Shown here: in pieces, positions 1 to 64,000 of the stretch
How positions within the stretch are numbered: position 1 is the stretch's first letter
How the letters are laid out: each line of letters opens with the position of its first letter
Assembly: GCF_017901155.1 (NCBI RefSeq)
Contig: NZ_CP072800.1
Span: 124,001-188,000, forward strand
Direction of reading: 5' to 3'
DNA: 64,000 nucleotides
Origin: Candidatus Thiothrix anitrata
GTDB taxonomy: Bacteria > Pseudomonadota > Gammaproteobacteria > Thiotrichales > Thiotrichaceae
Notes under the pieces: model-generated
Told to the model about the DNA's origin: nothing
Database searches by the model: none
What the model saw: only the letters and a program-made list of their open reading frames with translations
Position numbers and translations under genes: made by a program

Positions 1-1238
1 CAGCCGTCAGTACGCACGTAAGAAACGTTACGTGGCTGTTTGATCATGTTTGGATCCGGGTCGATACCGATGCCTTCCAAGAAGTTCACCAGACCGATAC
101 GCTCGATCATTTCACCGCAACGCTCGTGTTCCAGACCATTTTCAGCCCAGAAGTCGATGATGGAAGCAGCCAACTCAACAATGCGCTCATAATCTTCTTC
201 GTTATCCAACTTCATGAATGGGATAACCACTGTACCCATCAAGTCACCGATTTTCAGGGTGCGTTTACCGCCGATCAAGATGGTTACACCTTTATCATCA
301 CCCACTTGCAGTGCTTTTGGCATAACGTTCAAGCAGTGCATACAACGTACACAGTTGCCGTTATCAACAGTAATGGTGTCATCGTCGTTCAGCTTAATAG
401 CCTGAGTTGGGCAACGGCTGATGACGTTATCGAACATGTATTGACGACCCGCAGAACGATCACCTTCTTTGCCAATCTCCTTGGCTTTCTTCATGATCAT
501 TTCTTTAACGGCTTCTTGGTTGACTTTCATTTCATCACGCCAAGTACCAATAACCGCAAAGTCAGCACGCTCAATCGCGTTCTGGCAATCGTTAGGACAA
601 CCAGAAACTTTGAACTTGAATTTGTAAGGCAATGCTGGGCGATGCACATCATCCGTGAAGTTATTCATCAGACGGCGATGGATCGCGTGCTCGTTGCAGT
701 TAGACATTTCGCAACGTGCTGCGCCGACGCAAGACATACCAGTACGCACACAAGGACCTGCACCACCCAAGTCCCAACCGTATTCATTGATTTCATCAAA
801 GAAGTGTTGGAAGTTGACGCTGTTTGCACCGATAAACATGATGTTGCCGGTTTGACCGTGGAAAGTCTGCAAACCAGAACCCCACTTCTCCCAGCTATCC
901 GCCAATTGGCGCAGCATGTCAGTGGTGTAGTAGTTACCAGCAGGCGGCTGTACACGCAGCGTATGGAATTCTTTGGATTCAGGGAACATGTGACCGACTT
1001 CAGAAAAGCGCGGAATGATGCCGCCGCCGTAACCGAAGACAGAAATGGTACCACCTTTCCAGTAGCCCATTTTGGTTTCGTAAGAATGCTCCAACTGACC
1101 CATCAGGCCATTGATTACATTACGGATGCGCTCATCTGGATGCTCATCGCGCAGCTTCTTGAAACCGGTGATGAAGCTAGGCCATGGGCCTTCTTCCAGC
1201 ACATCCAGCATCGGTGTTGGATAATTATTCGTTGCCAT
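1..1238 (-). CDS. dsrA: Dissimilatory (reverse-type) sulfite reductase alpha subunit, 3' end cut by window edge
   Basis: This is the alpha subunit of cytoplasmic DsrAB, which in sulfur oxidisers works in reverse to turn sulfur carried by DsrC into sulfite. Translating the minus strand gives an uninterrupted product starting MATNNYPTPMLDVLEEG. It has the siroheme/[4Fe-4S] cysteine signature CVGAARCEMSNC near residue 168 and CPNDC near residue 215, then an inserted ferredoxin-type cluster motif NCVRCMHCLNVMPKA near residue 300. An ATG at 1236-1238 is preceded by a strong GAGGAGG ribosome site, which fixes the start. The gene runs off the left edge, so dsrB and the rest of the cluster should lie outside. 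Oxidative rather than reductive direction is inferred from the organism, not seen. Confidence 0.95.
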   Translation of the reverse strand, partial: MATNNYPTPMLDVLEEGPWPSFITGFKKLRDEHPDERIRNVINGLMGQLEHSYETKMGYWKGGTISVFGYGGGIIPRFSEVGHMFPESKEFHTLRVQPPAGNYYTTDMLRQLADSWEKWGSGLQTFHGQTGNIMFIGANSVNFQHFFDEINEYGWDLGGAGPCVRTGMSCVGAARCEMSNCNEHAIHRRLMNNFTDDVHRPALPYKFKFKVSGCPNDCQNAIERADFAVIGTWRDEMKVNQEAVKEMIMKKAKEIGKEGDRSAGRQYMFDNVISRCPTQAIKLNDDDTITVDNGNCVRCMHCLNVMPKALQVGDDKGVTILIGGKRTLKIGDLMGTVVIPFMKLDNEEDYERIVELAASIIDFWAENGLEHERCGEMIERIGLVNFLEGIGIDPDPNMIKQPRNVSYVRTDG

Positions 1239-1559
1239 ACCTGCCTCCTCAATAAAACGATTGCAATGGCACTTCCTCTTGACTCGCTCTACAAATCAAA
1301 AGCCAAGGGAAATATCAAATCAAAAACGGGTCACGTAACTGTGTTCGCTGCTATTTGCGAGTGGGCTAAGTGTATGCGTCATACTCCCGTCATAGAATCT
1401 CACCCATGGGGTGTTGCTTGAATCCATGCGGTATCCCTAAGGGGATAGGCACTCAACATAATCAAAAATAGTCCACTGACAGCGGTACAATAGCATATTC
1501 GGATTTTTTAATATTGCAAATAGCTGTAGTAATCATCGGTCTTTATTGAGGTCTGCAAA
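1239..1559. promoter_or_regulatory. Divergent dsrA / dioxygenase intergenic region with two small dyads
   Basis: This gene-free stretch separates dsrA (-) from the dioxygenase gene (+), so promoters for both must lie here. I see two short perfect dyads: CACCC-ATG-GGGTG at 1401-1413 and TATCCC-TAAG-GGGATA at 1432-1447. They could be operator sites or chance. The part nearest the dioxygenase (about 1490-1550) is AT-rich. No convincing -35/-10 pair could be picked by eye. Confidence 0.35.
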
Positions 1560-2444
1560 ATGCACAAATCACCCTTCAATATCAATGCCTTATCGGGATT
1601 TCAAGATTGGCGCAACAAAAAGTTATCCGCTTACCCCTTAGCACCGGAAGCATTATTCACCACGATTGCAGACCCTGAAAATCCCAGTAAGACCGAAATA
1701 ACGCAACTCCAGCACATTTGCCGCGAACACAATCTCGCGCTGTACCGTTTTGCACAAGGCGACCTCCGCAGCAAACGTCATGTCCATTGTTTAGGTCGAA
1801 AAGTGGGTTTATCCCGGCTAGATAACAACCTCTGCGCCGATGAAGACAGCCTCACTTCCTTACACGTGACCTCGCACGCTGGGCAACACGATTACATTCC
1901 CTACACCAATAAACCGCTAAGTTGGCATACTGACGGATACTACAACCGGCCAGAAGAGCAAATTCATGGCATGTTGCTGCATTGTGCCCAACCCGCACTC
2001 GAAGGCGGTGAAAGCTGGTTGATGGATCATGAGATTGCTTACATTTTATTGCGTGATGCTAACCCCGATTACATCCACGCCTTGATGCACCCGAATGCCT
2101 TCACGATTCCTGCCAATATATTGAACGGGGAAATCATTCGCCCCGAACAATCCGGCCCCGTGTTTAGCGTCACCGCTGCGGGTCATTTGCACATGCGCTA
2201 TTCCGCCCGCCAGCGCAATGTGATTTGGCGCGATGACCCGATGACGCGGGAAGCCGCCGATTTCCTATTGAATTTATGGCAACAGGACTCACCTTACAAA
2301 ATAAGGTACACATTGCAGGCAGGCGAAGGCTTACTGTGCAACAACGTGCTGCACAACCGCACCGCATTTAAAGACAGCGACGACCCGACACAAACCCGCT
2401 TACTATACCGTGGACGTTATTTTGATCGGGTAGGAAGAACCTAA
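1560..2444 (+). CDS. TauD/TfdA-family Fe(II)/2-oxoglutarate-dependent dioxygenase-like protein
   Basis: This 294-residue protein has the hallmarks of TauD/TfdA hydroxylases: WHTDGYY near residue 122 supplies the first His-x-Asp of the iron triad, and NNVLHNRTAF near residue 262 the distal His, followed by arginines (TRLLYRGRYF) that in the family bind 2-oxoglutarate. Family members use oxygen and 2-oxoglutarate to hydroxylate small substrates, sometimes releasing sulfite from sulfonates. The substrate here is unknown. It opens a same-strand set with a 65-residue protein and a Cas6-like protein, spaced 9 and 5 bp, so one transcript is likely. Its position divergent from dsrA suggests a link to sulfur metabolism (inference). 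Confidence 0.8.
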   Translation: MHKSPFNINALSGFQDWRNKKLSAYPLAPEALFTTIADPENPSKTEITQLQHICREHNLALYRFAQGDLRSKRHVHCLGRKVGLSRLDNNLCADEDSLTSLHVTSHAGQHDYIPYTNKPLSWHTDGYYNRPEEQIHGMLLHCAQPALEGGESWLMDHEIAYILLRDANPDYIHALMHPNAFTIPANILNGEIIRPEQSGPVFSVTAAGHLHMRYSARQRNVIWRDDPMTREAADFLLNLWQQDSPYKIRYTLQAGEGLLCNNVLHNRTAFKDSDDPTQTRLLYRGRYFDRVGRT

Positions 2445-2453
2445 GGAGAGAAT

Positions 2454-2651
2454 ATGCTCAGTTTAAGCCAAATCTTGATGGTGGATGGTCACAACATCAG
2501 CAATTTTGAGGAGTTAAAGCAAATCGTGCAACAACGCGCATTGGAAACCGGCTCGATTTTTTTCCAGATTGATATTGAGCCACCCGGCTACAAAGACCGT
2601 CCAGACGACTGGTACGACCAGTTGGAAATCACTTTTTCGTCGGCGAGGTAA
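2454..2651 (+). CDS. Small protein of unknown function between TauD-like and Cas6-like genes
   Basis: This 65-residue soluble protein matches no family I recognise. It starts at an ATG preceded by AAGGAGAG, has no signal peptide or membrane segment, and is followed after 5 bp by the Cas6-like gene. The N-terminal half looks helical (NFEELKQIVQQRALETG); the C-terminal half is acidic and aromatic (DRPDDWYDQLEITF). Tight spacing on both sides makes it a genuine member of the three-gene operon rather than a chance frame. Confidence 0.65.
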   Translation: MLSLSQILMVDGHNISNFEELKQIVQQRALETGSIFFQIDIEPPGYKDRPDDWYDQLEITFSSAR

Positions 2652-2656
2652 ACACC

Positions 2657-3346
2657 ATGTTTTGGCAGGAAGACGAGGACAAAACCCTCCCCTATCAAGC
2701 ACCCGATGAAGTGCTGGATGTTAGTTTCGCCATCGACTGCAAGCAATTGCCACTGGATCATGCGTGGGATTTGGCACAAGCCGTCCAACGCGCACTGCCT
2801 TGGTTTGCAGAGGAAAGCGTTGCGGGCGTTCACCCCATTCACGTTGCTGAAAGTGGCAATGGCTGGGAACGACCCGATGACGCAGCGAATCAATTCCTGC
2901 TACCTTCGCGGCGCACACGGATGTTTTTACGCATTCCCAAAACCCGTATTCCTGAGACCAAAGCCCTATCCGGTACAACGCTGGATGTTAACGGTTATGC
3001 CATCGGTTTGCGGGACATGAAGGAAAAACCGTTCATCCACACTTCGGTAGTATTTTCGCGCTACGTGCTCTCTGACGCAGCAGAAGACGAAAACAGCTTT
3101 CTGCAACGCATGGCGGCAGAAGTAACACAGATCGCTGATTTCAAAGTAAAAAAAATGCTGTGCGGCAAGGGCCATACCCTGCACACACCGACAGGTGTAT
3201 TGCATACCCGTCATTTAATGATCGCGGACTTGGACAGTGAACCGTCAATCCGCTTACAGCAATACGGGCTGGGTGAAGGGCGCAAACTCGGTTGCGGGCT
3301 GTTTATGCCTCACAAAGGCATCAAAACCCTAAAGCCCACCGAATAA
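2657..3346 (+). CDS. Orphan Cas6/Cmx6-type (I-MYXAN) RAMP-fold protein
   Basis: This 229-residue protein resembles the Cas6/Cmx6 family named for the Myxococcus-type I CRISPR system. The best evidence is the C-terminal glycine-rich stretch GLGEGRKLGCGLFMPHKGI (about residues 203-221), the G-loop position of Cas6-type RAMP proteins. Conserved-looking SGNGW and the His-rich GKGHTLHTPTG (about residues 170-180) also fit. Cas6 proteins cut precursor CRISPR RNA, but no cas gene or repeat array is visible, and the gene is the third of an operon beside dsr. A role outside CRISPR, perhaps binding or cutting another RNA, is an inference. Assignment is from memory of the family, not a search. Confidence 0.65.
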   Translation: MFWQEDEDKTLPYQAPDEVLDVSFAIDCKQLPLDHAWDLAQAVQRALPWFAEESVAGVHPIHVAESGNGWERPDDAANQFLLPSRRTRMFLRIPKTRIPETKALSGTTLDVNGYAIGLRDMKEKPFIHTSVVFSRYVLSDAAEDENSFLQRMAAEVTQIADFKVKKMLCGKGHTLHTPTGVLHTRHLMIADLDSEPSIRLQQYGLGEGRKLGCGLFMPHKGIKTLKPTE

Positions 3347-3362
3347 CCCCGTCTCAACCCTC

Positions 3363-3436
3363 CCCCGCAAGGGGTGCGGGAACAAAAAAGCGTATCCCTT
3401 TTGAGGAATGGGAGGTTTACTGCTTTTTCGTATAAT
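3363..3436 (+). promoter_or_regulatory. Hairpin and promoter-like -10 ahead of the DsrC-family gene
   Basis: A GC-rich hairpin (CCCGCA...TGCGGG, about 3365-3380) follows the Cas6-like gene and may end or attenuate its transcript, though it has no T-run. Downstream, TATAAT at 3431-3436 is a perfect -10 hexamer about 58 bp before the DsrC-family start; no good -35 is seen at 17 bp. The DsrC-family gene probably has its own promoter here. Confidence 0.4.
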
Positions 3437-3493
3437 TTTGCGGTCAAGAATTTCATCGAATGGCAACATTCACTTTTGCATGAGGAATTAAAC

Positions 3494-3838
3494 ATGGCTT
3501 ACGAAGTAAATGGCACAACCATCGAAACCACTGAAGCAGGCTACTTGGTAGACCTGAACGATTGGAACGAAGAAGTTGCTAAAGTTATTGCTGCCGAAGA
3601 AGGCATTGGCGAGTTGACTGAGCGTCACTGGGATGTCATCAACTACCTGCGCGACCAGTACATCAACAACGGCGGCACACAGCCAATGGAACGCATTATC
3701 CAGAAAGCAATGGCTGAGCAATGGGGCGACAAAAAGCTGTCCAGTAAAGACATGTACACCCTGTTCCCACGCGCACCGAGCAAGCAAGGTCTGAAAGTCG
3801 CAGGTCTGCCAGCGACTAACCGCAAAGGCGGCTATTGA
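3494..3838 (+). CDS. Cysteine-free DsrC/TusE-family protein (RspA-like)
   Basis: This 114-residue protein aligns by eye with DsrC/TusE: MAYEVNGTTIETTEAGYL at the start, then the LTERHWDVINYLRDQY and NGGTQPMERIIQKAM helices, ending LFPRAPSKQGLKVAGLPATN. True DsrC carries two conserved cysteines on the C-terminal arm and TusE one; here there is no cysteine anywhere, so it cannot carry sulfur as a persulfide or trisulfide. Such members are called RspA and are thought to be regulatory or scaffolding. The frame is open upstream to 3374, but ATG 3494 has a GAGGAA site and matches the family N-terminus. A redox-active DsrC should exist elsewhere. Confidence 0.88.
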   Translation: MAYEVNGTTIETTEAGYLVDLNDWNEEVAKVIAAEEGIGELTERHWDVINYLRDQYINNGGTQPMERIIQKAMAEQWGDKKLSSKDMYTLFPRAPSKQGLKVAGLPATNRKGGY

Positions 3839-3848
3839 TTTCTACCCG

Positions 3849-3899
3849 AAAGGGGGTATTCCCCCTTTTACCTGAATCCGTTTATCCTGCTTTCAGGAT
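3849..3899 (+). terminator. Two hairpins between the RspA-like gene and the next small gene
   Basis: AAAGGGGG-TATT-CCCCCTTT (3849-3868) is a perfect stem followed by only four Ts, so it looks like a terminator or attenuator after the RspA-like gene. A second dyad, ATCCTG-CTTT-CAGGAT (3884-3899), sits just before the next ribosome site. Partial read-through could set the ratio of the two proteins. Confidence 0.6.
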
Positions 3900-3926
3900 T
3901 TGGTTAAATTTGAAGAGGCACCGAAC

Positions 3927-4118
3927 ATGAGCACTAAGCAAGAGCTGATTAGCGAAATGCTGGAAATGCAGAAGAAATTCATTGCATACGAACAATCTGG
4001 TCAATTCAATGCAGAAGAATACTACGTGGGTGAGTGGAAAGCTTACCGTGAACGTTATCAGGAACTGACTAACGAAGTTCGTGAAATTGCTTCTAAAGAA
4101 GCTAATTTCTGGAAATAA
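3927..4118 (+). CDS. Small charged helical protein downstream of the DsrC-family gene
   Basis: This 63-residue protein (MSTKQELISEMLEMQKKF...) is almost all predicted helix and rich in Glu/Lys/Tyr, with no signal peptide and no cysteine. I do not recognise a named family. ATG 3927 is chosen over a GTG at 3900 because GAAGAGG stands about 7 bases ahead. It lies 88 bp after the RspA-like gene, separated by two hairpins, and ends in a strong terminator, so the two genes probably form one small unit. Confidence 0.7.
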   Translation: MSTKQELISEMLEMQKKFIAYEQSGQFNAEEYYVGEWKAYRERYQELTNEVREIASKEANFWK

Positions 4119-4140
4119 GCACGCCTAGCGTGTTGTAAAG

Positions 4141-4164
4141 AAGCCGCTTCAGCGGCTTTTTTAT
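4141..4164. terminator. Rho-independent terminator
   Basis: AAGCCGC-TTCA-GCGGCTT (4141-4158) followed by TTTTTATT. It closes the small-protein transcript on the plus strand. The upstream A-rich side could also let it serve the converging gene on the minus strand, whose stop is at 4172. Confidence 0.85.
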
Positions 4165-4171
4165 TGTCTGC

Positions 4172-5059
4172 TTATTGAGCAGAAACCAAACCCCAAACAT
4201 CATCTTTTTGCCCACGTCTTACCTCATGCAACAAGATGCGCTCACCCAAGTGAAACTTACCCGCTAACTGCCGCCCGTAAGGGGAGGCATGTACACGTGC
4301 AATATATTGCGTTAAATACACACGTCCAATCGCCGGTAAACCACTGCTGGGGGGAATATGCAGTTTCTGATCATGCCAACCGTAATCACGCAATTCGCCC
4401 AAATAAACCCACACCTTGTCAACCTGCACTGGAAGCGGCTCAATATCTTGGCGTGTTGTGACATTGGTTAATTGACGCACCACCACCCCTGAACGATTTG
4501 CCACAGCGGTACGCTCAGCAGCACGCTTCACGGGTTCAGATTCACGCTTATCGGTACGCTTAACCGTGACCGGTTTAACTTCACGTTTTACCGATGTGGA
4601 TTCACTCTTATCGGGTTTTACTGGTGCAATAACCTCTGGCGATTTGGGCAGAGGACTCGACATTTTCGCCAAAGCACCTGAGGATACTTTAGCATCAACC
4701 ACTTCCGGTACATCTTTTACCAGCGAAGGCGATGTCAGTGTTGTTACAATCACAGGTTGTTGTGGCGTAACCATAACGGATGATGCGGCAGGCTGTGATG
4801 CGAGAGGCGTGACCAATACAGGCTGCGGAGATATAACAGTAGGTGCTGCGGAAACCGGAGCAGGCATCGCTGTAGCCAACTCAGGCGTAGCCACCGCACT
4901 CACCGCTTCCGCCTTATGCTCAAGATCATCCAAACGGTGGTAGAAATACCCAAGCCCAGCCAAGGTTGCCGCTTGCAACCCTGCGATGGGAAGCCACAAC
5001 ACCACTAATTTTCTGTGTGTCACCCACCAAGGGGTTCTCTTTACCACCAGCCGCGCCAT
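4172..5059 (-). CDS. Membrane-anchored protein with low-complexity linker and C-terminal SH3-like region
   Basis: This 295-residue protein has a short basic N-terminus, one membrane segment at about residues 18-40 (LVVLWLPIAGLQAATLAGLG), and then a coiled-coil start (DDLEHKAEAV). A long Ala/Pro/Val/Ser/Thr and Lys-rich linker follows (about residues 50-200), leading to a folded C-terminus with VWVYLGELRDYGWHD and a final LGERILLHEVRRG. The end has the feel of a bacterial SH3-like domain. This suggests an inner-membrane protein with a periplasmic domain held away by the linker, perhaps binding cell wall. No specific function is claimed. The start has AAGGAG 7 bases upstream. Confidence 0.65.
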   Translation of the reverse strand: MARLVVKRTPWWVTHRKLVVLWLPIAGLQAATLAGLGYFYHRLDDLEHKAEAVSAVATPELATAMPAPVSAAPTVISPQPVLVTPLASQPAASSVMVTPQQPVIVTTLTSPSLVKDVPEVVDAKVSSGALAKMSSPLPKSPEVIAPVKPDKSESTSVKREVKPVTVKRTDKRESEPVKRAAERTAVANRSGVVVRQLTNVTTRQDIEPLPVQVDKVWVYLGELRDYGWHDQKLHIPPSSGLPAIGRVYLTQYIARVHASPYGRQLAGKFHLGERILLHEVRRGQKDDVWGLVSAQ

Positions 5060-5180
5060 CCCAAACTCCTTGATACGCCTTCACTGAAATACATTCCCTA
5101 GCTTTTACTTGACTGCACTTTTTTACAAGCCAATATTCGACAAAAAAAGACTTTTTACTGCCGAGTGGTTGCAAGCAAGT

Positions 5181-5849
5181 TTATACCTCACTCCACATCC
5201 GCAATAAGTTGATGTGTACCGTGCTGATATTAGCCGCTTCTTCCGATTGTGGCAGCTTGTTGATTACACCCTCGCGAGCCTGTGCTAACTGGTAAAGCAA
5301 TTCGCGTTGCATGGGGTCTTTCACCAAGCTTTGCGCCCATGTCACCGCGACTAAACGTTCACCACGTGTCACTTCAGCAACCTGATGCCAACTGCCAGAA
5401 TCATAGATCACTGCGTCACCGGCTGCACCGCGAATTTTTTGTTCGCCATAAGCAGTGCGAATCACAATTTCCCCACCTTCGTAGTCATCATTGAGAAATA
5501 CAGTGGTGGAAACGTCGGTACGATACCGCCCGGACATCGGCCCCATTACCGGATCATCCACGTGAAAACCGTAAGTCATACCGGGTTGATAACGTGCGTA
5601 AAACGCTGTCGCCACCCGTAATGGCAATACCGCAGCCTGATATTGCGGGTGTTGCACCAACGGTGACATTACCATCGCATTTAAGCGACGATGTAACGGG
5701 CTATTCGGGGAAAGCTCTTGATTATACTTAACTTTCGCCGCTTCCATCCCGGCAGAAAAACGCCCGTCGACAAATTCACCCGTGGCTAACAGCTCCTGAA
5801 CTTCTTTCAGGCGTTGGGAATCAAGTACATTTTTAATCAGTAATAGCAT
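5181..5849 (-). CDS. piuC: PKHD-type Fe(II)/2-oxoglutarate hydroxylase (PiuC/YbiX family)
   Basis: This 222-residue protein matches the PiuC/YbiX family: GMTYGFHVDDPVM near residue 95 supplies His-x-Asp, GSWHQVAEVTRGERLVAVTW near residue 155 the distal His and the 2-oxoglutarate-binding Arg, and the N-terminus (LLLIKNVLDSQRLKEVQELL) is typical. Length is close to the usual 225 residues. In other bacteria these genes sit beside siderophore receptors and are iron-regulated. Here there is no receptor next to it, and no Fur box was found by eye. The physiological substrate of the family is not established. Confidence 0.87.
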   Translation of the reverse strand: MLLLIKNVLDSQRLKEVQELLATGEFVDGRFSAGMEAAKVKYNQELSPNSPLHRRLNAMVMSPLVQHPQYQAAVLPLRVATAFYARYQPGMTYGFHVDDPVMGPMSGRYRTDVSTTVFLNDDYEGGEIVIRTAYGEQKIRGAAGDAVIYDSGSWHQVAEVTRGERLVAVTWAQSLVKDPMQRELLYQLAQAREGVINKLPQSEEAANISTVHINLLRMWSEV

Positions 5850-5910
5850 GGCATTTCCTTTCAGGTGTGGAATCGGGTAATCTGCCCTCGAAGCAAACTA
5901 CAGGTTAACG

Positions 5911-6231
5911 ATGATGCAATTACGGATACAAATCAACGACACCACACGCGATATTGACGTACCGGATTTTATGCTGGCAGAAGGCGAAGATTTTTTTGCC
6001 CAGATAGATCAAGATATGGACAAAGGCTACCAAATGAGCCGGAAGTGGATCGACCGGCCTGATCAAGAGCAACGTTGCCAAATTGTCGCGGATAAAATTC
6101 TCACGGCTTTATCCAACGGCAATCAAAAAAGCGGCACGTTAATGGCGGCCTACATTCTCAAACGGATGCCACGGGTGCGTGAAATCCACATGAATACTGA
6201 AGGCGATATGTTAGGGCATGAGTTAATTTAA
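5911..6231 (+). CDS. Conserved-looking small protein of unknown function
   Basis: This 106-residue soluble protein is divergent from piuC. It starts MMQLRIQINDTTRDIDVP, continues with an acidic helix (FFAQIDQDMDKGYQMSRKW) and a run IVADKILTALSNGNQKSGTLMAAYILKRMPRV, and ends in a charged tail. The start could be ATG 5911 or ATG 5914. It has no membrane segment and I recognise no family. Its last 4 bp overlap the 3' end of the converging yajD gene. Confidence 0.65.
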   Translation: MMQLRIQINDTTRDIDVPDFMLAEGEDFFAQIDQDMDKGYQMSRKWIDRPDQEQRCQIVADKILTALSNGNQKSGTLMAAYILKRMPRVREIHMNTEGDMLGHELI

Positions 6232-6581
6232 CCCTTAGACTTCATCCGCTCCTTCAAATCCGCAAAGGGGTTGTGAGTCGCAATTCCCACCCCTTTGGTT
6301 CCCGCTGACCCGCCGTGTGCGGCTTCCAGTATTTTTTGATGCTCGTAATCGTGGCAATACAAACACAGTAATTCCCAGTTGCTACCATCAGTGGGATTAT
6401 TATCGTGATTATGATCACGGTGATGCACGGTTAACTCACGTAAGTTGGCGTGATTAAATTCCCGCGCACACCGCCCACAAATCCACGGATACAGTTTTAA
6501 CGCTTGCTCGCGATAACCTTTGGCACGTTCTTCCGAGTTTTTACGGGCTTTAAGAACGACTTTTTCTTGTTCAGAATTCAT
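6228..6581 (-). CDS. yajD: YajD-family HNH nuclease
   Basis: This 117-residue protein resembles Escherichia coli YajD. A zinc site is formed by CGRCAREF and CLYCHDYEHQ, enclosing the HNH core LTVHHRDHNHDNNPTDGSNWE (about residues 50-70). HNH enzymes cut DNA, but the role of YajD is not known. It lies 21 bp downstream of pepN on the same strand, so co-transcription with pepN is likely. Confidence 0.88.
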   Translation of the reverse strand: MNSEQEKVVLKARKNSEERAKGYREQALKLYPWICGRCAREFNHANLRELTVHHRDHNHDNNPTDGSNWELLCLYCHDYEHQKILEAAHGGSAGTKGVGIATHNPFADLKERMKSKG

Positions 6582-6602
6582 ACTAAATATCCCCTCCTAA
6601 CA

Positions 6603-9212
6603 TTAGGTCAAACTTTTACTCACAATTTCAAACACATCACCTGATAAACCTTGCTGTGCTTGAATACGTTCGAGTTGCGCCTTCATTAAACCGCTACGCA
6701 CTGGCTCATAATGCCGCCAACTCATTAATGGGCGCACCATCCGTGAAGCAATTTGCGGGTTCATCGCATCCAATTGCAACACATTATCCGCGAGGAACAC
6801 ATAACCGCTACCGTCTTGCGCGTGGAAATGTAATGGGTTACGCATCGCAAAGCTGCCGATTAACGCCCGCACTTTATTGGGGTTGCGCAAATCAAACAGC
6901 GGATGTTGCATCAGGGTTTGGATTTCCGCCAAGGTTTCCGGCAATGGCGATACCGCTTGCACCGCAAACCATTTATCCATCACCAGCGCGTCGTGTTGCC
7001 AACGGTCGTGGAAATGCTGTAATGCCGCATCACGTTCCGGGCATTGAATCCGGTTCAGCACCGCCAACGCTGCCAGCGCGTCGGTCATATTACCCGCCTC
7101 TTGGTATTGCTGGTGACATAGCGCGTGAATACCCTCGTCTTTAACCCGCCCTAAGTAATCAAGACACACGTTTTTCAAACTGCGTCGCCCGATACTGAGT
7201 GCGTCCACGGTGTATTCGCCGTTGGTATTAAGTGCGTCGTATAACGTTTCCAAGTCAATCCGCAACGCATTCGCCAACGTGGAGTAAATCAACTCACGTA
7301 CTGCGTGAATCGCTTCCGGGTCACAAGGCCGCGCCACTTCCGCAATATCCGCTTCCGAAGGCAAGGTCATCGCCTCCGCACGTAGAGCCGGATCCAGGTT
7401 GGCATCGGTTAACACCGCCTGATATGCACTGATGAAATCGTGTTCCAAGCCGCAAGCTTCACCGCGCTCTTGCGCCGCCAACATCGCTAAAATCGTTTCC
7501 ATTGCCAAGCGTTGCCCCGCATCCCAACGGTTAAACGCATCGCTATCGTGTTTCATCAAAAAGATTAATTCAGCCGAAGTGTACGGGTAACTCAAGCGCA
7601 CAGGTGCAGAGAAACCGCGTAATAATGACGGTACGGGCATTTCAGGAATATCATTAAAGCTGAATTGCTGTGCGTATTCGGTGAGTTTTAATACTGCTGT
7701 TCCCACCAAATCCTGCCCTTCACTACCCAGCAAACCCACCGCCAATGGAATCAAAAACGGCTGTTTGTGCGCAGCTTCGGGGGTTGCCGGACAGCTTTGG
7801 GTAACGTGCAAAGTACAGGTTTTTGCTGCCGCGTCGTAATCCATCCGCACCGCGACTTCCGGCGTACCTGCTTGATCATACCAGCGTTGGAATTGCGCCA
7901 AATCCGCACCATTCGCATCCGCCATTGCCGCGAGGAAATCTTCAGTCGTCACCGCTTGCCCGTCATGGCGTTGGAAATACAGATCCATGCCGTTGCGGAA
8001 ACCGTCGCGCCCCAGCAATGTTTGGTACATACGCACCACTTCTGAGCCTTTTTCGTACACGGTCATGGTGTAGAAATTGTTAATTTCCATGTAAGCCGCC
8101 GGACGAATCGGGTGCGCCATCGGGCTGACATCTTCCGCAAACTGGTGAGTGCGCAATTTACGCACATCCTCAATGCGCTTTACCGCCCGCGAATGCAAAT
8201 CTGAGGTAAATTCCTGATCACGGAAAACCGTCAAACCCTCTTTCAACGACAACTGAAACCAATCGCGGCACGTCACCCGATTGCCCGTCCAGTTGTGGAA
8301 ATACTCGTGCCCGATCACCGATTCAATCGCAATGTAATCGCCATCGGTGGCGGTTTCCGGGCTGGCGAATACCAACTTGGAGTTGAACACGTTCAACCCT
8401 TTGTTTTCCATCGCCCCCATATTGAAGTCGTCGACTGCCACCACCATGTAAATATCGAGGTCGTATTCCAGCCCGAAACGCTGTTCATCCCACTGCATCG
8501 CACGCTTTAACGACTGCATTGCATGATCACATTTGTCGATATTGTGCGCTTCGGTATAAATTCGCAGGGTCACATCGCGCCCCGACAGCGTGGTGTAATG
8601 ATCCTCAACGTGTTGCAAATTACCCGCCACTAACGCGAATAAATACGCTGGTTTATGGAACGGGTCTTCCCACCGCGCCCAATGCCGACCGTCTGGCAAA
8701 TCACCGCTGCCGGTTAAATTGCCGTTGGACAACAACACCGGATACTTGGCTTTATCCGCCAGAATTTGCGTGGTAAACACACTCATCACATCCGGGCGAT
8801 CCGGGTAATAGGTGATTTTGCGGAAACCCTGCGCTTCGCATTGGGTGCAAAAATTACCGCTGGACTGATACAAGCCTTCCAACGAGGTATTTTTTTGCGG
8901 GTAAATCCGCGTCACGATTTCCACCGTCGCCAACGCTGACATCCCAAAAATACGCAAATCGGTATCGCTTAAGGCGTAATCATCCGCCGTCAAGGTGCGC
9001 CCATTAACCCGCAGAGCCAGCAATTCCAACCTTTCACCGTACAATTCCAACGGCGCGTCCGCAGCCACACCCGCATTACGCCGGTAATTCGCCACGCACG
9101 TCACTTGGGTTGATTCCTCACCCAATTCAAACACCAGCGAAACCGCATCCACCCGATACGCTGGTGCACAATAATCCTTGAGGTAAATGGTTTGGGGTTG
9201 TCCTTGTTTCAT
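6603..9212 (-). CDS. pepN: Aminopeptidase N (M1 metallopeptidase)
   Basis: This 869-residue protein matches bacterial PepN in length and motifs: the exopeptidase signature GAMENKG near residue 267 and zinc site HEYFHNW near residue 302, followed by the third ligand in LKEGLTVFRDQEF. It removes N-terminal residues from peptides in the cytoplasm as part of general peptide turnover. The start MKQGQPQTIYLKDY is the usual family N-terminus. The upstream NUDIX gene ends 12 bp before it, so a NUDIX-pepN-yajD transcript is likely. Confidence 0.97.
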   Translation of the reverse strand: MKQGQPQTIYLKDYCAPAYRVDAVSLVFELGEESTQVTCVANYRRNAGVAADAPLELYGERLELLALRVNGRTLTADDYALSDTDLRIFGMSALATVEIVTRIYPQKNTSLEGLYQSSGNFCTQCEAQGFRKITYYPDRPDVMSVFTTQILADKAKYPVLLSNGNLTGSGDLPDGRHWARWEDPFHKPAYLFALVAGNLQHVEDHYTTLSGRDVTLRIYTEAHNIDKCDHAMQSLKRAMQWDEQRFGLEYDLDIYMVVAVDDFNMGAMENKGLNVFNSKLVFASPETATDGDYIAIESVIGHEYFHNWTGNRVTCRDWFQLSLKEGLTVFRDQEFTSDLHSRAVKRIEDVRKLRTHQFAEDVSPMAHPIRPAAYMEINNFYTMTVYEKGSEVVRMYQTLLGRDGFRNGMDLYFQRHDGQAVTTEDFLAAMADANGADLAQFQRWYDQAGTPEVAVRMDYDAAAKTCTLHVTQSCPATPEAAHKQPFLIPLAVGLLGSEGQDLVGTAVLKLTEYAQQFSFNDIPEMPVPSLLRGFSAPVRLSYPYTSAELIFLMKHDSDAFNRWDAGQRLAMETILAMLAAQERGEACGLEHDFISAYQAVLTDANLDPALRAEAMTLPSEADIAEVARPCDPEAIHAVRELIYSTLANALRIDLETLYDALNTNGEYTVDALSIGRRSLKNVCLDYLGRVKDEGIHALCHQQYQEAGNMTDALAALAVLNRIQCPERDAALQHFHDRWQHDALVMDKWFAVQAVSPLPETLAEIQTLMQHPLFDLRNPNKVRALIGSFAMRNPLHFHAQDGSGYVFLADNVLQLDAMNPQIASRMVRPLMSWRHYEPVRSGLMKAQLERIQAQQGLSGDVFEIVSKSLT

Positions 9213-9224
9213 CTTTTTTTCCTA

Positions 9225-10070
9225 TTATCGGGTTAAAGCAGCGTGAATCGCGCTGTATTCAGGGTGTTGCGGGCTAATCACGCCCATGCGCAACAACAAG
9301 TCGATATTCACCAAATTGCAATTGTCTTTGAAATCATCGGTGGTTTCCGTCATCCGGGCAATTTCCACCAACGGCAGTAGTTCAAATTGAAGCACTTCGC
9401 CGTCGGTATTTTCCGGCACAAAATCTTCCGGCAACCACAGATCGTAAATGTAAATCGTGGAATTATCCAAACCACGCCACCCTGCCTGACGGTAACTGAC
9501 CGTGCCGACGGCTTGCGCTTGACGGGCTAATGCAGCGGGAATATTGGCTTCTTCTTGGGATTCTTTCACCACATTATCCAATAATCCCAAGCCAACGGGT
9601 TGCCCGCCAGCCACCATCTGATCCAGTTTACCCGGCCAAAACGGTTTATCGCGGGAGCGTGTTGCCACCCACACATGAATACCATCGGCTTTACGCACCA
9701 AACCGTTCAGGTGTATGCCGAAACTTTTCACACCCAAAAAATTAGTCGCGGCACGCTCGACTTCCATCTGTGCAGTCGCGCCGAACGCATGGGTAACAGG
9801 GTAAGCCTCACCGACCCAACTGTCGATCACACCGCGTGCGTGCAATTCCTGAAACACCGGTGCAACAGCCAGCGTGCGCTCATGATAATCCACCAGCGCG
9901 GAATTTAGGCGCACCGCGTCGGCTGTCACCGTAAACAGTTCAGCCCATTCGCGCAAATGCTCGGCGAAATCCGGCTGCACCTGCCCGTAAATCTCACCGT
10001 CAATCAGCAACCCATGGTAATCAGTAGGATCAAAATTATTGCAAGTTTGAATGCGATCTAGGTAACTCAT
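9225..10070 (-). CDS. NUDIX hydrolase with DUF4743-type N-terminus (Tnr3-like)
   Basis: This 281-residue protein has an N-terminal region as in the NUDIX part of fungal Tnr3 and DUF4743 proteins, then a NUDIX fold with the box centred on LLDNVVKESQEEANIP (about residues 160-178). The catalytic KESQEE core is kept, though the first Glu and the last Gly of the textbook box are replaced. Relatives act on oxidised thiamine diphosphates; that activity here is only inferred. Its ATG overlaps the stop of the upstream PIN toxin gene by 4 bp, so translation of the two is coupled. Confidence 0.8.
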   Translation of the reverse strand: MSYLDRIQTCNNFDPTDYHGLLIDGEIYGQVQPDFAEHLREWAELFTVTADAVRLNSALVDYHERTLAVAPVFQELHARGVIDSWVGEAYPVTHAFGATAQMEVERAATNFLGVKSFGIHLNGLVRKADGIHVWVATRSRDKPFWPGKLDQMVAGGQPVGLGLLDNVVKESQEEANIPAALARQAQAVGTVSYRQAGWRGLDNSTIYIYDLWLPEDFVPENTDGEVLQFELLPLVEIARMTETTDDFKDNCNLVNIDLLLRMGVISPQHPEYSAIHAALTR

Positions 10071-10519
10071 ACAGCGGCATACCCCGCAGCCTGCTCATGG
10101 ATTTGATTAGCAGGACGGCGCGGCATCGTCCAACGCTGTTGCTGTAAAGGAAAGTGTTGCGCAATAGCGGTAAAATCAGCGTCATCGTGCATCAACAACA
10201 CTTGTTGTTCGATAGCAATTTGAGCAATACAACAATCAATCGGACTACGCACCGTCACACCTTTTTTACGCAAGGCATAATAAATACGAGCCGCTGACTG
10301 CCATGTGGAAGCACGCATCTCAAAGTAATCTTGTCCGTCAAGGTATTCACTTAACTTGTTCCACTCGCGCTCATCACGACTACCCTGCAACAGTTCGAGT
10401 TGCTGAAAGCGCGTCAACACCACCTGACGACCATTAATTTCACGATACAAATCAGCCGTATAATCACCTTGCTTGTCAGCGAAAACATTGATCCACACCG
10501 AGGTATCAATCAGCACCAT
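10067..10519 (-). CDS. vapC: VapC-type PIN-domain toxin
   Basis: This 150-residue PIN ribonuclease has MVLIDTSVWINVFAD at the start (first acidic residue), the conserved Glu in QQLELLQGSRDEREW, SPIDCCIAQIAIEQ in the middle and LMHDDADFTAIAQH near the end: the full set of acidic metal ligands. VapC toxins cut RNA, often initiator tRNA. The frame is open to 10585, but ATG 10519 gives the canonical start and overlaps vapB by 14 bp. The C-terminal tail (RRPANQIHEQAAGYAAV) is longer than usual and runs into the NUDIX start. Confidence 0.88.
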   Translation of the reverse strand: MVLIDTSVWINVFADKQGDYTADLYREINGRQVVLTRFQQLELLQGSRDEREWNKLSEYLDGQDYFEMRASTWQSAARIYYALRKKGVTVRSPIDCCIAQIAIEQQVLLMHDDADFTAIAQHFPLQQQRWTMPRRPANQIHEQAAGYAAV

Positions 10520-10718
10520 AGCGTAATCCCCGGCTCGCTTTGTAATCGTAACCAGCAGCAAATTCGACACGCCCCGCCAAATCAAACAAATCTTTTTTGC
10601 GCCGCGCCCGGATCAGTTCACGCAACGCCATATCCAGCAACTCGCGCTTAGTAGCTGCCCCAGTCAAGGCAATCGCTTCTTTTACCAGCACATCATCCAG
10701 CATCACATTGGTTCTCAT
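10506..10718 (-). CDS. vapB: VapB-type antitoxin
   Basis: This 70-residue antitoxin begins with a ribbon-helix-helix-like MRTNVMLDDVLVKEAIALTG...KRELLDMALREL, followed by a toxin-binding tail (KKDLFDLAGRVEFAAGYDY), as in the VapB family PF09957. AGGAGG lies 6 bases before the ATG. It overlaps vapC by 14 bp. A perfect palindrome just upstream (10744-10756) is the likely self-regulatory operator. Confidence 0.88.
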   Translation of the reverse strand: MRTNVMLDDVLVKEAIALTGAATKRELLDMALRELIRARRKKDLFDLAGRVEFAAGYDYKASRGLRYGAD

Positions 10719-10729
10719 ACCAGCCTCCT

Positions 10730-10756
10730 ATACACCTAACTACGTGTATCATACAC
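10730..10756. promoter_or_regulatory. Probable VapB operator
   Basis: GTGTAT-C-ATACAC at 10744-10756 is a perfect 13-base palindrome. A further half-site ATACAC lies at 10730-10735, about 12 bases before the vapB start. Repeated half-sites at this location are what an autoregulating VapBC complex would bind. Confidence 0.6.
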
Positions 10757-10791
10757 CAATAACGCCACATAACAGCCCATGCTAAAACACC

Positions 10792-11436
10792 TTACTGACA
10801 AGCTCGTGGAATCCGTTGTACGTCCGAAGTAGCATCAATCGCCGCGCTCCAAGTTTGCACCGGCGCGTTGCTGCCAAACGGTTCATCATAGTCCAGCCAA
10901 AAGACTTCGCGGGGCGTTTGTTGCTCGGTGTAACGCGCATCATAGCCAAGGTAACGAATGTATTCTGCGTGGCGTTTCGCTTTATTTAAGTTATTGAAAA
11001 AGCCGAGTGAAATCGCGTTGCGGTAAGGCTCGTCGGTAATCAATGACGCATCCTGCACCGCCGAACGGGTTAAATCATCCAGCACTTTTTGCGCTTCTGC
11101 TTCATCCGGCAATGGCGGCACGTAAACCAGAAAGTTCAGCGTTTCCATGCTGCGCATCGGGCGGGTGTTCACTGCCAAACCAAAGCCCTGAATTTTTTCC
11201 GCCACCAACTGCGCCGCTTTCGCACTGTTGTAAGGCCCCAACGTATAGCAACTGCTTTGCGTGCCTGCCGCGCTGCTGCGATAAACCACTTCCCCGACAT
11301 CTTGGCGTAACTCCAACGCCGGAATCGACGGCTCCACCAAACTGGGCAAACCCGGCTGCGCATCGGGCGACCAAAAAAAGCCCCACGCGAACAGCGTTGC
11401 ATTGAGTAATACCAACAGAATCAACACCGGGTACAT
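10792..11436 (-). CDS. SPOR-domain membrane protein
   Basis: This 214-residue protein has an N-terminal membrane segment (MYPVLILLVLLNATLFAWGFFW) and, from about residue 60, a region with SPOR-like character (SSCYTLGPYNSAKAAQLVAEKI...FLVYVPPLP and ISLGFFNNLNKAKRHAEYIRYLGYDA). SPOR domains bind denuded peptidoglycan at division sites. The gene overlaps coaX by 16 bp as the last member of the MFS-birA-coaX operon, an order seen in other gammaproteobacteria. The cysteine pair near the SPOR start and near the end (RACQ) might form a disulfide. Confidence 0.78.
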   Translation of the reverse strand: MYPVLILLVLLNATLFAWGFFWSPDAQPGLPSLVEPSIPALELRQDVGEVVYRSSAAGTQSSCYTLGPYNSAKAAQLVAEKIQGFGLAVNTRPMRSMETLNFLVYVPPLPDEAEAQKVLDDLTRSAVQDASLITDEPYRNAISLGFFNNLNKAKRHAEYIRYLGYDARYTEQQTPREVFWLDYDEPFGSNAPVQTWSAAIDATSDVQRIPRACQ

Positions 11437-12182
11437 GCTTCATGCTCCGTAATGTAGCGCAACCCCTGCATCAACAAATCCGGGACAAGGTGACATTCAA
11501 ACCGCAACCACGTCTGCAAGCGTTGCGCATCCCCGCCCGTCAACACATATTGCAATGCGGTATCAAAGGCAGGCTGCATTCGCGCACAAATGCCTTCAAT
11601 CGCCCCCACCACCCCGAACAAACAACCACCGCCAATCGCACGACTGGTAGCATCCGCAAACACACTCGGCTGCTCAAACGATAAACTCAAACGGTTTTGC
11701 GCCCGCGCAATCAATGCATCCGCCGCCAGTTGCAAACCGGGCAAAATTAATCCGCCCAGATGCCGCCCGTCGCTATCCAATGCATCCAAGGTAATCGCCG
11801 TGCCGCAATCAATGACCACGCACGCTTTTTTACCCAATAAATGATGCGCCGCCACCAACCCCACGAAACGATCCGCCCCCAAAGTCGATGGCTGTTGATA
11901 GCCTGACACCACGCCATAAGCCTGCGCCGCCGAACGCGCAATGTGCAATCCAATCGCCCGTTCCTGACATGCCGCCATCACGCTGTCATCAAACAAACTG
12001 CTTAACACATGCACCAAGGTAATGTGCGTTGCGCACGGATACCTGTCCAGCAAATCCAGAAACGCCGCCAACGCAGGGCGTTCCCCATACGCCAACGCCT
12101 GCTGCACCGAGGCATTCCCCGCAGCATCAAGCTCCGCCCATTTCAGGCGTGAATTGCCTGCATCCACCAGCAAAATTGTCAC
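11421..12182 (-). CDS. coaX: Type III pantothenate kinase
   Basis: This 253-residue enzyme phosphorylates pantothenate in the first step of coenzyme A synthesis. Family motifs are clear: DAGNSRLKW at residues 7-15 (phosphate loop), TLGADRFVGL in the middle, VIDCGTAITLDAL and GGLILPGLQL. The length is typical. Its ATG overlaps the end of birA by 4 bp, and the two are commonly paired. Type III enzymes are not inhibited by coenzyme A in the cases studied. Confidence 0.95.
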   Translation of the reverse strand: MTILLVDAGNSRLKWAELDAAGNASVQQALAYGERPALAAFLDLLDRYPCATHITLVHVLSSLFDDSVMAACQERAIGLHIARSAAQAYGVVSGYQQPSTLGADRFVGLVAAHHLLGKKACVVIDCGTAITLDALDSDGRHLGGLILPGLQLAADALIARAQNRLSLSFEQPSVFADATSRAIGGGCLFGVVGAIEGICARMQPAFDTALQYVLTGGDAQRLQTWLRFECHLVPDLLMQGLRYITEHEACTRC

Positions 12183-12967
12183 ATGCGCACCGATACATCC
12201 GCTGAAGAAAACGCCTTAATAACACCATCCCTGACTTCGAGCCGTAACTGTCCTTGAACATCGACCCCGCAGGCAATCCCTTCGATCACCTCGCTACCCG
12301 CCAATACCCGTACTGGGCAGCCGTGCAGCACATCCCAGTGTTGCCAATTGCGTTGGAATTGTGCCATATCCAGCCGCGAAAATACCTGTAATCCTAGTAA
12401 TAATCGCGAGAGTATCGCCGCAACCACCTGATTACGGTCAAATTCCCGCCCAGCACACGCCCGTAAACTGCTCCAAGGCTGATCAATCGCACTCGTAGCG
12501 GTGGGCAAGCGATTCACGTTTAAACCAATCCCAATCACCACCTGCTGCAACGAACCGACAGCTTCCAACAAAATGCCACCGAGTTTCTGGAGGTGATTAT
12601 TACCCCCCACAACAATATCGTTAGGCCACTTAACCCCATGCCCTTCAATACCACAATCGCGTAACGCTTCCGCCACTGCCAGCCCCGTCACCAAGCCCAG
12701 CATCGGCAAATGCGCCGGTACGGTTTCAAAACACCAACGTAACGACAAATACACATTCGTACCAGCGGGCGATTCCCACGCCTTACCACGCCGCCCACGC
12801 CCCGCCGTTTGTTGTTCCGCGAGACACACATCGCCACATTGCGCGTGTTGCAAAGCCCAGGCATTGGTCGAATCCAGACTCGCAAATACCTGAATATCAC
12901 CCAGCAGTTGCGCCACATCCGCTGTTAACGCTGCCCGGATTAACCCAGCATCCAACTCATTGTGCAT
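12179..12967 (-). CDS. birA: Biotin--[acetyl-CoA-carboxylase] ligase, no DNA-binding domain
   Basis: This 262-residue enzyme attaches biotin to the biotin carrier protein of acetyl-CoA carboxylase. GRGRRGKAWESPAGTNVYLS is the biotinyl-AMP loop and VKWPNDIVV the catalytic stretch; VVIGIGLNVN follows. The usual N-terminal winged helix of repressor-type BirA is missing, so this version should not regulate biotin genes itself. ATG 12967 is preferred to ATG 12985 because GGGGAAG precedes it; it overlaps the MFS gene by 11 bp. Confidence 0.93.
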   Translation of the reverse strand: MHNELDAGLIRAALTADVAQLLGDIQVFASLDSTNAWALQHAQCGDVCLAEQQTAGRGRRGKAWESPAGTNVYLSLRWCFETVPAHLPMLGLVTGLAVAEALRDCGIEGHGVKWPNDIVVGGNNHLQKLGGILLEAVGSLQQVVIGIGLNVNRLPTATSAIDQPWSSLRACAGREFDRNQVVAAILSRLLLGLQVFSRLDMAQFQRNWQHWDVLHGCPVRVLAGSEVIEGIACGVDVQGQLRLEVRDGVIKAFSSADVSVRM

Positions 12968-14141
12968 AATGCTTCCCCAAATCACGCATCGCGTACAAGC
13001 TCATAAACAACCCCAGATTGACCACGACCGTCGCAATATAAAACGTTTGTGTTGACCCCAGCGTTTCCCAACCATAACCACTGAGCAAACTACCCAGCGC
13101 ACCGCCCACGCCGTAACTTACCCCGGAATACAACGCCTGCCCACGCCCTTGCAGCCGCCCCGGAAACACATGATGAATCAAATGAATCGCCGACGCATGA
13201 AACAACCCGTAAGTCGCCGCGTGTAACACTTGCGCCACCAACAACACCGGCAAATGATCCACCCACACGCCCAACAATATCCAGCGAATTCCCGTTAGCA
13301 ACATCGCCAGCACGAACAAGCGTTCCGCCCCAAAACGCCCGATTAAGCGATGCATAAACACAAACAACACCACTTCCGCAATCACCCCCAACGCCCACAT
13401 CCAGCCGGTAAAGTTGCGCGAATAGCCGTGATCTTCCAAATACAAACTAAAAAATGTGTAATAAACCCCGTGACTCCCCTGTTGCAGCGCACACGCCAAC
13501 AACAACAGCCACACCGCCGGTTGACGCATCACTTCACGTAAACGGCTGGTATTTTCCGCATGGGCATGGTGCGGTTTATCACGCACCAACCCCGTCGCCA
13601 CCCAAATCGCAATAAACAACAGCAACATGGCATCGACTGCACGCTCAATGCCGTAACGCTCCAATAATGGCGGCAAACTCACCACCATCACAATGAAACC
13701 CACCGACCCCCACAAGCGAATCCGGCTATACCGCCCAATGTCCGTACCCAAATGATTCAGCGTCAACGCCTCAAACTGCGGCAACGACGCATTCCAGAAA
13801 AACCCGAAACTCGCCATCACCAACACCATCCAGCCGTAACTGTTTTGCCAATACACCCCGGCAAAACACACCACCGCCAACGCACTCGCCAACTGAATAA
13901 TACGCAACCGCTGCCCGGTATGATCCGCCAACCACCCCCAAATAAACGGCGCGACTACCTTACTCGCCATGAATACCGCCATCAGCTCACCGATTTGCGC
14001 AGCCGAAAACCCGGCAACCTTTTTCAGGTACACCGTCCAATACGGCACAAACACGCCGAGCGCTGCAAAATAGGTGAAATAGAAAACCGAAAGCCGCACA
14101 TAGGGCGGCTTGGAGATGATTTCTGAGGATGGGATGTTCAT
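12957..14141 (-). CDS. MFS transporter, HcaT / nucleoside-symporter-like
   Basis: This 394-residue integral membrane protein has about 12 hydrophobic segments. It begins PPYVRLSVFYFTYFAALGVFVPYWTVYLK and has IGELMAVFMASKVVAPFIWGWLADHTGQRL, the conserved loop 2-3 of the MFS_1-like group that includes HcaT and nucleoside transporters. The substrate cannot be told from sequence. It heads the birA-coaX-SPOR operon, overlapping birA. Confidence 0.85.
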   Translation of the reverse strand: MNIPSSEIISKPPYVRLSVFYFTYFAALGVFVPYWTVYLKKVAGFSAAQIGELMAVFMASKVVAPFIWGWLADHTGQRLRIIQLASALAVVCFAGVYWQNSYGWMVLVMASFGFFWNASLPQFEALTLNHLGTDIGRYSRIRLWGSVGFIVMVVSLPPLLERYGIERAVDAMLLLFIAIWVATGLVRDKPHHAHAENTSRLREVMRQPAVWLLLLACALQQGSHGVYYTFFSLYLEDHGYSRNFTGWMWALGVIAEVVLFVFMHRLIGRFGAERLFVLAMLLTGIRWILLGVWVDHLPVLLVAQVLHAATYGLFHASAIHLIHHVFPGRLQGRGQALYSGVSYGVGGALGSLLSGYGWETLGSTQTFYIATVVVNLGLFMSLYAMRDLGKHYAQ

Positions 14142-14158
14142 CAGTCAGGTAGGCTCAT

Positions 14159-14635
14159 TTATTCGCCCACACACTGTGCCAGTTTCCGCACAAGATCGGG
14201 ATGATAACGGATACCATACTGTTGCATGGAATGGACAGCTTCCAGAAATGAATCAATCCAACCTTGTTGTTTCGCTTTTAGGAGAATACCTAGTGTTCCT
14301 GTTACCCGTAAACCAAGATACTCTGCCAAATTTCGCCCGATTTTCTCATCAATGATGACCCAATCCGCTTGATTGCGTTTTGCCATGTCGATGGTATGTT
14401 TTTCGCCCTTATCTAGCTCTAACAACAATGTAGTATGCACGACAGGTTGCGAAACCACCGGAATCACCCAATCCAACATGCGTAAATTCGGCACTTTAAC
14501 CCTGCCTCCCACAGCACATTCATCAATTACTTCGGTGACAACATGGACATCCCCAAAACAACGCGGCATCAGGTCAAGACGGTTAATACTGGCAAGAGCA
14601 ATAAAGGGCGTGGTATTGCAAAAGACGACACTCAT
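14159..14635 (-). CDS. DUF3368 PIN-like toxin candidate
   Basis: This 158-residue protein begins VVFCNTTPFIALASINRLDLM, as in DUF3368 proteins, which are PIN-like. Later acidic positions are in ELDKGEKHTIDMAK and ADWVIIDEKIGRNLAEYLGLRVTGTLGILLKAK, the typical DUF3368 pattern. The first Asp of true PIN domains is Asn here (FCNTTP), a common variation in this family. It overlaps a UPF0175 gene by 4 bp, the usual antitoxin partner, so a type II toxin-antitoxin pair is likely. Confidence 0.83.
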   Translation of the reverse strand: MSVVFCNTTPFIALASINRLDLMPRCFGDVHVVTEVIDECAVGGRVKVPNLRMLDWVIPVVSQPVVHTTLLLELDKGEKHTIDMAKRNQADWVIIDEKIGRNLAEYLGLRVTGTLGILLKAKQQGWIDSFLEAVHSMQQYGIRYHPDLVRKLAQCVGE

Positions 14636-14886
14636 AGCAGAGCCGTTTCCCGCATCAGGTCATCACCAGAATCTTCCATCAAGACAGCTCCGGCATCCCA
14701 AGCCAAATGCAAGAAATTAGCACGAGGAATCTCTAACCAAGTGGCCGCCATACCGGAACTGATACGCCCTTCCTTGAACAAGCTAATAGCTGCCTGCCGC
14801 TTCAAGTAATCTGCAAAACGCTCAGCATTCAAATGTAGCCCGATCAGCAGTTCGAGCGGGCAATCTATTTCGATGATGCGATTCAT
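14632..14886 (-). CDS. UPF0175-family antitoxin candidate
   Basis: This 84-residue protein contains a UPF0175-like helix-turn-helix region: RQAAISLFKEGRISSGMAATWLEIPRANFLHLAW. The C-terminal tail DSGDDLMRETALL would contact the toxin. ATG 14886 is chosen because GAGGAG stands 8 bases before it; the frame is open to 14925 but lacks such a site. It overlaps the DUF3368 gene by 4 bp and lies just 13 bp after the Uma2 gene. Confidence 0.83.
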   Translation of the reverse strand: MNRIIEIDCPLELLIGLHLNAERFADYLKRQAAISLFKEGRISSGMAATWLEIPRANFLHLAWDAGAVLMEDSGDDLMRETALL

Positions 14887-14899
14887 AGGAGTTACTCCT

Positions 14900-15469
14900 C
14901 TATTCATCCCCAAACACATACCCAAAATCCAGCACCTGCCCCGTAAACGGCGGTATTATGAGCTGGCTGCAAGTGGCGACATCATGGCATTCCACCGAAA
15001 ATGCCACGCGATAACGCCCATTATCCAGTTCATACGCAATCAGGGTTTTGTCTTCCGGGGAAATCAGCCAATAATAAGGCACTTGATAGGCTTGTAAGCG
15101 CAACAACTGGGTAAAGGTATCTTTACGTTCATGCCCCGGCGATGTGATTTCACATACCCAGTCCGGGAGAATTTCCATCATTCCAGTGGGGCGATGAGGT
15201 ACACGCTCTTTACGCCAACCCGCCAAGTCATGAGCAGGGCAATGGTGCTCGTTATAGCGCACACTGATTTCGCTCATAATCCACCACCCACCGTCGCTGC
15301 CCTTACGCCACAACGGTAGAAACTGCCCCGACAAACCCGCCTGCGCCAAGGCATGATCAGATCGTGCCATTGGGCGTTTGACGATTTCACCGTTGATTAA
15401 TTCAATACGCTCACCCTGCTGACTGGCAAGCAATAAATCATCAACGGTTTTAAGTTTAAGGGCTTCCAT
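14900..15469 (-). CDS. Uma2-family (DUF820) restriction-endonuclease-fold protein
   Basis: This 189-residue protein follows the Uma2 pattern: [23 protein letters not shown] at the N-terminus, then [41 protein letters not shown] with the PD-(D/E)xK-like Glu and Lys. The function of this widespread family is unknown; the fold suggests a nuclease, and many copies associate with mobile elements. Its start overlaps the end of aroC by 14 bp. Confidence 0.85.
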
Positions 15470-16565
15470 CGACAGCTCCCGGAATATCCGGTAAATCCGT
15501 CGTCACATCCGCATTCTGTCCGCGATGCCGCAACGCATGATCCATCAACGTAATCGCCAGCATTGCCTCGCAAATTGGGGTAGCACGAATCCCCACGCAC
15601 GGGTCATGGCGACCTTTGGTGATTACTTCCACCGCTTCACCATCCAGATTCACAGTACGCCCCGGAATGCGCATACTGGAAGTCGGTTTGAACGCGGTAT
15701 GCACCACGATTTCCTGCCCCGACGAAATACCGCCCAATACGCCGCCAGAATGGTTGCTGAGGAAGCCTTGTATGGTGATTTCATCGCGGTGCTCTGTGCC
15801 TTTTTGCGCCACGCAGTCGAAACCCGCACCGATTTCCACACCCTTTGCCGCATTGATCGACATCATCGCGTGCGCAATATCCGCATCCAGCCGATCGAAA
15901 ATCGGCTCACCCCAACCGGGTGGTACATTGGACGCTACCGTGGTGATTTTCGCACCGACGGAATTGCCTTCTTTGCGCAAGGCATCCATGTAGTCTTCCA
16001 TCGGCTGCACTTTACTGGCATCCGGGCAGAAGAAGGGGTTGTTGGCGATTTCGTCCCAATCCAAAGTTTCGGCAACGATGGGGCCAAGTTGCGACAAATA
16101 GCCGCGAATCACCACGCCGTAACGTTCCAGCAACCACTTCTTGGCAATCGACCCGGCAGCAACGCGCATTGCGGTTTCGCGGGCAGACGAACGCCCTCCC
16201 CCACGGTAATCGCGGAAGCCGTATTTTTTGTAATACGTGTAATCAGCATGACCGGGGCGGAAGCGATCCATAATATCGCCGTAATCCTTAGAACGCTGAT
16301 CCGTGTTGTGGATGAGCAGCGCAATCGTTGTACCCGTGGTTTTACCCTCGAATACCCCCGATAGGATTTGCACTTCGTCGGCTTCGCGCCGCTGGGTGGT
16401 GTGGCGACTTTGCCCCGGCTTGCGCCGATCAAGGTCAATTTGAATATCGGCTTCGGTGAGGGCGAGTCCAGGCGGGCAGCCATCCACGATGCAACCGATT
16501 GCGGGGCCGTGACTCTCGCCGAAGGAGGTCACGGAAAATAGTTTTCCAAAAGTATTTCCTGACAT
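15456..16565 (-). CDS. aroC: Chorismate synthase
   Basis: This 369-residue enzyme makes chorismate from EPSP, the last step of the shikimate pathway, using reduced FMN. The signatures [18 protein letters not shown] near residue 16, [19 protein letters not shown] near residue 125 and [20 protein letters not shown] near residue 320 are intact. The length fits (Escherichia coli 361). Its 3' end overlaps the Uma2 gene by 14 bp, unusual for a housekeeping gene. Confidence 0.97.
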
Positions 16566-16623
16566 AGCCTTGGATTGTAACAGTTATTCTAAAACCTTAG
16601 CAGTGGCTATCAATGCATATTTA

Positions 16624-16740
16624 TTGACCAAGCGCAAAATCTGCTATAAACTCCGGCTTGTCATGATAAAAATAATTGCTAGATGATTATTAACGCAAAA
16701 GCCCGATAGAGAGGGATGCCCGTTCCCTCTCTCCTTTTTG
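16624..16740 (+). ncRNA. Candidate small RNA in the aroC / ydjM-like intergenic region
   Basis: A strong terminator (stem AGAGAGGGA at 16708-16716 with TCCCTCTCT at 16724-16732, then CCTTTTT) lies on the plus strand with no plus-strand gene upstream, since aroC is divergent. Promoter-like elements precede it: TTGACC (16624-16629) with TATAAA (16645-16650), spacing only 15, or TTGTCA (16659-16664). GGCTT and AAGCC around 16655 and 16700 could pair. The likely transcript is about 60-85 nt. No known RNA family is recognised. Confidence 0.45.
16708..16739 (+). terminator. Rho-independent terminator without an upstream protein gene
   Basis: A 9-bp perfect stem with a 7-base loop is followed by a T-run, oriented to stop plus-strand transcription. 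It would end the candidate small RNA. Confidence 0.8.
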
Positions 16741-16802
16741 CGCACTGCCTGAAACCATTAAAAACTAATTCATCACTCAGTCGGAATTTATCTGGCACAA
16801 TC

Positions 16803-16818
16803 TTGTCATAAATTACAG
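16803..16818 (+). promoter_or_regulatory. LexA-box-like site
   Basis: TTGT-N8-ACAG at 16803-16818 differs from the gammaproteobacterial LexA consensus CTGT-N8-ACAG in one base and has an AT-rich core. It lies 24 bp before the ydjM-like start. YdjM in Escherichia coli is an SOS gene, which strengthens the call. Confidence 0.5.
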
Positions 16819-16841
16819 CACAAAAAATTGGGGACATTGCC

Positions 16842-17455
16842 ATGAAAGAATGCAACACGCATCAATTGGCAGCACTAGCGATGGGCATAGGCGCAGGTGC
16901 AACGGCTGCTACATTTTTACCAACGCTAGACTGGGCTGTGATTGGGGTCACGGCAATTAGCGGTTACGCAGGCGGTCTGTTGCCTGACATTGATGATCAG
17001 GAATCAAGCAATTTCGCCGTCATTAAAAACCTTACGCGCATTGCGGCAGTCGTCGTGCCCGGTATTCAGTTTTTTTACCGCCCGACGGACTTATTGCTGG
17101 CAATACCGTTAGCATTATTCATGCTGTCGCATTTTTGGGATTTGTTGCACCAAATGACCAAACGCGGCGGCGGTACGCACTCAGTACTAGCGGCGGTTTG
17201 TTTGTCGCTGGGGGTGTCGTGGGTAGCGTATTTAACCGCAGGGTATGCGGCAGTCGTGCCTGCCTTTATCGCAGCGGGAGTCGGCTATGTGGTTCACCTG
17301 TTGTTGGATGATTTGAGCCGCCCACCGCTTCCCCTAACGCAGAACCTTCGCGTATGGGGTACGCTTTAACCATACTCGGCAAAGGTAAAAGTGTGGAATT
17401 TTACGGGCTGCTGAGTATCGGTTTAGCGTGCGCGATCGCGTTATGGGGAATTTAA
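16842..17455 (+). pseudogene. ydjM: YdjM-family membrane metal-dependent hydrolase, 3' frameshift
   Basis: The first 175 residues read as a YdjM-family (PF04307) inner-membrane protein: GYAGGLLPDIDDQESS with the acidic metal-binding motif, several hydrophobic segments, HFWDLLHQMTKRGGGTHSV and YVVHLLLDDLSRPPLPLTQN. That frame stops at 17369, but the next frame continues MGYALTILGKGKSVEFYGL and a final membrane segment to 17455, the expected end of the family. A one-base loss near 17343-17355 explains this. Whether it is real or a consensus error is undecided. It ends overlapping the Hpt-like gene by 4 bp. Confidence 0.75.
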
Positions 17456-17802
17456 GCGATTCGTTCAATCGTTTCCAGCCATGCTTCAACCCCGGCTAAT
17501 ACGCGCTTAAACGTGTCCTGCAAATCCTGCTGAAAAGCTGCTTGGCTGATCTCAGCCACGGCTTGCCGCTCAACGGTAAGTAACGCGGCTTCTAACGAGC
17601 CATCGTCATAAACGCGCACCGAACTGAGTGTTTTGTGTGCAAGCAGTGCCGCTGCCTCCCAATCCCCCTGACCCAATAATGTGTTTAATAACTCGCGCCG
17701 CTCATTCAGGCGCGGCAAGGCAAAGCGCACGAAGTCAACGGCTTCTTCCTCCCCTAAATCGGCGATAAGTGTGTCTAATGCTAATGTAATTTTGTATTCC
17801 AT
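17452..17802 (-). CDS. Hpt-like (histidine phosphotransfer) protein
   Basis: This 116-residue helical protein is divergent from the hybrid kinase gene. It resembles an Hpt domain: helices around FVRFALPRLNERRELLNTLLGQGDWEAAALLAHKTLSSVRVYDDGSLEAALLTVE, where His in AHKTLSS sits where Hpt proteins carry the phosphorylated His. ATG 17802 is chosen because the domain starts there; the frame is open to 17880. Beside a hybrid kinase with a receiver domain, it could pass phosphate from that kinase to the OmpR-type regulator (inference). Confidence 0.6.
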   Translation of the reverse strand: MEYKITLALDTLIADLGEEEAVDFVRFALPRLNERRELLNTLLGQGDWEAAALLAHKTLSSVRVYDDGSLEAALLTVERQAVAEISQAAFQQDLQDTFKRVLAGVEAWLETIERIA

Positions 17803-17883
17803 GACTTTAGTAGCTATTTGTATTGAACCTATTGATGCATTATTGCGCCACAGGAGATACCTGTAAAATCTACCACACATTTG

Positions 17884-20165
17884 ATGCTGCTGACTTTGAA
17901 AAAATACCTGCTATTGCTATTAATCCTGCTAATAAGCAGCCAAACGTGTGCCGCAGGTTTGGTTGTGCCTGATCAGCAAGCGCAATCGCTTGACCTTGCC
18001 CCCTACCTTGAACTGCTGGAAGACCCCAGTGGGCAACTCGACATTACACAAGTCAGCTCAGCAACCTATGCCAAGCATTTTGCAGTAAATAACGCCAACG
18101 TGCCGGATATGGGCATACCCATTCAACTTGGTGGGTGCGTTTCCAACTAAGTTCCGGGCAAGCGCAGGAATGGTATTTGTTGCTTGATCGCCCCATCGGG
18201 GGTTCAGTCGAAGCTTTTGTCGTACAACAGGGCATATTCTCCCGTTTACAACATTTGGAAGATTTCCGCCTACCTGTATGGAATTTGCAGAATACAGCAC
18301 AGGACACGCTGACGATATATGTCAAAGCATACAACGGCAAAGCACTACTCAGCCTTCCGCTCAAATTGTTGGCAGCAGATGAGTTGCTCAAAACCAGCAA
18401 TCAGGAAACCGGATGGTTTATGGCACTGTTTGCCGGGATGTGCGTCCTGACTTTGTACAATGCACTTCAGTATTTCAGTTTGCGGGAAAGGGATCATCTC
18501 CACCTAAGCTTATTTCTGCTCATGTGCAATTTGTTATTCCTGCGGGATAACAAATTATTCACAATCCCACCATTAACAGATCCAACAAACTTTTTTTACT
18601 CTGCGCTCTTTTTGTTAACTCTCGCTGCTGGTTTTTACTACTGGCGTAGTGTTAACAAAAAAAATAATCCGATTCTGGAGCGATTAGGTATCTGGATACC
18701 TCTATTATCCGTAGCAACTCTTCCGCTGAGCGGACTGTACTACACAGAGCAGTTCTTTTACGGGTTAACACTTACGCTCGCACCGATTTTCCTCATTCTA
18801 ATGCCTTACGTTATTCTGACTCACGAAGTGCTGTACGTCCGCCTTGTGGCTTGGGCAACGTTATTAATCGAATTTTCCGTAATCCCTTATCTACTCATGC
18901 AGTGCGAATGGATTCCCTACAATACTGACTTTATTTTCCTTGCCCAAATCGGCATTGTGCTAGCGTCCTTGTTGCTGTCACTTGCGCAGACGGAACAGAC
19001 CCGTTACTTGCGGGAAGAAAAAGAACGCATGGAAGCGACTAGCCAAGCCAAAGATGCATTTCTCACCACCATTAGCCACGAATTGCGCACTCCCATTCAT
19101 GCGATCACAGGAGTTGCTGATTTATTGGGTAGAACAGCGCAATCAGCGGAACAGTCGGCGTATCTGGAGAAATTATTATCCTCATCACAACACTTGCAAT
19201 CGTTGGTAGATGGCATTCTTGATTTGTCACGAATTGAAGCAGGACGATTGGAACTGGAAACCACAGTTTTCCGACTGGATGAGGAGTTGGAAAAACTGCG
19301 CCAGATGTTCAGCGTGCCCGCCCAGCAAAAAGGCTTGCTGTTTTCGGTGTTACAAACTCTGCCTCACGCTTTACAAGTGCGCGGCGACCCCATGCGGCTG
19401 AGGCAAATATTGGTCAACTTGTTGGGTAACGCGCTGAAATTTACCGCCAACGGCAGTATTAGCTTATCAGTCCAACCACAGGCAGGAACGCGAGAAGGGC
19501 ATATCCGCCTGCACTTTGTGGTAACGGATACCGGCATTGGAATCAGTTTGAAACAACAACAAAACCTGTTCCAGCCATTTACCCAAGCGGATAGCAGCAC
19601 AGCCCGCCGTTACGGTGGTTCGGGAATGGGATTAGTTATCAGCCAAAGGCTGGTGCGATTAATGGGAGGGGAATTGGAGCTGGCGAGCACCCCGGAACAA
19701 GGCAGTCGCTTCTTTTTTACATTGGATTTACCTATTGCTGCATCTGAAACACCGCGATTAACTTTGCCCGTAGCGGAAGACAAAAAAGACTTGAGCGGAT
19801 ACCGGGTATTACTCGTCGATGATGATGAGGTAAATTGTTACCTCGGCGAGCGGATGCTGGAACGTTTAGGCATCAAAGCCACGGTAGCCGATAGCGGAAA
19901 AGCCGCCCTGCAACAACTGGAACAACACCCGTTTGATTTGGTGATGATGGATGTGAGTATGCCCGATATGGATGGTTACACCACCACACGCTATATACGC
20001 AATGCCGGACACACCCAATTACCCGTTATCGCCGTGACCGCCCACGCAATTGAAGGCGAGCGCGAACGCTGTCTGGCGGCGGGTATGAACGACTACCTCA
20101 CCAAACCTTTTAATCTTGTAACGTTACATCGCTTACTTATCAGCAACCTTATGAAAAGTAACTGA
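17884..20165 (+). pseudogene. Hybrid sensor histidine kinase (7TMR-DISM, HisKA, HATPase, REC), one frameshift
   Basis: Joined across one frameshift this is a kinase of about 760 residues. It has a signal peptide (KKYLLLLLILLISSQTCA), a 7TMR-DISM extracellular domain ending DRPIGGSVEAFVVQQG, seven membrane segments (about residues 170-370), a HisKA phosphorylation site SHELRTPIHAITG, ATP-binding boxes (VNLLGNALKFT, DTGIGIS, GGSGMGL) and a C-terminal receiver domain with LVMMDVSMPDMDG. The first frame ends at 18150 and the second is readable from 18135. Restoring a G in GGTGGG (18131-18136) joins them as PIQLGGVRFQLSS. It probably signals to the regulator at 20262. Confidence 0.83.
18135..20165 (+). 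CDS. Long readable segment of the hybrid histidine kinase
   Basis: This 676-residue frame holds everything after the start of the extracellular DISM domain: the rest of the sensor, seven membrane segments, HisKA, HATPase_c and receiver. It lacks the signal peptide, so on its own it would probably not insert with the right topology. It is the second part of the gene at 17884. Confidence 0.8.
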   Translation: MRFQLSSGQAQEWYLLLDRPIGGSVEAFVVQQGIFSRLQHLEDFRLPVWNLQNTAQDTLTIYVKAYNGKALLSLPLKLLAADELLKTSNQETGWFMALFAGMCVLTLYNALQYFSLRERDHLHLSLFLLMCNLLFLRDNKLFTIPPLTDPTNFFYSALFLLTLAAGFYYWRSVNKKNNPILERLGIWIPLLSVATLPLSGLYYTEQFFYGLTLTLAPIFLILMPYVILTHEVLYVRLVAWATLLIEFSVIPYLLMQCEWIPYNTDFIFLAQIGIVLASLLLSLAQTEQTRYLREEKERMEATSQAKDAFLTTISHELRTPIHAITGVADLLGRTAQSAEQSAYLEKLLSSSQHLQSLVDGILDLSRIEAGRLELETTVFRLDEELEKLRQMFSVPAQQKGLLFSVLQTLPHALQVRGDPMRLRQILVNLLGNALKFTANGSISLSVQPQAGTREGHIRLHFVVTDTGIGISLKQQQNLFQPFTQADSSTARRYGGSGMGLVISQRLVRLMGGELELASTPEQGSRFFFTLDLPIAASETPRLTLPVAEDKKDLSGYRVLLVDDDEVNCYLGERMLERLGIKATVADSGKAALQQLEQHPFDLVMMDVSMPDMDGYTTTRYIRNAGHTQLPVIAVTAHAIEGERERCLAAGMNDYLTKPFNLVTLHRLLISNLMKSN

Positions 20166-20261
20166 AATGTGACATAAAAAAACGAGGCATATGGGGTGTT
20201 TATCGCTATCATTGAGGGATTGATGAGATAACACGCATAATTGTTACAAAAAGTGGCTGCA

Positions 20262-21008
20262 ATGAAACATTTACAAGGGCATATCCTGCTGGTTGAAGAC
20301 GACGACTTGACCTCCGAGTTGTTGGAAAAATACCTACATTCACACAATCTCAGTGTCACCGTGCTACCTGACGGCGAACAGCTAGTTTCAACCATGCAAC
20401 ACCAAAAGGTTGATGCGGTGATTTTAGACATCGTATTACCGGGCAAGTCCGGTCTGGAATGGTTGGAATGGCTGCGAATACACTACCCACAAATTCCTGT
20501 GTTGCTGTGCTCACGCCATGTCACCGCCGAAGACCGGGTTATCGGCTTGAGTAAAGGTGCTGTGGATTACATTGTGAAACCCTTCCACCCCAAAGAAGTT
20601 TTGCTGCGTTTGCATAATGTTTTAGCCAAACCTACCGTGACGTTACCGAGAGTCGGTATTTTCCAACTCGACGCACAGCGTGCCACCTTGATTCCCTACA
20701 ACGGCTCAAGCGAACATCAAAACACCAACCTGACCTTGCATGAAGTGCTGCTGTTGCAGTTATTCTTTGCTCATGTTGGCGACTTGGTGACACGCGATCA
20801 GATTGCCGAATGTTTGCACGGCAGCGGGCACGATCCCACCAAGCGCAGCCTTGATATGTTGATTAATCGCCTGCGCAAAAAACTGGGGGATTCGGGCGAG
20901 GCTTCGCGCTACTTGCATACCGTTTGGGGCAAGGGTATCGGTTTACGCCATAACATCACAACACCTTATCACTCGCTAACGGAGCCTCCTCTGCCTGAAT
21001 CGCCTTAA
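20262..21008 (+). CDS. OmpR/PhoB-family response regulator
   Basis: This 248-residue regulator has a receiver domain (HILLVEDDDLTSELLEKYL; phosphorylated Asp in AVILDIVLPGKSG; Lys in GAVDYIVKPFHPKEV) and a winged-helix output domain (LHEVLLLQLFFAHVGDLVTRDQIAECLHG...LDMLINRLRKKLGD). ATG 20262 is preferred; a TTG-started extension to 20241 has no support. It is 96 bp after the kinase gene, hence a cognate pair. Its last 53 bp overlap the converging outer-membrane protein gene. That adjacency hints, without proof, that the surface genes are targets. Confidence 0.9.
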   Translation: MKHLQGHILLVEDDDLTSELLEKYLHSHNLSVTVLPDGEQLVSTMQHQKVDAVILDIVLPGKSGLEWLEWLRIHYPQIPVLLCSRHVTAEDRVIGLSKGAVDYIVKPFHPKEVLLRLHNVLAKPTVTLPRVGIFQLDAQRATLIPYNGSSEHQNTNLTLHEVLLLQLFFAHVGDLVTRDQIAECLHGSGHDPTKRSLDMLINRLRKKLGDSGEASRYLHTVWGKGIGLRHNITTPYHSLTEPPLPESP

Positions 21009-21187
21009 ACATAGTTTCGCCGATTTTGGCTTGCAAACGCACATACACCCCGTCAGCATTTTTCTTGCCGGGGTCGAGGTCTTTGTCGGTGAAACCTTTA
21101 AAGTTGCAGCCTACGCCTGCCCGCCAGTCATCAGCCACCGTCATGTTGACACCTGCCCGGCGGAATAGCGGGTTGCGCCACCGCTGC

Positions 21188-22621
21188 TCAGAATACCGCC
21201 ACGCAATTCCCCGTCAATTTTGTCAGAGAAAGGTACGCTGACACTGGCATCCGCCAGCGCGGTTTTGGTGGTGATGCTTTCACCGTTATCCAGTTTCGTG
21301 GTTTGCACTTTACCAGCGGCACGCCGGAAAGTTCCGTGCCGTTGTCCATGCGGAAATTTTTCCAAGCGGAGGCAATGTGGGTATTGCGGTCGCCAGCCGT
21401 GCCTTCCACATCGTCGGCTTTCCACTGATACATATACTGGCTGTTGAATTTGCCTTCACCTGCGGGGCGATGTGCTGCACCGACAGTTAAGGTATTACTG
21501 AAATCTGCACCGACGGAACTGGATTCTTTGTGTAAGTCATTGCGCACCACACCCGTCCAGTCTTCGCTCATTTTGGCGACGTAACTGCCTTTGACCGCGT
21601 AATAGTCGCGCTTGTCGCCGTTGCGGGTTTCCACTTTCAGGTATTTCTGGCGGTCGGGGTCGCGCTTGTCATCCACTGCAACGGAGATAGCGGTAGCATT
21701 TTCCAAAACGTCGCCTTCATTGACTTTGACCACTTCCAATGCAGGGCTGATGGTGAGGTTTTTGTCCACCACATAGTTGCCTTTGACCCCGGTAGCGGTT
21801 TCGGCATTGATCATATCGGTGTCACTGAACAAACCTTCGGAGCGGTATTCGGAATACAGTTCGGTGGTTTGTTTGACTTTGGTTTTCGCACCGACGCTGA
21901 CCACGCTGCGGCGTTGCTCGTCCGACAAACCGGAAGTGCCGAGCATATCGTTGCCGTTATCGTATTTGGCATAAACGGAGGAATCTTTACCGACCAGCAA
22001 TTCTGCATCGGCTGACAGGTGATTAAAGGCGGAATCGCGGATGTCCTGCTCGTATTCACCCCGTATCCGCCCGCCACGACCGAACACCTTGATATTGCGT
22101 TTCGCGGCAATCAATGCGGTATCGCGGGAAGACGATTCTTCGCCCGCTTGCTGTTCGATATGGCGTAACCCACCTGCCACGCGCCATTCACCAACGCGGG
22201 TTTCAGCGCGTGCGCCGATCGCTTGATGCAAAGTTTCGGTGCTGATGTTTTCGGAATGGATACCTTCCAGCTTTAAATCGGTGTCTTTGTTGAGTTGCTG
22301 GGTGTGGTCAATCCGCGCTTCGCGGCGGTCTGAACCAATCCCCGCGCCACTGTTGGTAAAGCCTTTGTCGGCTTGCGCTAGGGTGACGGAGGTATTTGCT
22401 TCCTTTGACCAGCGGTGGCTGGCTTGCACTCGGTAAGCATTGCCGCCTTCCGCATCGTCATTGTGCTGCATTTGTGCGCTGCTGACGCTGACGCGGGTAT
22501 CCTTATCGGGCTGGTAATCTGCATACACGCCAGACAGGGTATGCCCGTCGGTCGGGTGTGAATCCTTAGTGTAACTGCCGCCAACACTGACGGTTTCGCT
22601 AATAGCACGCTTAATCCGCAC
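21188..22621 (-). CDS. Readable segment: beta-barrel part of the outer-membrane protein
   Basis: This 477-residue frame reads as repeated amphipathic beta strands (SETVSVGGSYTKDSH, GVYADYQPDKDTRVSVSSAQ, TELYSEYRSEGLF). It belongs to the broken gene 20956-25123 and begins mid-strand without a ribosome site, so it is not a gene on its own. Confidence 0.7.
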   Translation of the reverse strand: MRIKRAISETVSVGGSYTKDSHPTDGHTLSGVYADYQPDKDTRVSVSSAQMQHNDDAEGGNAYRVQASHRWSKEANTSVTLAQADKGFTNSGAGIGSDRREARIDHTQQLNKDTDLKLEGIHSENISTETLHQAIGARAETRVGEWRVAGGLRHIEQQAGEESSSRDTALIAAKRNIKVFGRGGRIRGEYEQDIRDSAFNHLSADAELLVGKDSSVYAKYDNGNDMLGTSGLSDEQRRSVVSVGAKTKVKQTTELYSEYRSEGLFSDTDMINAETATGVKGNYVVDKNLTISPALEVVKVNEGDVLENATAISVAVDDKRDPDRQKYLKVETRNGDKRDYYAVKGSYVAKMSEDWTGVVRNDLHKESSSVGADFSNTLTVGAAHRPAGEGKFNSQYMYQWKADDVEGTAGDRNTHIASAWKNFRMDNGTELSGVPLVKCKPRNWITVKASPPKPRWRMPVSAYLSLTKLTGNCVAVF

Positions 22622-22835
22622 CCGGAAACCAAGTAATCTTGCTCGCCCTCAGTCTGTTCACGGTCATAGCTAACCCGCACAAACACCGGATTCAAGTTGT
22701 CATCGTAAGTCGGAATGACGCGGTGGAAACGCAAATCACCCGATACATCATCCAAGGTGTAATCCGTCACCCGTTGCAAAGTGGTGCTGGAAAGCGTCAA
22801 ACCGGGATTGTTTTTATCGCGCACCAGCAATTCGA

Positions 22836-23858
22836 TCACCGCGCTATTGGCGAGGATGTCGCCCTGCCCACGCGGAAATTCATGCTCGTGCCGTTACCGG
22901 GCAGCACTTGCACAAAGCGGCGGTTGTCCTGTTTCGCCGCGAACACATCGACTTCGGTATCCTTGTCGCCGTAATGTGCCGCCGCGCCCGTCAGGTAACG
23001 TGCATCCCGCGCCAAATCCAGTTGCGCGGTTTCATTGCTCATGCCTGCGTCAGAACTGTCGACTTCGTAATCGCCGTACATGACGCTGCGTTGCCCCTTT
23101 TCCAGCTTGACGTATACCTTGTCCTTGCTGCGGGCTTCTTGGTCACGGATCGAGCCATCGCCACGAGCGGGGGCGTAACTGCTGTCGTATTCGTCTTTCA
23201 GATAAGCACTGTAATTGTAAGTGTCGTCATTTTCCTTGATGCTGTCGTAGGCAAAGGTCAGGTGTAAGCCGCCCTTGATCTTGCCTTTGAGGAACACCTT
23301 GCCTTCGCCCGTCAATTTTTTGTCGGCAATGTCGCCGTCATGTGCGCTGATGTCCAGATAACCCGTAGCAATCAGCGGGCGCATATACACCACCTGCGCC
23401 AGTTTGGATTCGCCCGTCATCTGTTCCGAAGTCACTTTAACCCGGACTTTGCCAGTGCGGTGCGAGCTGCGTAAATGCACCACGCCTTCGCCGTTACGGA
23501 TCATTACCTGATGACCGGGCGTGGAATCTTGGATGTCGGGTTCAGCCCAACGCCCATCGGAAGCTTCCAACGTCAGGTAGTAATCGCCAGCGGCAAGGTT
23601 GCCGTTTTCATCGACAATGCGCACCTTGAGCGGCACTTTGGATACGCCACCATCGGCGGGGAGTTCGTCCTGTTCCGGGGTGATTTCGAGATGTGCGCCA
23701 CGTCCGGGGTTGATGAAGGTGGATTTCAGGGCAACTGTCTCTTTGCCAGCAGCGTCTTTGCTGCGCACTTCGACGGTGTTTTCACCTTTTTCCAGCGTCA
23801 CACCGTACCAGCTTGCGACTTGCACTTGCTTGGCTTCGTCGCCTAGTTGTTCGCCCAA
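22836..23858 (-). CDS. Readable segment: middle of the outer-membrane protein
   Basis: This 340-residue frame covers an Ig/invasin-like domain (LPADGGVSKVPLKVRIVDENGN) and the first barrel strands (GGLHLTFAYDSIKENDDTYNY). It is an internal part of the broken gene 20956-25123. Confidence 0.65.
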   Translation of the reverse strand: MGEQLGDEAKQVQVASWYGVTLEKGENTVEVRSKDAAGKETVALKSTFINPGRGAHLEITPEQDELPADGGVSKVPLKVRIVDENGNLAAGDYYLTLEASDGRWAEPDIQDSTPGHQVMIRNGEGVVHLRSSHRTGKVRVKVTSEQMTGESKLAQVVYMRPLIATGYLDISAHDGDIADKKLTGEGKVFLKGKIKGGLHLTFAYDSIKENDDTYNYSAYLKDEYDSSYAPARGDGSIRDQEARSKDKVYVKLEKGQRSVMYGDYEVDSSDAGMSNETAQLDLARDARYLTGAAAHYGDKDTEVDVFAAKQDNRRFVQVLPGNGTSMNFRVGRATSSPIAR

Positions 23859-24266
23859 CTGGGTTTCGGAATCGCGTTGCCATTGACATACAATGTCACT
23901 GCGGTGGAAGCCAACGGCAATGCTGCCATGAAACGCCCGTCAGTGCTGGTATTTTGCTCAGGCCATAACCACGCACCGTTACCGACCGCTTCTTTGCTGA
24001 CATCCTTGATGGCATCACGCGATGCCCACGGCTTTTCTTCTTCCGCCGTTGTTGCCGCTGATTTGGCTTCGTCCTCTAACAACGGGCTAACGAAATCAGG
24101 GGAAACTTTGCGTTCGCCCTGCTCAAACACATCGCTGTCGGTGAGTTTTTCGTTAAATTTTTTGACGGCAGCAAACACTTTTGCCGCGTCTTGTTTAGGG
24201 CATTCCGCGCTGAAATCAACACGCTTGAAACCGCCATCGGGCATTTCCGCGAAATGGCTGGACGCT

Positions 24267-25088
24267 TCACCCGCTTGCTGATTGGAAGTGACGCGCAAAC
24301 CCGTGCCTTCGGGTAAGGTGAGGCTGTCGAGCTTGACGGTGTGCATCCCGGTTTGACCGCATGGAAGTTGAAATCCCCGGTTTTATCGGTGATGGCATAA
24401 CGCCCGTCTTCCAGATAAATGCGCACCCACCAATAGGTAGCAAGGCAGCGTCTTTTTTGCCAGCCGCGCATTCAGCAGGGAAACTGACTTTACCGAAAAT
24501 CGCGCCTTCGTCTGACAATACGCCATTACGCAGCCGTTTGACTTTGGCTTGCACCGTAGCAGAAGACAAGGTGGTGTTATCGGCACGGGTCGCGCTGGCG
24601 TAAGCAGTGCTGATATTGTCGTCGTTGCTGCTGGCAGTTACACGCACAACGTAGGTTAAAGTGCGCACCTGTTCCGCCGCCAGCTCGTTCAATTCAAAGC
24701 TGTAACGCCCGTTATCAAGATCGGTTACACCGCTAAACGCACCACCATCCAAGCGCACCGAACCTTCCACCAGCTTGAAACCTTGCGCAAGACGGGTGTT
24801 GATCCGGTAATACGGCAGGGTTGCGCCCGTGTGATCGGCAAAGCTGAAAGTAAACGTCAGCACATCGCCCACTTCGGCTTCGCGCTGGCTGGCATCGAGG
24901 CTTAGTGCCAATGGCTGCGTCGTCGCAGTTTCTTTGGCAACGGGTTTGCTTTCCGTGACCGTTAAAGTCACAGCTTGGGATTCATTGACCAGCACCTGCT
25001 GAGTAGCAGGATCGGTGTATTGCACCGTCATCGGTGCGCTGACTTCTACAGCGGCTGATGCGTTCGCTGCCATGAGCAACATCGGCAT
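24267..25088 (-). CDS. Readable segment: N-terminal part of the outer-membrane protein
   Basis: This 273-residue frame holds the leader and the DUF11-like domain of the broken gene 20956-25123. Its last 50 residues are out-of-frame sequence beyond a frameshift near 24435, where GGVRIYLEDG would otherwise continue. Confidence 0.65.
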   Translation of the reverse strand: MPMLLMAANASAAVEVSAPMTVQYTDPATQQVLVNESQAVTLTVTESKPVAKETATTQPLALSLDASQREAEVGDVLTFTFSFADHTGATLPYYRINTRLAQGFKLVEGSVRLDGGAFSGVTDLDNGRYSFELNELAAEQVRTLTYVVRVTASSNDDNISTAYASATRADNTTLSSATVQAKVKRLRNGVLSDEGAIFGKVSFPAECAAGKKDAALLPIGGCAFIWKTGVMPSPIKPGISTSMRSNRDAHRQARQPHLTRRHGFARHFQSASG

Positions 25089-25252
25089 CAGGGAACGCGG
25101 CAGTGTTTGGGTAACTGCGGCATGACACTCTACCTGTTTTTATTATTGTAAGAGTCCCCCTGCCTAGCCCTCCCCCGCAAGGGTGGAGGAGACAAGAGAC
25201 GAGTTTTCTATTGTCACGGCGGATTGGGTTTGTCAGCTGCGACTATTATTTT

Positions 25253-25660
25253 TTAGGGGTTGACTGGCAAGCAGTGCAGCCCGTAAGCGCGAAAATCACT
25301 ATCAATGGCAATCGCCGTTCCAACCTGGAGGCGTTGCGTCACAATAAAGCTAGTACAATCCGTAAAACTGAAGCAATGGTCACTGTATTTCAGGAACAAT
25401 GCCCAAGCCTTCTGTTGATCAGCTTTGGTGATGTACTCAAGACGACAAAGTGTGCCTGAATACAGCAACTCGCCAAACCGGACAGCGGCATTCCGACCCG
25501 CCCGATAACGCAGCAAGGTCAATGCTTCATCTGCAATAAAATCCGTTGTCAGTAGTAACGGATAGTGTGCTTCCAACACTTCAGCGACCCGCTCATGGTC
25601 TGGGTCATCTTTATCCATGTAGGCATACCATGCACCTGTATCAACCAAAATGTGCTGCAT
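25253..25660 (-). CDS. PIN-domain toxin (VapC-like)
   Basis: This 135-residue PIN protein starts MQHILVDTGAWYAYMDKDD, has TDFIADEALTLLRYRAG with the second acidic position, YSDHCFSFTDCTSFIVTQRL with the third, and ends AIDSDFRAYGLHCLP. ATG 25660 is the family start; the frame extends to 25678 without support. The antitoxin stop (after frameshift repair) is at 25663, so the two would overlap or touch, as in a normal toxin-antitoxin pair. Confidence 0.85.
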   Translation of the reverse strand: MQHILVDTGAWYAYMDKDDPDHERVAEVLEAHYPLLLTTDFIADEALTLLRYRAGRNAAVRFGELLYSGTLCRLEYITKADQQKAWALFLKYSDHCFSFTDCTSFIVTQRLQVGTAIAIDSDFRAYGLHCLPVNP

Positions 25661-25662
25661 GG

Positions 25663-25916
25663 TTAATCCCCGTTCCAACGTTTTTCATGTGTATACAGAA
25701 AATCGTTGTGGTTTCTGCCTGTCGTGTTCCCTTTGCCAGACACAATGCCCTTTAATGCCAGCAGCGGGTTTTCTGCTGCTTTGGTTGTGCCGCAACGGGA
25801 ATATGTGCATCTAACAACTCACGAATAACAGCGGAAATGCTGCGATTCTTGAGTTTGGCGTAGCGTTGCAGGTTGCGATACTGCTTATCCTCCAGCGAAA
25901 CTTGCGTTCTGTGCAT
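25663..25916 (-). pseudogene. Ribbon-helix-helix antitoxin with a frameshift
   Basis: The N-terminus MHRTQVSLEDKQYRNLQRYAKLKNRSISAVIRELLDAH is a ribbon-helix-helix DNA-binding domain with AGGAGA 8 bases upstream. The frame stops at 25752 with KTRCWH. In the neighbouring frame it continues NPLLALKGIVSGKGNTTGRNHNDFLYTHEKRWNGD to 25663, which has the normal look of this antitoxin family's C-terminus. Loss of one A in an A-run near 25770 explains the break. If real, the toxin would lack a complete neutraliser. Confidence 0.72.
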
Positions 25917-25933
25917 GGCGTAGTCTCCTAACA

Positions 25934-25963
25934 TTACATGATGTAATTATTATAGTGATGTAA
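25934..25963. promoter_or_regulatory. Antitoxin operator with -10 element
   Basis: TTACAT-G-ATGTAA (25934-25946) is a perfect palindrome, and a further half-site GATGTAA lies at 25957-25963. On the minus strand TATAAT falls between them, so the repressor would cover the antitoxin's own promoter. Confidence 0.65.
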
Positions 25964-25987
25964 GTTATCGTCCGCCATATTAATAAA

Positions 25988-26111
25988 CCCTCACCCCAAC
26001 CCACGCCCCAGCCGCTTCATCGCGGTGCTTCGCCCCAGAGGTAGAGGGGCTTAAGAAGGGATTCTCTTGTTCCCCCTCTACCGCTTGGCGGGAGAGGGCT
26101 GGCGGTGAGGG
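25988..26111. repeat. Long inverted-repeat element, copy 1
   Basis: The ends are CCCTCACC and GGTGAGGG, with inner arms such as AGGTAGAGGGG and CCCTCTACC around a core containing CTTAAGAAGGG. It can fold into a long hairpin. A second copy at 27587-27682 shares the core and ends. Both lie just after the stop codon of a lectin-domain gene. It looks like a REP/MITE-type element or a shared transcript end. Confidence 0.75.
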
Positions 26112-26116
26112 TCTTT

Positions 26117-27536
26117 TTAGTCGATCTTCACACTGAACTGCGCATTCGGGCTAGTTGCACCGACAGCCAAATCACCCGCATTAACCATGATTTTCTTCAG
26201 GCAGCGTCGTATTTGCCTACATCGGTATCCGCTGCATCGGTTTTCACCGCACCGCCGAATGTCAATGAACCCGCTACATAAGAGGCATATTGCGGAAGGG
26301 TGTAATGCAGATCTACACCTTTCGCTAAGGATTTGCCGCCATTCGTAGCGCGGGTACGCAAGATCGCGCACTGCCCTGAATCCATTTCAGCCAAACGTTC
26401 AGTGCCGAAAGCACCATCCGCTTCACCGTCACACGCCACGTCTTTCGCACCTTCCAGCTCTACCGCAACACTTGGCAGTGGGCAGTCAATCTCAAATTCA
26501 ATCAGGTAGCCTTTATTAGCTGAGCTGGCAATATCATTCCATCTACCGTCGGTATACATCTCTGTTTGAGCTTCGGCACCAGCAGAGTTGTCCGGTTGCG
26601 CGGTACTCCAGTTAGTGTAGGCAAATGGCTCATCCCAAGCGGCCTGCGCAACGCCGGGTTTCGCCCAGAAGAACGCTCCACCACCAACTTTACGGCCACC
26701 ACCGATGAACAATGTTCCAGAATTTTGAGCTTTAGCCACGTTCAGGACAAATGCATTTTCCTCTGCGCTGGCGATGGTTACTAAACGCCCGCGCTTACCG
26801 TTATAGATATATTTGTCAGAGTCTGCGAGTGAATCCCACCAACTTAAGTTCTTCTTAACCACGCCATACGCATGACAGTTACCACCTGCTGCTTGCTCCC
26901 AAATAACTGGAGTGAAGTCAACGTTAGTATCTTTGAAAGTGATGGTGGCAGTGTTGTCGGTAAGATCAGGACTCCCATCAGCACTGGTGCTAGAAGCCGT
27001 ATTCCCTTTAGAATCCGTGGCATCCAAGCTCACTTTTAATACGTCATCAACGGCTATTGCCGCAGGCAACACGCTTTCCACGATCAACTTAGCCGACGCG
27101 CCCGCCGCCAAGGTGGTGGACGTGATAGGTGTTGTTTCGCCAGAATCCAGCACACCATTGCCGTTGGCATCAAGGTAAATTTTCACCGCAGTAGCATCCA
27201 GCGTATCAACACCGTCTGTGAGGTTGGCCGCTGCCAGTGCAAACGTTTCAGAAACGTTACCGTTATTGGTTAAGGTGTGGACGCTGTAAACCTTGCTGGA
27301 AGGAATCATCGCCACTTGTTGCTCTGCACCTTGCGTGATGGTCAAGGTGGCTTTACGCACTTCGCGGATGCTGATTTCAACGATGTTGGATTCGGCAGAG
27401 TAAGTTTTGCCGCCAATGTCGCTGTAGGTAGCAATGACTTTGTTTTGCAGAATTGCGCCACCGGCGCAGCAGCAACCGCAATGCCTGTTACCAATGACAA
27501 GGTAATCGCACTTGCGAGGGGTTTTAATTTGAACAT
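26117..27536 (-). pseudogene. Secreted DUF11-like / C-type-lectin-domain protein, copy 2, two frameshifts
   Basis: This is a paralogue of the gene at 27698-29062. The signal peptide (MFKLKPLASAITLSLVTGIAVAAAP) is in one frame, cut near 27458 where the other copy has CCGGGAGC and this one CCGGCGC. The main body (26197-27360) contains a beta domain (VYSVHTLTNNGNVSETFALAAANL), a C-type lectin-like domain (WEQAAGGNCHAYG...TLFIGGGRKVGGGAFFW...PFAYTNWSTAQPDNS...IEFEIDCPLP) and a second DUF11-like domain. A third frame, entered near 26205, gives the ending VGATSPNAQFSVKID. All breaks fit loss of one G/C. It is probably exported to the cell surface. Confidence 0.78.
26197..27360 (-). CDS. Readable main segment of lectin-domain protein copy 2
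   Basis: This 387-residue frame carries the first beta domain, the C-type lectin-like domain and most of the last beta domain, but not the signal peptide or the last 30 residues. It is part of the broken gene 26117-27536. Confidence 0.7.
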   Translation of the reverse strand: MRKATLTITQGAEQQVAMIPSSKVYSVHTLTNNGNVSETFALAAANLTDGVDTLDATAVKIYLDANGNGVLDSGETTPITSTTLAAGASAKLIVESVLPAAIAVDDVLKVSLDATDSKGNTASSTSADGSPDLTDNTATITFKDTNVDFTPVIWEQAAGGNCHAYGVVKKNLSWWDSLADSDKYIYNGKRGRLVTIASAEENAFVLNVAKAQNSGTLFIGGGRKVGGGAFFWAKPGVAQAAWDEPFAYTNWSTAQPDNSAGAEAQTEMYTDGRWNDIASSANKGYLIEFEIDCPLPSVAVELEGAKDVACDGEADGAFGTERLAEMDSGQCAILRTRATNGGKSLAKGVDLHYTLPQYASYVAGSLTFGGAVKTDAADTDVGKYDAA

Positions 27537-27586
27537 TTCTATGACTCTCTATTTTTTATATTGTTGGGTTTGTGGTTTTAAGCGTG

Positions 27587-27682
27587 CCTCACCCAATCCC
27601 TCTCCCAGAGGTAGAGGGGCTTAAGAAGGGGATCTCCTGTTCCCCTCTACCGCTAGGCGGGAGAGGGGCTAGGCGGTGAGGG
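27587..27682. repeat. Long inverted-repeat element, copy 2
   Basis: CCTCACCC at the left pairs with GGTGAGG at the right. Inside, CCCTCTCCC pairs with GGGAGAGGG and AGGTAGAGGGG with CCCCTCTACC, around a core containing CTTAAGAAGGG. This version is more perfect than copy 1 and would form a hairpin of about 95 nt. It sits 16 bp after the stop of lectin-domain copy 1. Confidence 0.8.
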
Positions 27683-27697
27683 GTTTCTTGGTCTTTA

Positions 27698-29062
27698 TTA
27701 GTCGATCTTCACACTGAACTGCGCATATGGGCTAGTTGCACCGACTACCAAATCACCCGCCAACACAGACACACGCTTGGTAGATGCATCGTATTTGCCT
27801 GCATCCGTGTCTACTGCATCGGTTTGATCTGTGCCATCAAACTTGATTGAGCCGGTGAGATAGCTAGCGTAAGTCGGCACGGTGTAGTTCAGCAGCACAT
27901 TCTTAGCGAGCGATTTGCCGTTGTTAGTAGCGCGACTACGCAGGATCGCACACTCACCGGAATACATGTCTTCCAACTTCGCTGTACCAAAAGCCGTATC
28001 TGCCGTGCCATCGCATTTCTCGTCTTTTGCACCTTCCAGTTCAACCGCTACCGCTGGCAGTGGGCAGTCAATATCAAACTCAATGACGTAAAATGCTGAT
28101 GCGCTGCTCGTTACGTCGTGCCATACGCCGTCATACCGCCAAGCAAGTGCATCTTCCCCTGCATTGTCAGGTTGTCCTGACATCCAGTTGGTATAAGAGA
28201 ATGCCTCACCCGTTACCCATGCAAATGGCGAGGTAGCACCACCTGTACGTTTTGCACCAATCCAGTAGTTATTGTTGTTACTATTGACGGCATTTTTGAC
28301 AAAAGTATTCTCTGCTGCACTGGTAATGGTTGCCAAATGCCCCATTTTACCATTGAACATTGAGGCTTCTGCGTGAGCTTTTGCTGGCAAATACGACAGT
28401 GCTTTATTGACCCCTGCGTAAGCATGGCAGTTGCCGCCCGCCGCTTGTTCCCAAATGACTGGGGTATAGCTGACATTGCTATTTTTGAAGGTGATCTTGA
28501 CCGTATTGGTGCTGGCAGCCGCAGTACCTTTGGAATCCGTAGCGTCCAAGGTTACGTTTAATTTGTCACTGAGCGCGACAGCCGCAGGCAACACGCTTTC
28601 CACAATCAACTTAGCCGACGCGCCCGCCGCCAAGGTGGTGGACGTGATAGGTGTTGCACCTTCTGTACCGTCTAATACGCCGTTACCGTTGGCATCAAGG
28701 TAAATTTTCAGCGCGGAAGCATCCAGCGTGTCATCGCTGCCTGTGACGTTAGCCGCCGCCAGTGCGAAGGTTTCAGAAACGTTACCGTTATTGGTTAAGG
28801 TGTGAACGCTGTAAACCTTGCTGGATGGGATCATCGCTACGGTTTGCTCCGCACCATCAGTAAGGGTCAAGGTGGCAGTGCGCACTTCGCGGATACTGAT
28901 TTCAACAATGTTGGATTCAGCAGTGTAAGTTTTGCCGCCAATGTCGCTGTAGGTGGCAATGACTTTGTTTTGCAGGATTGCGCCACCGGGAGCAGCAGCA
29001 ACGGCAATGCCTGTCATCAGCGACAGTGCGATGGAACTCGCGATGGGTTTCATTTTAAACAT
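27698..29062 (-). CDS. Secreted DUF11-like / C-type-lectin-domain protein, copy 1 (intact)
   Basis: This 454-residue protein has a signal peptide (MFKMKPIASSIALSLMTGIAVAAAP), a beta domain (about 30-190) including EVRTATLTLTDGAEQTV, a C-type lectin-like domain (about 200-330) and a final DUF11-like domain. The lectin domain shows GNCHAY, GHLATITSAAENTF, YWIGAKRTGG, FSYTNWMSGQPDN, RYDGVWHDV and FDIDCP, the order of a classical lectin fold with two framing cysteines. Such domains bind sugars or proteins in other organisms; the ligand here is unknown. ATG 29062 follows GAGAG. Its closest relative is the next gene downstream. Confidence 0.85.
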   Translation of the reverse strand: MFKMKPIASSIALSLMTGIAVAAAPGGAILQNKVIATYSDIGGKTYTAESNIVEISIREVRTATLTLTDGAEQTVAMIPSSKVYSVHTLTNNGNVSETFALAAANVTGSDDTLDASALKIYLDANGNGVLDGTEGATPITSTTLAAGASAKLIVESVLPAAVALSDKLNVTLDATDSKGTAAASTNTVKITFKNSNVSYTPVIWEQAAGGNCHAYAGVNKALSYLPAKAHAEASMFNGKMGHLATITSAAENTFVKNAVNSNNNNYWIGAKRTGGATSPFAWVTGEAFSYTNWMSGQPDNAGEDALAWRYDGVWHDVTSSASAFYVIEFDIDCPLPAVAVELEGAKDEKCDGTADTAFGTAKLEDMYSGECAILRSRATNNGKSLAKNVLLNYTVPTYASYLTGSIKFDGTDQTDAVDTDAGKYDASTKRVSVLAGDLVVGATSPYAQFSVKID

Positions 29063-29096
29063 GGTTTTGACTCTCATTGGTTTTTTATGATTGGGA

Positions 29097-29118
29097 GAAA
29101 AGGCGTATTCGATACGCC
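29097..29118 (-). terminator. Terminator after the small secreted protein gene
   Basis: GGCGTAT-TCG-ATACGCC (29102-29118) is a perfect stem; read on the minus strand it is followed by TTTTCT. It ends the transcript of the gene at 29131-29617. Confidence 0.75.
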
Positions 29119-29130
29119 CCTACGGGGAAC

Positions 29131-29617
29131 TTATTTCACCTTAACGCGGTAGCTGTACACTTGCTCCGCATTGCCCGGAATGCCTTCTGTTGGCATCCAG
29201 CGCACGTGGGTGTATTGGGAAGCAGGGATAATCGTTTCAACGTTTTCTACCATGCGCTTGACTGGCTCACCTTCAAAGGTTTTGCCGCCGTCAATGCTCA
29301 CTTCAAACGCTGCGTCTACCGGGGCGTGGGCAGTGTCAGCCTGGTATTCGGTGGTTTTAGGAATCGGCCCCGACTACCATCACATTGGACAGCTCATCAG
29401 CACTGTTGTTTTTGTAAACAGCACGGAATTCCACGGTGGACTTACGATCAACTTCTTTAGTGGCAGTAGCCACTTCATTGCCTTGCGCATCGGTAGAGAT
29501 GGCGTAGGCATTCATGGCGATTTGCAGCGGGCCTTTGTCAGCAGCAAAAGCAGCAGCGGCAGAAATTGCCAATGTACCAGCGATCAGAAGGCTTGCGAAT
29601 TTGGTTTTGATGTTCAT
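29131..29617 (-). pseudogene. Small secreted DUF11-like protein, one frameshift
   Basis: The protein starts MNIKTKFASLLIAGTLAISAAAAFAADKGPLQIA, a clear signal peptide. It reads to DELSNVMVVG, where the frame breaks (29357-29365); in the next frame it continues PIPKTTEYQADTAHAPVDAAFEVSIDGGKTF and ends EQVYSYRVKVK at 29131. Removing one G from GGGG at the break restores a DUF11-like beta sandwich of about 160 residues. Its own terminator follows. A role with the lectin-domain and giant surface proteins is suggested only by location. Confidence 0.75.
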
Positions 29618-29952
29618 AGTTGTAACCCAGTTGTTATTAAATTTTGCTATTCCGGCTTTATTTCCGTAGACAAAAAATAACATTTATTTTATCCGGCACA
29701 CAACACCGCCCATCCTTAATTCACTTGTTTACGATGCGCGGTTTATTGTTTTAAATTAGTTAGTTACATTCAATTATCCGCAACATTTATATTTAACTTT
29801 CGCACAAAAGAAACTTATTTGTTTCAAAAATAATAATTTTGTAACTTTTTAGTGCCGTTGTTGATGGGACAACCGCTCATTTGTTGCGATGCACAACCAT
29901 ATCTTGTAGTATCCAGCGCATCCTTTAGCGTTTTACTAAGGTTTGTGCAGCC
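29618..29952. promoter_or_regulatory. AT-rich divergent intergenic region before aceK
   Basis: This gene-free stretch lies between the small secreted protein (-) and aceK (+). It is markedly AT-rich (about 29660-29860) and includes the dyad GAAAC-TTATTT-GTTTC (29810-29825). Promoters for both neighbours should be here; I cannot assign hexamers confidently, and I see no small gene. Confidence 0.3.
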
Positions 29953-30468
29953 ATGTCAGAGCTTTCCTTACACAGCAACCAACTGGCGCGTGGCATTGCC
30001 ACTACCATCTTGCAAGGTTTTAACCGCCACTTTGAAATCTTCCAGCGCATTACCGTGGATGCCATCAAACGCTTTGAAGCCGCAGACTGGCAGGCGGTGC
30101 AACTGGCTTCGCGGGAACGCATTGTGTTGTACGACCGCCGCATTGCGGAAACCGTCGCGATGGTGCGTGATTTGTACGAGGTCAAAACCCTTGATCTAAA
30201 GCTGTGGCAGGAAGTAAAGCATTGCTACATCCGTATGTTATTGGATCACCAACAACCGGAATTGGCGGAAACGTTTTATAACTCGGTCTTTTGCCGCCAA
30301 TTTCCACGTCAGTATTACACCAATCATTTCATTTTCCTGCGTAGCTCGATTTCGACGGAATACATTGACTCCGAAGAAGCCAGCTACATCGCGTATTATC
30401 CGGTGTCATCGGATTGCGGGAAAGCATTACGCAGATTTTGGAGAATGCGGGCTTTGCGTTGCCTTTGA
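29953..30468 (+). CDS. aceK: Readable N-terminal segment of aceK
   Basis: This frame holds the first 155 or so residues of AceK (SELSLHSNQLARGIATTILQ to SYIAYYPVSS), then leaves the reading frame near 30412, where SSGLRES becomes SSDCGK. Confidence 0.75.
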   Translation: MSELSLHSNQLARGIATTILQGFNRHFEIFQRITVDAIKRFEAADWQAVQLASRERIVLYDRRIAETVAMVRDLYEVKTLDLKLWQEVKHCYIRMLLDHQQPELAETFYNSVFCRQFPRQYYTNHFIFLRSSISTEYIDSEEASYIAYYPVSSDCGKALRRFWRMRALRCL

Positions 30469-31252
30469 AGATTTGGGGCGTGATTTACGCAATATTTACA
30501 AAACCATTGTGCGGCACTATCGCAATAAAGCGAACCGTAAAGCGCAGCTCAATTTCCAATTAGCGGTGATTCGCAGCCCGTTTTTCCGTAATAAAGCGGC
30601 TTATATTGTGGGGCGCATGATCAATGGGCGGGAAGAGATTCCGTTTTGCCTGCCTATTTTGAATAACGAAAACGGTGGTTTATACATCGACACCTTATTG
30701 CTGGGGAAAAAGCCTGTCGGTGGTGTTCAGTTATTCACAGGCGTATTTTATGATGCCGCATCAAGTACCTTCTGCGGTGGTGTCATTCCTGCAAAACTTA
30801 TTGCCGCGCCGTAATACCTCGGAGCTGTATTCCGCACTGGGGTTGCACAAACAAGGCAAGTCCACGTTTTACCGCGATTTTTTGCACCATTTAAAACATT
30901 CCACGGATCAATTCGTGGTTGCACCGGTATTCGCGGCATGGTGATGATGGTATTCACCCTGCCCTCTTACCCGTATGTGTTTAAAATTATTAAGGATAAA
31001 TTTGCCCCGCAAAAGGAATTTACCCGTAAAGTGGTTGAGGAAAAGTATCAACTGGTTAAACGCCATGACCGCGTAGGACGCATGGCGGATATGCTGGAAT
31101 ACTCAATGGTGGCATTACCGACAGCACGGTTTTCCCGGAATTATTGCAAGAGCTGCAAGATACCTGCGCCAGCAGCATGAGTTACGAAGACGGTAATGTG
31201 GTGTTCCGCCATATTTACCTTGAACGGCGCATGATTCCGCTGAATATGTTTA

Positions 31253-31669
31253 TTGAAACCGCTAACGATGAGCAATTGGAAAAAGTCATCGAAGATTACG
31301 GTATGGCAATTAAACAATTGGCTGGCGCGAATATTTTCCGGTGATTTCCTTTACAAAAACTTTGGGGTAACGCAGTTAGGGCGCGTGGTGTTTTACGACT
31401 ACGATGAAATTAGCTACATGACGGAATGTAATTTCCGCAAGATTCCGCCGCCACGTTTCCCTGAAGACGAATTCCGCTCAGAACCTTGGTATTCCATCGA
31501 ACCCAACGATGTATTCCCGGAAGAGTTCGGCACATTTTTGCTGGCAAACCCACGGATTCGTAAGACATTTTTGAAGCACCACAAGGATTTGTTAAGTGCT
31601 AAATATTGGCAGGACAAACAAACACGCATCCGCGCAGGTCAGTACGAAGACGTGTTCCTTACCCGGTGA
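31253..31669 (+). CDS. aceK: Readable C-terminal segment of aceK
   Basis: From about 31340 this frame reads [45 protein letters not shown] and continues to the natural AceK end. The kinase DYDE motif is intact. The first 28 residues of the frame are out of register. Confidence 0.75.
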
Positions 31670-31706
31670 CTGCGCGTTTTAAACGTTAATTGCATCTTCT
31701 CTCCAT

Positions 31707-31730
31707 TAAAAAAGGCTCCGAAGGAGCCTT
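31707..31730. terminator. Bidirectional terminator between aceK and the giant gene
   Basis: AAGGCTCC-GAA-GGAGCCTT (31712-31730) is flanked by an A-run on the left, giving a T-run for the minus-strand giant gene, which stops at 31746. It could also serve aceK. Confidence 0.8.
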
Positions 31731-31745
31731 CATTGCCAGTTACAC

Positions 31746-34700
31746 TTACTTAGCCTTTGCGCCCCAGCGTTGGTAGCCAAAGGCCACCCACACCATCAGC
31801 AAACTCAGGAATAGCAAGCTCCACTCACCCAACGTCGGGATTTGCGCCGCAGAACCCAGCGAGATGTCGGTAGTATCGTTCGGATCATCCGTACCGCCAT
31901 TGTCGGTAGTAATGTCGTCGTACTCCGGTTTACCGTCGCCGTCCAAATCCCAGCTTGAATGCGCTTGGTTGGAAATGGTCTGCTGTTCACCTGCTTTGTC
32001 GAGCATACTGTAGAAGCGGATGACCACTTCGTTCGCTGCCGCAGCCTCGGTGACATTGCCCGCATCCGCGCCAATCGTACCAATCCAAATCACCCGACCA
32101 CGTGGGTAATCAGCACTTGGAGCTTCGTACTTGCACGTTTCAGTCACGGATGTGCCACGCGCTTCACAGTAAACACCGTCCGCACTGACAAACTCACCCG
32201 CAGACATTGCCGCGTAGTGCGTACCTTCCGGTACACCATCGTAGACCTTGACCTTAGCTACACTGTCGCTGCTGCTATTGATCCACACCATTTGCCACAA
32301 CATCACGTAATCGCCGGTAGCGGTAACGGTTTTGTAAGCACTCGGCGGATCAAAGATGAAGTGCAGTTTCGCCGTGCTTTCATCGTTTGCATTCAGCTCC
32401 GCATCAAACACCGTACCGTCTTCCAACACCGGTTTCGCGGTAGCTGTCGCGGTATTCACCAAGCTGGTGGTAATGCGGTGTTCGTAGTAGTAACGAATCC
32501 GCGCATTCGCATCCTTACTCAGCGGTACTAACGAAGTCGGCACCGTACCCAGCGGCTTAAGCTGTGCAGCAGTCAGGTTCAGCGTGTTATCGACCAGTGC
32601 GATTTGTGCCAAACCAGTTTCACCCGGATTGGTAATCTCGAAGCAGTAAGTCACGTTTTCCTGCTTGTCCTTGTCGATGTCAACGATGCTCAACTCGCTG
32701 GTTGCCGCATCCGTACCACATTTCGCACCTGCGTCGTGGCCTTGGTAAGCGGTTTTCAGCAACTTGATCTCGCTTTTCAGTGCGCTATCAAGGAAGTCCA
32801 GCCCGGTACAACCCACATTACCATCCGGCAAGGTGCAGGTGTTTTTACCATCTGCCACCGATACCAGCACCGGAATGCGGTTATCGTTGCCTTCTGAGCG
32901 GTCAGCCGTGGAAATGTGCGCCGGTTTATCCTTCTCGACGATGACGTAATGACCGGTAATGACTTCATCAAAGGCATAACGCCCGTCTGCATCTGTTACC
33001 ACCGTTGCAATCCGCACACCATCAGACGGGTCGCCATTACCATCAGGATCGGTGAACAATTCCAGCGTGACACCAGCAATACCGCCACTAGCTTGAGTCA
33101 AATCACCCTTACGCTCAGGATCAGGACGCACATACCCTGTCAGGCTACCTTTCGGCTCTGCATCAAGGAACATCAACCCTTGTGGTGCTTCACTTGCCAC
33201 CACGGTAAACGGAATCCGGTTGTCATTCTTGTCCGCGCTGTCAGCGGTAGACTCATAATTTGCCGGATCAGTTTCCACCAGCAGGTAACGACCGGGCGGC
33301 ACTTTCGCAAAGGTAAACGTACCGCTGGCATCCGTCAGCACAGTTTCCAGCAAACGACCATCCGCCGGATCACCATCACCATTCGGGTCGGTGTACAAGG
33401 CCACACTCACACCCACCAGACCACGTTCAGTGACACCCGCTTGGGTATCGTGGTTGTGGTCGTCAATGACCTTACCGGCTGGAGCCACCCAAGTGGACGG
33501 ATCGTAAGCCAAGAAGCTTGCATCTTTCGCATCCGAACCACTTTTCACTACGACCGTCAGGTGTTCGTGGTCAATTACCACGCTACCGTCAGTGGTTGCC
33601 GGGGTGCTGCCTGTTGCCACAAAACCGGGCTTATGGGTAACGCTCACGGTGTAAGTACCCGGTGGAACCAGCAATTGATAACTGCCATCTTCACCCGTAG
33701 TCGTGGTCATCGTTACCGGATTACCGAAGCTATCCGTGCCTGTCACGGTAATCGTTACCCCACCAAGGCCGCCATCTTCCGGCTCAATCGTGCCATTTGC
33801 CCACAGGTCATTCAGCACTTTACCGCTGATTACCGCTGGGGTAATGCCCACATCCACCGCGTCATTCAGCGAACCAGACAGGTAAGCTTGCAGCGGACTT
33901 GTACCGGAAGCATCCACATCAGAGTCGAGAGCGCGGTCTTCACCCTGTTTTGCCGGAGTAAAGCTGCTGTCCAGCGACACCACTTGAATGCTGTATTTAC
34001 CTTCCGGCACGGCAAACTGGTATTTGCCTTGGGCATCAGTGGTCGTCGTTGCCACAAAACCGCCGTCTTCATTCAGCAGAGTAACGCTGACGTTAGCCAG
34101 TGGTGTTTCACCTGCATCCTGAATGCCGTTGCGATTGCTATCCAGCCACACGTAATCGCCGATCTTGGCAGGCAAAATACCCGCGTCGATAGTTTGATCA
34201 CCCTGCGTACCGGAACCCACCGTTACCGTTGCTATCCCCGTTGCCGGATCAGCGTTGGAATCGGTTGCGCGGTCTTCACCTTGCTGGGCAGTAGTCAGTT
34301 TCAATGCACCGACCACGAATTGCACGCTGTAAGTCGCTGGAGCCACGTCACGGAAAGCGTAGAAACCGCTGGCATCCGTTACCTGAGTATCCATCGTTTT
34401 ACCTTTGGCATTAATCAGCTTCACGGTAATGCCAGCAACACCCGGCTCGCCCTCGTCCTGCATTCCATTTTCATTGAGGTCAGTCCATACCCGATCACCC
34501 AATGCCCCGGCAACAACACCGGCATCCAGATTAGTAATGGTATTGGTCGAAGTCACCGTAAACGCATCAGTCAACCCGGTTTCAGGGTCAGCGTCAGAAT
34601 CTACTGCTAAATCTTCACCCACACCTTTTTCCACCAGCTTCAGAGTTTCCGGCATCACGAACGCGACACGGTATTCACCCGGCAATACGCCAGTGAAGTG

Positions 34701-35666
34701 GTAAATGCCATCCGCGCCTGTCGTGGTTGTGTCTACGATAGTGCCGTTTTTATCCAGCAAGTTAACCGTAATCCCCACCGCGCCCGGCTCATCGTACAGG
34801 CCATCATCCGTACCGTTGCTGGCACTGTGGTCAAGCCACACGCGCCCGGTCACACTGGCAGGCAATACCCCTGCGTCTACTGTGTCGTTAAAGCCATCCG
34901 AGGTTACTAATGCAGTCATGCGACCGTTAGCATTGGTATCGCTATCCTTCGCATCGTCTGCACCAGCATCGGTTTGGGTAAACACAAAGCCCGTCATATC
35001 TTCCAGTTGCACCTGATATTTACCTGGTAACAAGCCTGTAAACTGGTACAAACCGTTCACGTCGCTCACTACGCGGTAAGGCATTGGTGGTTCTTGATCA
35101 ACTGCCGGACGCATCACCGGATTACCCGCGTTATCCAGCAATACCAGCGTCACATCACGTACTGAAGGTTCATTTTCATCCTGGACACCATTGGCGTTAA
35201 CGTCCAGCCACACGCGATTGCCGAAGCCACCCGCACGGTAGAAGCCTGCATCCACACTGCTGATGTCAGCCGATACCAAGGTCACTGGCACACTCAGGTT
35301 AGGACGAATATCGCTATCCACGCCATCGTCATTGCCTTGGTCTTGTGCCACCAGTGTGTAGGTTGCTGGCGGATTCACCACCACAACGTAAGCTCCCGGC
35401 AACAAACCAGCCACTTCGTATTCACCATTAGGGTTGGTCGTCGTTGTCGCTACCGCCACACCATCCGCCGGATCGCCATCACCGTTAGGGTCAGTGAACA
35501 CCGTCACACCCACGCCCGGCAAAATCGGCTCAAACGGATCAGCCTGACCATTACCATCGGTGTCTTCCCATGCAAAACCCATCAAGGTTGCCGGTGCGAC
35601 ACCCGCATCCAGATCACGGTTTTGCTCACCCGACAACAGGGTAATAGTCGCTTTACGGCTGATCAT
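31746..35666 (-). CDS. Readable C-terminal segment of the giant surface protein
   Basis: This 1,306-residue frame is unbroken. It contains about ten repeats, then a DUF11-like domain (KLLKTAYQGHDAGAKCGTDAATSELSIVDIDKD...ENVTYCFEITNPGETGLAQI), a second beta region and the IPTL-CTERM tail with one membrane helix and a basic end (QRWGAKAK). The tail makes this a substrate for exosortase-like processing, as known for PEP-CTERM relatives. Confidence 0.87.
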   Translation of the reverse strand: MISRKATITLLSGEQNRDLDAGVAPATLMGFAWEDTDGNGQADPFEPILPGVGVTVFTDPNGDGDPADGVAVATTTTNPNGEYEVAGLLPGAYVVVVNPPATYTLVAQDQGNDDGVDSDIRPNLSVPVTLVSADISSVDAGFYRAGGFGNRVWLDVNANGVQDENEPSVRDVTLVLLDNAGNPVMRPAVDQEPPMPYRVVSDVNGLYQFTGLLPGKYQVQLEDMTGFVFTQTDAGADDAKDSDTNANGRMTALVTSDGFNDTVDAGVLPASVTGRVWLDHSASNGTDDGLYDEPGAVGITVNLLDKNGTIVDTTTTGADGIYHFTGVLPGEYRVAFVMPETLKLVEKGVGEDLAVDSDADPETGLTDAFTVTSTNTITNLDAGVVAGALGDRVWTDLNENGMQDEGEPGVAGITVKLINAKGKTMDTQVTDASGFYAFRDVAPATYSVQFVVGALKLTTAQQGEDRATDSNADPATGIATVTVGSGTQGDQTIDAGILPAKIGDYVWLDSNRNGIQDAGETPLANVSVTLLNEDGGFVATTTTDAQGKYQFAVPEGKYSIQVVSLDSSFTPAKQGEDRALDSDVDASGTSPLQAYLSGSLNDAVDVGITPAVISGKVLNDLWANGTIEPEDGGLGGVTITVTGTDSFGNPVTMTTTTGEDGSYQLLVPPGTYTVSVTHKPGFVATGSTPATTDGSVVIDHEHLTVVVKSGSDAKDASFLAYDPSTWVAPAGKVIDDHNHDTQAGVTERGLVGVSVALYTDPNGDGDPADGRLLETVLTDASGTFTFAKVPPGRYLLVETDPANYESTADSADKNDNRIPFTVVASEAPQGLMFLDAEPKGSLTGYVRPDPERKGDLTQASGGIAGVTLELFTDPDGNGDPSDGVRIATVVTDADGRYAFDEVITGHYVIVEKDKPAHISTADRSEGNDNRIPVLVSVADGKNTCTLPDGNVGCTGLDFLDSALKSEIKLLKTAYQGHDAGAKCGTDAATSELSIVDIDKDKQENVTYCFEITNPGETGLAQIALVDNTLNLTAAQLKPLGTVPTSLVPLSKDANARIRYYYEHRITTSLVNTATATAKPVLEDGTVFDAELNANDESTAKLHFIFDPPSAYKTVTATGDYVMLWQMVWINSSSDSVAKVKVYDGVPEGTHYAAMSAGEFVSADGVYCEARGTSVTETCKYEAPSADYPRGRVIWIGTIGADAGNVTEAAAANEVVIRFYSMLDKAGEQQTISNQAHSSWDLDGDGKPEYDDITTDNGGTDDPNDTTDISLGSAAQIPTLGEWSLLFLSLLMVWVAFGYQRWGAKAK

Positions 35667-38509
35667 ATCCGGTCGGAATCCAACTCGCGTGCCGCACCTT
35701 GCGCTGCCGGAACCAACTGCATTCCTTCAGGTAACGTGAACTCCACGGTGTAAACACCCGGCTTCAACCCAGCAAAGTTGTATTTGCCGTTAGCATCAGT
35801 TGTAGTGGTTGCATTCACCGCCAGACCTGCGCCATCCGCACCGGACAACACCACTGTAATGCCGCTGATACCCACTTCGTTCGGGTCTTGCAGTGCATTT
35901 TCATTGGCATCCAACCACACGGTATCGCCAATGCTACCCAAACCGCTATCGAGGAAATCCTGCGCCAGTTTGTCTTCGCCAGAGGCTACGGTTACGTTGA
36001 TTTGGTTGTCGTTCGCACCTTCCACATCAGCGGTGGAAATCCAGCCGTCGAGATCGGTTGCACGCACGCTGTAAACACCCGGTTTCAAGCCTGTAAAGGT
36101 GTAGAACCCGTTTTCATCCGTCGTTGTCGGCGTACCAATTTGGGTGTCGCCTTGCCACAAGGTTACGCTGACATTGGCCACCCCACTTTCCAGATCTGCG
36201 AATGCAGCATCAGCGTCGATGTCATTACGCACTTGCCCACTGATACTGGCTGGCTGGTAATTCAGGAAGTCGTTTTGCGCGGAAGTTTGACCACTGGTCA
36301 CCACTACGCTCACCACATCCATGCTTACCACAGTACTGCCTTGGGTTCCGGCTTCGCTACCGGTGGAAACCGCACCGTCAGGGGTGGTTTCAGTGATGCT
36401 GTAAGTACCCGGTGGCACGATAAAGCTGTACGTACCATCCGCAGCGGTAGTGGTGGTTTTAATCACAGGATTACCAAGTAAATCCGTACCGGTCAGCGTA
36501 ATCACCACACCAGCAACCACTGGTTCGTTAGCGTCTTGCACCCCATTGGCGTTCAGATCATCCAACACCGCGCCCGAAATCAGCGCAGGTTTTACGCCTG
36601 CATCCACACTTTGGTTGCCGACGGTGGAAACCACAGTCACTGCCACATTCCCAGCCGCATCAACATCGGAATCCAGATCGTCGTCAGTACCACGGTCGGT
36701 TGCGGTAAATTGCGCACCTTCCGGCAATACCACTTGCACGTGGTATTCACCCGGCAATACCCCGGTAAAGTTGTAGAAACCGTTAGCATCTGTGGTTTGT
36801 GTCAGCACCGTTTTACCGCTGCTATCCAGCAGGTTAACCGTCACATTTGCCAAACCGAGTTCGCCAGCGTCCTGCATTCCGTTGAGGTTTTCATCAACCC
36901 ACACACGATCACCCAAGCCGCCAGGTTCAATACCCGCGTCAAGGTTGGTCACGCTATCGGTCGATTTCAGCACAAAGTTAGGGCTGTGACCGTCGGCGAT
37001 TTGCACATCGGAATCCACTGCATCGTCACCACCCGTATCAGGAGTAACAAACTTCATATTGGCAGGTTGGGTGATTTCCACACGGTATTCACCCGGCAAG
37101 ATACCGCTAAAGCTGTATTGGCCTTCCGAACCTGTGGTCGTCGTCGCCACCGTTGCGCCGGTTTTCACATCCACCAGTTTCACGCTGACACCAACCACAC
37201 CGGATTCTGTGTCATCCTGCGCATTCGCATTGCGGTCAATCCATACCCGACCGCTAATCGCGGCTGGCAAAATGCCCGCATCCGTATCACGCAAGTGCTG
37301 CCCGGAAACCAATGTTACCAAGGCACTGCCATTCGCTGCCGGATCGGAATCCGCCGCACGGTTATCGCCTTGTGCCGTTTTGGTCAGGACAATGCCTTCC
37401 GGTGTCACGAACTTGACGCTGTAATCGCCCGGAATCTTGTTATTGAACAGGTACTGCCCTTCCGCATTGGTGGTGGTAGTCGCCACCACTTCACTTGCTT
37501 TATTGAGCAATTGCACTTCCAGACCCACAATCGCTGGTTCCTTCGCGTTTTGAATGCCGTCTTCGTTAACATCCAACCACACGTAATCGCCGATACTGCC
37601 CAATTGGTAGTAACCCGCATCCACCGCCGTTGAAGAACCTGATTTCAAGCTCACCGCAGCCACACCGCTAGCATTGGCATTGGAATCCAACGCCGTATCA
37701 TCACCTTGTTGGGCAAGGCTGCGCTGATAGCCATCCGGCAGACTAAAGGTCACGAGGTAATCCAGTGGCAACAATTGCTCAAAGCGGTATTCACCATTGG
37801 TTGCAGTAAAGCTGGCTTTGACCTGCTCAGTTGCTTGCGCCACACCGTCTGCATTCACGTCGCGGTAAAGCGTAACCATCACACCTGCCAGACCCGGCTC
37901 TTCCTCATCCTGCACCCCGTTAGCATTGAGGTCGTGCCAGACTTTATCGCCCACCGACACTAAACCAATGTAACCAAAGTCCAGACCGCTAGTGGTTTGC
38001 ATCGGCAACACTTCCGCTGGTGTCTGATGATCAAACAAACCATCAGGATCACCGGTTTGCTGTGTACCTGCTGCCAAGCTCGTTGGGTCAACCTTCACGG
38101 TATAATCACCCGGCGGTAAATCCGCTGCGGTGTACACACCATCCGCGCCCGTTGTCAGCGTAGCAACCGTTTCACCCGCAGCATTCACCACCGTAACCGT
38201 AATGTTTGCCAGCAATGCTTCGTCAGGGTCACGTATCCCGTCGGTATCGCTGTCTGTCCACACTACGCCGGTCAATGTGCCTTTTTGCAATGCATCAAGG
38301 AAATCATTACCTGTGCTGTTTTGTGCCGAAGCCAATACCACCAACACCTTATTGTCATTAGGCGCGGTCACATCGAAAGTGGATTGCCACTTCAGCCAAG
38401 TCCGCTTCCACCACCACATAATTTTGTGGCTTGAGGTTAGTGAACAGGTAACGACCTTCGCTGTCGGTAGCGGTTTTCGCCACTTGCACGCCATCACTGC
38501 TGTCACCAT
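35663..38509 (-). CDS. Readable segment of repeats in the giant surface protein
   Basis: From about 38390 this 948-residue frame carries some nine repeats (WTDSDTDGIRDPDEALL, WHDLNANGVQDEEEPGL, WLDVNEDGIQNAKEPAI, WIDRNANAQDDTESGV, WVDENLNGMQDAGELGL, WLDANENALQDPNEVGI). The first 40 residues are out of register. The break at 35669-35672 is again CCGG for CCCGG. Confidence 0.8.
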   Translation of the reverse strand: MVTAVMACKWRKPLPTAKVVTCSLTSSHKIMWWWKRTWLKWQSTFDVTAPNDNKVLVVLASAQNSTGNDFLDALQKGTLTGVVWTDSDTDGIRDPDEALLANITVTVVNAAGETVATLTTGADGVYTAADLPPGDYTVKVDPTSLAAGTQQTGDPDGLFDHQTPAEVLPMQTTSGLDFGYIGLVSVGDKVWHDLNANGVQDEEEPGLAGVMVTLYRDVNADGVAQATEQVKASFTATNGEYRFEQLLPLDYLVTFSLPDGYQRSLAQQGDDTALDSNANASGVAAVSLKSGSSTAVDAGYYQLGSIGDYVWLDVNEDGIQNAKEPAIVGLEVQLLNKASEVVATTTTNAEGQYLFNNKIPGDYSVKFVTPEGIVLTKTAQGDNRAADSDPAANGSALVTLVSGQHLRDTDAGILPAAISGRVWIDRNANAQDDTESGVVGVSVKLVDVKTGATVATTTTGSEGQYSFSGILPGEYRVEITQPANMKFVTPDTGGDDAVDSDVQIADGHSPNFVLKSTDSVTNLDAGIEPGGLGDRVWVDENLNGMQDAGELGLANVTVNLLDSSGKTVLTQTTDANGFYNFTGVLPGEYHVQVVLPEGAQFTATDRGTDDDLDSDVDAAGNVAVTVVSTVGNQSVDAGVKPALISGAVLDDLNANGVQDANEPVVAGVVITLTGTDLLGNPVIKTTTTAADGTYSFIVPPGTYSITETTPDGAVSTGSEAGTQGSTVVSMDVVSVVVTSGQTSAQNDFLNYQPASISGQVRNDIDADAAFADLESGVANVSVTLWQGDTQIGTPTTTDENGFYTFTGLKPGVYSVRATDLDGWISTADVEGANDNQINVTVASGEDKLAQDFLDSGLGSIGDTVWLDANENALQDPNEVGISGITVVLSGADGAGLAVNATTTTDANGKYNFAGLKPGVYTVEFTLPEGMQLVPAAQGAARELDSDRI

Positions 38510-41500
38510 TGCCGTCTGGGTCAGTAAACAGGGTAATCGTTACCCCACCAATACCATTATCGGTATCGGCTGGGTTGCCATTGTAGTTAAGGTCATTACG
38601 CACCTGCCCCGCAATGCTGCCCACGCGGTAATCGAAGAAGTTGTTGTTTTCCGATTTGCCGCCGCTGCTCACTGGCGTAGTCAAGGTATCCGCATTCACC
38701 ACGGCTGCCCGGTTGCTGTCCCGGCTGGCTACCACTGGAGAGGTAATCCACCAGATTAGTCGTTACCAGTGTGTAATTCCCCGCCGGAACTGTGAAGCTG
38801 TATTCACCGTTATCATTGGTAGTGGTAGTCGCGGTCACTGGCGTACCGAATACATCCGTGCCGGTCAACGTCACTGTCACGTTCTTCAGTGCAGTTTCAG
38901 CCGCATCCAAGTTGCCATCAGCATTAGTGTCTTCAATCACGTAACCAGACACGACGGCTGGCGGTAAACCAGCATCCAAGTCCTGATGATTGTCACCGGA
39001 AACCACTGTTACCACTGCGGTAATACCTGTGGTCAAATCCGCATCCGAATCGGCGGCTGGGTTCGCACCCTGCTTGAGCTTGGTAAACGCTGCCAAATCC
39101 GGCAATACAAACTCGACACGGTATTCACCGGCAATACCGTGAACTGGTATTTACCGGTAGCGTCCGTCAACGCGGTCAATGGATTACCACCTGCGTCTTT
39201 CACCGGCTTGCTTTCTTTATCCAGCAAGTTAACCGTGACACCCGCCACCGCAGGCTCACCCGCACCTTGCGTACCGTCACCGTTCAAATCCAGCCACACG
39301 TAATCACCGAGTTTCGCAGGCACAATCCCCGCATCCACGGTTTGATTACCTACACCGGAAATCACCGTCACTTTCACTTCGCCATCCGCTGCCGGATCGG
39401 AATCCAGCGTGGTGTCTGAGCCTTGTTTCGCGGTTACAAAAGTCATGCCGGTAGGTGGCACAAATTTCACGCTGTAATCGCCGGTTGTACCGCTGCAAAG
39501 TTATAGAAACCAGTCGCATCGGTAGTTTGAGTAGCGACGGTTGCACCCTTACCATCCAACAAATTCACCACCACGTTGGCAACGCCAGTTCACCGCTGTC
39601 TTGCAAGTTATTGCCGTTGAGATCCAGCCACACGCGGTCGCCCAACGCACCGGCTGCAATCCCCGCGTCTACGTCACTGACAGTCGCGCCGGATGCAACG
39701 TTAAAGGTATGGCTCTTACCATCTTCCACGCCAACATCGCTGTCTTTGACATCATCGCCGCCTTTGTCTTGTTCCACAAAGCCCATGTTCGCTGGCTCTT
39801 GCACCTGCACTTGGTAGCTACCGGCAATACGCCTGTAAAGGTGTAAACGCCATCCGCACCTGTGGTAGTGGTTGCCACAACCGCTTGGGTGGCGGTGTTA
39901 ATCAAGCTCACACTGACACCAATTACACCTGTTTCTGGAGCATCTTCCACACCGTTGGCGGTATTGCTGTCAGTCCAAACACGCCGGTTACGGTAGCCGG
40001 TTGTACACCTGCATCAATGCTTTGGTTGCTTTCACCAGACTTGAGCGTAACGCTGGCTTTGCCATCGGCTGCCGCGTCACTGTCAATCAAATCTGTACCT
40101 TGGTCTTGGGTGGTAAACGCCATTCCCGTCGGTAACGTGAACACAACGTCATAAGCACCCGGATACAGGTTGCTGAACTGGTATTTGCCGTTCGCATCGG
40201 TTTGCGCTGCTTGTGGTGGCACATCATTGCCATTGCCCAACTTGCCACCCAACGTAACGGTCACACCCGACACACCGGTTTCAGACGCTTGCTGAATGCC
40301 ATCGCCGTTACTGTCAAACCACACTACATCGCCGATGCTGGCATATTTATACAGACCTGCATCTACATCGAGCAGATTCGCGCCGCCCGCCAAAGTAATT
40401 ACCGCAGTACGTCCATTGACCGCACCTGCTACCGCTTGAATATCAACCGCATCGGAATCAGCAGCTTCATCCGGGCAACATCTGCCGCTACAAAGCCTGC
40501 ATAAGTTTCCGGCTTCTTAAATTCAACACGGTAATCACCGGCAACAATTGTTCAAAACGGTACAGCCCCGCGCTAGTCGTGGTGGTGGTTTTGAGAATAT
40601 TCATGCCGCTGGTATCCAGCAAATGCACGGTCACGCCTGCCACACCGGTTCACCCGCGTCTTGCAAGCCGTTAGCGTTGAGGTCATCCCACGCCTTATCA
40701 CCCAAGGCCGCAGCACCCACGTAACCAAAATCCAACCCGCCGGTTTCCGCGCCTGCGGTTACTGTCGTAGCAGTCTGATGATCTTTGAGTGCGTCAGGAT
40801 CAGCGGTTTGCAATACACCTGCTGGCAACGTGGTGGCATCCACTTTCACGCTGTATTTACCGGTGGCAAACCTTCGGCTTTGTACGCACCGTCTGGCGTG
40901 GTTTGCAGGGTAGCCACGATCTTACCGTCAGCATCCAGCACCAATACCTTGATATTGGCTAAACCGGTTTCAATCGGCTCACGCATCCCGTCCGGTTTTG
41001 TATCTGTCCACACCACACCGCTCAAGCTGCCTTTTTGTTGCGCATCGAGGAAATCATTACCCGTGCTGGTTTGTGCCGAAGCCAAGGCCAACGGAATGCG
41101 GTTATCGTTACCACCTTGAATATCGGCGGTGGAAGCCCACTGCTCAAGGTCGGTTTCCACGACTACATAATTGCCGGTTTCACTGCGTTAAACACGTAGC
41201 TGCCCGCGCTATTGGTAGTTGCTGTGCCTACATTGACACCATCCGCCGGATCGCCGTTGCCATCAGGGTCGGTAAACAGGGTAATGGTGACACCAGCGAT
41301 ACCCGCATCGGCATCAGCAAAGCTGCCGTCATAATCGCTGTCATTACGCACCTGACCCGCAATGCTGCCCACGCGGTAATCGAGGAAGTCATTGTGTTCG
41401 GAAGTTGCGCCACCCACTGCTGGTGTGGTCAATTCATCTTCGTTAACAATCGCCGCACCCGTTGCCGAACCTGCCAAACTACCGCTGGAGAGGTAATCCA

Positions 41501-42737
41501 CAGGCGTGGTTTCCTTGAGGGTGTAAGTTCCGGCAATACCGCAAAGCTGTATACGCCGTTAGCATCGGTTGTCGCCGTCGCAGTTACTGGCTGGCCTAAC
41601 GCATCCACACCCGTCAGGGTAATGGTTACGCCTGCAATACCGGTTTCGCCGCTGTCTTTCACGCCGTTGGCATTGAGATCTTTCAGCACCATACCGCTAA
41701 TGCGTGCCGGGCTAAACCTGCATCCAAGGTTTGATCGCTTGCACCCGAAGCCAAGGTAACACTGGCAGTGCTGCCGGTGGTGGTATCCGCGTTGGAATCT
41801 TGTTCGGCTGTACCTTGCGCCGCCTGCGTAAACGCCGCACCGGTTGGCAAGGTAAACTTCACGCTGTATTCACCCGGCAATACCACAAACTGGTATTTAC
41901 CCGCTGCATCGGTCAGCGTTGTTACTGCATTACCCGCAACATCCAATACGGGCGCACCGGCTTTATCCAGCAATGCTACGGTAATGCCAGCAACAGGCGG
42001 TTCGCCCGCGTCTTGCTTGCCGTCACCATTGGTATCCAGCCACACGTAATCGCCCAGTTTCGCTGGCACAACACCTGCGTCCACGGTTTGATTACCCACG
42101 CCGGAAACCACTGTTACCGCGACTTTGCCATCGCCGGAAGGATCGGAATCCAAAGTGTCATCCGTGCCTTGGTTTGCACCCACCAGCGTCATACCTGCCA
42201 GGGTTTCAAACTGCACGGTGTGATTGCCGGTAAAACGGCAGCGAAGTTGTAGAAGCCGGAAGCATCAGTGGTTTTGGTGTCAACAACCTTATTCGTGCCG
42301 TCGAGCAATTTCACGGTAACGTTAGGCACGCCGGTTCGCCACTATCTTGCAGGTTATTGCCGTTGAGATCCAACCACACACGGTCGCCCAAAGAACCGGA
42401 TTTAATCCCCGCGTCAACATCCACAATCGCATCGCCGGAAGCAACCGGGAAGCTGTGACTTGTGCCGTTCGCAGGGTCTACGTCGCTGTCTTTGGTGTCG
42501 TTACCGCCTTCGTCTTTGAGGACGAATTCCATATTGGCAGGTTGCAGCACTTGCACGCTGTAATTACCCGGCACTACGCCAGTGAAGGTGTAAACGCCAT
42601 CCGCACCACTGGTGGTGGTAGCAATGACTTTACCGCTGGTAGCATCAAGTAAGTTAACCGTTACCCCAACTACGCCGTTTTCCGCACCGTCATCGTCAAT
42701 GCTGTTGGGGGTATTGTTATCACTCCACACCCGACCG

Positions 42738-44957
42738 CTAATACTGGCTGGGCGTACCCCCGGCATCCAGTGTCAAATTGGTTTCACCCGATTTCAGGGT
42801 CGCGGAAACTGTACCCGCTGCGGCTACGTCGCTATCCAAGCTATCGTCCGCACCTTGATCTTGCAGGGTAAAGCCCATGCCTGCTGGCAGGTTGAATTTC
42901 ACGCTGTAAGTACCCGGATACAGATTGCTAAAGCGATAATTACCCGCCGCATCCGTGGTGACATCGGTAGCGGTAATTGCCGTGCCATCGCCGCGTGTGC
43001 CGGTCAACGTAACCGTCGTCGCAGCCATGCCCGCTTCGTTTACGTCTTGCTTGCCGTCACCATCTGCATCGAACCACAAGGTATCGCCAAGGTTAGCGGC
43101 TTTATACAAACCTGCATCCACATCACGTGGTGCTGCACCGCCCGCCAAGGTAAATACCGCCGTGCGCCCAGTCAGCAAATCCGCATCGGAATCTTTCGCA
43201 GTATCCCCACCCTGTTTAGCAGTCACAAAACCGCTGAAGGTTTCTGGTTTCGCAAACTCAATCTGGTAATCGCCCGGTGCAAGGTGCGTAAACAGGTATT
43301 CGCCGTTCACGTCAGTGGTAGTAGTTTTAACCACCGTGTCACCCGCGCTGTTCAACAAGCGCACCGTTACACCGGCAACACCGTTTTCATTCGCGTCCTG
43401 TTCACCGTTACCGTTGAGGTCTTCCCACACCCGATCACCAACGCTGGCACTGCCCACGTAACCAAAATCCAAACCACTGGTTTCCGCACCGGCATTCACT
43501 GCCGCTGAAGTCTGGTGATCTTTGAGTGCGTCAGGGTCAGCCGTTTGCAATACACCGGCTGGCAACGTCGCCGTGGTGACTTTCACGCTATAGGTTCCCG
43601 GCGGTAAGTTATCCGCACGGTACGAACCATTCGCCAGTGTGGTCAACGTGGCTACGGTATTACCCGCTGAATCCAGCACCAACACTGTGACATTGGCTAA
43701 CGCTGTTTCGCCCGCATCGCGTGCGCCATTGCTGTTCGCATCTGTCCACAGCACGCCGCTTAAGCTGCCTTTACGTTTGGCATCAAGGTAATCGTTACCA
43801 ATACTGTCTTGACCGGAAGCCAACGCCAGTGCAATGCGGTTATCGTTTGCCGCTTGAATGTCTGCCGTTGACTCCCACTTATCCAAATCCGTTTCAACAA
43901 TGACGTAACTGCCCGGTTTCACTGCACTAAACAGGTACAAACCGGTAGCGTTAGTCGTCGCCGTCGCCACACTTACCCCATCAGCCGGATTGCCGTCGTT
44001 ATTCGGATCGGTAAACAGGGTAATCGTGACACCGGCAATGCCTTCATCCGTATCTGTCAGGCTTGCGTCGTAATCCGCATCGTGGCGCACTTGCCCCGCA
44101 ATGCTGCCAATGTGGTAATCCAAGAAATCGTTGTTAGCAGAAACACCACCACCCAGTACTGGCGTGGTTAATTCATCCACCGACACCACTGCTGCACCTA
44201 TCGCAGTTCCGGCAACGCTGCCGCTGGACAGGTAATCAACCGGATTGGTTTCTTTGAGGGTGTAAGTTCCCGGCAATACTGCAAAGTTGTACGCACCGTT
44301 CGCATCAGTAGTCGCGGTTGCATTGACGCTATGACCCAGCGCATCAACCCCGCTCAGGGTAACGGTTACGCCTGCAATGCCGACTTCACCCGCATCTTTT
44401 ACGCCATTAGCGTTCGCGTCTTTAATCACCGCACCGCTAATCCGTGCCGTTGCTAAACCAGCGTCCAGCGTTGGATTGTCCGCCCCAGAGGCTACCGTCA
44501 CGACAGCGGTTACACCCGTCGTAATATCCGCATCGGAATCCTTATCCGCCGCACCTTGGTTCTTTTGGGTGAAGGCTGCATTGGCTGGCAACACAAATTT
44601 CACGCTGTACTCACCCGGCAATACACTGAATTGGTATTTGCCCGCCGCATCCGTGGTAGCGGTCATGGCATTGCCACCCGCATCCAATACTGGCGCACCG
44701 AGTTTGTCCAACAGTTTCACCGTCATGCCTACAACAGGCGGTTCACCTGCGTCTTGCTTACCGTCGCCGTTGCTATCCAACCATACGTAATCGCCCAGTT
44801 TCGCAGGCACAATGCCCGCATCCACGGTTTGATTACCCACGCCAGAAACTACGGTTACAGCAACTTTGCCATCACCAGCCGGGTCGGAATCGAGGGTATC
44901 GTCCTTGCCTTGATTTGCGCCCACCAAGGTCATGCCTGCGGGTGGCACAAATTGCAC
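42738..44957 (-). CDS. Readable segment 3 of the giant surface protein
   Basis: This 739-residue frame covers further repeats (WLDSNGDGKQDAGEPPV, IKDANANGVKDAGEVGI, WTDANSNGARDAGETAL, WEDLNGNGEQDANENGV, WFDADGDGKQDVNEAGM). It ends at an apparent one-base gain (five Cs at 42757-42761 instead of four). Confidence 0.8.
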   Translation of the reverse strand: MQFVPPAGMTLVGANQGKDDTLDSDPAGDGKVAVTVVSGVGNQTVDAGIVPAKLGDYVWLDSNGDGKQDAGEPPVVGMTVKLLDKLGAPVLDAGGNAMTATTDAAGKYQFSVLPGEYSVKFVLPANAAFTQKNQGAADKDSDADITTGVTAVVTVASGADNPTLDAGLATARISGAVIKDANANGVKDAGEVGIAGVTVTLSGVDALGHSVNATATTDANGAYNFAVLPGTYTLKETNPVDYLSSGSVAGTAIGAAVVSVDELTTPVLGGGVSANNDFLDYHIGSIAGQVRHDADYDASLTDTDEGIAGVTITLFTDPNNDGNPADGVSVATATTNATGLYLFSAVKPGSYVIVETDLDKWESTADIQAANDNRIALALASGQDSIGNDYLDAKRKGSLSGVLWTDANSNGARDAGETALANVTVLVLDSAGNTVATLTTLANGSYRADNLPPGTYSVKVTTATLPAGVLQTADPDALKDHQTSAAVNAGAETSGLDFGYVGSASVGDRVWEDLNGNGEQDANENGVAGVTVRLLNSAGDTVVKTTTTDVNGEYLFTHLAPGDYQIEFAKPETFSGFVTAKQGGDTAKDSDADLLTGRTAVFTLAGGAAPRDVDAGLYKAANLGDTLWFDADGDGKQDVNEAGMAATTVTLTGTRGDGTAITATDVTTDAAGNYRFSNLYPGTYSVKFNLPAGMGFTLQDQGADDSLDSDVAAAGTVSATLKSGETNLTLDAGGTPSQY

Positions 44958-47269
44958 GGTGTAATTACCGGCAACAGGGCAGCGAAATTGTAGAAGCCGG
45001 TAGCATCCGTGGTTTGTGTTGCCACCACCGCATTCGTGCCATCCAGCAAATTCACCACCACGTTAGGTACACCCGGTTCGCCGCTATCCTGCAAGTTATT
45101 GCCGTTGAGGTCTAACCACACGCGGTCGCCTAACGAACCCGGTTTAATCCCTGCATCGACATCCACAATCGCGTCACCGGAAACAACCGGGAAGCTGTGG
45201 CTGGTGCCGTTTGCTGGGTCTACGTCACTGTCTTTAGTGTCGTTACCGCCTTCATCCTTCAATACGAATTCCATATTGGCAGGTTGCAGCACTTGCACTT
45301 GGTAATTACCCGGCAATACGCCCGTGAACGAGTAAGCACCATTCACACCACTGGTGGTAGTGGCAACGACTTTGCCGGTAGCAGCATCCATCAAATTGAC
45401 GGTAACACCGACCACGCCATTTTCCACGCCGTCGTCGTCAATGCTGTTGTGCGTATTGTTATCGCTCCACACCCGACCACTGACGGTGGCAGGCAATACC
45501 CCGGCATCCAGCGTAGTGTTGCTTGCCCCGGAAATCAGCGTCGCACTTACCAAACCAGTAGCAGGAACCACGTCGCTATCCGCCGCGTCATCACCCGCTT
45601 GATCTTGCAGGGTGAATTTCATATTCGCCGCGATATTGAATTTAACGCTGTAATTACCCGGATACAGATCGGTAAAAGCGTATTTACCGGTAGCATCTGT
45701 ATTGGTATCCACTGCTGTCAGTGCCACACCGTCACCGCGCGTCCCGGTCAGGGTCACACGTACACCGGAAACCCCGACTTCGTTGACATCTTGCACCCCG
45801 TCCGCATCGGCATCAAACCACAAGGTATCGCCGAGGTTAGCCGCTTTATACAAGCCCGCGTCTATGTCACGCAGATTGGTTGCGCCCGCCAGAACAAAGG
45901 AAGAAGTACGACCCGTTGACACATTCACATCAGAGTCTTTGGCGTTATCAGCACCTTGATCAGCCGTAACAAACCCCTTATAGGCCGCCGGTTTAGCAAA
46001 TTCCACCAAGTATTCACCCGGCAAAACGTTGCTGAACAAATACAGCCCGTTTGCGTCAGTCGTTGTGGTTTTAACCACTGTCGCTCCGGTTTTATCCAGC
46101 AAGCGCACCACGACACCAGCCACACCCGGTTCACCCGCGTCTTGTAAGCCGTTACCGTTGAGGTCTTCCCACACCAAATCACCCACAGAGGCGTAATTAA
46201 TGAAGCCAAAGTCAGCATCCACATACGCTTGGCCTTCTGCCAAGGTAACGCTGTGCGGATCATTGTTACTGGTCAGGGAATAACCCACCAAATCAGCATC
46301 GGTTTCATCAATATCGACCTTGTAGAAACCGGACTTTAAACCGCTGAACAGGTAGTTACCGTTAGCATCGGTTGTAGTGGTAGCTAATACCGCATCCGTA
46401 CCGCTTTTCAGCACCACGGTAACATTCGCCAAATTGGTAGTTTCAGTCGGGTCTTGCTTACCGTCCGCGTTGCTATCCAGCCACACACGGTCGCCAATAC
46501 CCGCCGCTTTGTACAAACCTGCATCCACGTCGACCAGATTGACCCCGACACCCAAAGTAATCAACGCGGTACGACCTGTTGCCGCATCCACATCACTATC
46601 GGTGAGATCATCAGCCAGTTGGTCTTTCGGCGAACCGAAGTAGCCAGTCGGTTTCACGACTTCCACGAAATATTCACCACCCGCGAGTTCGGTAAACACG
46701 TATTTACCCGCGCCATCGGTACGCACGTTTTTCAGTTCCACGCCGGACTTATTCAGCAATTTCACCAGCACATTGGAAAGCCCTTGCTCACCCACATCCT
46801 GAATACCGTTTTGGTTAACGTCGTTCCACACCGTATCGCCCAAGCTGGACGGTGGTGGAATCAGCGCGATGTCGAGTGTCAGGTTGGAAAAGTCGTCGCC
46901 AGTGGGGTCAACGATATTGCCTGCGTTGTCGCCCAGTGGCTCTTTACCTGTCGGTACGCCGCCCAGCGGTGGCGGATCAGCTAATAGCTCAATCAAACCC
47001 GTGCGCACACCGCTGCTGGTCACACCGCTGACGCTGTAACCGTGCTGGTCAACCGTTTCGTTTTTATCATCGGCTTCCGTGACACCTTCCACCAAAATGG
47101 ATGTTTTCCAGCCACTCAATTTGCCGCCTGTTTGGAATTGGCTGGCAGGGATCTTGACGTAATAGTTACCGGAAGACAGCGGTTGGAACAAGAACCGCCC
47201 TGCGCCGACCACACCCGTAGTAGTAGTGGCAATTTTCTTATCGGTACTGTCGTATAAGTCAACAATCAC
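44930..47269 (-). CDS. Readable segment 2 of the giant surface protein
   Basis: This 779-residue frame covers about six SdrD-B-like repeats ([94 protein letters not shown]). It ends at a break near 44969, where TTACCGG replaces the usual TTACCCGG. Confidence 0.8.
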   Translation of the reverse strand: MIVDLYDSTDKKIATTTTGVVGAGRFLFQPLSSGNYYVKIPASQFQTGGKLSGWKTSILVEGVTEADDKNETVDQHGYSVSGVTSSGVRTGLIELLADPPPLGGVPTGKEPLGDNAGNIVDPTGDDFSNLTLDIALIPPPSSLGDTVWNDVNQNGIQDVGEQGLSNVLVKLLNKSGVELKNVRTDGAGKYVFTELAGGEYFVEVVKPTGYFGSPKDQLADDLTDSDVDAATGRTALITLGVGVNLVDVDAGLYKAAGIGDRVWLDSNADGKQDPTETTNLANVTVVLKSGTDAVLATTTTDANGNYLFSGLKSGFYKVDIDETDADLVGYSLTSNNDPHSVTLAEGQAYVDADFGFINYASVGDLVWEDLNGNGLQDAGEPGVAGVVVRLLDKTGATVVKTTTTDANGLYLFSNVLPGEYLVEFAKPAAYKGFVTADQGADNAKDSDVNVSTGRTSSFVLAGATNLRDIDAGLYKAANLGDTLWFDADADGVQDVNEVGVSGVRVTLTGTRGDGVALTAVDTNTDATGKYAFTDLYPGNYSVKFNIAANMKFTLQDQAGDDAADSDVVPATGLVSATLISGASNTTLDAGVLPATVSGRVWSDNNTHNSIDDDGVENGVVGVTVNLMDAATGKVVATTTSGVNGAYSFTGVLPGNYQVQVLQPANMEFVLKDEGGNDTKDSDVDPANGTSHSFPVVSGDAIVDVDAGIKPGSLGDRVWLDLNGNNLQDSGEPGVPNVVVNLLDGTNAVVATQTTDATGFYNFAALLPVITPCNLCHPQA

Positions 47270-50200
47270 ACCATCCGGGCAGGTGCGTCAACACCCTCAT
47301 CGTATCGACCATTACCATTATTGTCAGCGAAGATAAAATCACCAATGGAATATGCCGCCACTTGCACCGACACGTTGTTAGAACGCAGATACTGACCATT
47401 TTGGAATGAAGCGGAGCCAAATCCAAAACGGTTAGTGTAAATAGCACCCGGTTGGTTAATCTTCGTCAAATCAGGCGCAGCATCGGGGTCACCCGCTTGC
47501 ATGGTATAGACAGCTCTCATCCCTTGACGCGGATTACCATCCAGTGCCAAATCGTAATTTGATTCAAAGCGAATCGCAGTGACACTTTTAAAATCAGCCG
47601 GACAAGAGGCGTTACCAAACTCAGTGACCAAACACCATGTCGAGGCATTCACATTCGGGTCGTAGCTAATGGTTTCTGGAGCATCAGCGGTATACTTCCA
47701 AATACCAATGGGCTGCTCTGCGCCACCGGGAACTGAATTGTTAATCCACGTAATGGTTGGCTCACCCGTTAAATAAAATTCGCCTGTGAATGCAGATGGT
47801 GGATTACGCCCTGACAATGAGTCACGGTTATCACCATTGAAAGAAAATACATCGATAACAACAGGTTTTTTAATACTGACCGATGCAGAGAAGTTTGACC
47901 ATGCAATGGTATATACCTGATCATCATTTTGGTCATCCAATGGAATATCTACCCGTTTAGAGACACGCATCTCTCCCGCTTGTTGCAACGTAATCGTATG
48001 CGTATCAGAACGTGCCGATAATGATGTAATCAGATTATCTGCCCGCAATTCTGCATAGTTCACTAAAGATGAACCATCGGGGGCTAATGGGTCACTATCT
48101 GCGCAGATAATACGTGGCGGAATCGTCGTATTTGCTTTTACATCACCCAAATTCCAAATCAAACGGGTATAACCCAGCGCATCGCCCCCATCTTTATTTT
48201 TGTTAAACTCAACAATATGTGCTGGAGTACCACCTGCTTGCTCCAATGTACACGTATTGTTATAGGTAGCGGTTGGTGGTAACACATTAATAATTTTTAC
48301 ATTGGTGGCACTGGAAGGTTCTGGCAAATTGGAGGTAACTGAAGTATCAACTTTAAAAACTACAGGTTGACCCGCCAAGGTCACACCATTGACACCGGAA
48401 GCAGCGACAGGTAACAGACTCTGGGAATTTAAGTTACCCATAAGTCGAGTCAATGTAACCCGCTCACCATCACCAGAGCCATTAGCAGGTGATGGCGTAT
48501 AGTTATTTGCGAGCCACGCCCCATTCCAAAGCTGATCATTACGTGCGCTTGCCATATCTGCAAACACAGTGCCTACAGGAATATCTTGCCCGCCATATGG
48601 TCCACCATTAAATTTATCACGAGCTTTCAGTGGAACAATCAGTTGAATAGACTGAGCAGCTTCCAATCCTAAATCGGTATTTGCACCACCAACCCAGCGC
48701 ACCCGCACTATGTTAACAGCATCTACTCCACCCGGAACAGCTTCTGCATTAGCAAACCATCCACCAACAGGCAAATCATTATCACCACAACGGCTTGCAG
48801 CAGCTTTCTGAACATCCCATTTACCTTCATAACGCCCGGTTTGCGAATTAAAATCTCGCACTCCATCGTTATTTTTATCCAATACATTATCGCCTATTAA
48901 ATCGACATGCCCGAATTCAACCTGATAGTTGCGATGATCAAAACCTTGGCTTGTATGGCTATTGATATAAGCATAACGTCCAGGTGTTGCCCTACCATTT
49001 TGACCACTATCAACTAATTGCTGCGTAGTATTATCAAACACATCACAAACAGCCGGATTAGTTAAAGTTGCCGAACCATTATTACTATGAATAACTAATG
49101 CAATATAAGATTGTCCTGGTTCAACTGTTGCATCGTCCCTTCCGTATTGCCCCGGCAAATAACCAGCATAACCAGCATCTGTTCCGTAAGCACGGATGTA
49201 TTTCGCAAAACCCCCAGTTACCGTCAACTGCAATGGTGCATCAATAATATTATTACTACGCAATGGCTGGGCAGCCGTACCCATGAGCGTACCATTATAT
49301 CCCGGCTCGAACTCATCACCATAGTTTGAAACACCGGAAATACCCTCAGGATCAAAATCATCTATTTGAGAATAAACCTGAAGTCTACCTACGCCATTTT
49401 CTACTCCATCAGATAAATCAATCGTTCTAAATGGAAAGAACAAGGCTACGGCATGATCCATCACATAATAAGGCCCTGCTTTCAGGTCACTGCCACCGTA
49501 TGTTCTTTCAGGGTATTTATTTCCTGACAAATCAATACCCTGAATAGTAAAATTATAATTTGATTTTACATTTAATGGATCATCACGTTCATAAGTACAA
49601 GTACCTGAATTAAGCACTGACAACAAGGTATGGGGGGGATAGTTATCAATGCCACGCACCTCCGTAGCCCAGCCTGAGCCATTAGCACCACACCCTACTA
49701 TTGTATACTCGGGAACATAAGCCTCAATATAAGGCTGATTATTTGCATCTGTTTTAGCTACAGTCGCAGTAAGCTTATATTCTAAATCCAACGGCTGAGT
49801 AATTGCCTCAACACCTGTTTTTCTATCCGCAGCCAAACGAAGTGTTGAATACATTACCCAACCTTTTTCCAACCCACGTCCTGTTCCTAAATCATATGAG
49901 GCAATATGATTAGCAGCAAATCTACCAAAACTTAAATCATAGGCTGGTGATGCTGAAATTTTAATTGGACCGATAGGATCGAACACATCAGGATCAGCCG
50001 AATTGTCTTTTGTATAAACTCTTTGCGTCGATGAATAATCTGAACCATTCAAAGAGTAACCCGATATTTTGGTATAGGTTGAAAATGAACGCTGCTTACC
50101 TTCGGAAAACGCACCGAGATTACAGGTCATAGTAGATACACCGGTCGCCGGATCAGTCACAATTGAGGAAGGAGGATTAGTACCACCACCCGCAATCGGC

Positions 50201-50619
50201 AAACACACAACAGGCATTTCTTTAAAGCTAACCACCGCATTAGCTGATGGAGTAATTATTTGCTCAAAGATAACGTTAGAAACAATAGGGGCACCTTCCG
50301 GGATGGTCGCATCCCCGCCGTTTGCGGTAACTGACCAGACATTAATCACCGAATCCTGAGTTCTCACGACTCCGTTGTCGCCTCCGCAGTCCGCTCCGGC
50401 TAACTGCTTATCCTCTGCATCATCACAAGCAGTGATTTTGAAACTACCGTCGGTAGCATCTTTCGTGATTTCACCGAAAGGTTCAGAACCATCGCGAATA
50501 CCAAAGTCAAACGGCTCAAGACTAAGCACTGGCGCAGCATTCGCCAACGCAGGAAGTAGTAGCAAGATTAAGCACAGCCAAAGGATGCGCAGCCCAAGCG
50601 AGGAAGGAGGATGAGACAT
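47266..50619 (-). CDS. Readable segment 1: N-terminus of the giant surface protein
   Basis: This 1,117-residue frame contains the signal peptide, a large unique beta-rich region with DUF11-like parts (VFKVDTSVTSNLPEPSSATNVKI, MRVSKRVDIPLDDQND) and the start of the first repeat (GDFIFADNNGNGRYDEGVDAPA). AGGGG stands 6 bases before ATG 50619. The break near 47276 fits CCCC read as CCC. Confidence 0.85.
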   Translation of the reverse strand: MSHPPSSLGLRILWLCLILLLLPALANAAPVLSLEPFDFGIRDGSEPFGEITKDATDGSFKITACDDAEDKQLAGADCGGDNGVVRTQDSVINVWSVTANGGDATIPEGAPIVSNVIFEQIITPSANAVVSFKEMPVVCLPIAGGGTNPPSSIVTDPATGVSTMTCNLGAFSEGKQRSFSTYTKISGYSLNGSDYSSTQRVYTKDNSADPDVFDPIGPIKISASPAYDLSFGRFAANHIASYDLGTGRGLEKGWVMYSTLRLAADRKTGVEAITQPLDLEYKLTATVAKTDANNQPYIEAYVPEYTIVGCGANGSGWATEVRGIDNYPPHTLLSVLNSGTCTYERDDPLNVKSNYNFTIQGIDLSGNKYPERTYGGSDLKAGPYYVMDHAVALFFPFRTIDLSDGVENGVGRLQVYSQIDDFDPEGISGVSNYGDEFEPGYNGTLMGTAAQPLRSNNIIDAPLQLTVTGGFAKYIRAYGTDAGYAGYLPGQYGRDDATVEPGQSYIALVIHSNNGSATLTNPAVCDVFDNTTQQLVDSGQNGRATPGRYAYINSHTSQGFDHRNYQVEFGHVDLIGDNVLDKNNDGVRDFNSQTGRYEGKWDVQKAAASRCGDNDLPVGGWFANAEAVPGGVDAVNIVRVRWVGGANTDLGLEAAQSIQLIVPLKARDKFNGGPYGGQDIPVGTVFADMASARNDQLWNGAWLANNYTPSPANGSGDGERVTLTRLMGNLNSQSLLPVAASGVNGVTLAGQPVVFKVDTSVTSNLPEPSSATNVKIINVLPPTATYNNTCTLEQAGGTPAHIVEFNKNKDGGDALGYTRLIWNLGDVKANTTIPPRIICADSDPLAPDGSSLVNYAELRADNLITSLSARSDTHTITLQQAGEMRVSKRVDIPLDDQNDDQVYTIAWSNFSASVSIKKPVVIDVFSFNGDNRDSLSGRNPPSAFTGEFYLTGEPTITWINNSVPGGAEQPIGIWKYTADAPETISYDPNVNASTWCLVTEFGNASCPADFKSVTAIRFESNYDLALDGNPRQGMRAVYTMQAGDPDAAPDLTKINQPGAIYTNRFGFGSASFQNGQYLRSNNVSVQVAAYSIGDFIFADNNGNGRYDEGVDAPARMV

Positions 50620-50700
50620 GAGAAACCCCTGTTCTTATCGTTTTATCAGTCAGCCAGCATTAAGATTTTTTATATACTCGAATATTGTCACATAATTTCA
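50620..50700 (-). promoter_or_regulatory. Promoter region of the giant gene
   Basis: On the minus strand TTGAAA (about 50690-50695) is followed, after a long 19-base spacer, by TATATA/TATAAA, roughly 55 bp before the start codon. The stretch is AT-rich. Spacing is not ideal, so this is a tentative promoter. Confidence 0.35.
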
Positions 50701-50713
50701 AACTAGTGGGCAT

Positions 50714-50740
50714 AAAAAAGCCGGAGCGAACCCGGCATTT
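50714..50740 (-). terminator. Second of two tandem terminators after the thioredoxin-like gene
   Basis: GCCGG(50720-50724)...CCGGC(50732-50736) with an A-run on the left; read on the minus strand it is a GC stem followed by TTTTTT. It backs up the terminator at 50812 and insulates the giant gene. Confidence 0.75.
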
Positions 50741-50811
50741 CCGATAAACGGTACTAATAGCTAAACGCTGCCTGAATGAATCAGCAGCCGCACCCTGCGA
50801 GCAACAGACAC

Positions 50812-50839
50812 AAAAAAGCCGGAACGAATCCGGCTCTTT
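50812..50839 (-). terminator. Terminator of the thioredoxin-like gene
   Basis: AGCCGGA-ACGAA-TCCGGCT (50817-50835) is a perfect 7-bp stem; on the minus strand six Ts follow. It lies 29 bp after the stop codon. Confidence 0.88.
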
Positions 50840-50867
50840 TCAATAAACGCGAGTCTAACCCTAACGC

Positions 50868-51242
50868 TTAAGACTGTGGCTGCGCTTCTTCTGCGGCGAT
50901 GTCTGCGTGAACTTTCGCCATATCCAAGCTGCGCACTTGCGTAATCACTTGCTCCAACTGGCTTTCGCTCAACATGCCCGGCTGTGCGAATAACACCACT
51001 TGCTCGCGGAAAATCATCAGTGTCGGAATCGAACGGATTTGGAAATGTGCCGCCAATTCCTGCTCTTCTTCGGTATTCACCTTGGCAAAGATGATGTCAG
51101 GATGATTATCGGAAACATTTTCATAAATCGGTGCGAAAGAACGGCATGGCCCACACCAAGGAGCCCAGAAGTCGATAATCACGATGTCATTCTGGGTGAT
51201 GGTTTCCTCGAACGTTTGCGAGGTAATTTCTTCAGTCGCCAT
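50868..51242 (-). CDS. Thioredoxin-like protein
   Basis: This 124-residue cytoplasmic protein has the thioredoxin active site DFWAPWCGPCRSFAPIYE near residue 27 and the cis-proline loop RSIPTLMIFRE near residue 72. A tail of about 20 residues (DMAKVHADIAAEEAQPQS) extends beyond classical thioredoxin. It should reduce protein disulfides; the physiological target is unknown. It is the last gene of a four-gene minus-strand run and is followed by two terminators. Confidence 0.9.
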   Translation of the reverse strand: MATEEITSQTFEETITQNDIVIIDFWAPWCGPCRSFAPIYENVSDNHPDIIFAKVNTEEEQELAAHFQIRSIPTLMIFREQVVLFAQPGMLSESQLEQVITQVRSLDMAKVHADIAAEEAQPQS

Positions 51243-51263
51243 AGCTAGTTCCTTATCTAAAAT

Positions 51264-51866
51264 TTAAGTTGGTTCGCCCCAACGGGGCATTAATTCGTGG
51301 GCAAGCCCCAGATGATCGAGTACCCGCGCCACCATGAAATCCACCAGTTGCCCAACGCTTTGTGGACGGTTATAAAAGCCCGGATTGGCAGGCATGATAA
51401 TAACCCCCATCCGCGCCAGTTTCAGCATGTTTTCCAGATGAATCTCGGAAAACGGGGTTTCGCGCACCACCAAGATCAGCTTTTTGCGCTCCTTCAAGGT
51501 CACATCCGCCGCCCGCTCAATCAAGTTGCGGCTGCTACCACAGGCAATCGCAGAAAGCGTACCCGTCGTACACGGGCAAACTACCGTCGCATCCGCCACC
51601 GCACTGCCGCTGGCTATCGGTGCTGTCCATTGTTCGCGCTCAAATACCTGCAATTGATCCGGTTGCGCAGCGTACAACTGGGTAAAATACGCCTGAATTT
51701 CACTGGCACGCCCCGGCAAACGGTGCTCAGTTTCCATATTCACCACGATTTGCGCCGGACGCGACAACAGCAAATACACCCGATGCCCCGCACGCAGCAA
51801 ACACTCCAGCAAACGCAAACCGTATTGCGCCCCGGATGCTCCGGTCATAATCAGTGTAATGGTCAA
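51264..51866 (-). CDS. ubiX: Flavin prenyltransferase UbiX
   Basis: This 200-residue enzyme makes prenylated FMN, the cofactor of the UbiD decarboxylase in ubiquinone synthesis. Seen: LIMTGASGAQYGLRLLECL at the N-terminus (flavin-binding), CPCTTGTLSAIACGSSRNLIERAADVTLKERKKLILVVRETPFSEIHLENMLKL in the middle, and MPANPGFYNRPQSVGQLVDFMVARVLDHLG at the end. These are diagnostic and the length is typical. It is 9 bp after mpl. Confidence 0.95.
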   Translation of the reverse strand: MTITLIMTGASGAQYGLRLLECLLRAGHRVYLLLSRPAQIVVNMETEHRLPGRASEIQAYFTQLYAAQPDQLQVFEREQWTAPIASGSAVADATVVCPCTTGTLSAIACGSSRNLIERAADVTLKERKKLILVVRETPFSEIHLENMLKLARMGVIIMPANPGFYNRPQSVGQLVDFMVARVLDHLGLAHELMPRWGEPT

Positions 51867-51875
51867 AACAAATCC

Positions 51876-53225
51876 CTATTCAGCCAATCCCGCCAATAGC
51901 TTGTCATGGATGCCACCGAAACCGCCATTACTCATAACCAGAATATGGTCTCCCGCGCCCGCCAGTTGCGCCACTTGCGCCGCCAAGGCATCAATATCTT
52001 GCACTAATTCGGCTTTGTCACCGATTTGCGCCACCACATCCGCTAAATCCCAGCCCAAACCTTGCGGCTGATAAAGCAGCACCACGTCAGCCGCCTGCAA
52101 CGCTGTTGCCAATTGCGCTTTGTGCGTCCCCATGCGCATGGTATTGGAACGCGGTTCCAGCAACGCAATAATCCGTGCCGCGCCCACTTTTGCCCGCAAT
52201 CCCGCCAAGGTGGTAGTAATCGCGGTCGGGTGATGTGCAAAATCGTCGTAAACCGCCACATCGCGCACCACACCACGCAATTGCATCCGCCGTTTCACAC
52301 CTTTAAACGCCGCCAACGCCGCGACCGCATGAACAACCGGCACACCCGCATGACGCGCCGCCGCAATCGCCGCCAACGCATTGTTTACATTGTGTTCGCC
52401 CAGCAATTCCCAACGTACCACGCCTTGCGCCTGTTCTTTGAAAAACACCTCAAATTCACTGCCATCCGCCTGCAAATAGTGCGCACGCCAATCGCCATCC
52501 GCAAACGTTTCCACTGGAGTCCAGCAACCCATCGCCAAGGTTTCTTTGAGGTGCGCATCGCCGCCATTCACCACTGCCAAACCGCTACTGGGAATCGTGC
52601 GCATTAAATGATGAAACTGGGTTTTAATCGCCTGCACATCCGGGAAAATATCCGCATGATCGTATTCAAGATTATTTAAAATCACGGTACGCGGGTGGTA
52701 ATGCACAAATTTAGAGCGTTTATCGAAAAATGCGGTGTCGTATTCATCCGCTTCCACCACGAAAAACGGAGACTCACCCAAACGCGCTGACACCCCAAAA
52801 TTTTCCGGCACACCACCGATTAAAAAACCGGGCTGCAAACCTGCGTATTCCAGAATCCACGCCAACATACTCGCGGTAGTAGTTTTACCGTGAGTTCCGG
52901 CAACCGCTAACACCCAACGTTCGCGCAAAATCTGCTCGCCTAACCACTGCGGCCCCGACGTATAAGGCAAGTTGTGATCAAGCATGTGTTCCACCACATC
53001 TAAGCCGCGCTTCATCACATTGCCGACCACAATGGCATCTGCATCCGCCGGTAAATCTTGCGGCAAATACCCCGGTATAATCGCGACACCCTGCTCTGCC
53101 AGCATGGTGCTCATCGGCGGGTAAACATTGCTATCCGCACCCGTTACTTCATGACCTTGCGCTCGTGCTAACAAGGCAATACCGCCCATAAATGTGCCAC
53201 AAATACCCAGAATATGAATTTTCAT
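51876..53225 (-). CDS. mpl: UDP-N-acetylmuramate:L-alanyl-gamma-D-glutamyl-meso-diaminopimelate ligase
   Basis: This 449-residue Mur-ligase family enzyme recycles cell-wall tripeptide by joining it to UDP-MurNAc. It begins MKIHILGICGTFMGGIALLARAQGHEVTG (nucleotide-binding), has the ATP loop VAGTHGKTTTASMLAWILEYAG near residue 110 and VVEADEYDTAFFDKRSKFVHY, the Mpl-specific segment. The C-terminal domain (VYDDFAHHPTAI, ALLEPRSNTMRMG) is also typical. It lies 16 bp after the GGDEF/EAL gene. Confidence 0.96.
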   Translation of the reverse strand: MKIHILGICGTFMGGIALLARAQGHEVTGADSNVYPPMSTMLAEQGVAIIPGYLPQDLPADADAIVVGNVMKRGLDVVEHMLDHNLPYTSGPQWLGEQILRERWVLAVAGTHGKTTTASMLAWILEYAGLQPGFLIGGVPENFGVSARLGESPFFVVEADEYDTAFFDKRSKFVHYHPRTVILNNLEYDHADIFPDVQAIKTQFHHLMRTIPSSGLAVVNGGDAHLKETLAMGCWTPVETFADGDWRAHYLQADGSEFEVFFKEQAQGVVRWELLGEHNVNNALAAIAAARHAGVPVVHAVAALAAFKGVKRRMQLRGVVRDVAVYDDFAHHPTAITTTLAGLRAKVGAARIIALLEPRSNTMRMGTHKAQLATALQAADVVLLYQPQGLGWDLADVVAQIGDKAELVQDIDALAAQVAQLAGAGDHILVMSNGGFGGIHDKLLAGLAE

Positions 53226-53241
53226 GCTTATCCTTTTTGAT

Positions 53242-55053
53242 TTACAGGGTATGACGTTGAATCACTTCAGCTAACGGCAATGGCTTGGAAATGCCATAAC
53301 CTTGCCCGTAATCCACACCAATGTCGCGCAAAATCCCAATAATTTCTTCATTTTCAACATACTCGGCAATAACCTGTATGCCCATCAAATGTCCAACCTG
53401 ATTGACTGAGCGCACCATCGCTTCGGCAACACCATCAGTGGCAATATCTTTAATAAAGCTGCCATCAATTTTTAAATAATCGACTGCCAAGGTTTTCAAA
53501 TAACCGAACGAACTCACCCCGGTACCAAAGTCGTCTAAGGAAAAACTGCAACCCAAGCCCTTCAAGGTTTCAATGAACGTTTGTGCTAATTCCACATTAT
53601 GAATCGCCACCCGCTCGGTGATTTCAAAACACAACATTGCCGGACTAATACCCGCTTGACGAATTTCCTCCAATACGAATGGCAAGAAATCAGGCTCATC
53701 CAAACTTTGACCCGACAAATTAATCGCAAATACCGGACGCGGTACTCTCTGGGTAATTTCTTGCAACGCCTGCAACAAATGGCGTATTACCCAACGATCC
53801 AAACGTGGCATCATCGAATAGTACTCAGCAGCTGGGATGAACTCATCCGGAGAAATCGGCTGATTATTTTCATCATACAGCCGGATCAGCACCTCATAAT
53901 GTGTAAATGGTCGCTTGAATGCTTGCGACTCCAACAAATGAATAGGCTGCGCCACCAAACGAAAATTGCCTGCCTCAAAAGCTTTTTTCAAACGCCCCAG
54001 CCACACCATATTGCCACGGTGCTTGAGAATCTCCTGATCATTCGGCTTATAAATGTGGATGCGATTACCGCCTTTGTCCTTAGCCACCCGACACGCAGCA
54101 TCCGCTACCGACAACACCCGGTTTGGTGTTCCTAGGGTTTTATACAAGGGTACAAAAGCAATGCTCGCAGTGACCCGATGACGTGATTTATTCCACTCAA
54201 ACTCGTAACTTTCCAAACGTTGACGAATTTGTTCAGTAGCACGGGCAGCCACTGCTGGTTCGCTTTCTTGGAATAAAATACCGAACTCATCGCCACCCAA
54301 ACGCGCCAATACATCACGGCGCACATCTACTTCCTCTTTGAGAATACGCGAAATACGCTCAATCAACACATCACCGGCACTATGTCCCAAAGTATCATTC
54401 ACGAATTTGAACTGATCCATCGACACCAAACAGAAAACATGTTTGATACCGTGCTGACGTGCCTGATCAATTGCCACTTTTAAGCGCGACTCAAAACTCT
54501 TACTATTCAATAGCATGGTTTGCTGATCATGCATTTCTAAATGATCTAAGCGCAATTGCATCGCGTGTAATTCAGTCTGATCACGCAACAACAACAAATG
54601 CAGCGGTTGCTGCGTATCCGTATACACAAACGGTCGTACTGTGTAAGACACTTGTAAGGCATTAATACCCGTGGCATTGAGCAAGGCACGGCCTGACTGC
54701 GGGCGCACTTCGTCGCGCATCGCATTAAACCAGGACATTGGTTCTAAGGTGACAGGATCAACTAAGGTGAATAACTCGCTAAAATGCTTGCCACGCGCAC
54801 TACGTAATTTATATTTAAGGATTTTTTCAGCCGCCGGATTAACAAAATCAACGCCACCACGTGCATCCACGAGCACCGCTGCTTCTAAGGTATCCGTTAA
54901 AACGTAAGACAAAACATTGTATTGCGCCCATTGCAAACGGGCACGAAAACGCTGTCGGAAGATAAGCCAAACGACAAACGGAAGTAACAGGGCAATGGCA
55001 AGCAATCCGTAGACCAATACATTGCTTTGCACTGAAAGACCGAGGAGTTCCAT
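53242..55053 (-). CDS. Membrane PAS-GGDEF-EAL cyclic-di-GMP protein
   Basis: This 603-residue protein has one N-terminal membrane segment (NVLVYGLLAIALLLPFVVWLIF), a PAS-like domain (about 50-165), a GGDEF domain with an intact LARLGGDEFGILF, and an EAL domain. The EAL signature reads EVL (YEVLIRL), a common variant. The other catalytic residues are present: NLSGQSL, CFEITERV, LDDFGTGVSSFGYLK, DYLKIDGSFIKDI, VIAEYVENEE and YGQGYGISKPLP. It may therefore make or degrade cyclic di-GMP, which often controls attachment and surface proteins. ATG 55053 has GAGGAG upstream. Confidence 0.92.
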   Translation of the reverse strand: MELLGLSVQSNVLVYGLLAIALLLPFVVWLIFRQRFRARLQWAQYNVLSYVLTDTLEAAVLVDARGGVDFVNPAAEKILKYKLRSARGKHFSELFTLVDPVTLEPMSWFNAMRDEVRPQSGRALLNATGINALQVSYTVRPFVYTDTQQPLHLLLLRDQTELHAMQLRLDHLEMHDQQTMLLNSKSFESRLKVAIDQARQHGIKHVFCLVSMDQFKFVNDTLGHSAGDVLIERISRILKEEVDVRRDVLARLGGDEFGILFQESEPAVAARATEQIRQRLESYEFEWNKSRHRVTASIAFVPLYKTLGTPNRVLSVADAACRVAKDKGGNRIHIYKPNDQEILKHRGNMVWLGRLKKAFEAGNFRLVAQPIHLLESQAFKRPFTHYEVLIRLYDENNQPISPDEFIPAAEYYSMMPRLDRWVIRHLLQALQEITQRVPRPVFAINLSGQSLDEPDFLPFVLEEIRQAGISPAMLCFEITERVAIHNVELAQTFIETLKGLGCSFSLDDFGTGVSSFGYLKTLAVDYLKIDGSFIKDIATDGVAEAMVRSVNQVGHLMGIQVIAEYVENEEIIGILRDIGVDYGQGYGISKPLPLAEVIQRHTL

Positions 55054-55080
55054 TGTTTAAACCCCCAGCTAAATGAAGGT

Positions 55081-55112
55081 AAAACCGGCAAGCCAAAACA
55101 GCATTACCGGCC
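55081..55112 (-). terminator. Possible terminator of the rpsP-rplS operon
   Basis: On the minus strand CCGGTAATGC and GCTTGCCGG form an imperfect stem followed by TTTTA, about 20 bp after the rplS stop. The short T-run lowers confidence. Confidence 0.45.
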
Positions 55113-55132
55113 TCACTGCCATGACAGCAGAA

Positions 55133-55477
55133 TCAGAGTTTTTCTTTGATACGTGCAGACTTACCAGTACGACCACGCAGGTAGTACAGCTTCGCACGAC
55201 GCACATCACCGCTACGCTTTACTTCAATGCTGGCAATGCTGTTGCTGTATGTTTGAAAAACACGCTCAACACCTTCACCGTAAGACATTTTACGTACTGT
55301 GAAAGCAGAGTTCAGACCACGATTACGCTTGGCGATAACAACGCCTTCGTATGCCTGTTGACGCTCTTTATCGCCTTCTTTAACCCGTACTTGAACGATG
55401 ACAGTATCGCCCGGATTAAACGCGGGGATAACTTTCGTCATTTGCTCTTGTTCAAGCTGCTGAATAATCGTGCTCAT
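55133..55477 (-). CDS. rplS: Large ribosomal subunit protein bL19
   Basis: This 114-residue ribosomal protein shows [44 protein letters not shown] and the ending [18 protein letters not shown], both typical of bL19. It sits at the interface of the two subunits. It is the last gene of rpsP-rimM-trmD-rplS, 9 bp after trmD. Confidence 0.98.
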
Positions 55478-55486
55478 GATAATCCT

Positions 55487-56242
55487 CTAATGAAGTTCTG
55501 TACTTCTATCTAACTCGTTTATGTACTCGTCCAGCAGCACACGCTCACTGTCCGTTAACTGTCGCGCCTGTAACAACTCTGGTCTACGTTGCCAGGTTCT
55601 ACCCAAGGCTTGCTTTTTACGCCAGCGGGCAATATCGGCATGATTGCCACTTTTCAAAACGGCGGGAGTCACTAAACCTTCCAAGTTTTCTGGTCGGGTA
55701 TAATGCGGGCAATCCAACAATCCGTCAAAAAAAGAATCCTGAGCGGCAGACTCGGCATGACCTAATGCACCCGGTAATAAGCGGGTAACAGCATCGATCA
55801 ACACCATCGCACCCAGTTCACCACCACTTAGCACGTAGTCACCGACCGAGCACTCCAGATCGACTTCCAGCGCGATAACACGCTCATCAATCCCTTCGTA
55901 ACGTCCACACAACAAGATCAACCCTGTCTGTGCTGCCAACTCGCTCACCATCGTTTGATTCAGAAGCCGACCTTGTGGACTCAGGTAAACGACTTTCCCC
56001 GGATTTTCCCGACGAATATCGCGTATTGCCTGAAGCAAACAATCCGCCTTCATCACCATTCCCGGCCCACCGCCATACGGTCGGTCGTCTACGGTACGAT
56101 GAACATCCTGCGCATAATCACGCGGATTCCATGAATGCAAGCTGATAATGTCGCGCTCCACTGCCCTACCCGTAACGCCGCTTTCAACCACCGCATTAAC
56201 TAAAGCAGGAAACAGCGTAATGACATCAAAACGCATGGTCAT
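55487..56242 (-). CDS. trmD: tRNA (guanine-N1-)-methyltransferase
   Basis: This 251-residue SPOUT enzyme methylates G37 of tRNAs, preventing frameshifts. Seen: [52 protein letters not shown] and the knot [30 protein letters not shown]. Length is normal. The gene abuts rimM with no gap. Confidence 0.98.
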
Positions 56243-56749
56243 TTAAAAGTCGGGATCCCAGTCCACCACAATGATGCGGTCATCTAATGACACCGACTTA
56301 ATAACATCACCCATAATCCAAGGAACTAAACGCTCCCGCTCACCGTTCACGACCATGACATCATTGGCTCCGGTTTCAAACAATGCATCCACCACCCCGA
56401 AATCAACACCCGTGTCAGTCACAACACGCATACCTTTCAGGTCTGCCCAATAATATTCACCATCGCGCAAGCTTTGTAACTGCTCACGTGGAATGGCAAT
56501 TTCACACCCTAACAAACGCTCTGCCTGCTCACGGGTATCAATGCCCTGCAACTGAGCCACAAGGATTTTCCCTTGTGCTTGACCAACCAATACTTTGAAA
56601 ACCTGCCACTCACCCGCAACACGCAAAAACCAAGGGTTATACCCTAAAATGCCATCACGCTGCTCGGTGTGTGAAAAGACTTTCACCCAACCTTTAACAC
56701 CGAAAACACCGGCAATCTTACCCAGTATAATCATGTCCGGCTGGGACAT
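56243..56749 (-). CDS. rimM: Ribosome maturation factor RimM
   Basis: This 168-residue protein helps assemble the 30S head. It has ILGKIAGVFGVKGWVKVFSHTE at the N-terminus, a central REQAERLLGCEIAIPREQL and the PRC-barrel region EYYWADLKGMRVV...LVPWIMGDVIKSVSLDDRIIVVDW. All are typical. It lies between rpsP and trmD as in most gammaproteobacteria. Confidence 0.97.
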   Translation of the reverse strand: MSQPDMIILGKIAGVFGVKGWVKVFSHTEQRDGILGYNPWFLRVAGEWQVFKVLVGQAQGKILVAQLQGIDTREQAERLLGCEIAIPREQLQSLRDGEYYWADLKGMRVVTDTGVDFGVVDALFETGANDVMVVNGERERLVPWIMGDVIKSVSLDDRIIVVDWDPDF

Positions 56750-56752
56750 GGG

Positions 56753-57007
56753 TTAAGCCGCTGCCTGCTCTGCCGTTTCTTTCAACAGCTTGGCAACACG
56801 TTCTGTCGGCTGTGCGCCGCAACCCAGCCAATAAGTTGCACGATCCTGCTCAATGTGCAGACGCACTTCTTGACCACGGGCAACCGGGTTAAAGTAACCA
56901 ATACGCTCAATATAACCACTGTCACGTGGTTTACGCTTATCGCTTACAACGATGTGATAGAAAGGACGCTTTTTCGCGCCGCCTCTTGCCAGACGAATGT
57001 TGACCAT
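56753..57007 (-). CDS. rpsP: Small ribosomal subunit protein bS16
   Basis: This 84-residue ribosomal protein begins [31 protein letters not shown] and continues RIGYFNPVA, the bS16 hallmark. It heads the rpsP-rimM-trmD-rplS operon. In most relatives ffh lies directly upstream; here about 4 kb of envelope genes intervene. Confidence 0.98.
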
Positions 57008-57122
57008 TACAAAACCTTAAAATAATACCGTTAACATAGGGCAGTCTACCCACCCCGAAGTAAACGCGGAATTGTACGTTAATTTCAGAAAAAGTGAAGT
57101 ATTGATTACATGCTTAGGAAAG

Positions 57123-57152
57123 AAAAAAGCCCCCGACTTCAGCGGAGGCTTG
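57123..57152 (-). terminator. Terminator of the DUF1287 lipoprotein gene
   Basis: AAGCC(57127-57131)...GGCTT(57147-57151), with an inner CCG/CGG pair and an A-run on the left, gives a stem and T-run on the minus strand. It lies 26 bp after the gene at 57178 and ahead of the rpsP promoter region. Confidence 0.75.
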
Positions 57153-57177
57153 ATAGGGCAACGAAATCAAGCACTCA

Positions 57178-57885
57178 TCAACGTGCTGATGCGTACTTCA
57201 TTCCATGACTAGTACGCGGAAAATAGCGATAATGCCCGGTAATAGGCATTTGAAACAGTACATCCTCAATTTTTTCACCGTCGGAAATATTGTGCACCAC
57301 CAAATGTCGATTAGGATCTGCCTTAGACTTGCGGTCAACGATAATACCAATATGCTCTTGATCGCCGCCCAAGCTCCAAGTTACCAAATCACCTGGACGA
57401 TAATCACGTGGATTGGCAGTCACTGGCAAACGCGAGCCATGTCGGGAAAAAAAGGCTTTAAGGTTATGCACCCGCCGGTGATCAATATTCGGATCGGGAG
57501 CACTTAAACCCCACTTCGGTAAATTCGGATATGCATGGAAATTACGTGACATATCTTCATGCACCAAACGCTGAAGATCAACCCCAAGCTTACGGTAAGA
57601 GCGCACCACCGTATCCGTACACACTCCAATATTCTGCGGCACATCACCATTCGGATAAGAAATCGGAATGTAGCGACCATCATAGTGGACTCGGTGACGC
57701 AACCTGTCCAAAGCCGCATAAGACAAACGCTCAGGCGTGGCCAAGCCCTGCTTGGCAGACGGCGAGCGTTTCATATTAATCGAAGCCTTACTATCCGAAC
57801 TCTGCGTTGAACAGCCACTCAGACCACCCAAGAATACGGCACTAACCACCAACATTGACAAACCAACACCAGACAGACTTCTCAT
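57178..57885 (-). CDS. DUF1287 lipoprotein
   Basis: This 235-residue protein has a lipoprotein signal (LVVSAVFLGGLSGCSTQ, lipobox LSGC at about residues 22-25). The DUF1287 domain follows: YDGRYIPISYPNGDVPQNIGVCTDTVVRSYRKLG, DHRRVHNLKAFFSRHG, YRPGDLVTWSLGGDQEHIGIIVD and HNISDGEKIEDVLF. The Cys in GVCTD and His in EHIGI are placed as in NlpC/P60-like papain folds, suggesting a cell-wall or peptide hydrolase, but DUF1287 has no proven activity that I know of. Confidence 0.88.
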   Translation of the reverse strand: MRSLSGVGLSMLVVSAVFLGGLSGCSTQSSDSKASINMKRSPSAKQGLATPERLSYAALDRLRHRVHYDGRYIPISYPNGDVPQNIGVCTDTVVRSYRKLGVDLQRLVHEDMSRNFHAYPNLPKWGLSAPDPNIDHRRVHNLKAFFSRHGSRLPVTANPRDYRPGDLVTWSLGGDQEHIGIIVDRKSKADPNRHLVVHNISDGEKIEDVLFQMPITGHYRYFPRTSHGMKYASAR

Positions 57886-58012
57886 CTACTCCTCTCTTGC
57901 TTATGCAATTGACACACTACACTCAAAACAGAGACCTTCAGACACGCCATCTAATAATCGTTGTATATTCAGCGTTCGCACTGAGTCTAAACGCTTCAGC
58001 TTATACCCTAGC

Positions 58013-59251
58013 TTAATAAGTTGGGCATTCCGCACGGTAAGACTCCTTCACCACACCCCAGCGGAACGGCAACGGTGCGTGAGGATCGGATACTATAGAA
58101 CCCGCATCCACATTTTGACGCAACTCACGTAAAGTCATGTAATATTCTTCGCCCAGCGTCATCTGTACCATACAGAAATCATTCAAATGTTTCATTTCTG
58201 AAGCAGGCGGCTGATCGTTAGAGAATACTGCTTTTGCCCAACGCGCTGGTTGCGAACGGCTATCAAACCGACCGACTCGATCTAAGTGACGACGAATGGA
58301 ATCAAAAAACATTTTCAAACGCTTATCACGACCGGGGGTAGAATGATCATCATACTCTCGCGCATTCATACAACGTCGGCCTTCTCCTCGAATTTTCTGC
58401 AAATACCATAACGCATCATAAACATAGACACTGCGATCATTTGCATACATGCACAACGCAAGCAACAAGCGCATGGTTTTCTCATCTGGCTTTTCTTCGC
58501 GCTTACCTAACTTTTTGGAAATAACATCCGTGAAAGCCACGTAATCATAATTAAGTTCAGCGGCTAAACGGAACTGCTCCTCACTATACCCCGGTTGAGC
58601 ACTAGCAGGCTTACCAAGATTGGCGGGCTGTTTAAACCGCCGATAACCATCACCCATCTTCGGGTCTTCTGGCACATAAAACGGGAAAGACGGAGTCCGC
58701 AATAAATAACGAGCCTGCTTCGGTGTAGTGGAAGCCATCACTTCCGCGATACCCGTTTCTGTCACCTCAACAATAGAATAAGAGTGGACACCGGGTGCAA
58801 CATAAATATCACCTGCCTTAATATCACTCAAAGCAACCGGGTAAGTATCATTACGCAGCGTCACCGTACTGGTCATATCTGCCACATAATCCATAAACTT
58901 GCGCAACCGCTGAGGTGGAGACAGATTATCCCAAGTTTTCATGCGATTACTAATTTGCTGACCTGCCCTATCCCGATTACCCACCACGAATGGCAACCGA
59001 TGCTCAAATGCAAAAATCAAACGCATAGCGTAGACTGAATCCGCACAATCGTTTTCAAACTTATAATAAACAGGCTTGGAAGGATTCATGAAAATATCGT
59101 CTTTCCAATTAGCTTTTACCCACTGCTGGTAACGCGCCTCCCACAAATCATCCCATTGATTCTCCTCTGTCCAAACATCCGCAGCAACGATAGAAGGCAG
59201 AAAACTTAACAGGGCAAGCAATACACACAACAGACGAAGTATTTTTTTCAT
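58013..59251 (-). CDS. Secreted protein of unknown family, cysteine-peptidase-like features
   Basis: This 412-residue protein has a signal peptide (MKKILRLLCVLLALLSFLPSIVAADVW). FENDCADSVYAMRLIFAFEHRLPFVVG (about residue 65) and IKAGDIYVAPGVHSYSIVEVTETGIAEVMAST (about residues 140-175) place a Cys and a His in the order seen in NlpC/P60 or transglutaminase-like enzymes. The rest, including LCMYANDRSVYVYDALWYLQKI, is unfamiliar. I would not name it. ATG 59251 is chosen for the signal peptide; the frame is open to 59338. It is upstream of the DUF1287 gene on the same strand, so related cell-wall jobs are possible. Confidence 0.7.
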   Translation of the reverse strand: MKKILRLLCVLLALLSFLPSIVAADVWTEENQWDDLWEARYQQWVKANWKDDIFMNPSKPVYYKFENDCADSVYAMRLIFAFEHRLPFVVGNRDRAGQQISNRMKTWDNLSPPQRLRKFMDYVADMTSTVTLRNDTYPVALSDIKAGDIYVAPGVHSYSIVEVTETGIAEVMASTTPKQARYLLRTPSFPFYVPEDPKMGDGYRRFKQPANLGKPASAQPGYSEEQFRLAAELNYDYVAFTDVISKKLGKREEKPDEKTMRLLLALCMYANDRSVYVYDALWYLQKIRGEGRRCMNAREYDDHSTPGRDKRLKMFFDSIRRHLDRVGRFDSRSQPARWAKAVFSNDQPPASEMKHLNDFCMVQMTLGEEYYMTLRELRQNVDAGSIVSDPHAPLPFRWGVVKESYRAECPTY

Positions 59252-59372
59252 GATCACAACTTCACAAAAGTTTAGTAAACGTGCAGGAGACACCGGGGTG
59301 GATACAAAATGACACTCATAAGCTTCACAACACAGCATCTAAGGGTAGAACGCATTACGTGGAATTTCAACC

Positions 59373-59405
59373 AAAAAAATGCCCAGCTGATTAACAACTA
59401 GGCAT
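59373..59405 (-). terminator. Terminator of small lipoprotein gene A
   Basis: ATGCC(59379-59383) pairs with GGCAT(59401-59405), extended by CAG/CTAG pairing, with seven As on the left giving a minus-strand T-run. It follows the stop at 59459. Confidence 0.7.
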
Positions 59406-59458
59406 CTCGACAAATATTACACTTGCCATTTCAGACACGAAATTCGCCGAAGCTCAGA

Positions 59459-59848
59459 TTACCGCTGATACTGCTGCATGGTTGCCTGAGAAGCGTTATC
59501 CATAGTGACTGGGCCTTTATAGTTACCTTTAGCCTTTACCTTTGGTACTGTTACCGCTTTCTTCTGACCAGCGACACAACCGTAAGTATGCTTATGGTTT
59601 GGATCATTGTAGGGGTGGCTATGCCATTTGCTCATGGCACAATCCGGTGCTTCTGGATGGTGATGGCAGTTTTTATCTGCTTTAGGATCACACGCCTGAC
59701 CAGCGGTGCTCCCACCAGTACCAGTTGTTTCAGTCGTTGCCGTCTGCTGACTTGCACCACCGGCAGTTTGTTGCATTTGCTGACAGCCCGTCGCAAACAT
59801 ACCAGCTACAATAATTGCTGCGAGAGTGAGTTGGGATTTGATTTTCAT
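59459..59848 (-). CDS. Small lipoprotein A with conserved GNYKGPV tail
   Basis: This 129-residue lipoprotein has a signal and lipobox (LAAIIVAGMFATGCQQ), a Gln/Thr/Gly-rich linker, a His/Cys-rich middle (CDPKADKNCHHHPEAPDCAMSKWHSHPYNDPNHKHTYGC) that could bind metal, and the tail VPKVKAKGNYKGPVTMDNASQATMQQYQR. The tail is shared with the two neighbouring lipoproteins; the His/Cys insert is unique to this one. Function unknown. Confidence 0.8.
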   Translation of the reverse strand: MKIKSQLTLAAIIVAGMFATGCQQMQQTAGGASQQTATTETTGTGGSTAGQACDPKADKNCHHHPEAPDCAMSKWHSHPYNDPNHKHTYGCVAGQKKAVTVPKVKAKGNYKGPVTMDNASQATMQQYQR

Positions 59849-60052
59849 CGTATTGATCTCTTTCGTTGTTTAAGGGAAAGCATTTCAGAGTGTAGCAAAG
59901 AATTCTGACTTTTCTTGCCTAACACAGAAATAAATTTAGCACGTATTTCCATAAAAGCCGACAATAAACTGGATATTTATCCTAGCTGACTAGGCTAACA
60001 ACTCACAATCATCAAAAAACACTAAAGCTGTGCATCCTGCACTAAAACCTTT

Positions 60053-60083
60053 AAAAAAAACCCTTACCATCACCGATAAGGGT
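60053..60083 (-). terminator. Terminator of small lipoprotein gene B
   Basis: ACCCTTA(60060-60066) pairs with TAAGGGT(60077-60083); eight As on the left become Ts on the minus strand. Confidence 0.8.
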
Positions 60084-60107
60084 CTTGAGTGTTCACGAAC
60101 TCGAATC

Positions 60108-60425
60108 TTAGCGCTGATACTGTTGCATCATGCCACGAGCAGATTGATCCATCTGAACAGGCCCTCTGTAATTTCCTTTCGCTTTCACAGGTGGCACTTT
60201 AATAGGTGGCATGACAGGCGGACGCTGCTGTACCGGTGGGCGAGGACGCTGTACCGGTGGACGCTGTACCGGCTGCGGCTCTGGCGTTGCTGTTTGCTGA
60301 CCGGATGTTGTTTGCTGACTTGATGCTGTTTGTTGGCTGCCTGCCGCCTGCTGCTGGCTACAACCAGTTGCAAACAAACCTGCTACCAGCAAAGTGGCAA
60401 TTGTCAATTTTGACTTTAATTCCAT
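60108..60425 (-). CDS. Small lipoprotein B with proline-rich linker and conserved tail
   Basis: This 105-residue lipoprotein has a signal and lipobox (ATLLVAGLFATGCSQQ), a Gln/Ser/Thr stretch, a proline-arginine-rich linker (VQRPPVQRPRPPVQQRPPV) and the tail VPPVKAKGNYRGPVQMDQSARGMMQQYQR. The same tail closes lipoproteins A and C. Pro-rich linkers of this kind can span the periplasm. GAGG precedes the start. Confidence 0.8.
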   Translation of the reverse strand: MELKSKLTIATLLVAGLFATGCSQQQAAGSQQTASSQQTTSGQQTATPEPQPVQRPPVQRPRPPVQQRPPVMPPIKVPPVKAKGNYRGPVQMDQSARGMMQQYQR

Positions 60426-60576
60426 GGCTTTGGCCTCATTTCATAGAAGAACATGTATTCAGAAAAGTTATCTGAGTGCCGACAAGGATGACTCACCTTG
60501 CTGACACACGCCTTATAATCTAGTACAAATTTGCACTAATCGCCGACAAACGGTAAAACTTTCCTATCCAGCAAAT

Positions 60577-60613
60577 AAAAAAAAAAGCCCCTTACTGTAA
60601 AGCAAGAGGCTTT
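60577..60613 (-). terminator. Terminator of small lipoprotein gene C
   Basis: AAAGCC(60584-60589) pairs with GGCTTT(60608-60613), extended by CTTaC/GcAAG pairing, with a long A-run on the left giving about ten Ts on the minus strand. Confidence 0.85.
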
Positions 60614-60650
60614 GGATAGTCCATCCGACGATGGCTAATCCTTACAAGAA

Positions 60651-60920
60651 TTACTTCTTGTATTGTTGCATAGCAGCAGCAGCAGCAGCGTCTTGAGCAA
60701 CTGGACCTTTGTAGTTGCCTTTAGCTTTTACTTTAGGAACTACTGGAGCAGCAGGCGCGGCAGCAGGAGCAGCAGGAGCAGCAGGAGCAGCAGGAGCTTC
60801 AGTAGCTTGCTGTGCAGAACCAGTAGTTTGCTCACCAGCAGCTTGTTGTTGGCTGCAACCAGAAGCCAGCAAGCCAGCAAACAACAGACCAGCGATAGCG
60901 ATTTGTGATTTCATGTTCAT
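60651..60920 (-). CDS. Small lipoprotein C with Ala-Pro linker and conserved tail
   Basis: This 89-residue lipoprotein has a signal and lipobox (IAGLLFAGLLASGCSQQ), a Gln/Thr stretch, an Ala-Pro repeat linker and the tail VPKVKAKGNYKGPVAQDAAAAAAMQQYKK. ATG 60920 (GAGAGAG upstream) is preferred over TTG 60926. Repetitive GCAGCA codons in the linker could vary in number by slippage. It lies just beyond the abnormal ffh 3' end. Confidence 0.8.
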   Translation of the reverse strand: MNMKSQIAIAGLLFAGLLASGCSQQQAAGEQTTGSAQQATEAPAAPAAPAAPAAAPAAPVVPKVKAKGNYKGPVAQDAAAAAAMQQYKK

Positions 60921-60967
60921 AGTCAAACTCTCTCACGTTAACAAAAAATAAAGAATATTGAACCGGA

Positions 60968-62320
60968 TCAAAACCAACCCGGTACATAAGGGGCGTATCC
61001 AGTCTTCAGCACAACATCCCCCGTCATGCCTATCGCGTGGAACCTCTGGACGAAGCGCATCATACAACTAGATAATTCAACAGGCAAACTCTGCTTATGA
61101 CAAAGATGACGGAGCAAACCTAAAATCCATAAAAAATTGATCAAATCCGGATTACGCCGCTCGGCTATCGTCATCGAGTTAATAATCGCAATCATACGTC
61201 GAATTTCCTTATCGTTCGCTTGATCTTTGACCCCTGCTGGCAAGTTACCTACACCCGGCAACTTGTCCAATAATCCAGCGACACCGCCCATTTTTAACAT
61301 TTGCGTCATTTGTTCACGCAAATCTTCAAAATCAAAGCCCTTACCCTTATTGAGTTTCTTTGCAAGAACCTGCGCTTTCTTATGATCAACATTGCGCTGG
61401 GCTTCTTCAATCAAACTCAGGACATCGCCCATACCCAAAATACGCGAGGCCATACGATCAGGGTAAAATGGCTCCAACGCATCCAGCTTTTCACCCATCC
61501 CAATAAATTTGATGGGTTTACCGGTGACATGGCGCACCGACAATGCTGCGCCACCACGCGCATCACCATCAGCTTTGGTCAAGACCACTCCCGTCAGTGG
61601 CAAAGCATCGCCAAACGCTTTTGCCGTATTCGCCGCATCTTGCCCAGTCATGCTATCAACCACAAACAAGGTTTCAATCGGGTTAATCGCCGCGTGAACA
61701 GCCTGAATTTCTGACATCATCTCGACATCAACGTGTAAACGCCCTGCCGTATCAATGATTAACACATCCATGTATTTCAACTTGGCCTGTACCAGCGCAG
61801 CTTTGGCAATATCAACCGGGCTTTGTGTAACCTCACTGGGGAAGAAAACTCCGCCCGTTTGGGTCGCAATCGTTTCCAACTGTTTAATCGCCGCCGGACG
61901 GTATACGTCACAACTGGCGACCATCACTGATTTATTGTGGCGTTCTTTCAGGAAACGTGTCAGTTTACCGACCGTGGTGGTTTTACCCGCTCCCTGCAAA
62001 CCGGCCATCAAAATCACGGCAGGCGGTTGCGCATTCAGTGACAAGGTTTCGTTGGCCTTGCCCATAATAGCGACTAATTCATCATTAACGACTTTGATTA
62101 AGGATTGACCGGGACTGAGGCTTTCCAACACCTCCTGTCCAATCGCACGCTCACGCACCTTATTGATGAACTCACGCACCACGGGAAGCGCGACATCCGC
62201 CTCTAGTAAGGCCATACGTACTTCACGCAACGCATCTTTAATATTGTCATCGGTCAGTCGCGCCTGACCACGCAGTTTTTTTACCGTCTGCGAAAGACGT
62301 TCACTTAAATTCTCAAACAT
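60968..62320 (-). CDS. ffh: Signal recognition particle protein Ffh with an abnormal C-terminus
   Basis: Ffh binds signal sequences and 4.5S RNA and delivers ribosomes to FtsY. The N and GTPase domains are normal: MFENLSERLSQTVKKLRG, GLQGAGKTTTVGKL near residue 106, DTAGRLHVD, TKADGDARGGAALS. The methionine-rich domain begins well (MTQMLKMGGVAGLLDKLPGVGN, RRMIAIINSMTIAERRNPDLIN) but at about 61136 it departs from the family. The conserved arginine-rich RNA-binding stretch (SRKRRIA type) and the rest of the M domain are missing, replaced by 55 unrelated residues ending YAPYVPGWF. None of the three minus-strand frames restores it. ATG 62320 is chosen; the frame is open to 62353. Confidence 0.88.
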   Translation of the reverse strand: MFENLSERLSQTVKKLRGQARLTDDNIKDALREVRMALLEADVALPVVREFINKVRERAIGQEVLESLSPGQSLIKVVNDELVAIMGKANETLSLNAQPPAVILMAGLQGAGKTTTVGKLTRFLKERHNKSVMVASCDVYRPAAIKQLETIATQTGGVFFPSEVTQSPVDIAKAALVQAKLKYMDVLIIDTAGRLHVDVEMMSEIQAVHAAINPIETLFVVDSMTGQDAANTAKAFGDALPLTGVVLTKADGDARGGAALSVRHVTGKPIKFIGMGEKLDALEPFYPDRMASRILGMGDVLSLIEEAQRNVDHKKAQVLAKKLNKGKGFDFEDLREQMTQMLKMGGVAGLLDKLPGVGNLPAGVKDQANDKEIRRMIAIINSMTIAERRNPDLINFLWILGLLRHLCHKQSLPVELSSCMMRFVQRFHAIGMTGDVVLKTGYAPYVPGWF

Positions 62321-62447
62321 GTTTGACTTCTTTCTAGTCCCATTCAGGCACAAATTGCTATCATAGCATTAAAGCAAAAATGAATGCGTTCCCGAAAGGG
62401 GCGTTTCAGGTAACATTTTAAGAGCTAACACACGAAACCCGTTGACA

Positions 62448-63278
62448 ATGACAATAACGTTTAACTTGCTGACTATCCCGACTGTGCTAGCGGTGCTAGC
62501 TTGGTTGGCGACATGGCTACTGATTGGAGTGCGTTTACGCAACCGTCTACAGAGCCGCCCCCAAGGAACCCATCGACACTTATTGATACTCTTGTGGTTG
62601 TTTGCCTTAGCCATGCATGGCTGGACAATCCTTCACAGCATTACCCAGATGCCGGGTATTACGATCGACTTTGCCGAGGCAAGCTCCATCGTAATGTGGT
62701 TGTGCAGCTTATTACTATTTATTACCATGCTGCGCCGCCCTTTGGAAACACTAGGGATTTTCGTAGTCCCATTCACTCTATCAGCCATGCTATTTCCACT
62801 GCTGAATAACGGTAGTGCTGCAACATTGGACTTACACAGCGGCGTAGGCATACATATTTTCACTTCACTACTGGCTTACAGCATGTTAACTCTTGCCGCG
62901 CTACAAGCTTTGTTGCTAGCTTGGCAAAACCAACATTTACACAATCACAATCCCGGCGGACTGATCCGCACCTTGCCGCCATTGCTCGATATGGAAACAT
63001 TGTTATTCAAGTTGATTCAATTAGGTGTTATTTTACTGAGTGCTGGATTGCTCAGTGGCATACTCTATATTGACGATATTTTCAGCCAACACATTGCACA
63101 CAAAACCGTATTATCCATCGTGGCATGGGGCGTGTTTACCACGCTATTGGCTGGACATGGATTATACGGTTGGCGCGGTCGTATTGCGATTCGCTGGACA
63201 CTTAGTGGATTTTTCATTTTGATGCTGGCATTTTTTGGCAGTAAATTTGTTTTAGAGTTTTTGGTAAGGTCACCGTGA
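62448..63278 (+). CDS. CcsA/YpjD-like cytochrome c assembly-family membrane protein
   Basis: This 276-residue protein has about eight membrane segments and the pattern of the CcsA/YpjD family: LALAMHGWTILHS, LHSGVGIHIFTSLLAYSMLTLAALQALLLAWQ, PPLLDMETLLFKLIQLGVILLSAGLLSG and KTVLSIVAWGVFTTLLAGHGLYGWRG, with conserved His residues that may bind heme. It is divergent from ffh, the same neighbourhood as Escherichia coli ypjD. ATG 62448 is preferred to TTG 62442. It overlaps the next gene by 4 bp. Confidence 0.87.
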   Translation: MTITFNLLTIPTVLAVLAWLATWLLIGVRLRNRLQSRPQGTHRHLLILLWLFALAMHGWTILHSITQMPGITIDFAEASSIVMWLCSLLLFITMLRRPLETLGIFVVPFTLSAMLFPLLNNGSAATLDLHSGVGIHIFTSLLAYSMLTLAALQALLLAWQNQHLHNHNPGGLIRTLPPLLDMETLLFKLIQLGVILLSAGLLSGILYIDDIFSQHIAHKTVLSIVAWGVFTTLLAGHGLYGWRGRIAIRWTLSGFFILMLAFFGSKFVLEFLVRSP

Positions 63279-64000
63279 ATATTAACGAAATTCCCATAAG
63301 CATTCTGTTTTTCACTCTCTTCATCCTGTTCTTACTTTCAGCGTTTTTTTCTGGCTCAGAAACGGCTTTAATGTCGTTGAACCGTTATAAACTCAAACAT
63401 CAGGCAGAAAAAGGACACGCAGGTGCACGGCTCGCACAAAAACTTCTAGAAAGAACAGATCGCCTAATCAGTCTGATTCTAATTGGCAATAATTTCGTTA
63501 ATATCTTGATTACACAGCTTGCAACACTACTGGGTTTGCGTTTGTTTGGGGATGCGGGCTTAGCAATTGCCACAGGTGTCCTGACGTTTTTACTGCTAGT
63601 TTTTGGGGAAATAACCCCTAAAACCTTAGCCGCCATGTATCCTGAACGCGTTGCATTTGTCGCAGCACGCGTTTATGCCGCACTCATGAAAGTCATGTGG
63701 CCTTTTATATGGCTTCTCAACTTGATTACCAATGGCATTTTGAGCCTTTTGGGCGCACGTAATGATGATGCCAACAGAGTAGCTCTCAGTCATGAAGAAT
63801 TACGTACCGTGGTGAGTTCCGCAGGCACACACATTCCGCAATCACATCTTGATATGCTGCTACGGGTAATGGACATGGAAAGTATTACCGTGGGTGACAT
63901 TATGATTCCACGCAGTCAATTACTGGGTCTAAACCTCAGTGATGATTGGAACGAGCTGGAAGAACAAATTATCAATAGTAACTTTACCCGCCTGCTGATT
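63275..64000 (+). CDS. CNNM/CBS-domain membrane protein (YfjD/CorC-like), cut by window edge
   Basis: The first 242 residues show a CNNM transmembrane domain: SAFFSGSETALMSLNRYKLKHQAEKGHAGARLAQKLL, LILIGNNFVNILITQLATLLGLRLFG and VFGEITPKTLAAMYPERV. The start of the CBS pair follows (VGDIMIPRSQLLGLNLSDDW). These proteins are linked to magnesium or cobalt efflux and tolerance. The start is GTG at 63275, overlapping the previous stop (GTGA), so the genes are translationally coupled. Confidence 0.92.
   Translation, partial: MNINEIPISILFFTLFILFLLSAFFSGSETALMSLNRYKLKHQAEKGHAGARLAQKLLERTDRLISLILIGNNFVNILITQLATLLGLRLFGDAGLAIATGVLTFLLLVFGEITPKTLAAMYPERVAFVAARVYAALMKVMWPFIWLLNLITNGILSLLGARNDDANRVALSHEELRTVVSSAGTHIPQSHLDMLLRVMDMESITVGDIMIPRSQLLGLNLSDDWNELEEQIINSNFTRLLI

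Follow-up and report, generated by a model that had tools for sequence, protein, structure and literature searches.

The window, meaning the whole 64,000-nt stretch of Candidatus Thiothrix anitrata DNA that was analysed, carries at its left end dsrA, which runs leftward from position 1238, and a rightward series of genes in the order tauD, a 65-aa gene, a Cas6-family gene (cas6), a DsrC-like gene and a 63-aa gene. Purple sulfur bacteria, filamentous sulfur bacteria and animal symbionts oxidise sulfur by means of the reverse-Dsr pathway. The features of the region are listed below. The neighbour counts refer to 101 distinct cas6 loci; loci entered a count when their flank was long enough or a match was present, which favours matches.

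3..1238, minus strand: dsrA, divergent, running past the window edge; near cas6 and divergent in 38/50 counted loci
1278..1307, minus strand: 7-bp hairpin with a covarying stem, located in the leader of dsrA 39 nt upstream of its start; candidate RNA target
1432..1447, no strand assigned: palindrome TATCCC-TAAG-GGGATA resembling an operator, between the divergent dsrA and tauD genes, conserved across regions
1560..2444, plus strand: TauD/TfdA-family dioxygenase (tauD), 294 aa (PF02668, 2e-19); near cas6 in 57/73 counted loci
2454..2651, plus strand: s65, conserved small protein of 65 aa, the closest neighbour of cas6; near it in 83/99 counted distinct loci
2657..3346, plus strand: cas6, Cas6-family RAMP protein of the dsr-type clade, an ORF of 229 aa
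3394..3436, plus strand: probable promoter of the DsrC-like gene, the conserved element ATCCCTTTTGAG and then TATAAT (3431-3436)
3494..3838, plus strand: DsrC/TusE-family protein ending in RKGGY (PF04358, 4.8e-36; TIGR03342); downstream of cas6 in 67/99 counted loci
3927..4118, plus strand: conserved protein of 63 aa ("p72"; an upstream start gives 72 aa); near cas6 in 56/81 counted loci

Neighbours of the cas6 gene

A Cas6/Cmx6-like RAMP gene at exactly 2657-3346 on the plus strand, located beside dsrA, had been proposed in a first-pass annotation of this DNA, and both the gene and its position next to the divergent dsrA (3-1238) proved correct. The gene had also been described as tightly packed behind the dioxygenase gene. 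This has to be amended, because s65 (2454-2651), which is conserved across families, lies between the end of tauD at 2444 and the start of cas6 at 2657. The s65 protein matched no Pfam or NCBIfam family over the cut-off, and a fold search against the PDB returned nothing at E <= 0.001. Its profile was positive in 54 of 187 genomes, 53 of which carry cas6, the remaining one being G159; cas6 occurs with no s65 match in at least G019, G073 and G078. The 63-aa protein likewise had no family over the cut-off in Pfam or NCBIfam, and both small proteins can be aligned across bacterial families. Neighbours are absent from some cas6 loci, and L136, L137 and L140 retain cas6 without the cluster.

The C-terminal arm of the DsrC-like protein contains no cysteines, and the protein thus lacks the two C-terminal cysteines of canonical DsrC. 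Among the 67 DsrC-like neighbours of cas6, 55 are without any cysteine and five have a cysteine in the last 20 residues. We take this cysteine-less DsrC/TusE-like neighbour to resemble the class called RspA.

Further genes were observed in the region or in its relatives. An extra gene of about 235 aa appears in 13 locus entries of relatives, some of them overlapping (L147:6188-6901; L142, L132, L117, L126). It mostly sits between s65 and cas6, has no match in this window, and its product matched no Pfam family over the cut-off. A PKHD-type 2OG hydroxylase is encoded at 5181-5849 of the window and lies near the cluster in several families. The PADLOC "2OG, CAS-associated" model matched one of 54 window ORFs at 5.5e-16, probably this hydroxylase, and we guess that the "CAS-associated" label may itself derive from dsr-linked cas6 loci. 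Very large ORFs extend across 31749-50619. SdrD_B-like domains in nine window ORFs and carboxypeptidase-regulatory-like domains in eight probably belong to large surface proteins, and their placement at 31749-50619 is a guess from ORF length.

Family, fold and residues of the Cas6-like protein

The 229-aa protein matched PF09559 (Pfam Cas6) with 185.1 bits against a gathering cut-off of 26.7. It also passed, narrowly, the equivalog cut-off of TIGR02807 (NCBIfam, type I-MYXAN Cas6/Cmx6), with 102.6 bits against 98.85, a margin of 3.75. The PADLOC Cas6 model matched as well, and the profile matches were far above chance. Comparison of an AF2 model with the PDB showed a RAMP fold as in solved Cas6 structures, in line with the first-pass annotation, and PDB 8fcj_B (type I-B CAST Cas6) is among the closest known relatives. 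In an unrooted tree, 50 dsr-type proteins formed one side of a branch, with nine CRISPR-clade proteins on the other (support 100/93); its dsr-type rows were L155-L157 and 47 more hand-picked from 101 orphans, and an earlier tree omitted L155-L157.

Residues were compared between 101 distinct orphan (dsr-type) Cas6 proteins and nine CRISPR-clade rows, with matches shorter than 150 aa excluded. The orphan proteins retain N68 (97), W70 (98), R86 (101), K166 (96), G170 (101), H219 (95) and K220 (99). N68, W70, K166, H219 and K220 occur in none of the nine CRISPR-clade rows, R86 in two and G170 in one. His59 is present in 95/101 orphan proteins and, together with W70, marks the dsr-type clade. Common to both groups are R92, Q201, the glycine loop, GCGxF and His35. 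The Cas6-type glycine-rich motif that had been noticed at the C-terminus is real and intact, with G204, G206, G212 and G214 each kept in 100-101 of the 101 orphan proteins.

From the fold, the glycine-rich loop and the basic invariants, we infer that dsr-type Cas6 binds RNA. Alternatively, the protein may have lost its RNA role and serve the DsrC-like protein and s65, whose genes cluster with its own, as a structural or protein-protein partner; the invariant basic and aromatic residues and the intact glycine-rich loop speak against such a loss, which we consider unlikely.

The histidines bear on whether binding would be accompanied by cutting. His35 is kept in 99/101 orphan proteins and in 8/9 CRISPR-clade rows, the ninth being gapped, and its position corresponds to the start of helix 1 in the AF2 model (alignment and DSSP). 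The catalytic His of Cas6e and Cas6f sits in helix 1, according to PMC3652601. RNA cutting through His35 is plausible on the alignment and the model, and less sure than binding. A second His, at column 51, is found in 6/9 CRISPR-clade rows (one gapped) and in 4/101 orphan proteins, and therefore catalysis may be lost. A catalytically dead regulator, which would bind RNA without cutting it, is possible, with odds clearly below even. The rarity of the column-51 His and the clade-marking His59 and W70 agree with it, as does the statement in PMC3652601 that some Cas6 proteins function without the canonical His and are perhaps RNA chaperones as much as enzymes; the retention of His35 at the helix position of the Cas6e and Cas6f catalytic residue argues against it.

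Co-occurrence with dsrA and relation to CRISPR

The cas6 gene was found in 59/95 related genomes, including 16/16 of the genus with one match each, and a PF09559 family search recovered the same 59/95 (tables compared by eye). The survey was extended to 377 gammaproteobacterial genomes, each with a completeness of at least 95%. In this set, cas6 was present in 122 genomes, representing 89/271 genera, and dsrA in 121, with the limit set at E < 1e-50; of these 121, 118 exceed the curated cut-off and three are fragments. Both genes occurred together in 117 genomes, corresponding to 117/122 cas6 carriers and 117/121 dsrA carriers (Fisher p 1.4e-85, a statistic that ignores shared ancestry). The five genomes with cas6 only comprise G286, a weak match (E 1.4e-4), G383, with 32% identity and Cas1 on the same contig, and G118, G163 and G313, where the cluster lies at a contig end. 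In the four genomes with dsrA only (G159, G232, G350, G427), the contig breaks off 0.15-1.9 kb away from dsrA, on its divergent side; in G159, tauD and an s65-like protein are encoded directly before this break. A sample of 269 genomes drawn across the phylum contained four PF09559 carriers including the genome of the window, and in the other three cas6 lies close to dsrA, tauD and a DsrC-like gene. These data strongly support cas6 as a regular part of the reverse-Dsr gene set in Gammaproteobacteria (in the GTDB sense). The earlier label "orphan" understates the place of the gene in a conserved cluster.

One genome of the family has a second Cas6-like copy, 43% identical (G020:C1:3185-3844). 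The G020 draft shows 4% contamination, and therefore this copy may be foreign.

The gene is under purifying selection, with dN/dS values of 0.041-0.074 against five congeners; these values are rough because most pairs show saturation at synonymous sites (dS 0.94-2.5). Pairwise cas6 distances track dsrA distances (r 0.78, 630 pairs, 36 loci); this correlation ignores shared ancestry, and in the test two loci were each entered twice (L155/L158, L157/L160). The physical linkage to dsrA in 38/50 counted loci would agree with a neutral gene that travels with the dsr cluster. Such hitch-hiking is nevertheless scarcely credible and was rejected, given the low dN/dS and the persistence of cas6 apart from the usual neighbours in single-contig genomes of 1.03-1.45 Mb (L136, L137, L140).

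The first-pass annotation had reported neither a CRISPR array nor another cas gene. Within the scope of the scans, this holds for the window. An exact 22-mer scan of the window found no array. PADLOC was run on 54 of 55 picked window ORFs with a length of 110 aa or more, the one omitted being antisense to dsrA; dsrA itself and shorter ORFs lay outside the scan. It gave no further Cas protein at E <= 1e-5 except the "2OG CAS-associated" match. The remaining PADLOC matches in the window were PDC-S70, PDC-S03, an HNH of ZorE type and the CAS-associated 2OG family. The gene therefore adjoins neither the I-MYXAN cas genes nor the array that would mark a type I-MYXAN locus. The statement does not hold for the genome, which has arrays and five Cas1 matches at four loci elsewhere, among them type I-C and type III loci. 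The type III locus L102 has its own Cas6. This locus also carries an RT-Cas1 fusion of 997 aa (G000 3085011-3085826).

A rival reading is that the gene encodes an ordinary Cas6, which would mature crRNA in trans for these distant arrays and adjoin dsr by chance. This reading draws on the arrays and the type I-C and type III loci of the genome, on two of its loci (L103, L104) with no Cas6 among the proteins scanned (part of each locus), and on the TIGR02807 cut-off passed by 3.75 bits. The first-pass annotation had itself proposed that type I CRISPR genes lacking a cas6 elsewhere in the genome would count against a role in sulfur metabolism, and this was found in part, as a type I-C locus with Cas5c and no cas6 found. 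The finding is outweighed because type I-C lacks cas6 in any case and Cas5d does the processing (PMC3652601), and because the survey of other genomes argues against a role in trans.

In that survey, Cas1 was present in 151/377 gammaproteobacterial genomes. Strong cas6 carriers were defined as the 122 carriers minus G286 and G383, which were left out because of the weak match in the former and the 32% identity with Cas1 on the same contig in the latter. Of these 120 strong carriers, 57 have Cas1 and 63 do not, so a CRISPR-Cas system in the genome, a further mark of type I-MYXAN, is not general among them by this measure, and the genome of the window is one that has Cas1. Cas1 is slightly commoner in carriers than in non-carriers (odds 1.57, p 0.055), a difference that is not significant and ignores shared ancestry. 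Cas3-HD and Cas10 were searched in 52 of the 63 Cas1-less carriers. No Cas3-HD match was obtained in 48/52, and the other four were weak (20-26 bits), three of them over the cut-off of 23.1. The Cas10 palm model PF22335 matched in 33/52, 16 over the cut-off, and it was regarded as not discriminating because so many genomes matched and E. coli matches too, presumably through GGDEF-like domains. The best Cas10-palm match, in G279, had 58.5 bits and the next 38.0, so G279 may have a genuine Cas10. In 19/52, no match to the Cas1, Cas3-HD or Cas10 palm models was found, and six of these are single-contig genomes (G078, G101, G127, G149, G381, G434). G149, G381 and G434 measure 1.45, 1.16 and 1.03 Mb and carry cas6 without the usual neighbours (L140, L137 and L136, respectively). 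Maturation of crRNA in trans is thus very improbable, and it was rejected on the link to dsrA and the absence of Cas1 from 63/120 strong carriers and of Cas3-HD matches from 48 of the 52 searched, the type III locus L102 having its own Cas6. A survey of this kind had been suggested in the first-pass annotation, and genomes with dsr do keep the gene without Cas1.

Upstream elements and probable role

The palindrome TATCCC-N4-GGGATA was found with at most two mismatches in 36/44 dsrA/tauD regions, 23/31 of those outside the genus (shuffles mean 1.94, max 5). Between the DsrC-like and 63-aa genes, it was found in 14/45 regions (shuffles 1.14, max 4), and between cas6 and the DsrC-like gene in just 4/64 (shuffles 0.66, max 3). 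It was taken as a DNA operator since the half-site letters are kept while several mismatches are uncompensated (by eye), and its distribution speaks for a common control of dsrA and the cas6 cluster. The exact ATCCCTTTTGAG element was present in 39/151 loci, one per locus, several of which overlap in the same genome. Inverted repeats, often followed by GATATRG, were observed upstream of the 63-aa gene (3846-3870 of the window and relatives), often about 20 nt before a TATAGT-like box (by eye). These repeats probably form an activator-dependent promoter related to the dsrA/tauD palindrome.

We also searched for an RNA on which the protein might act. Rfam at gathering scores gave no match in the window. 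RNAalifold, run in windows along three intergenic regions within the genus, showed low z at two DNA palindromes and the p72 leader, and the dsrA leader (z -7.1) was the single low-z place that is no palindrome. Across 11 distinct genus sequences, 97.3% of the cells of the dsrA-leader hairpin are paired and 4/7 pairs have changed on both sides. The two-sided changes amount to 4 pairs, reached by 6/500 shuffles, and 8 cells, reached by 1/500; the stem was chosen from, and the alignment trimmed to, the same 11 sequences, which favours the hairpin. Slid versions reached at most 2 pairs and 3 cells changed on both sides. A covariance model matched in searched members of the genus alone, with the next E at 0.29 or worse. 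In 31 leaders from outside the genus, the 55-nt window at this place was slightly richer in structure than shuffles, with a mean z of -1.13, and no other of the eight windows had a lower value. A stem located 22-48 nt upstream of dsrA had p <= 0.1 in 9/30 leaders versus 2/30 on the tauD side. Stems at that place thus appear only modestly commoner than in shuffles. The hairpin is a candidate lead for the target of the Cas6-like protein.

The motif GCCATTCC was observed 8-48 nt before dsrA (e.g., L030, L145, L146, L091). With at most one mismatch, it occurred in 7/13 leaders of the genus and 5/31 others (shuffle means 0.16 and 0.4). Another hairpin, GAATG-GCAA-CATTC, precedes the DsrC-like gene; it was dropped, being absent in some congeners (by eye).

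Our main reading, with a probability of roughly 0.7, is that the gene encodes a CRISPR-independent Cas6 (PF09559) member of the reverse-Dsr set, most likely RNA-binding, that adjusts sulfur oxidation. It would be a dsr-specific RNA-binding protein, perhaps still an endoribonuclease, that acts on a specific cellular RNA together with s65 and the cysteine-poor DsrC-like protein. It would either adjust dsr gene expression, the closest candidate target being the dsrA-leader hairpin, or take part in a sulfur-linked RNA step at a point where RNA and the flow of sulfur meet. Control of expression through the leader is preferred because the leader covaries. Members of the DsrC/TusE family function in tRNA thiolation as well as in the Dsr pathway, and the DsrC-like partners suggest a link of the Cas6-like protein to sulfur carriers. 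The DsrC of Allochromatium vinosum was reported to bind DNA upstream of dsr (PMC5944118). Either of the two outcomes would agree with these properties of DsrC. A fuller version, in which the recruited protein cuts a specific RNA such as the dsrA-leader hairpin with the two new small proteins and the cysteine-less DsrC/TusE-like protein, is tentative, somewhat short of even odds.

The first-pass annotation had suggested a CRISPR RNA-processing fold in sulfur metabolism without CRISPR. The RAMP fold, the association with dsrA and the lack of a significant Cas1 link strongly support this part; the proposed processing or sensing of an RNA is suggested by the fold and the retained residues. The near one-to-one occurrence with dsrA and the retention in Cas1-less genomes of about 1 Mb point to a missing, likely RNA-based component, and they suggest that an RNA-handling protein from a family that cuts CRISPR guide RNA was recruited to energy metabolism. 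The CRISPR name of dsr-type cas6 is then misleading. If the fuller version is true, chemolithotrophic energy metabolism would include RNA-based control or a sulfur-linked RNA step, of which the clade's genes, at present annotated as "CRISPR Cas6/Cmx6", would be a part.

No Cas6-dsr link was found in the literature searched by title and abstract start, a search that reached few subscription papers. Papers that mention both treat the two apart in the parts available, and the dsr descriptions in the available parts of PMC4287430 and PMC5944118 do not mention a Cas6-like protein. In the former, dsrC homologues outside the operon of the Solemya velum symbiont are also without the two C-terminal cysteines. 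The neighbour at 3494-3838 is DsrC-like (PF04358), as is this cysteine-less DsrC/TusE class; here it is linked to a Cas6-family gene, a link not found in the literature searched. Plasmid Cmx6 proteins (TIGR02807) are 22-26% identical to the 229-aa protein, and the three whose flanks were read adjoin cas3, cas5 and other cas genes, whereas the window gene adjoins dsr genes. Compared with type I-MYXAN Cmx6 and 8fcj_B, the window protein lies across a supported branch and has residues of its own clade. Solo-Cas4 (PMC12538437) is likewise a Cas-family protein outside CRISPR loci; dsr-type cas6 differs in having a constant set of metabolic partners in many families. Its fold family is known, and the setting and probable role of dsr-type Cas6 are new.
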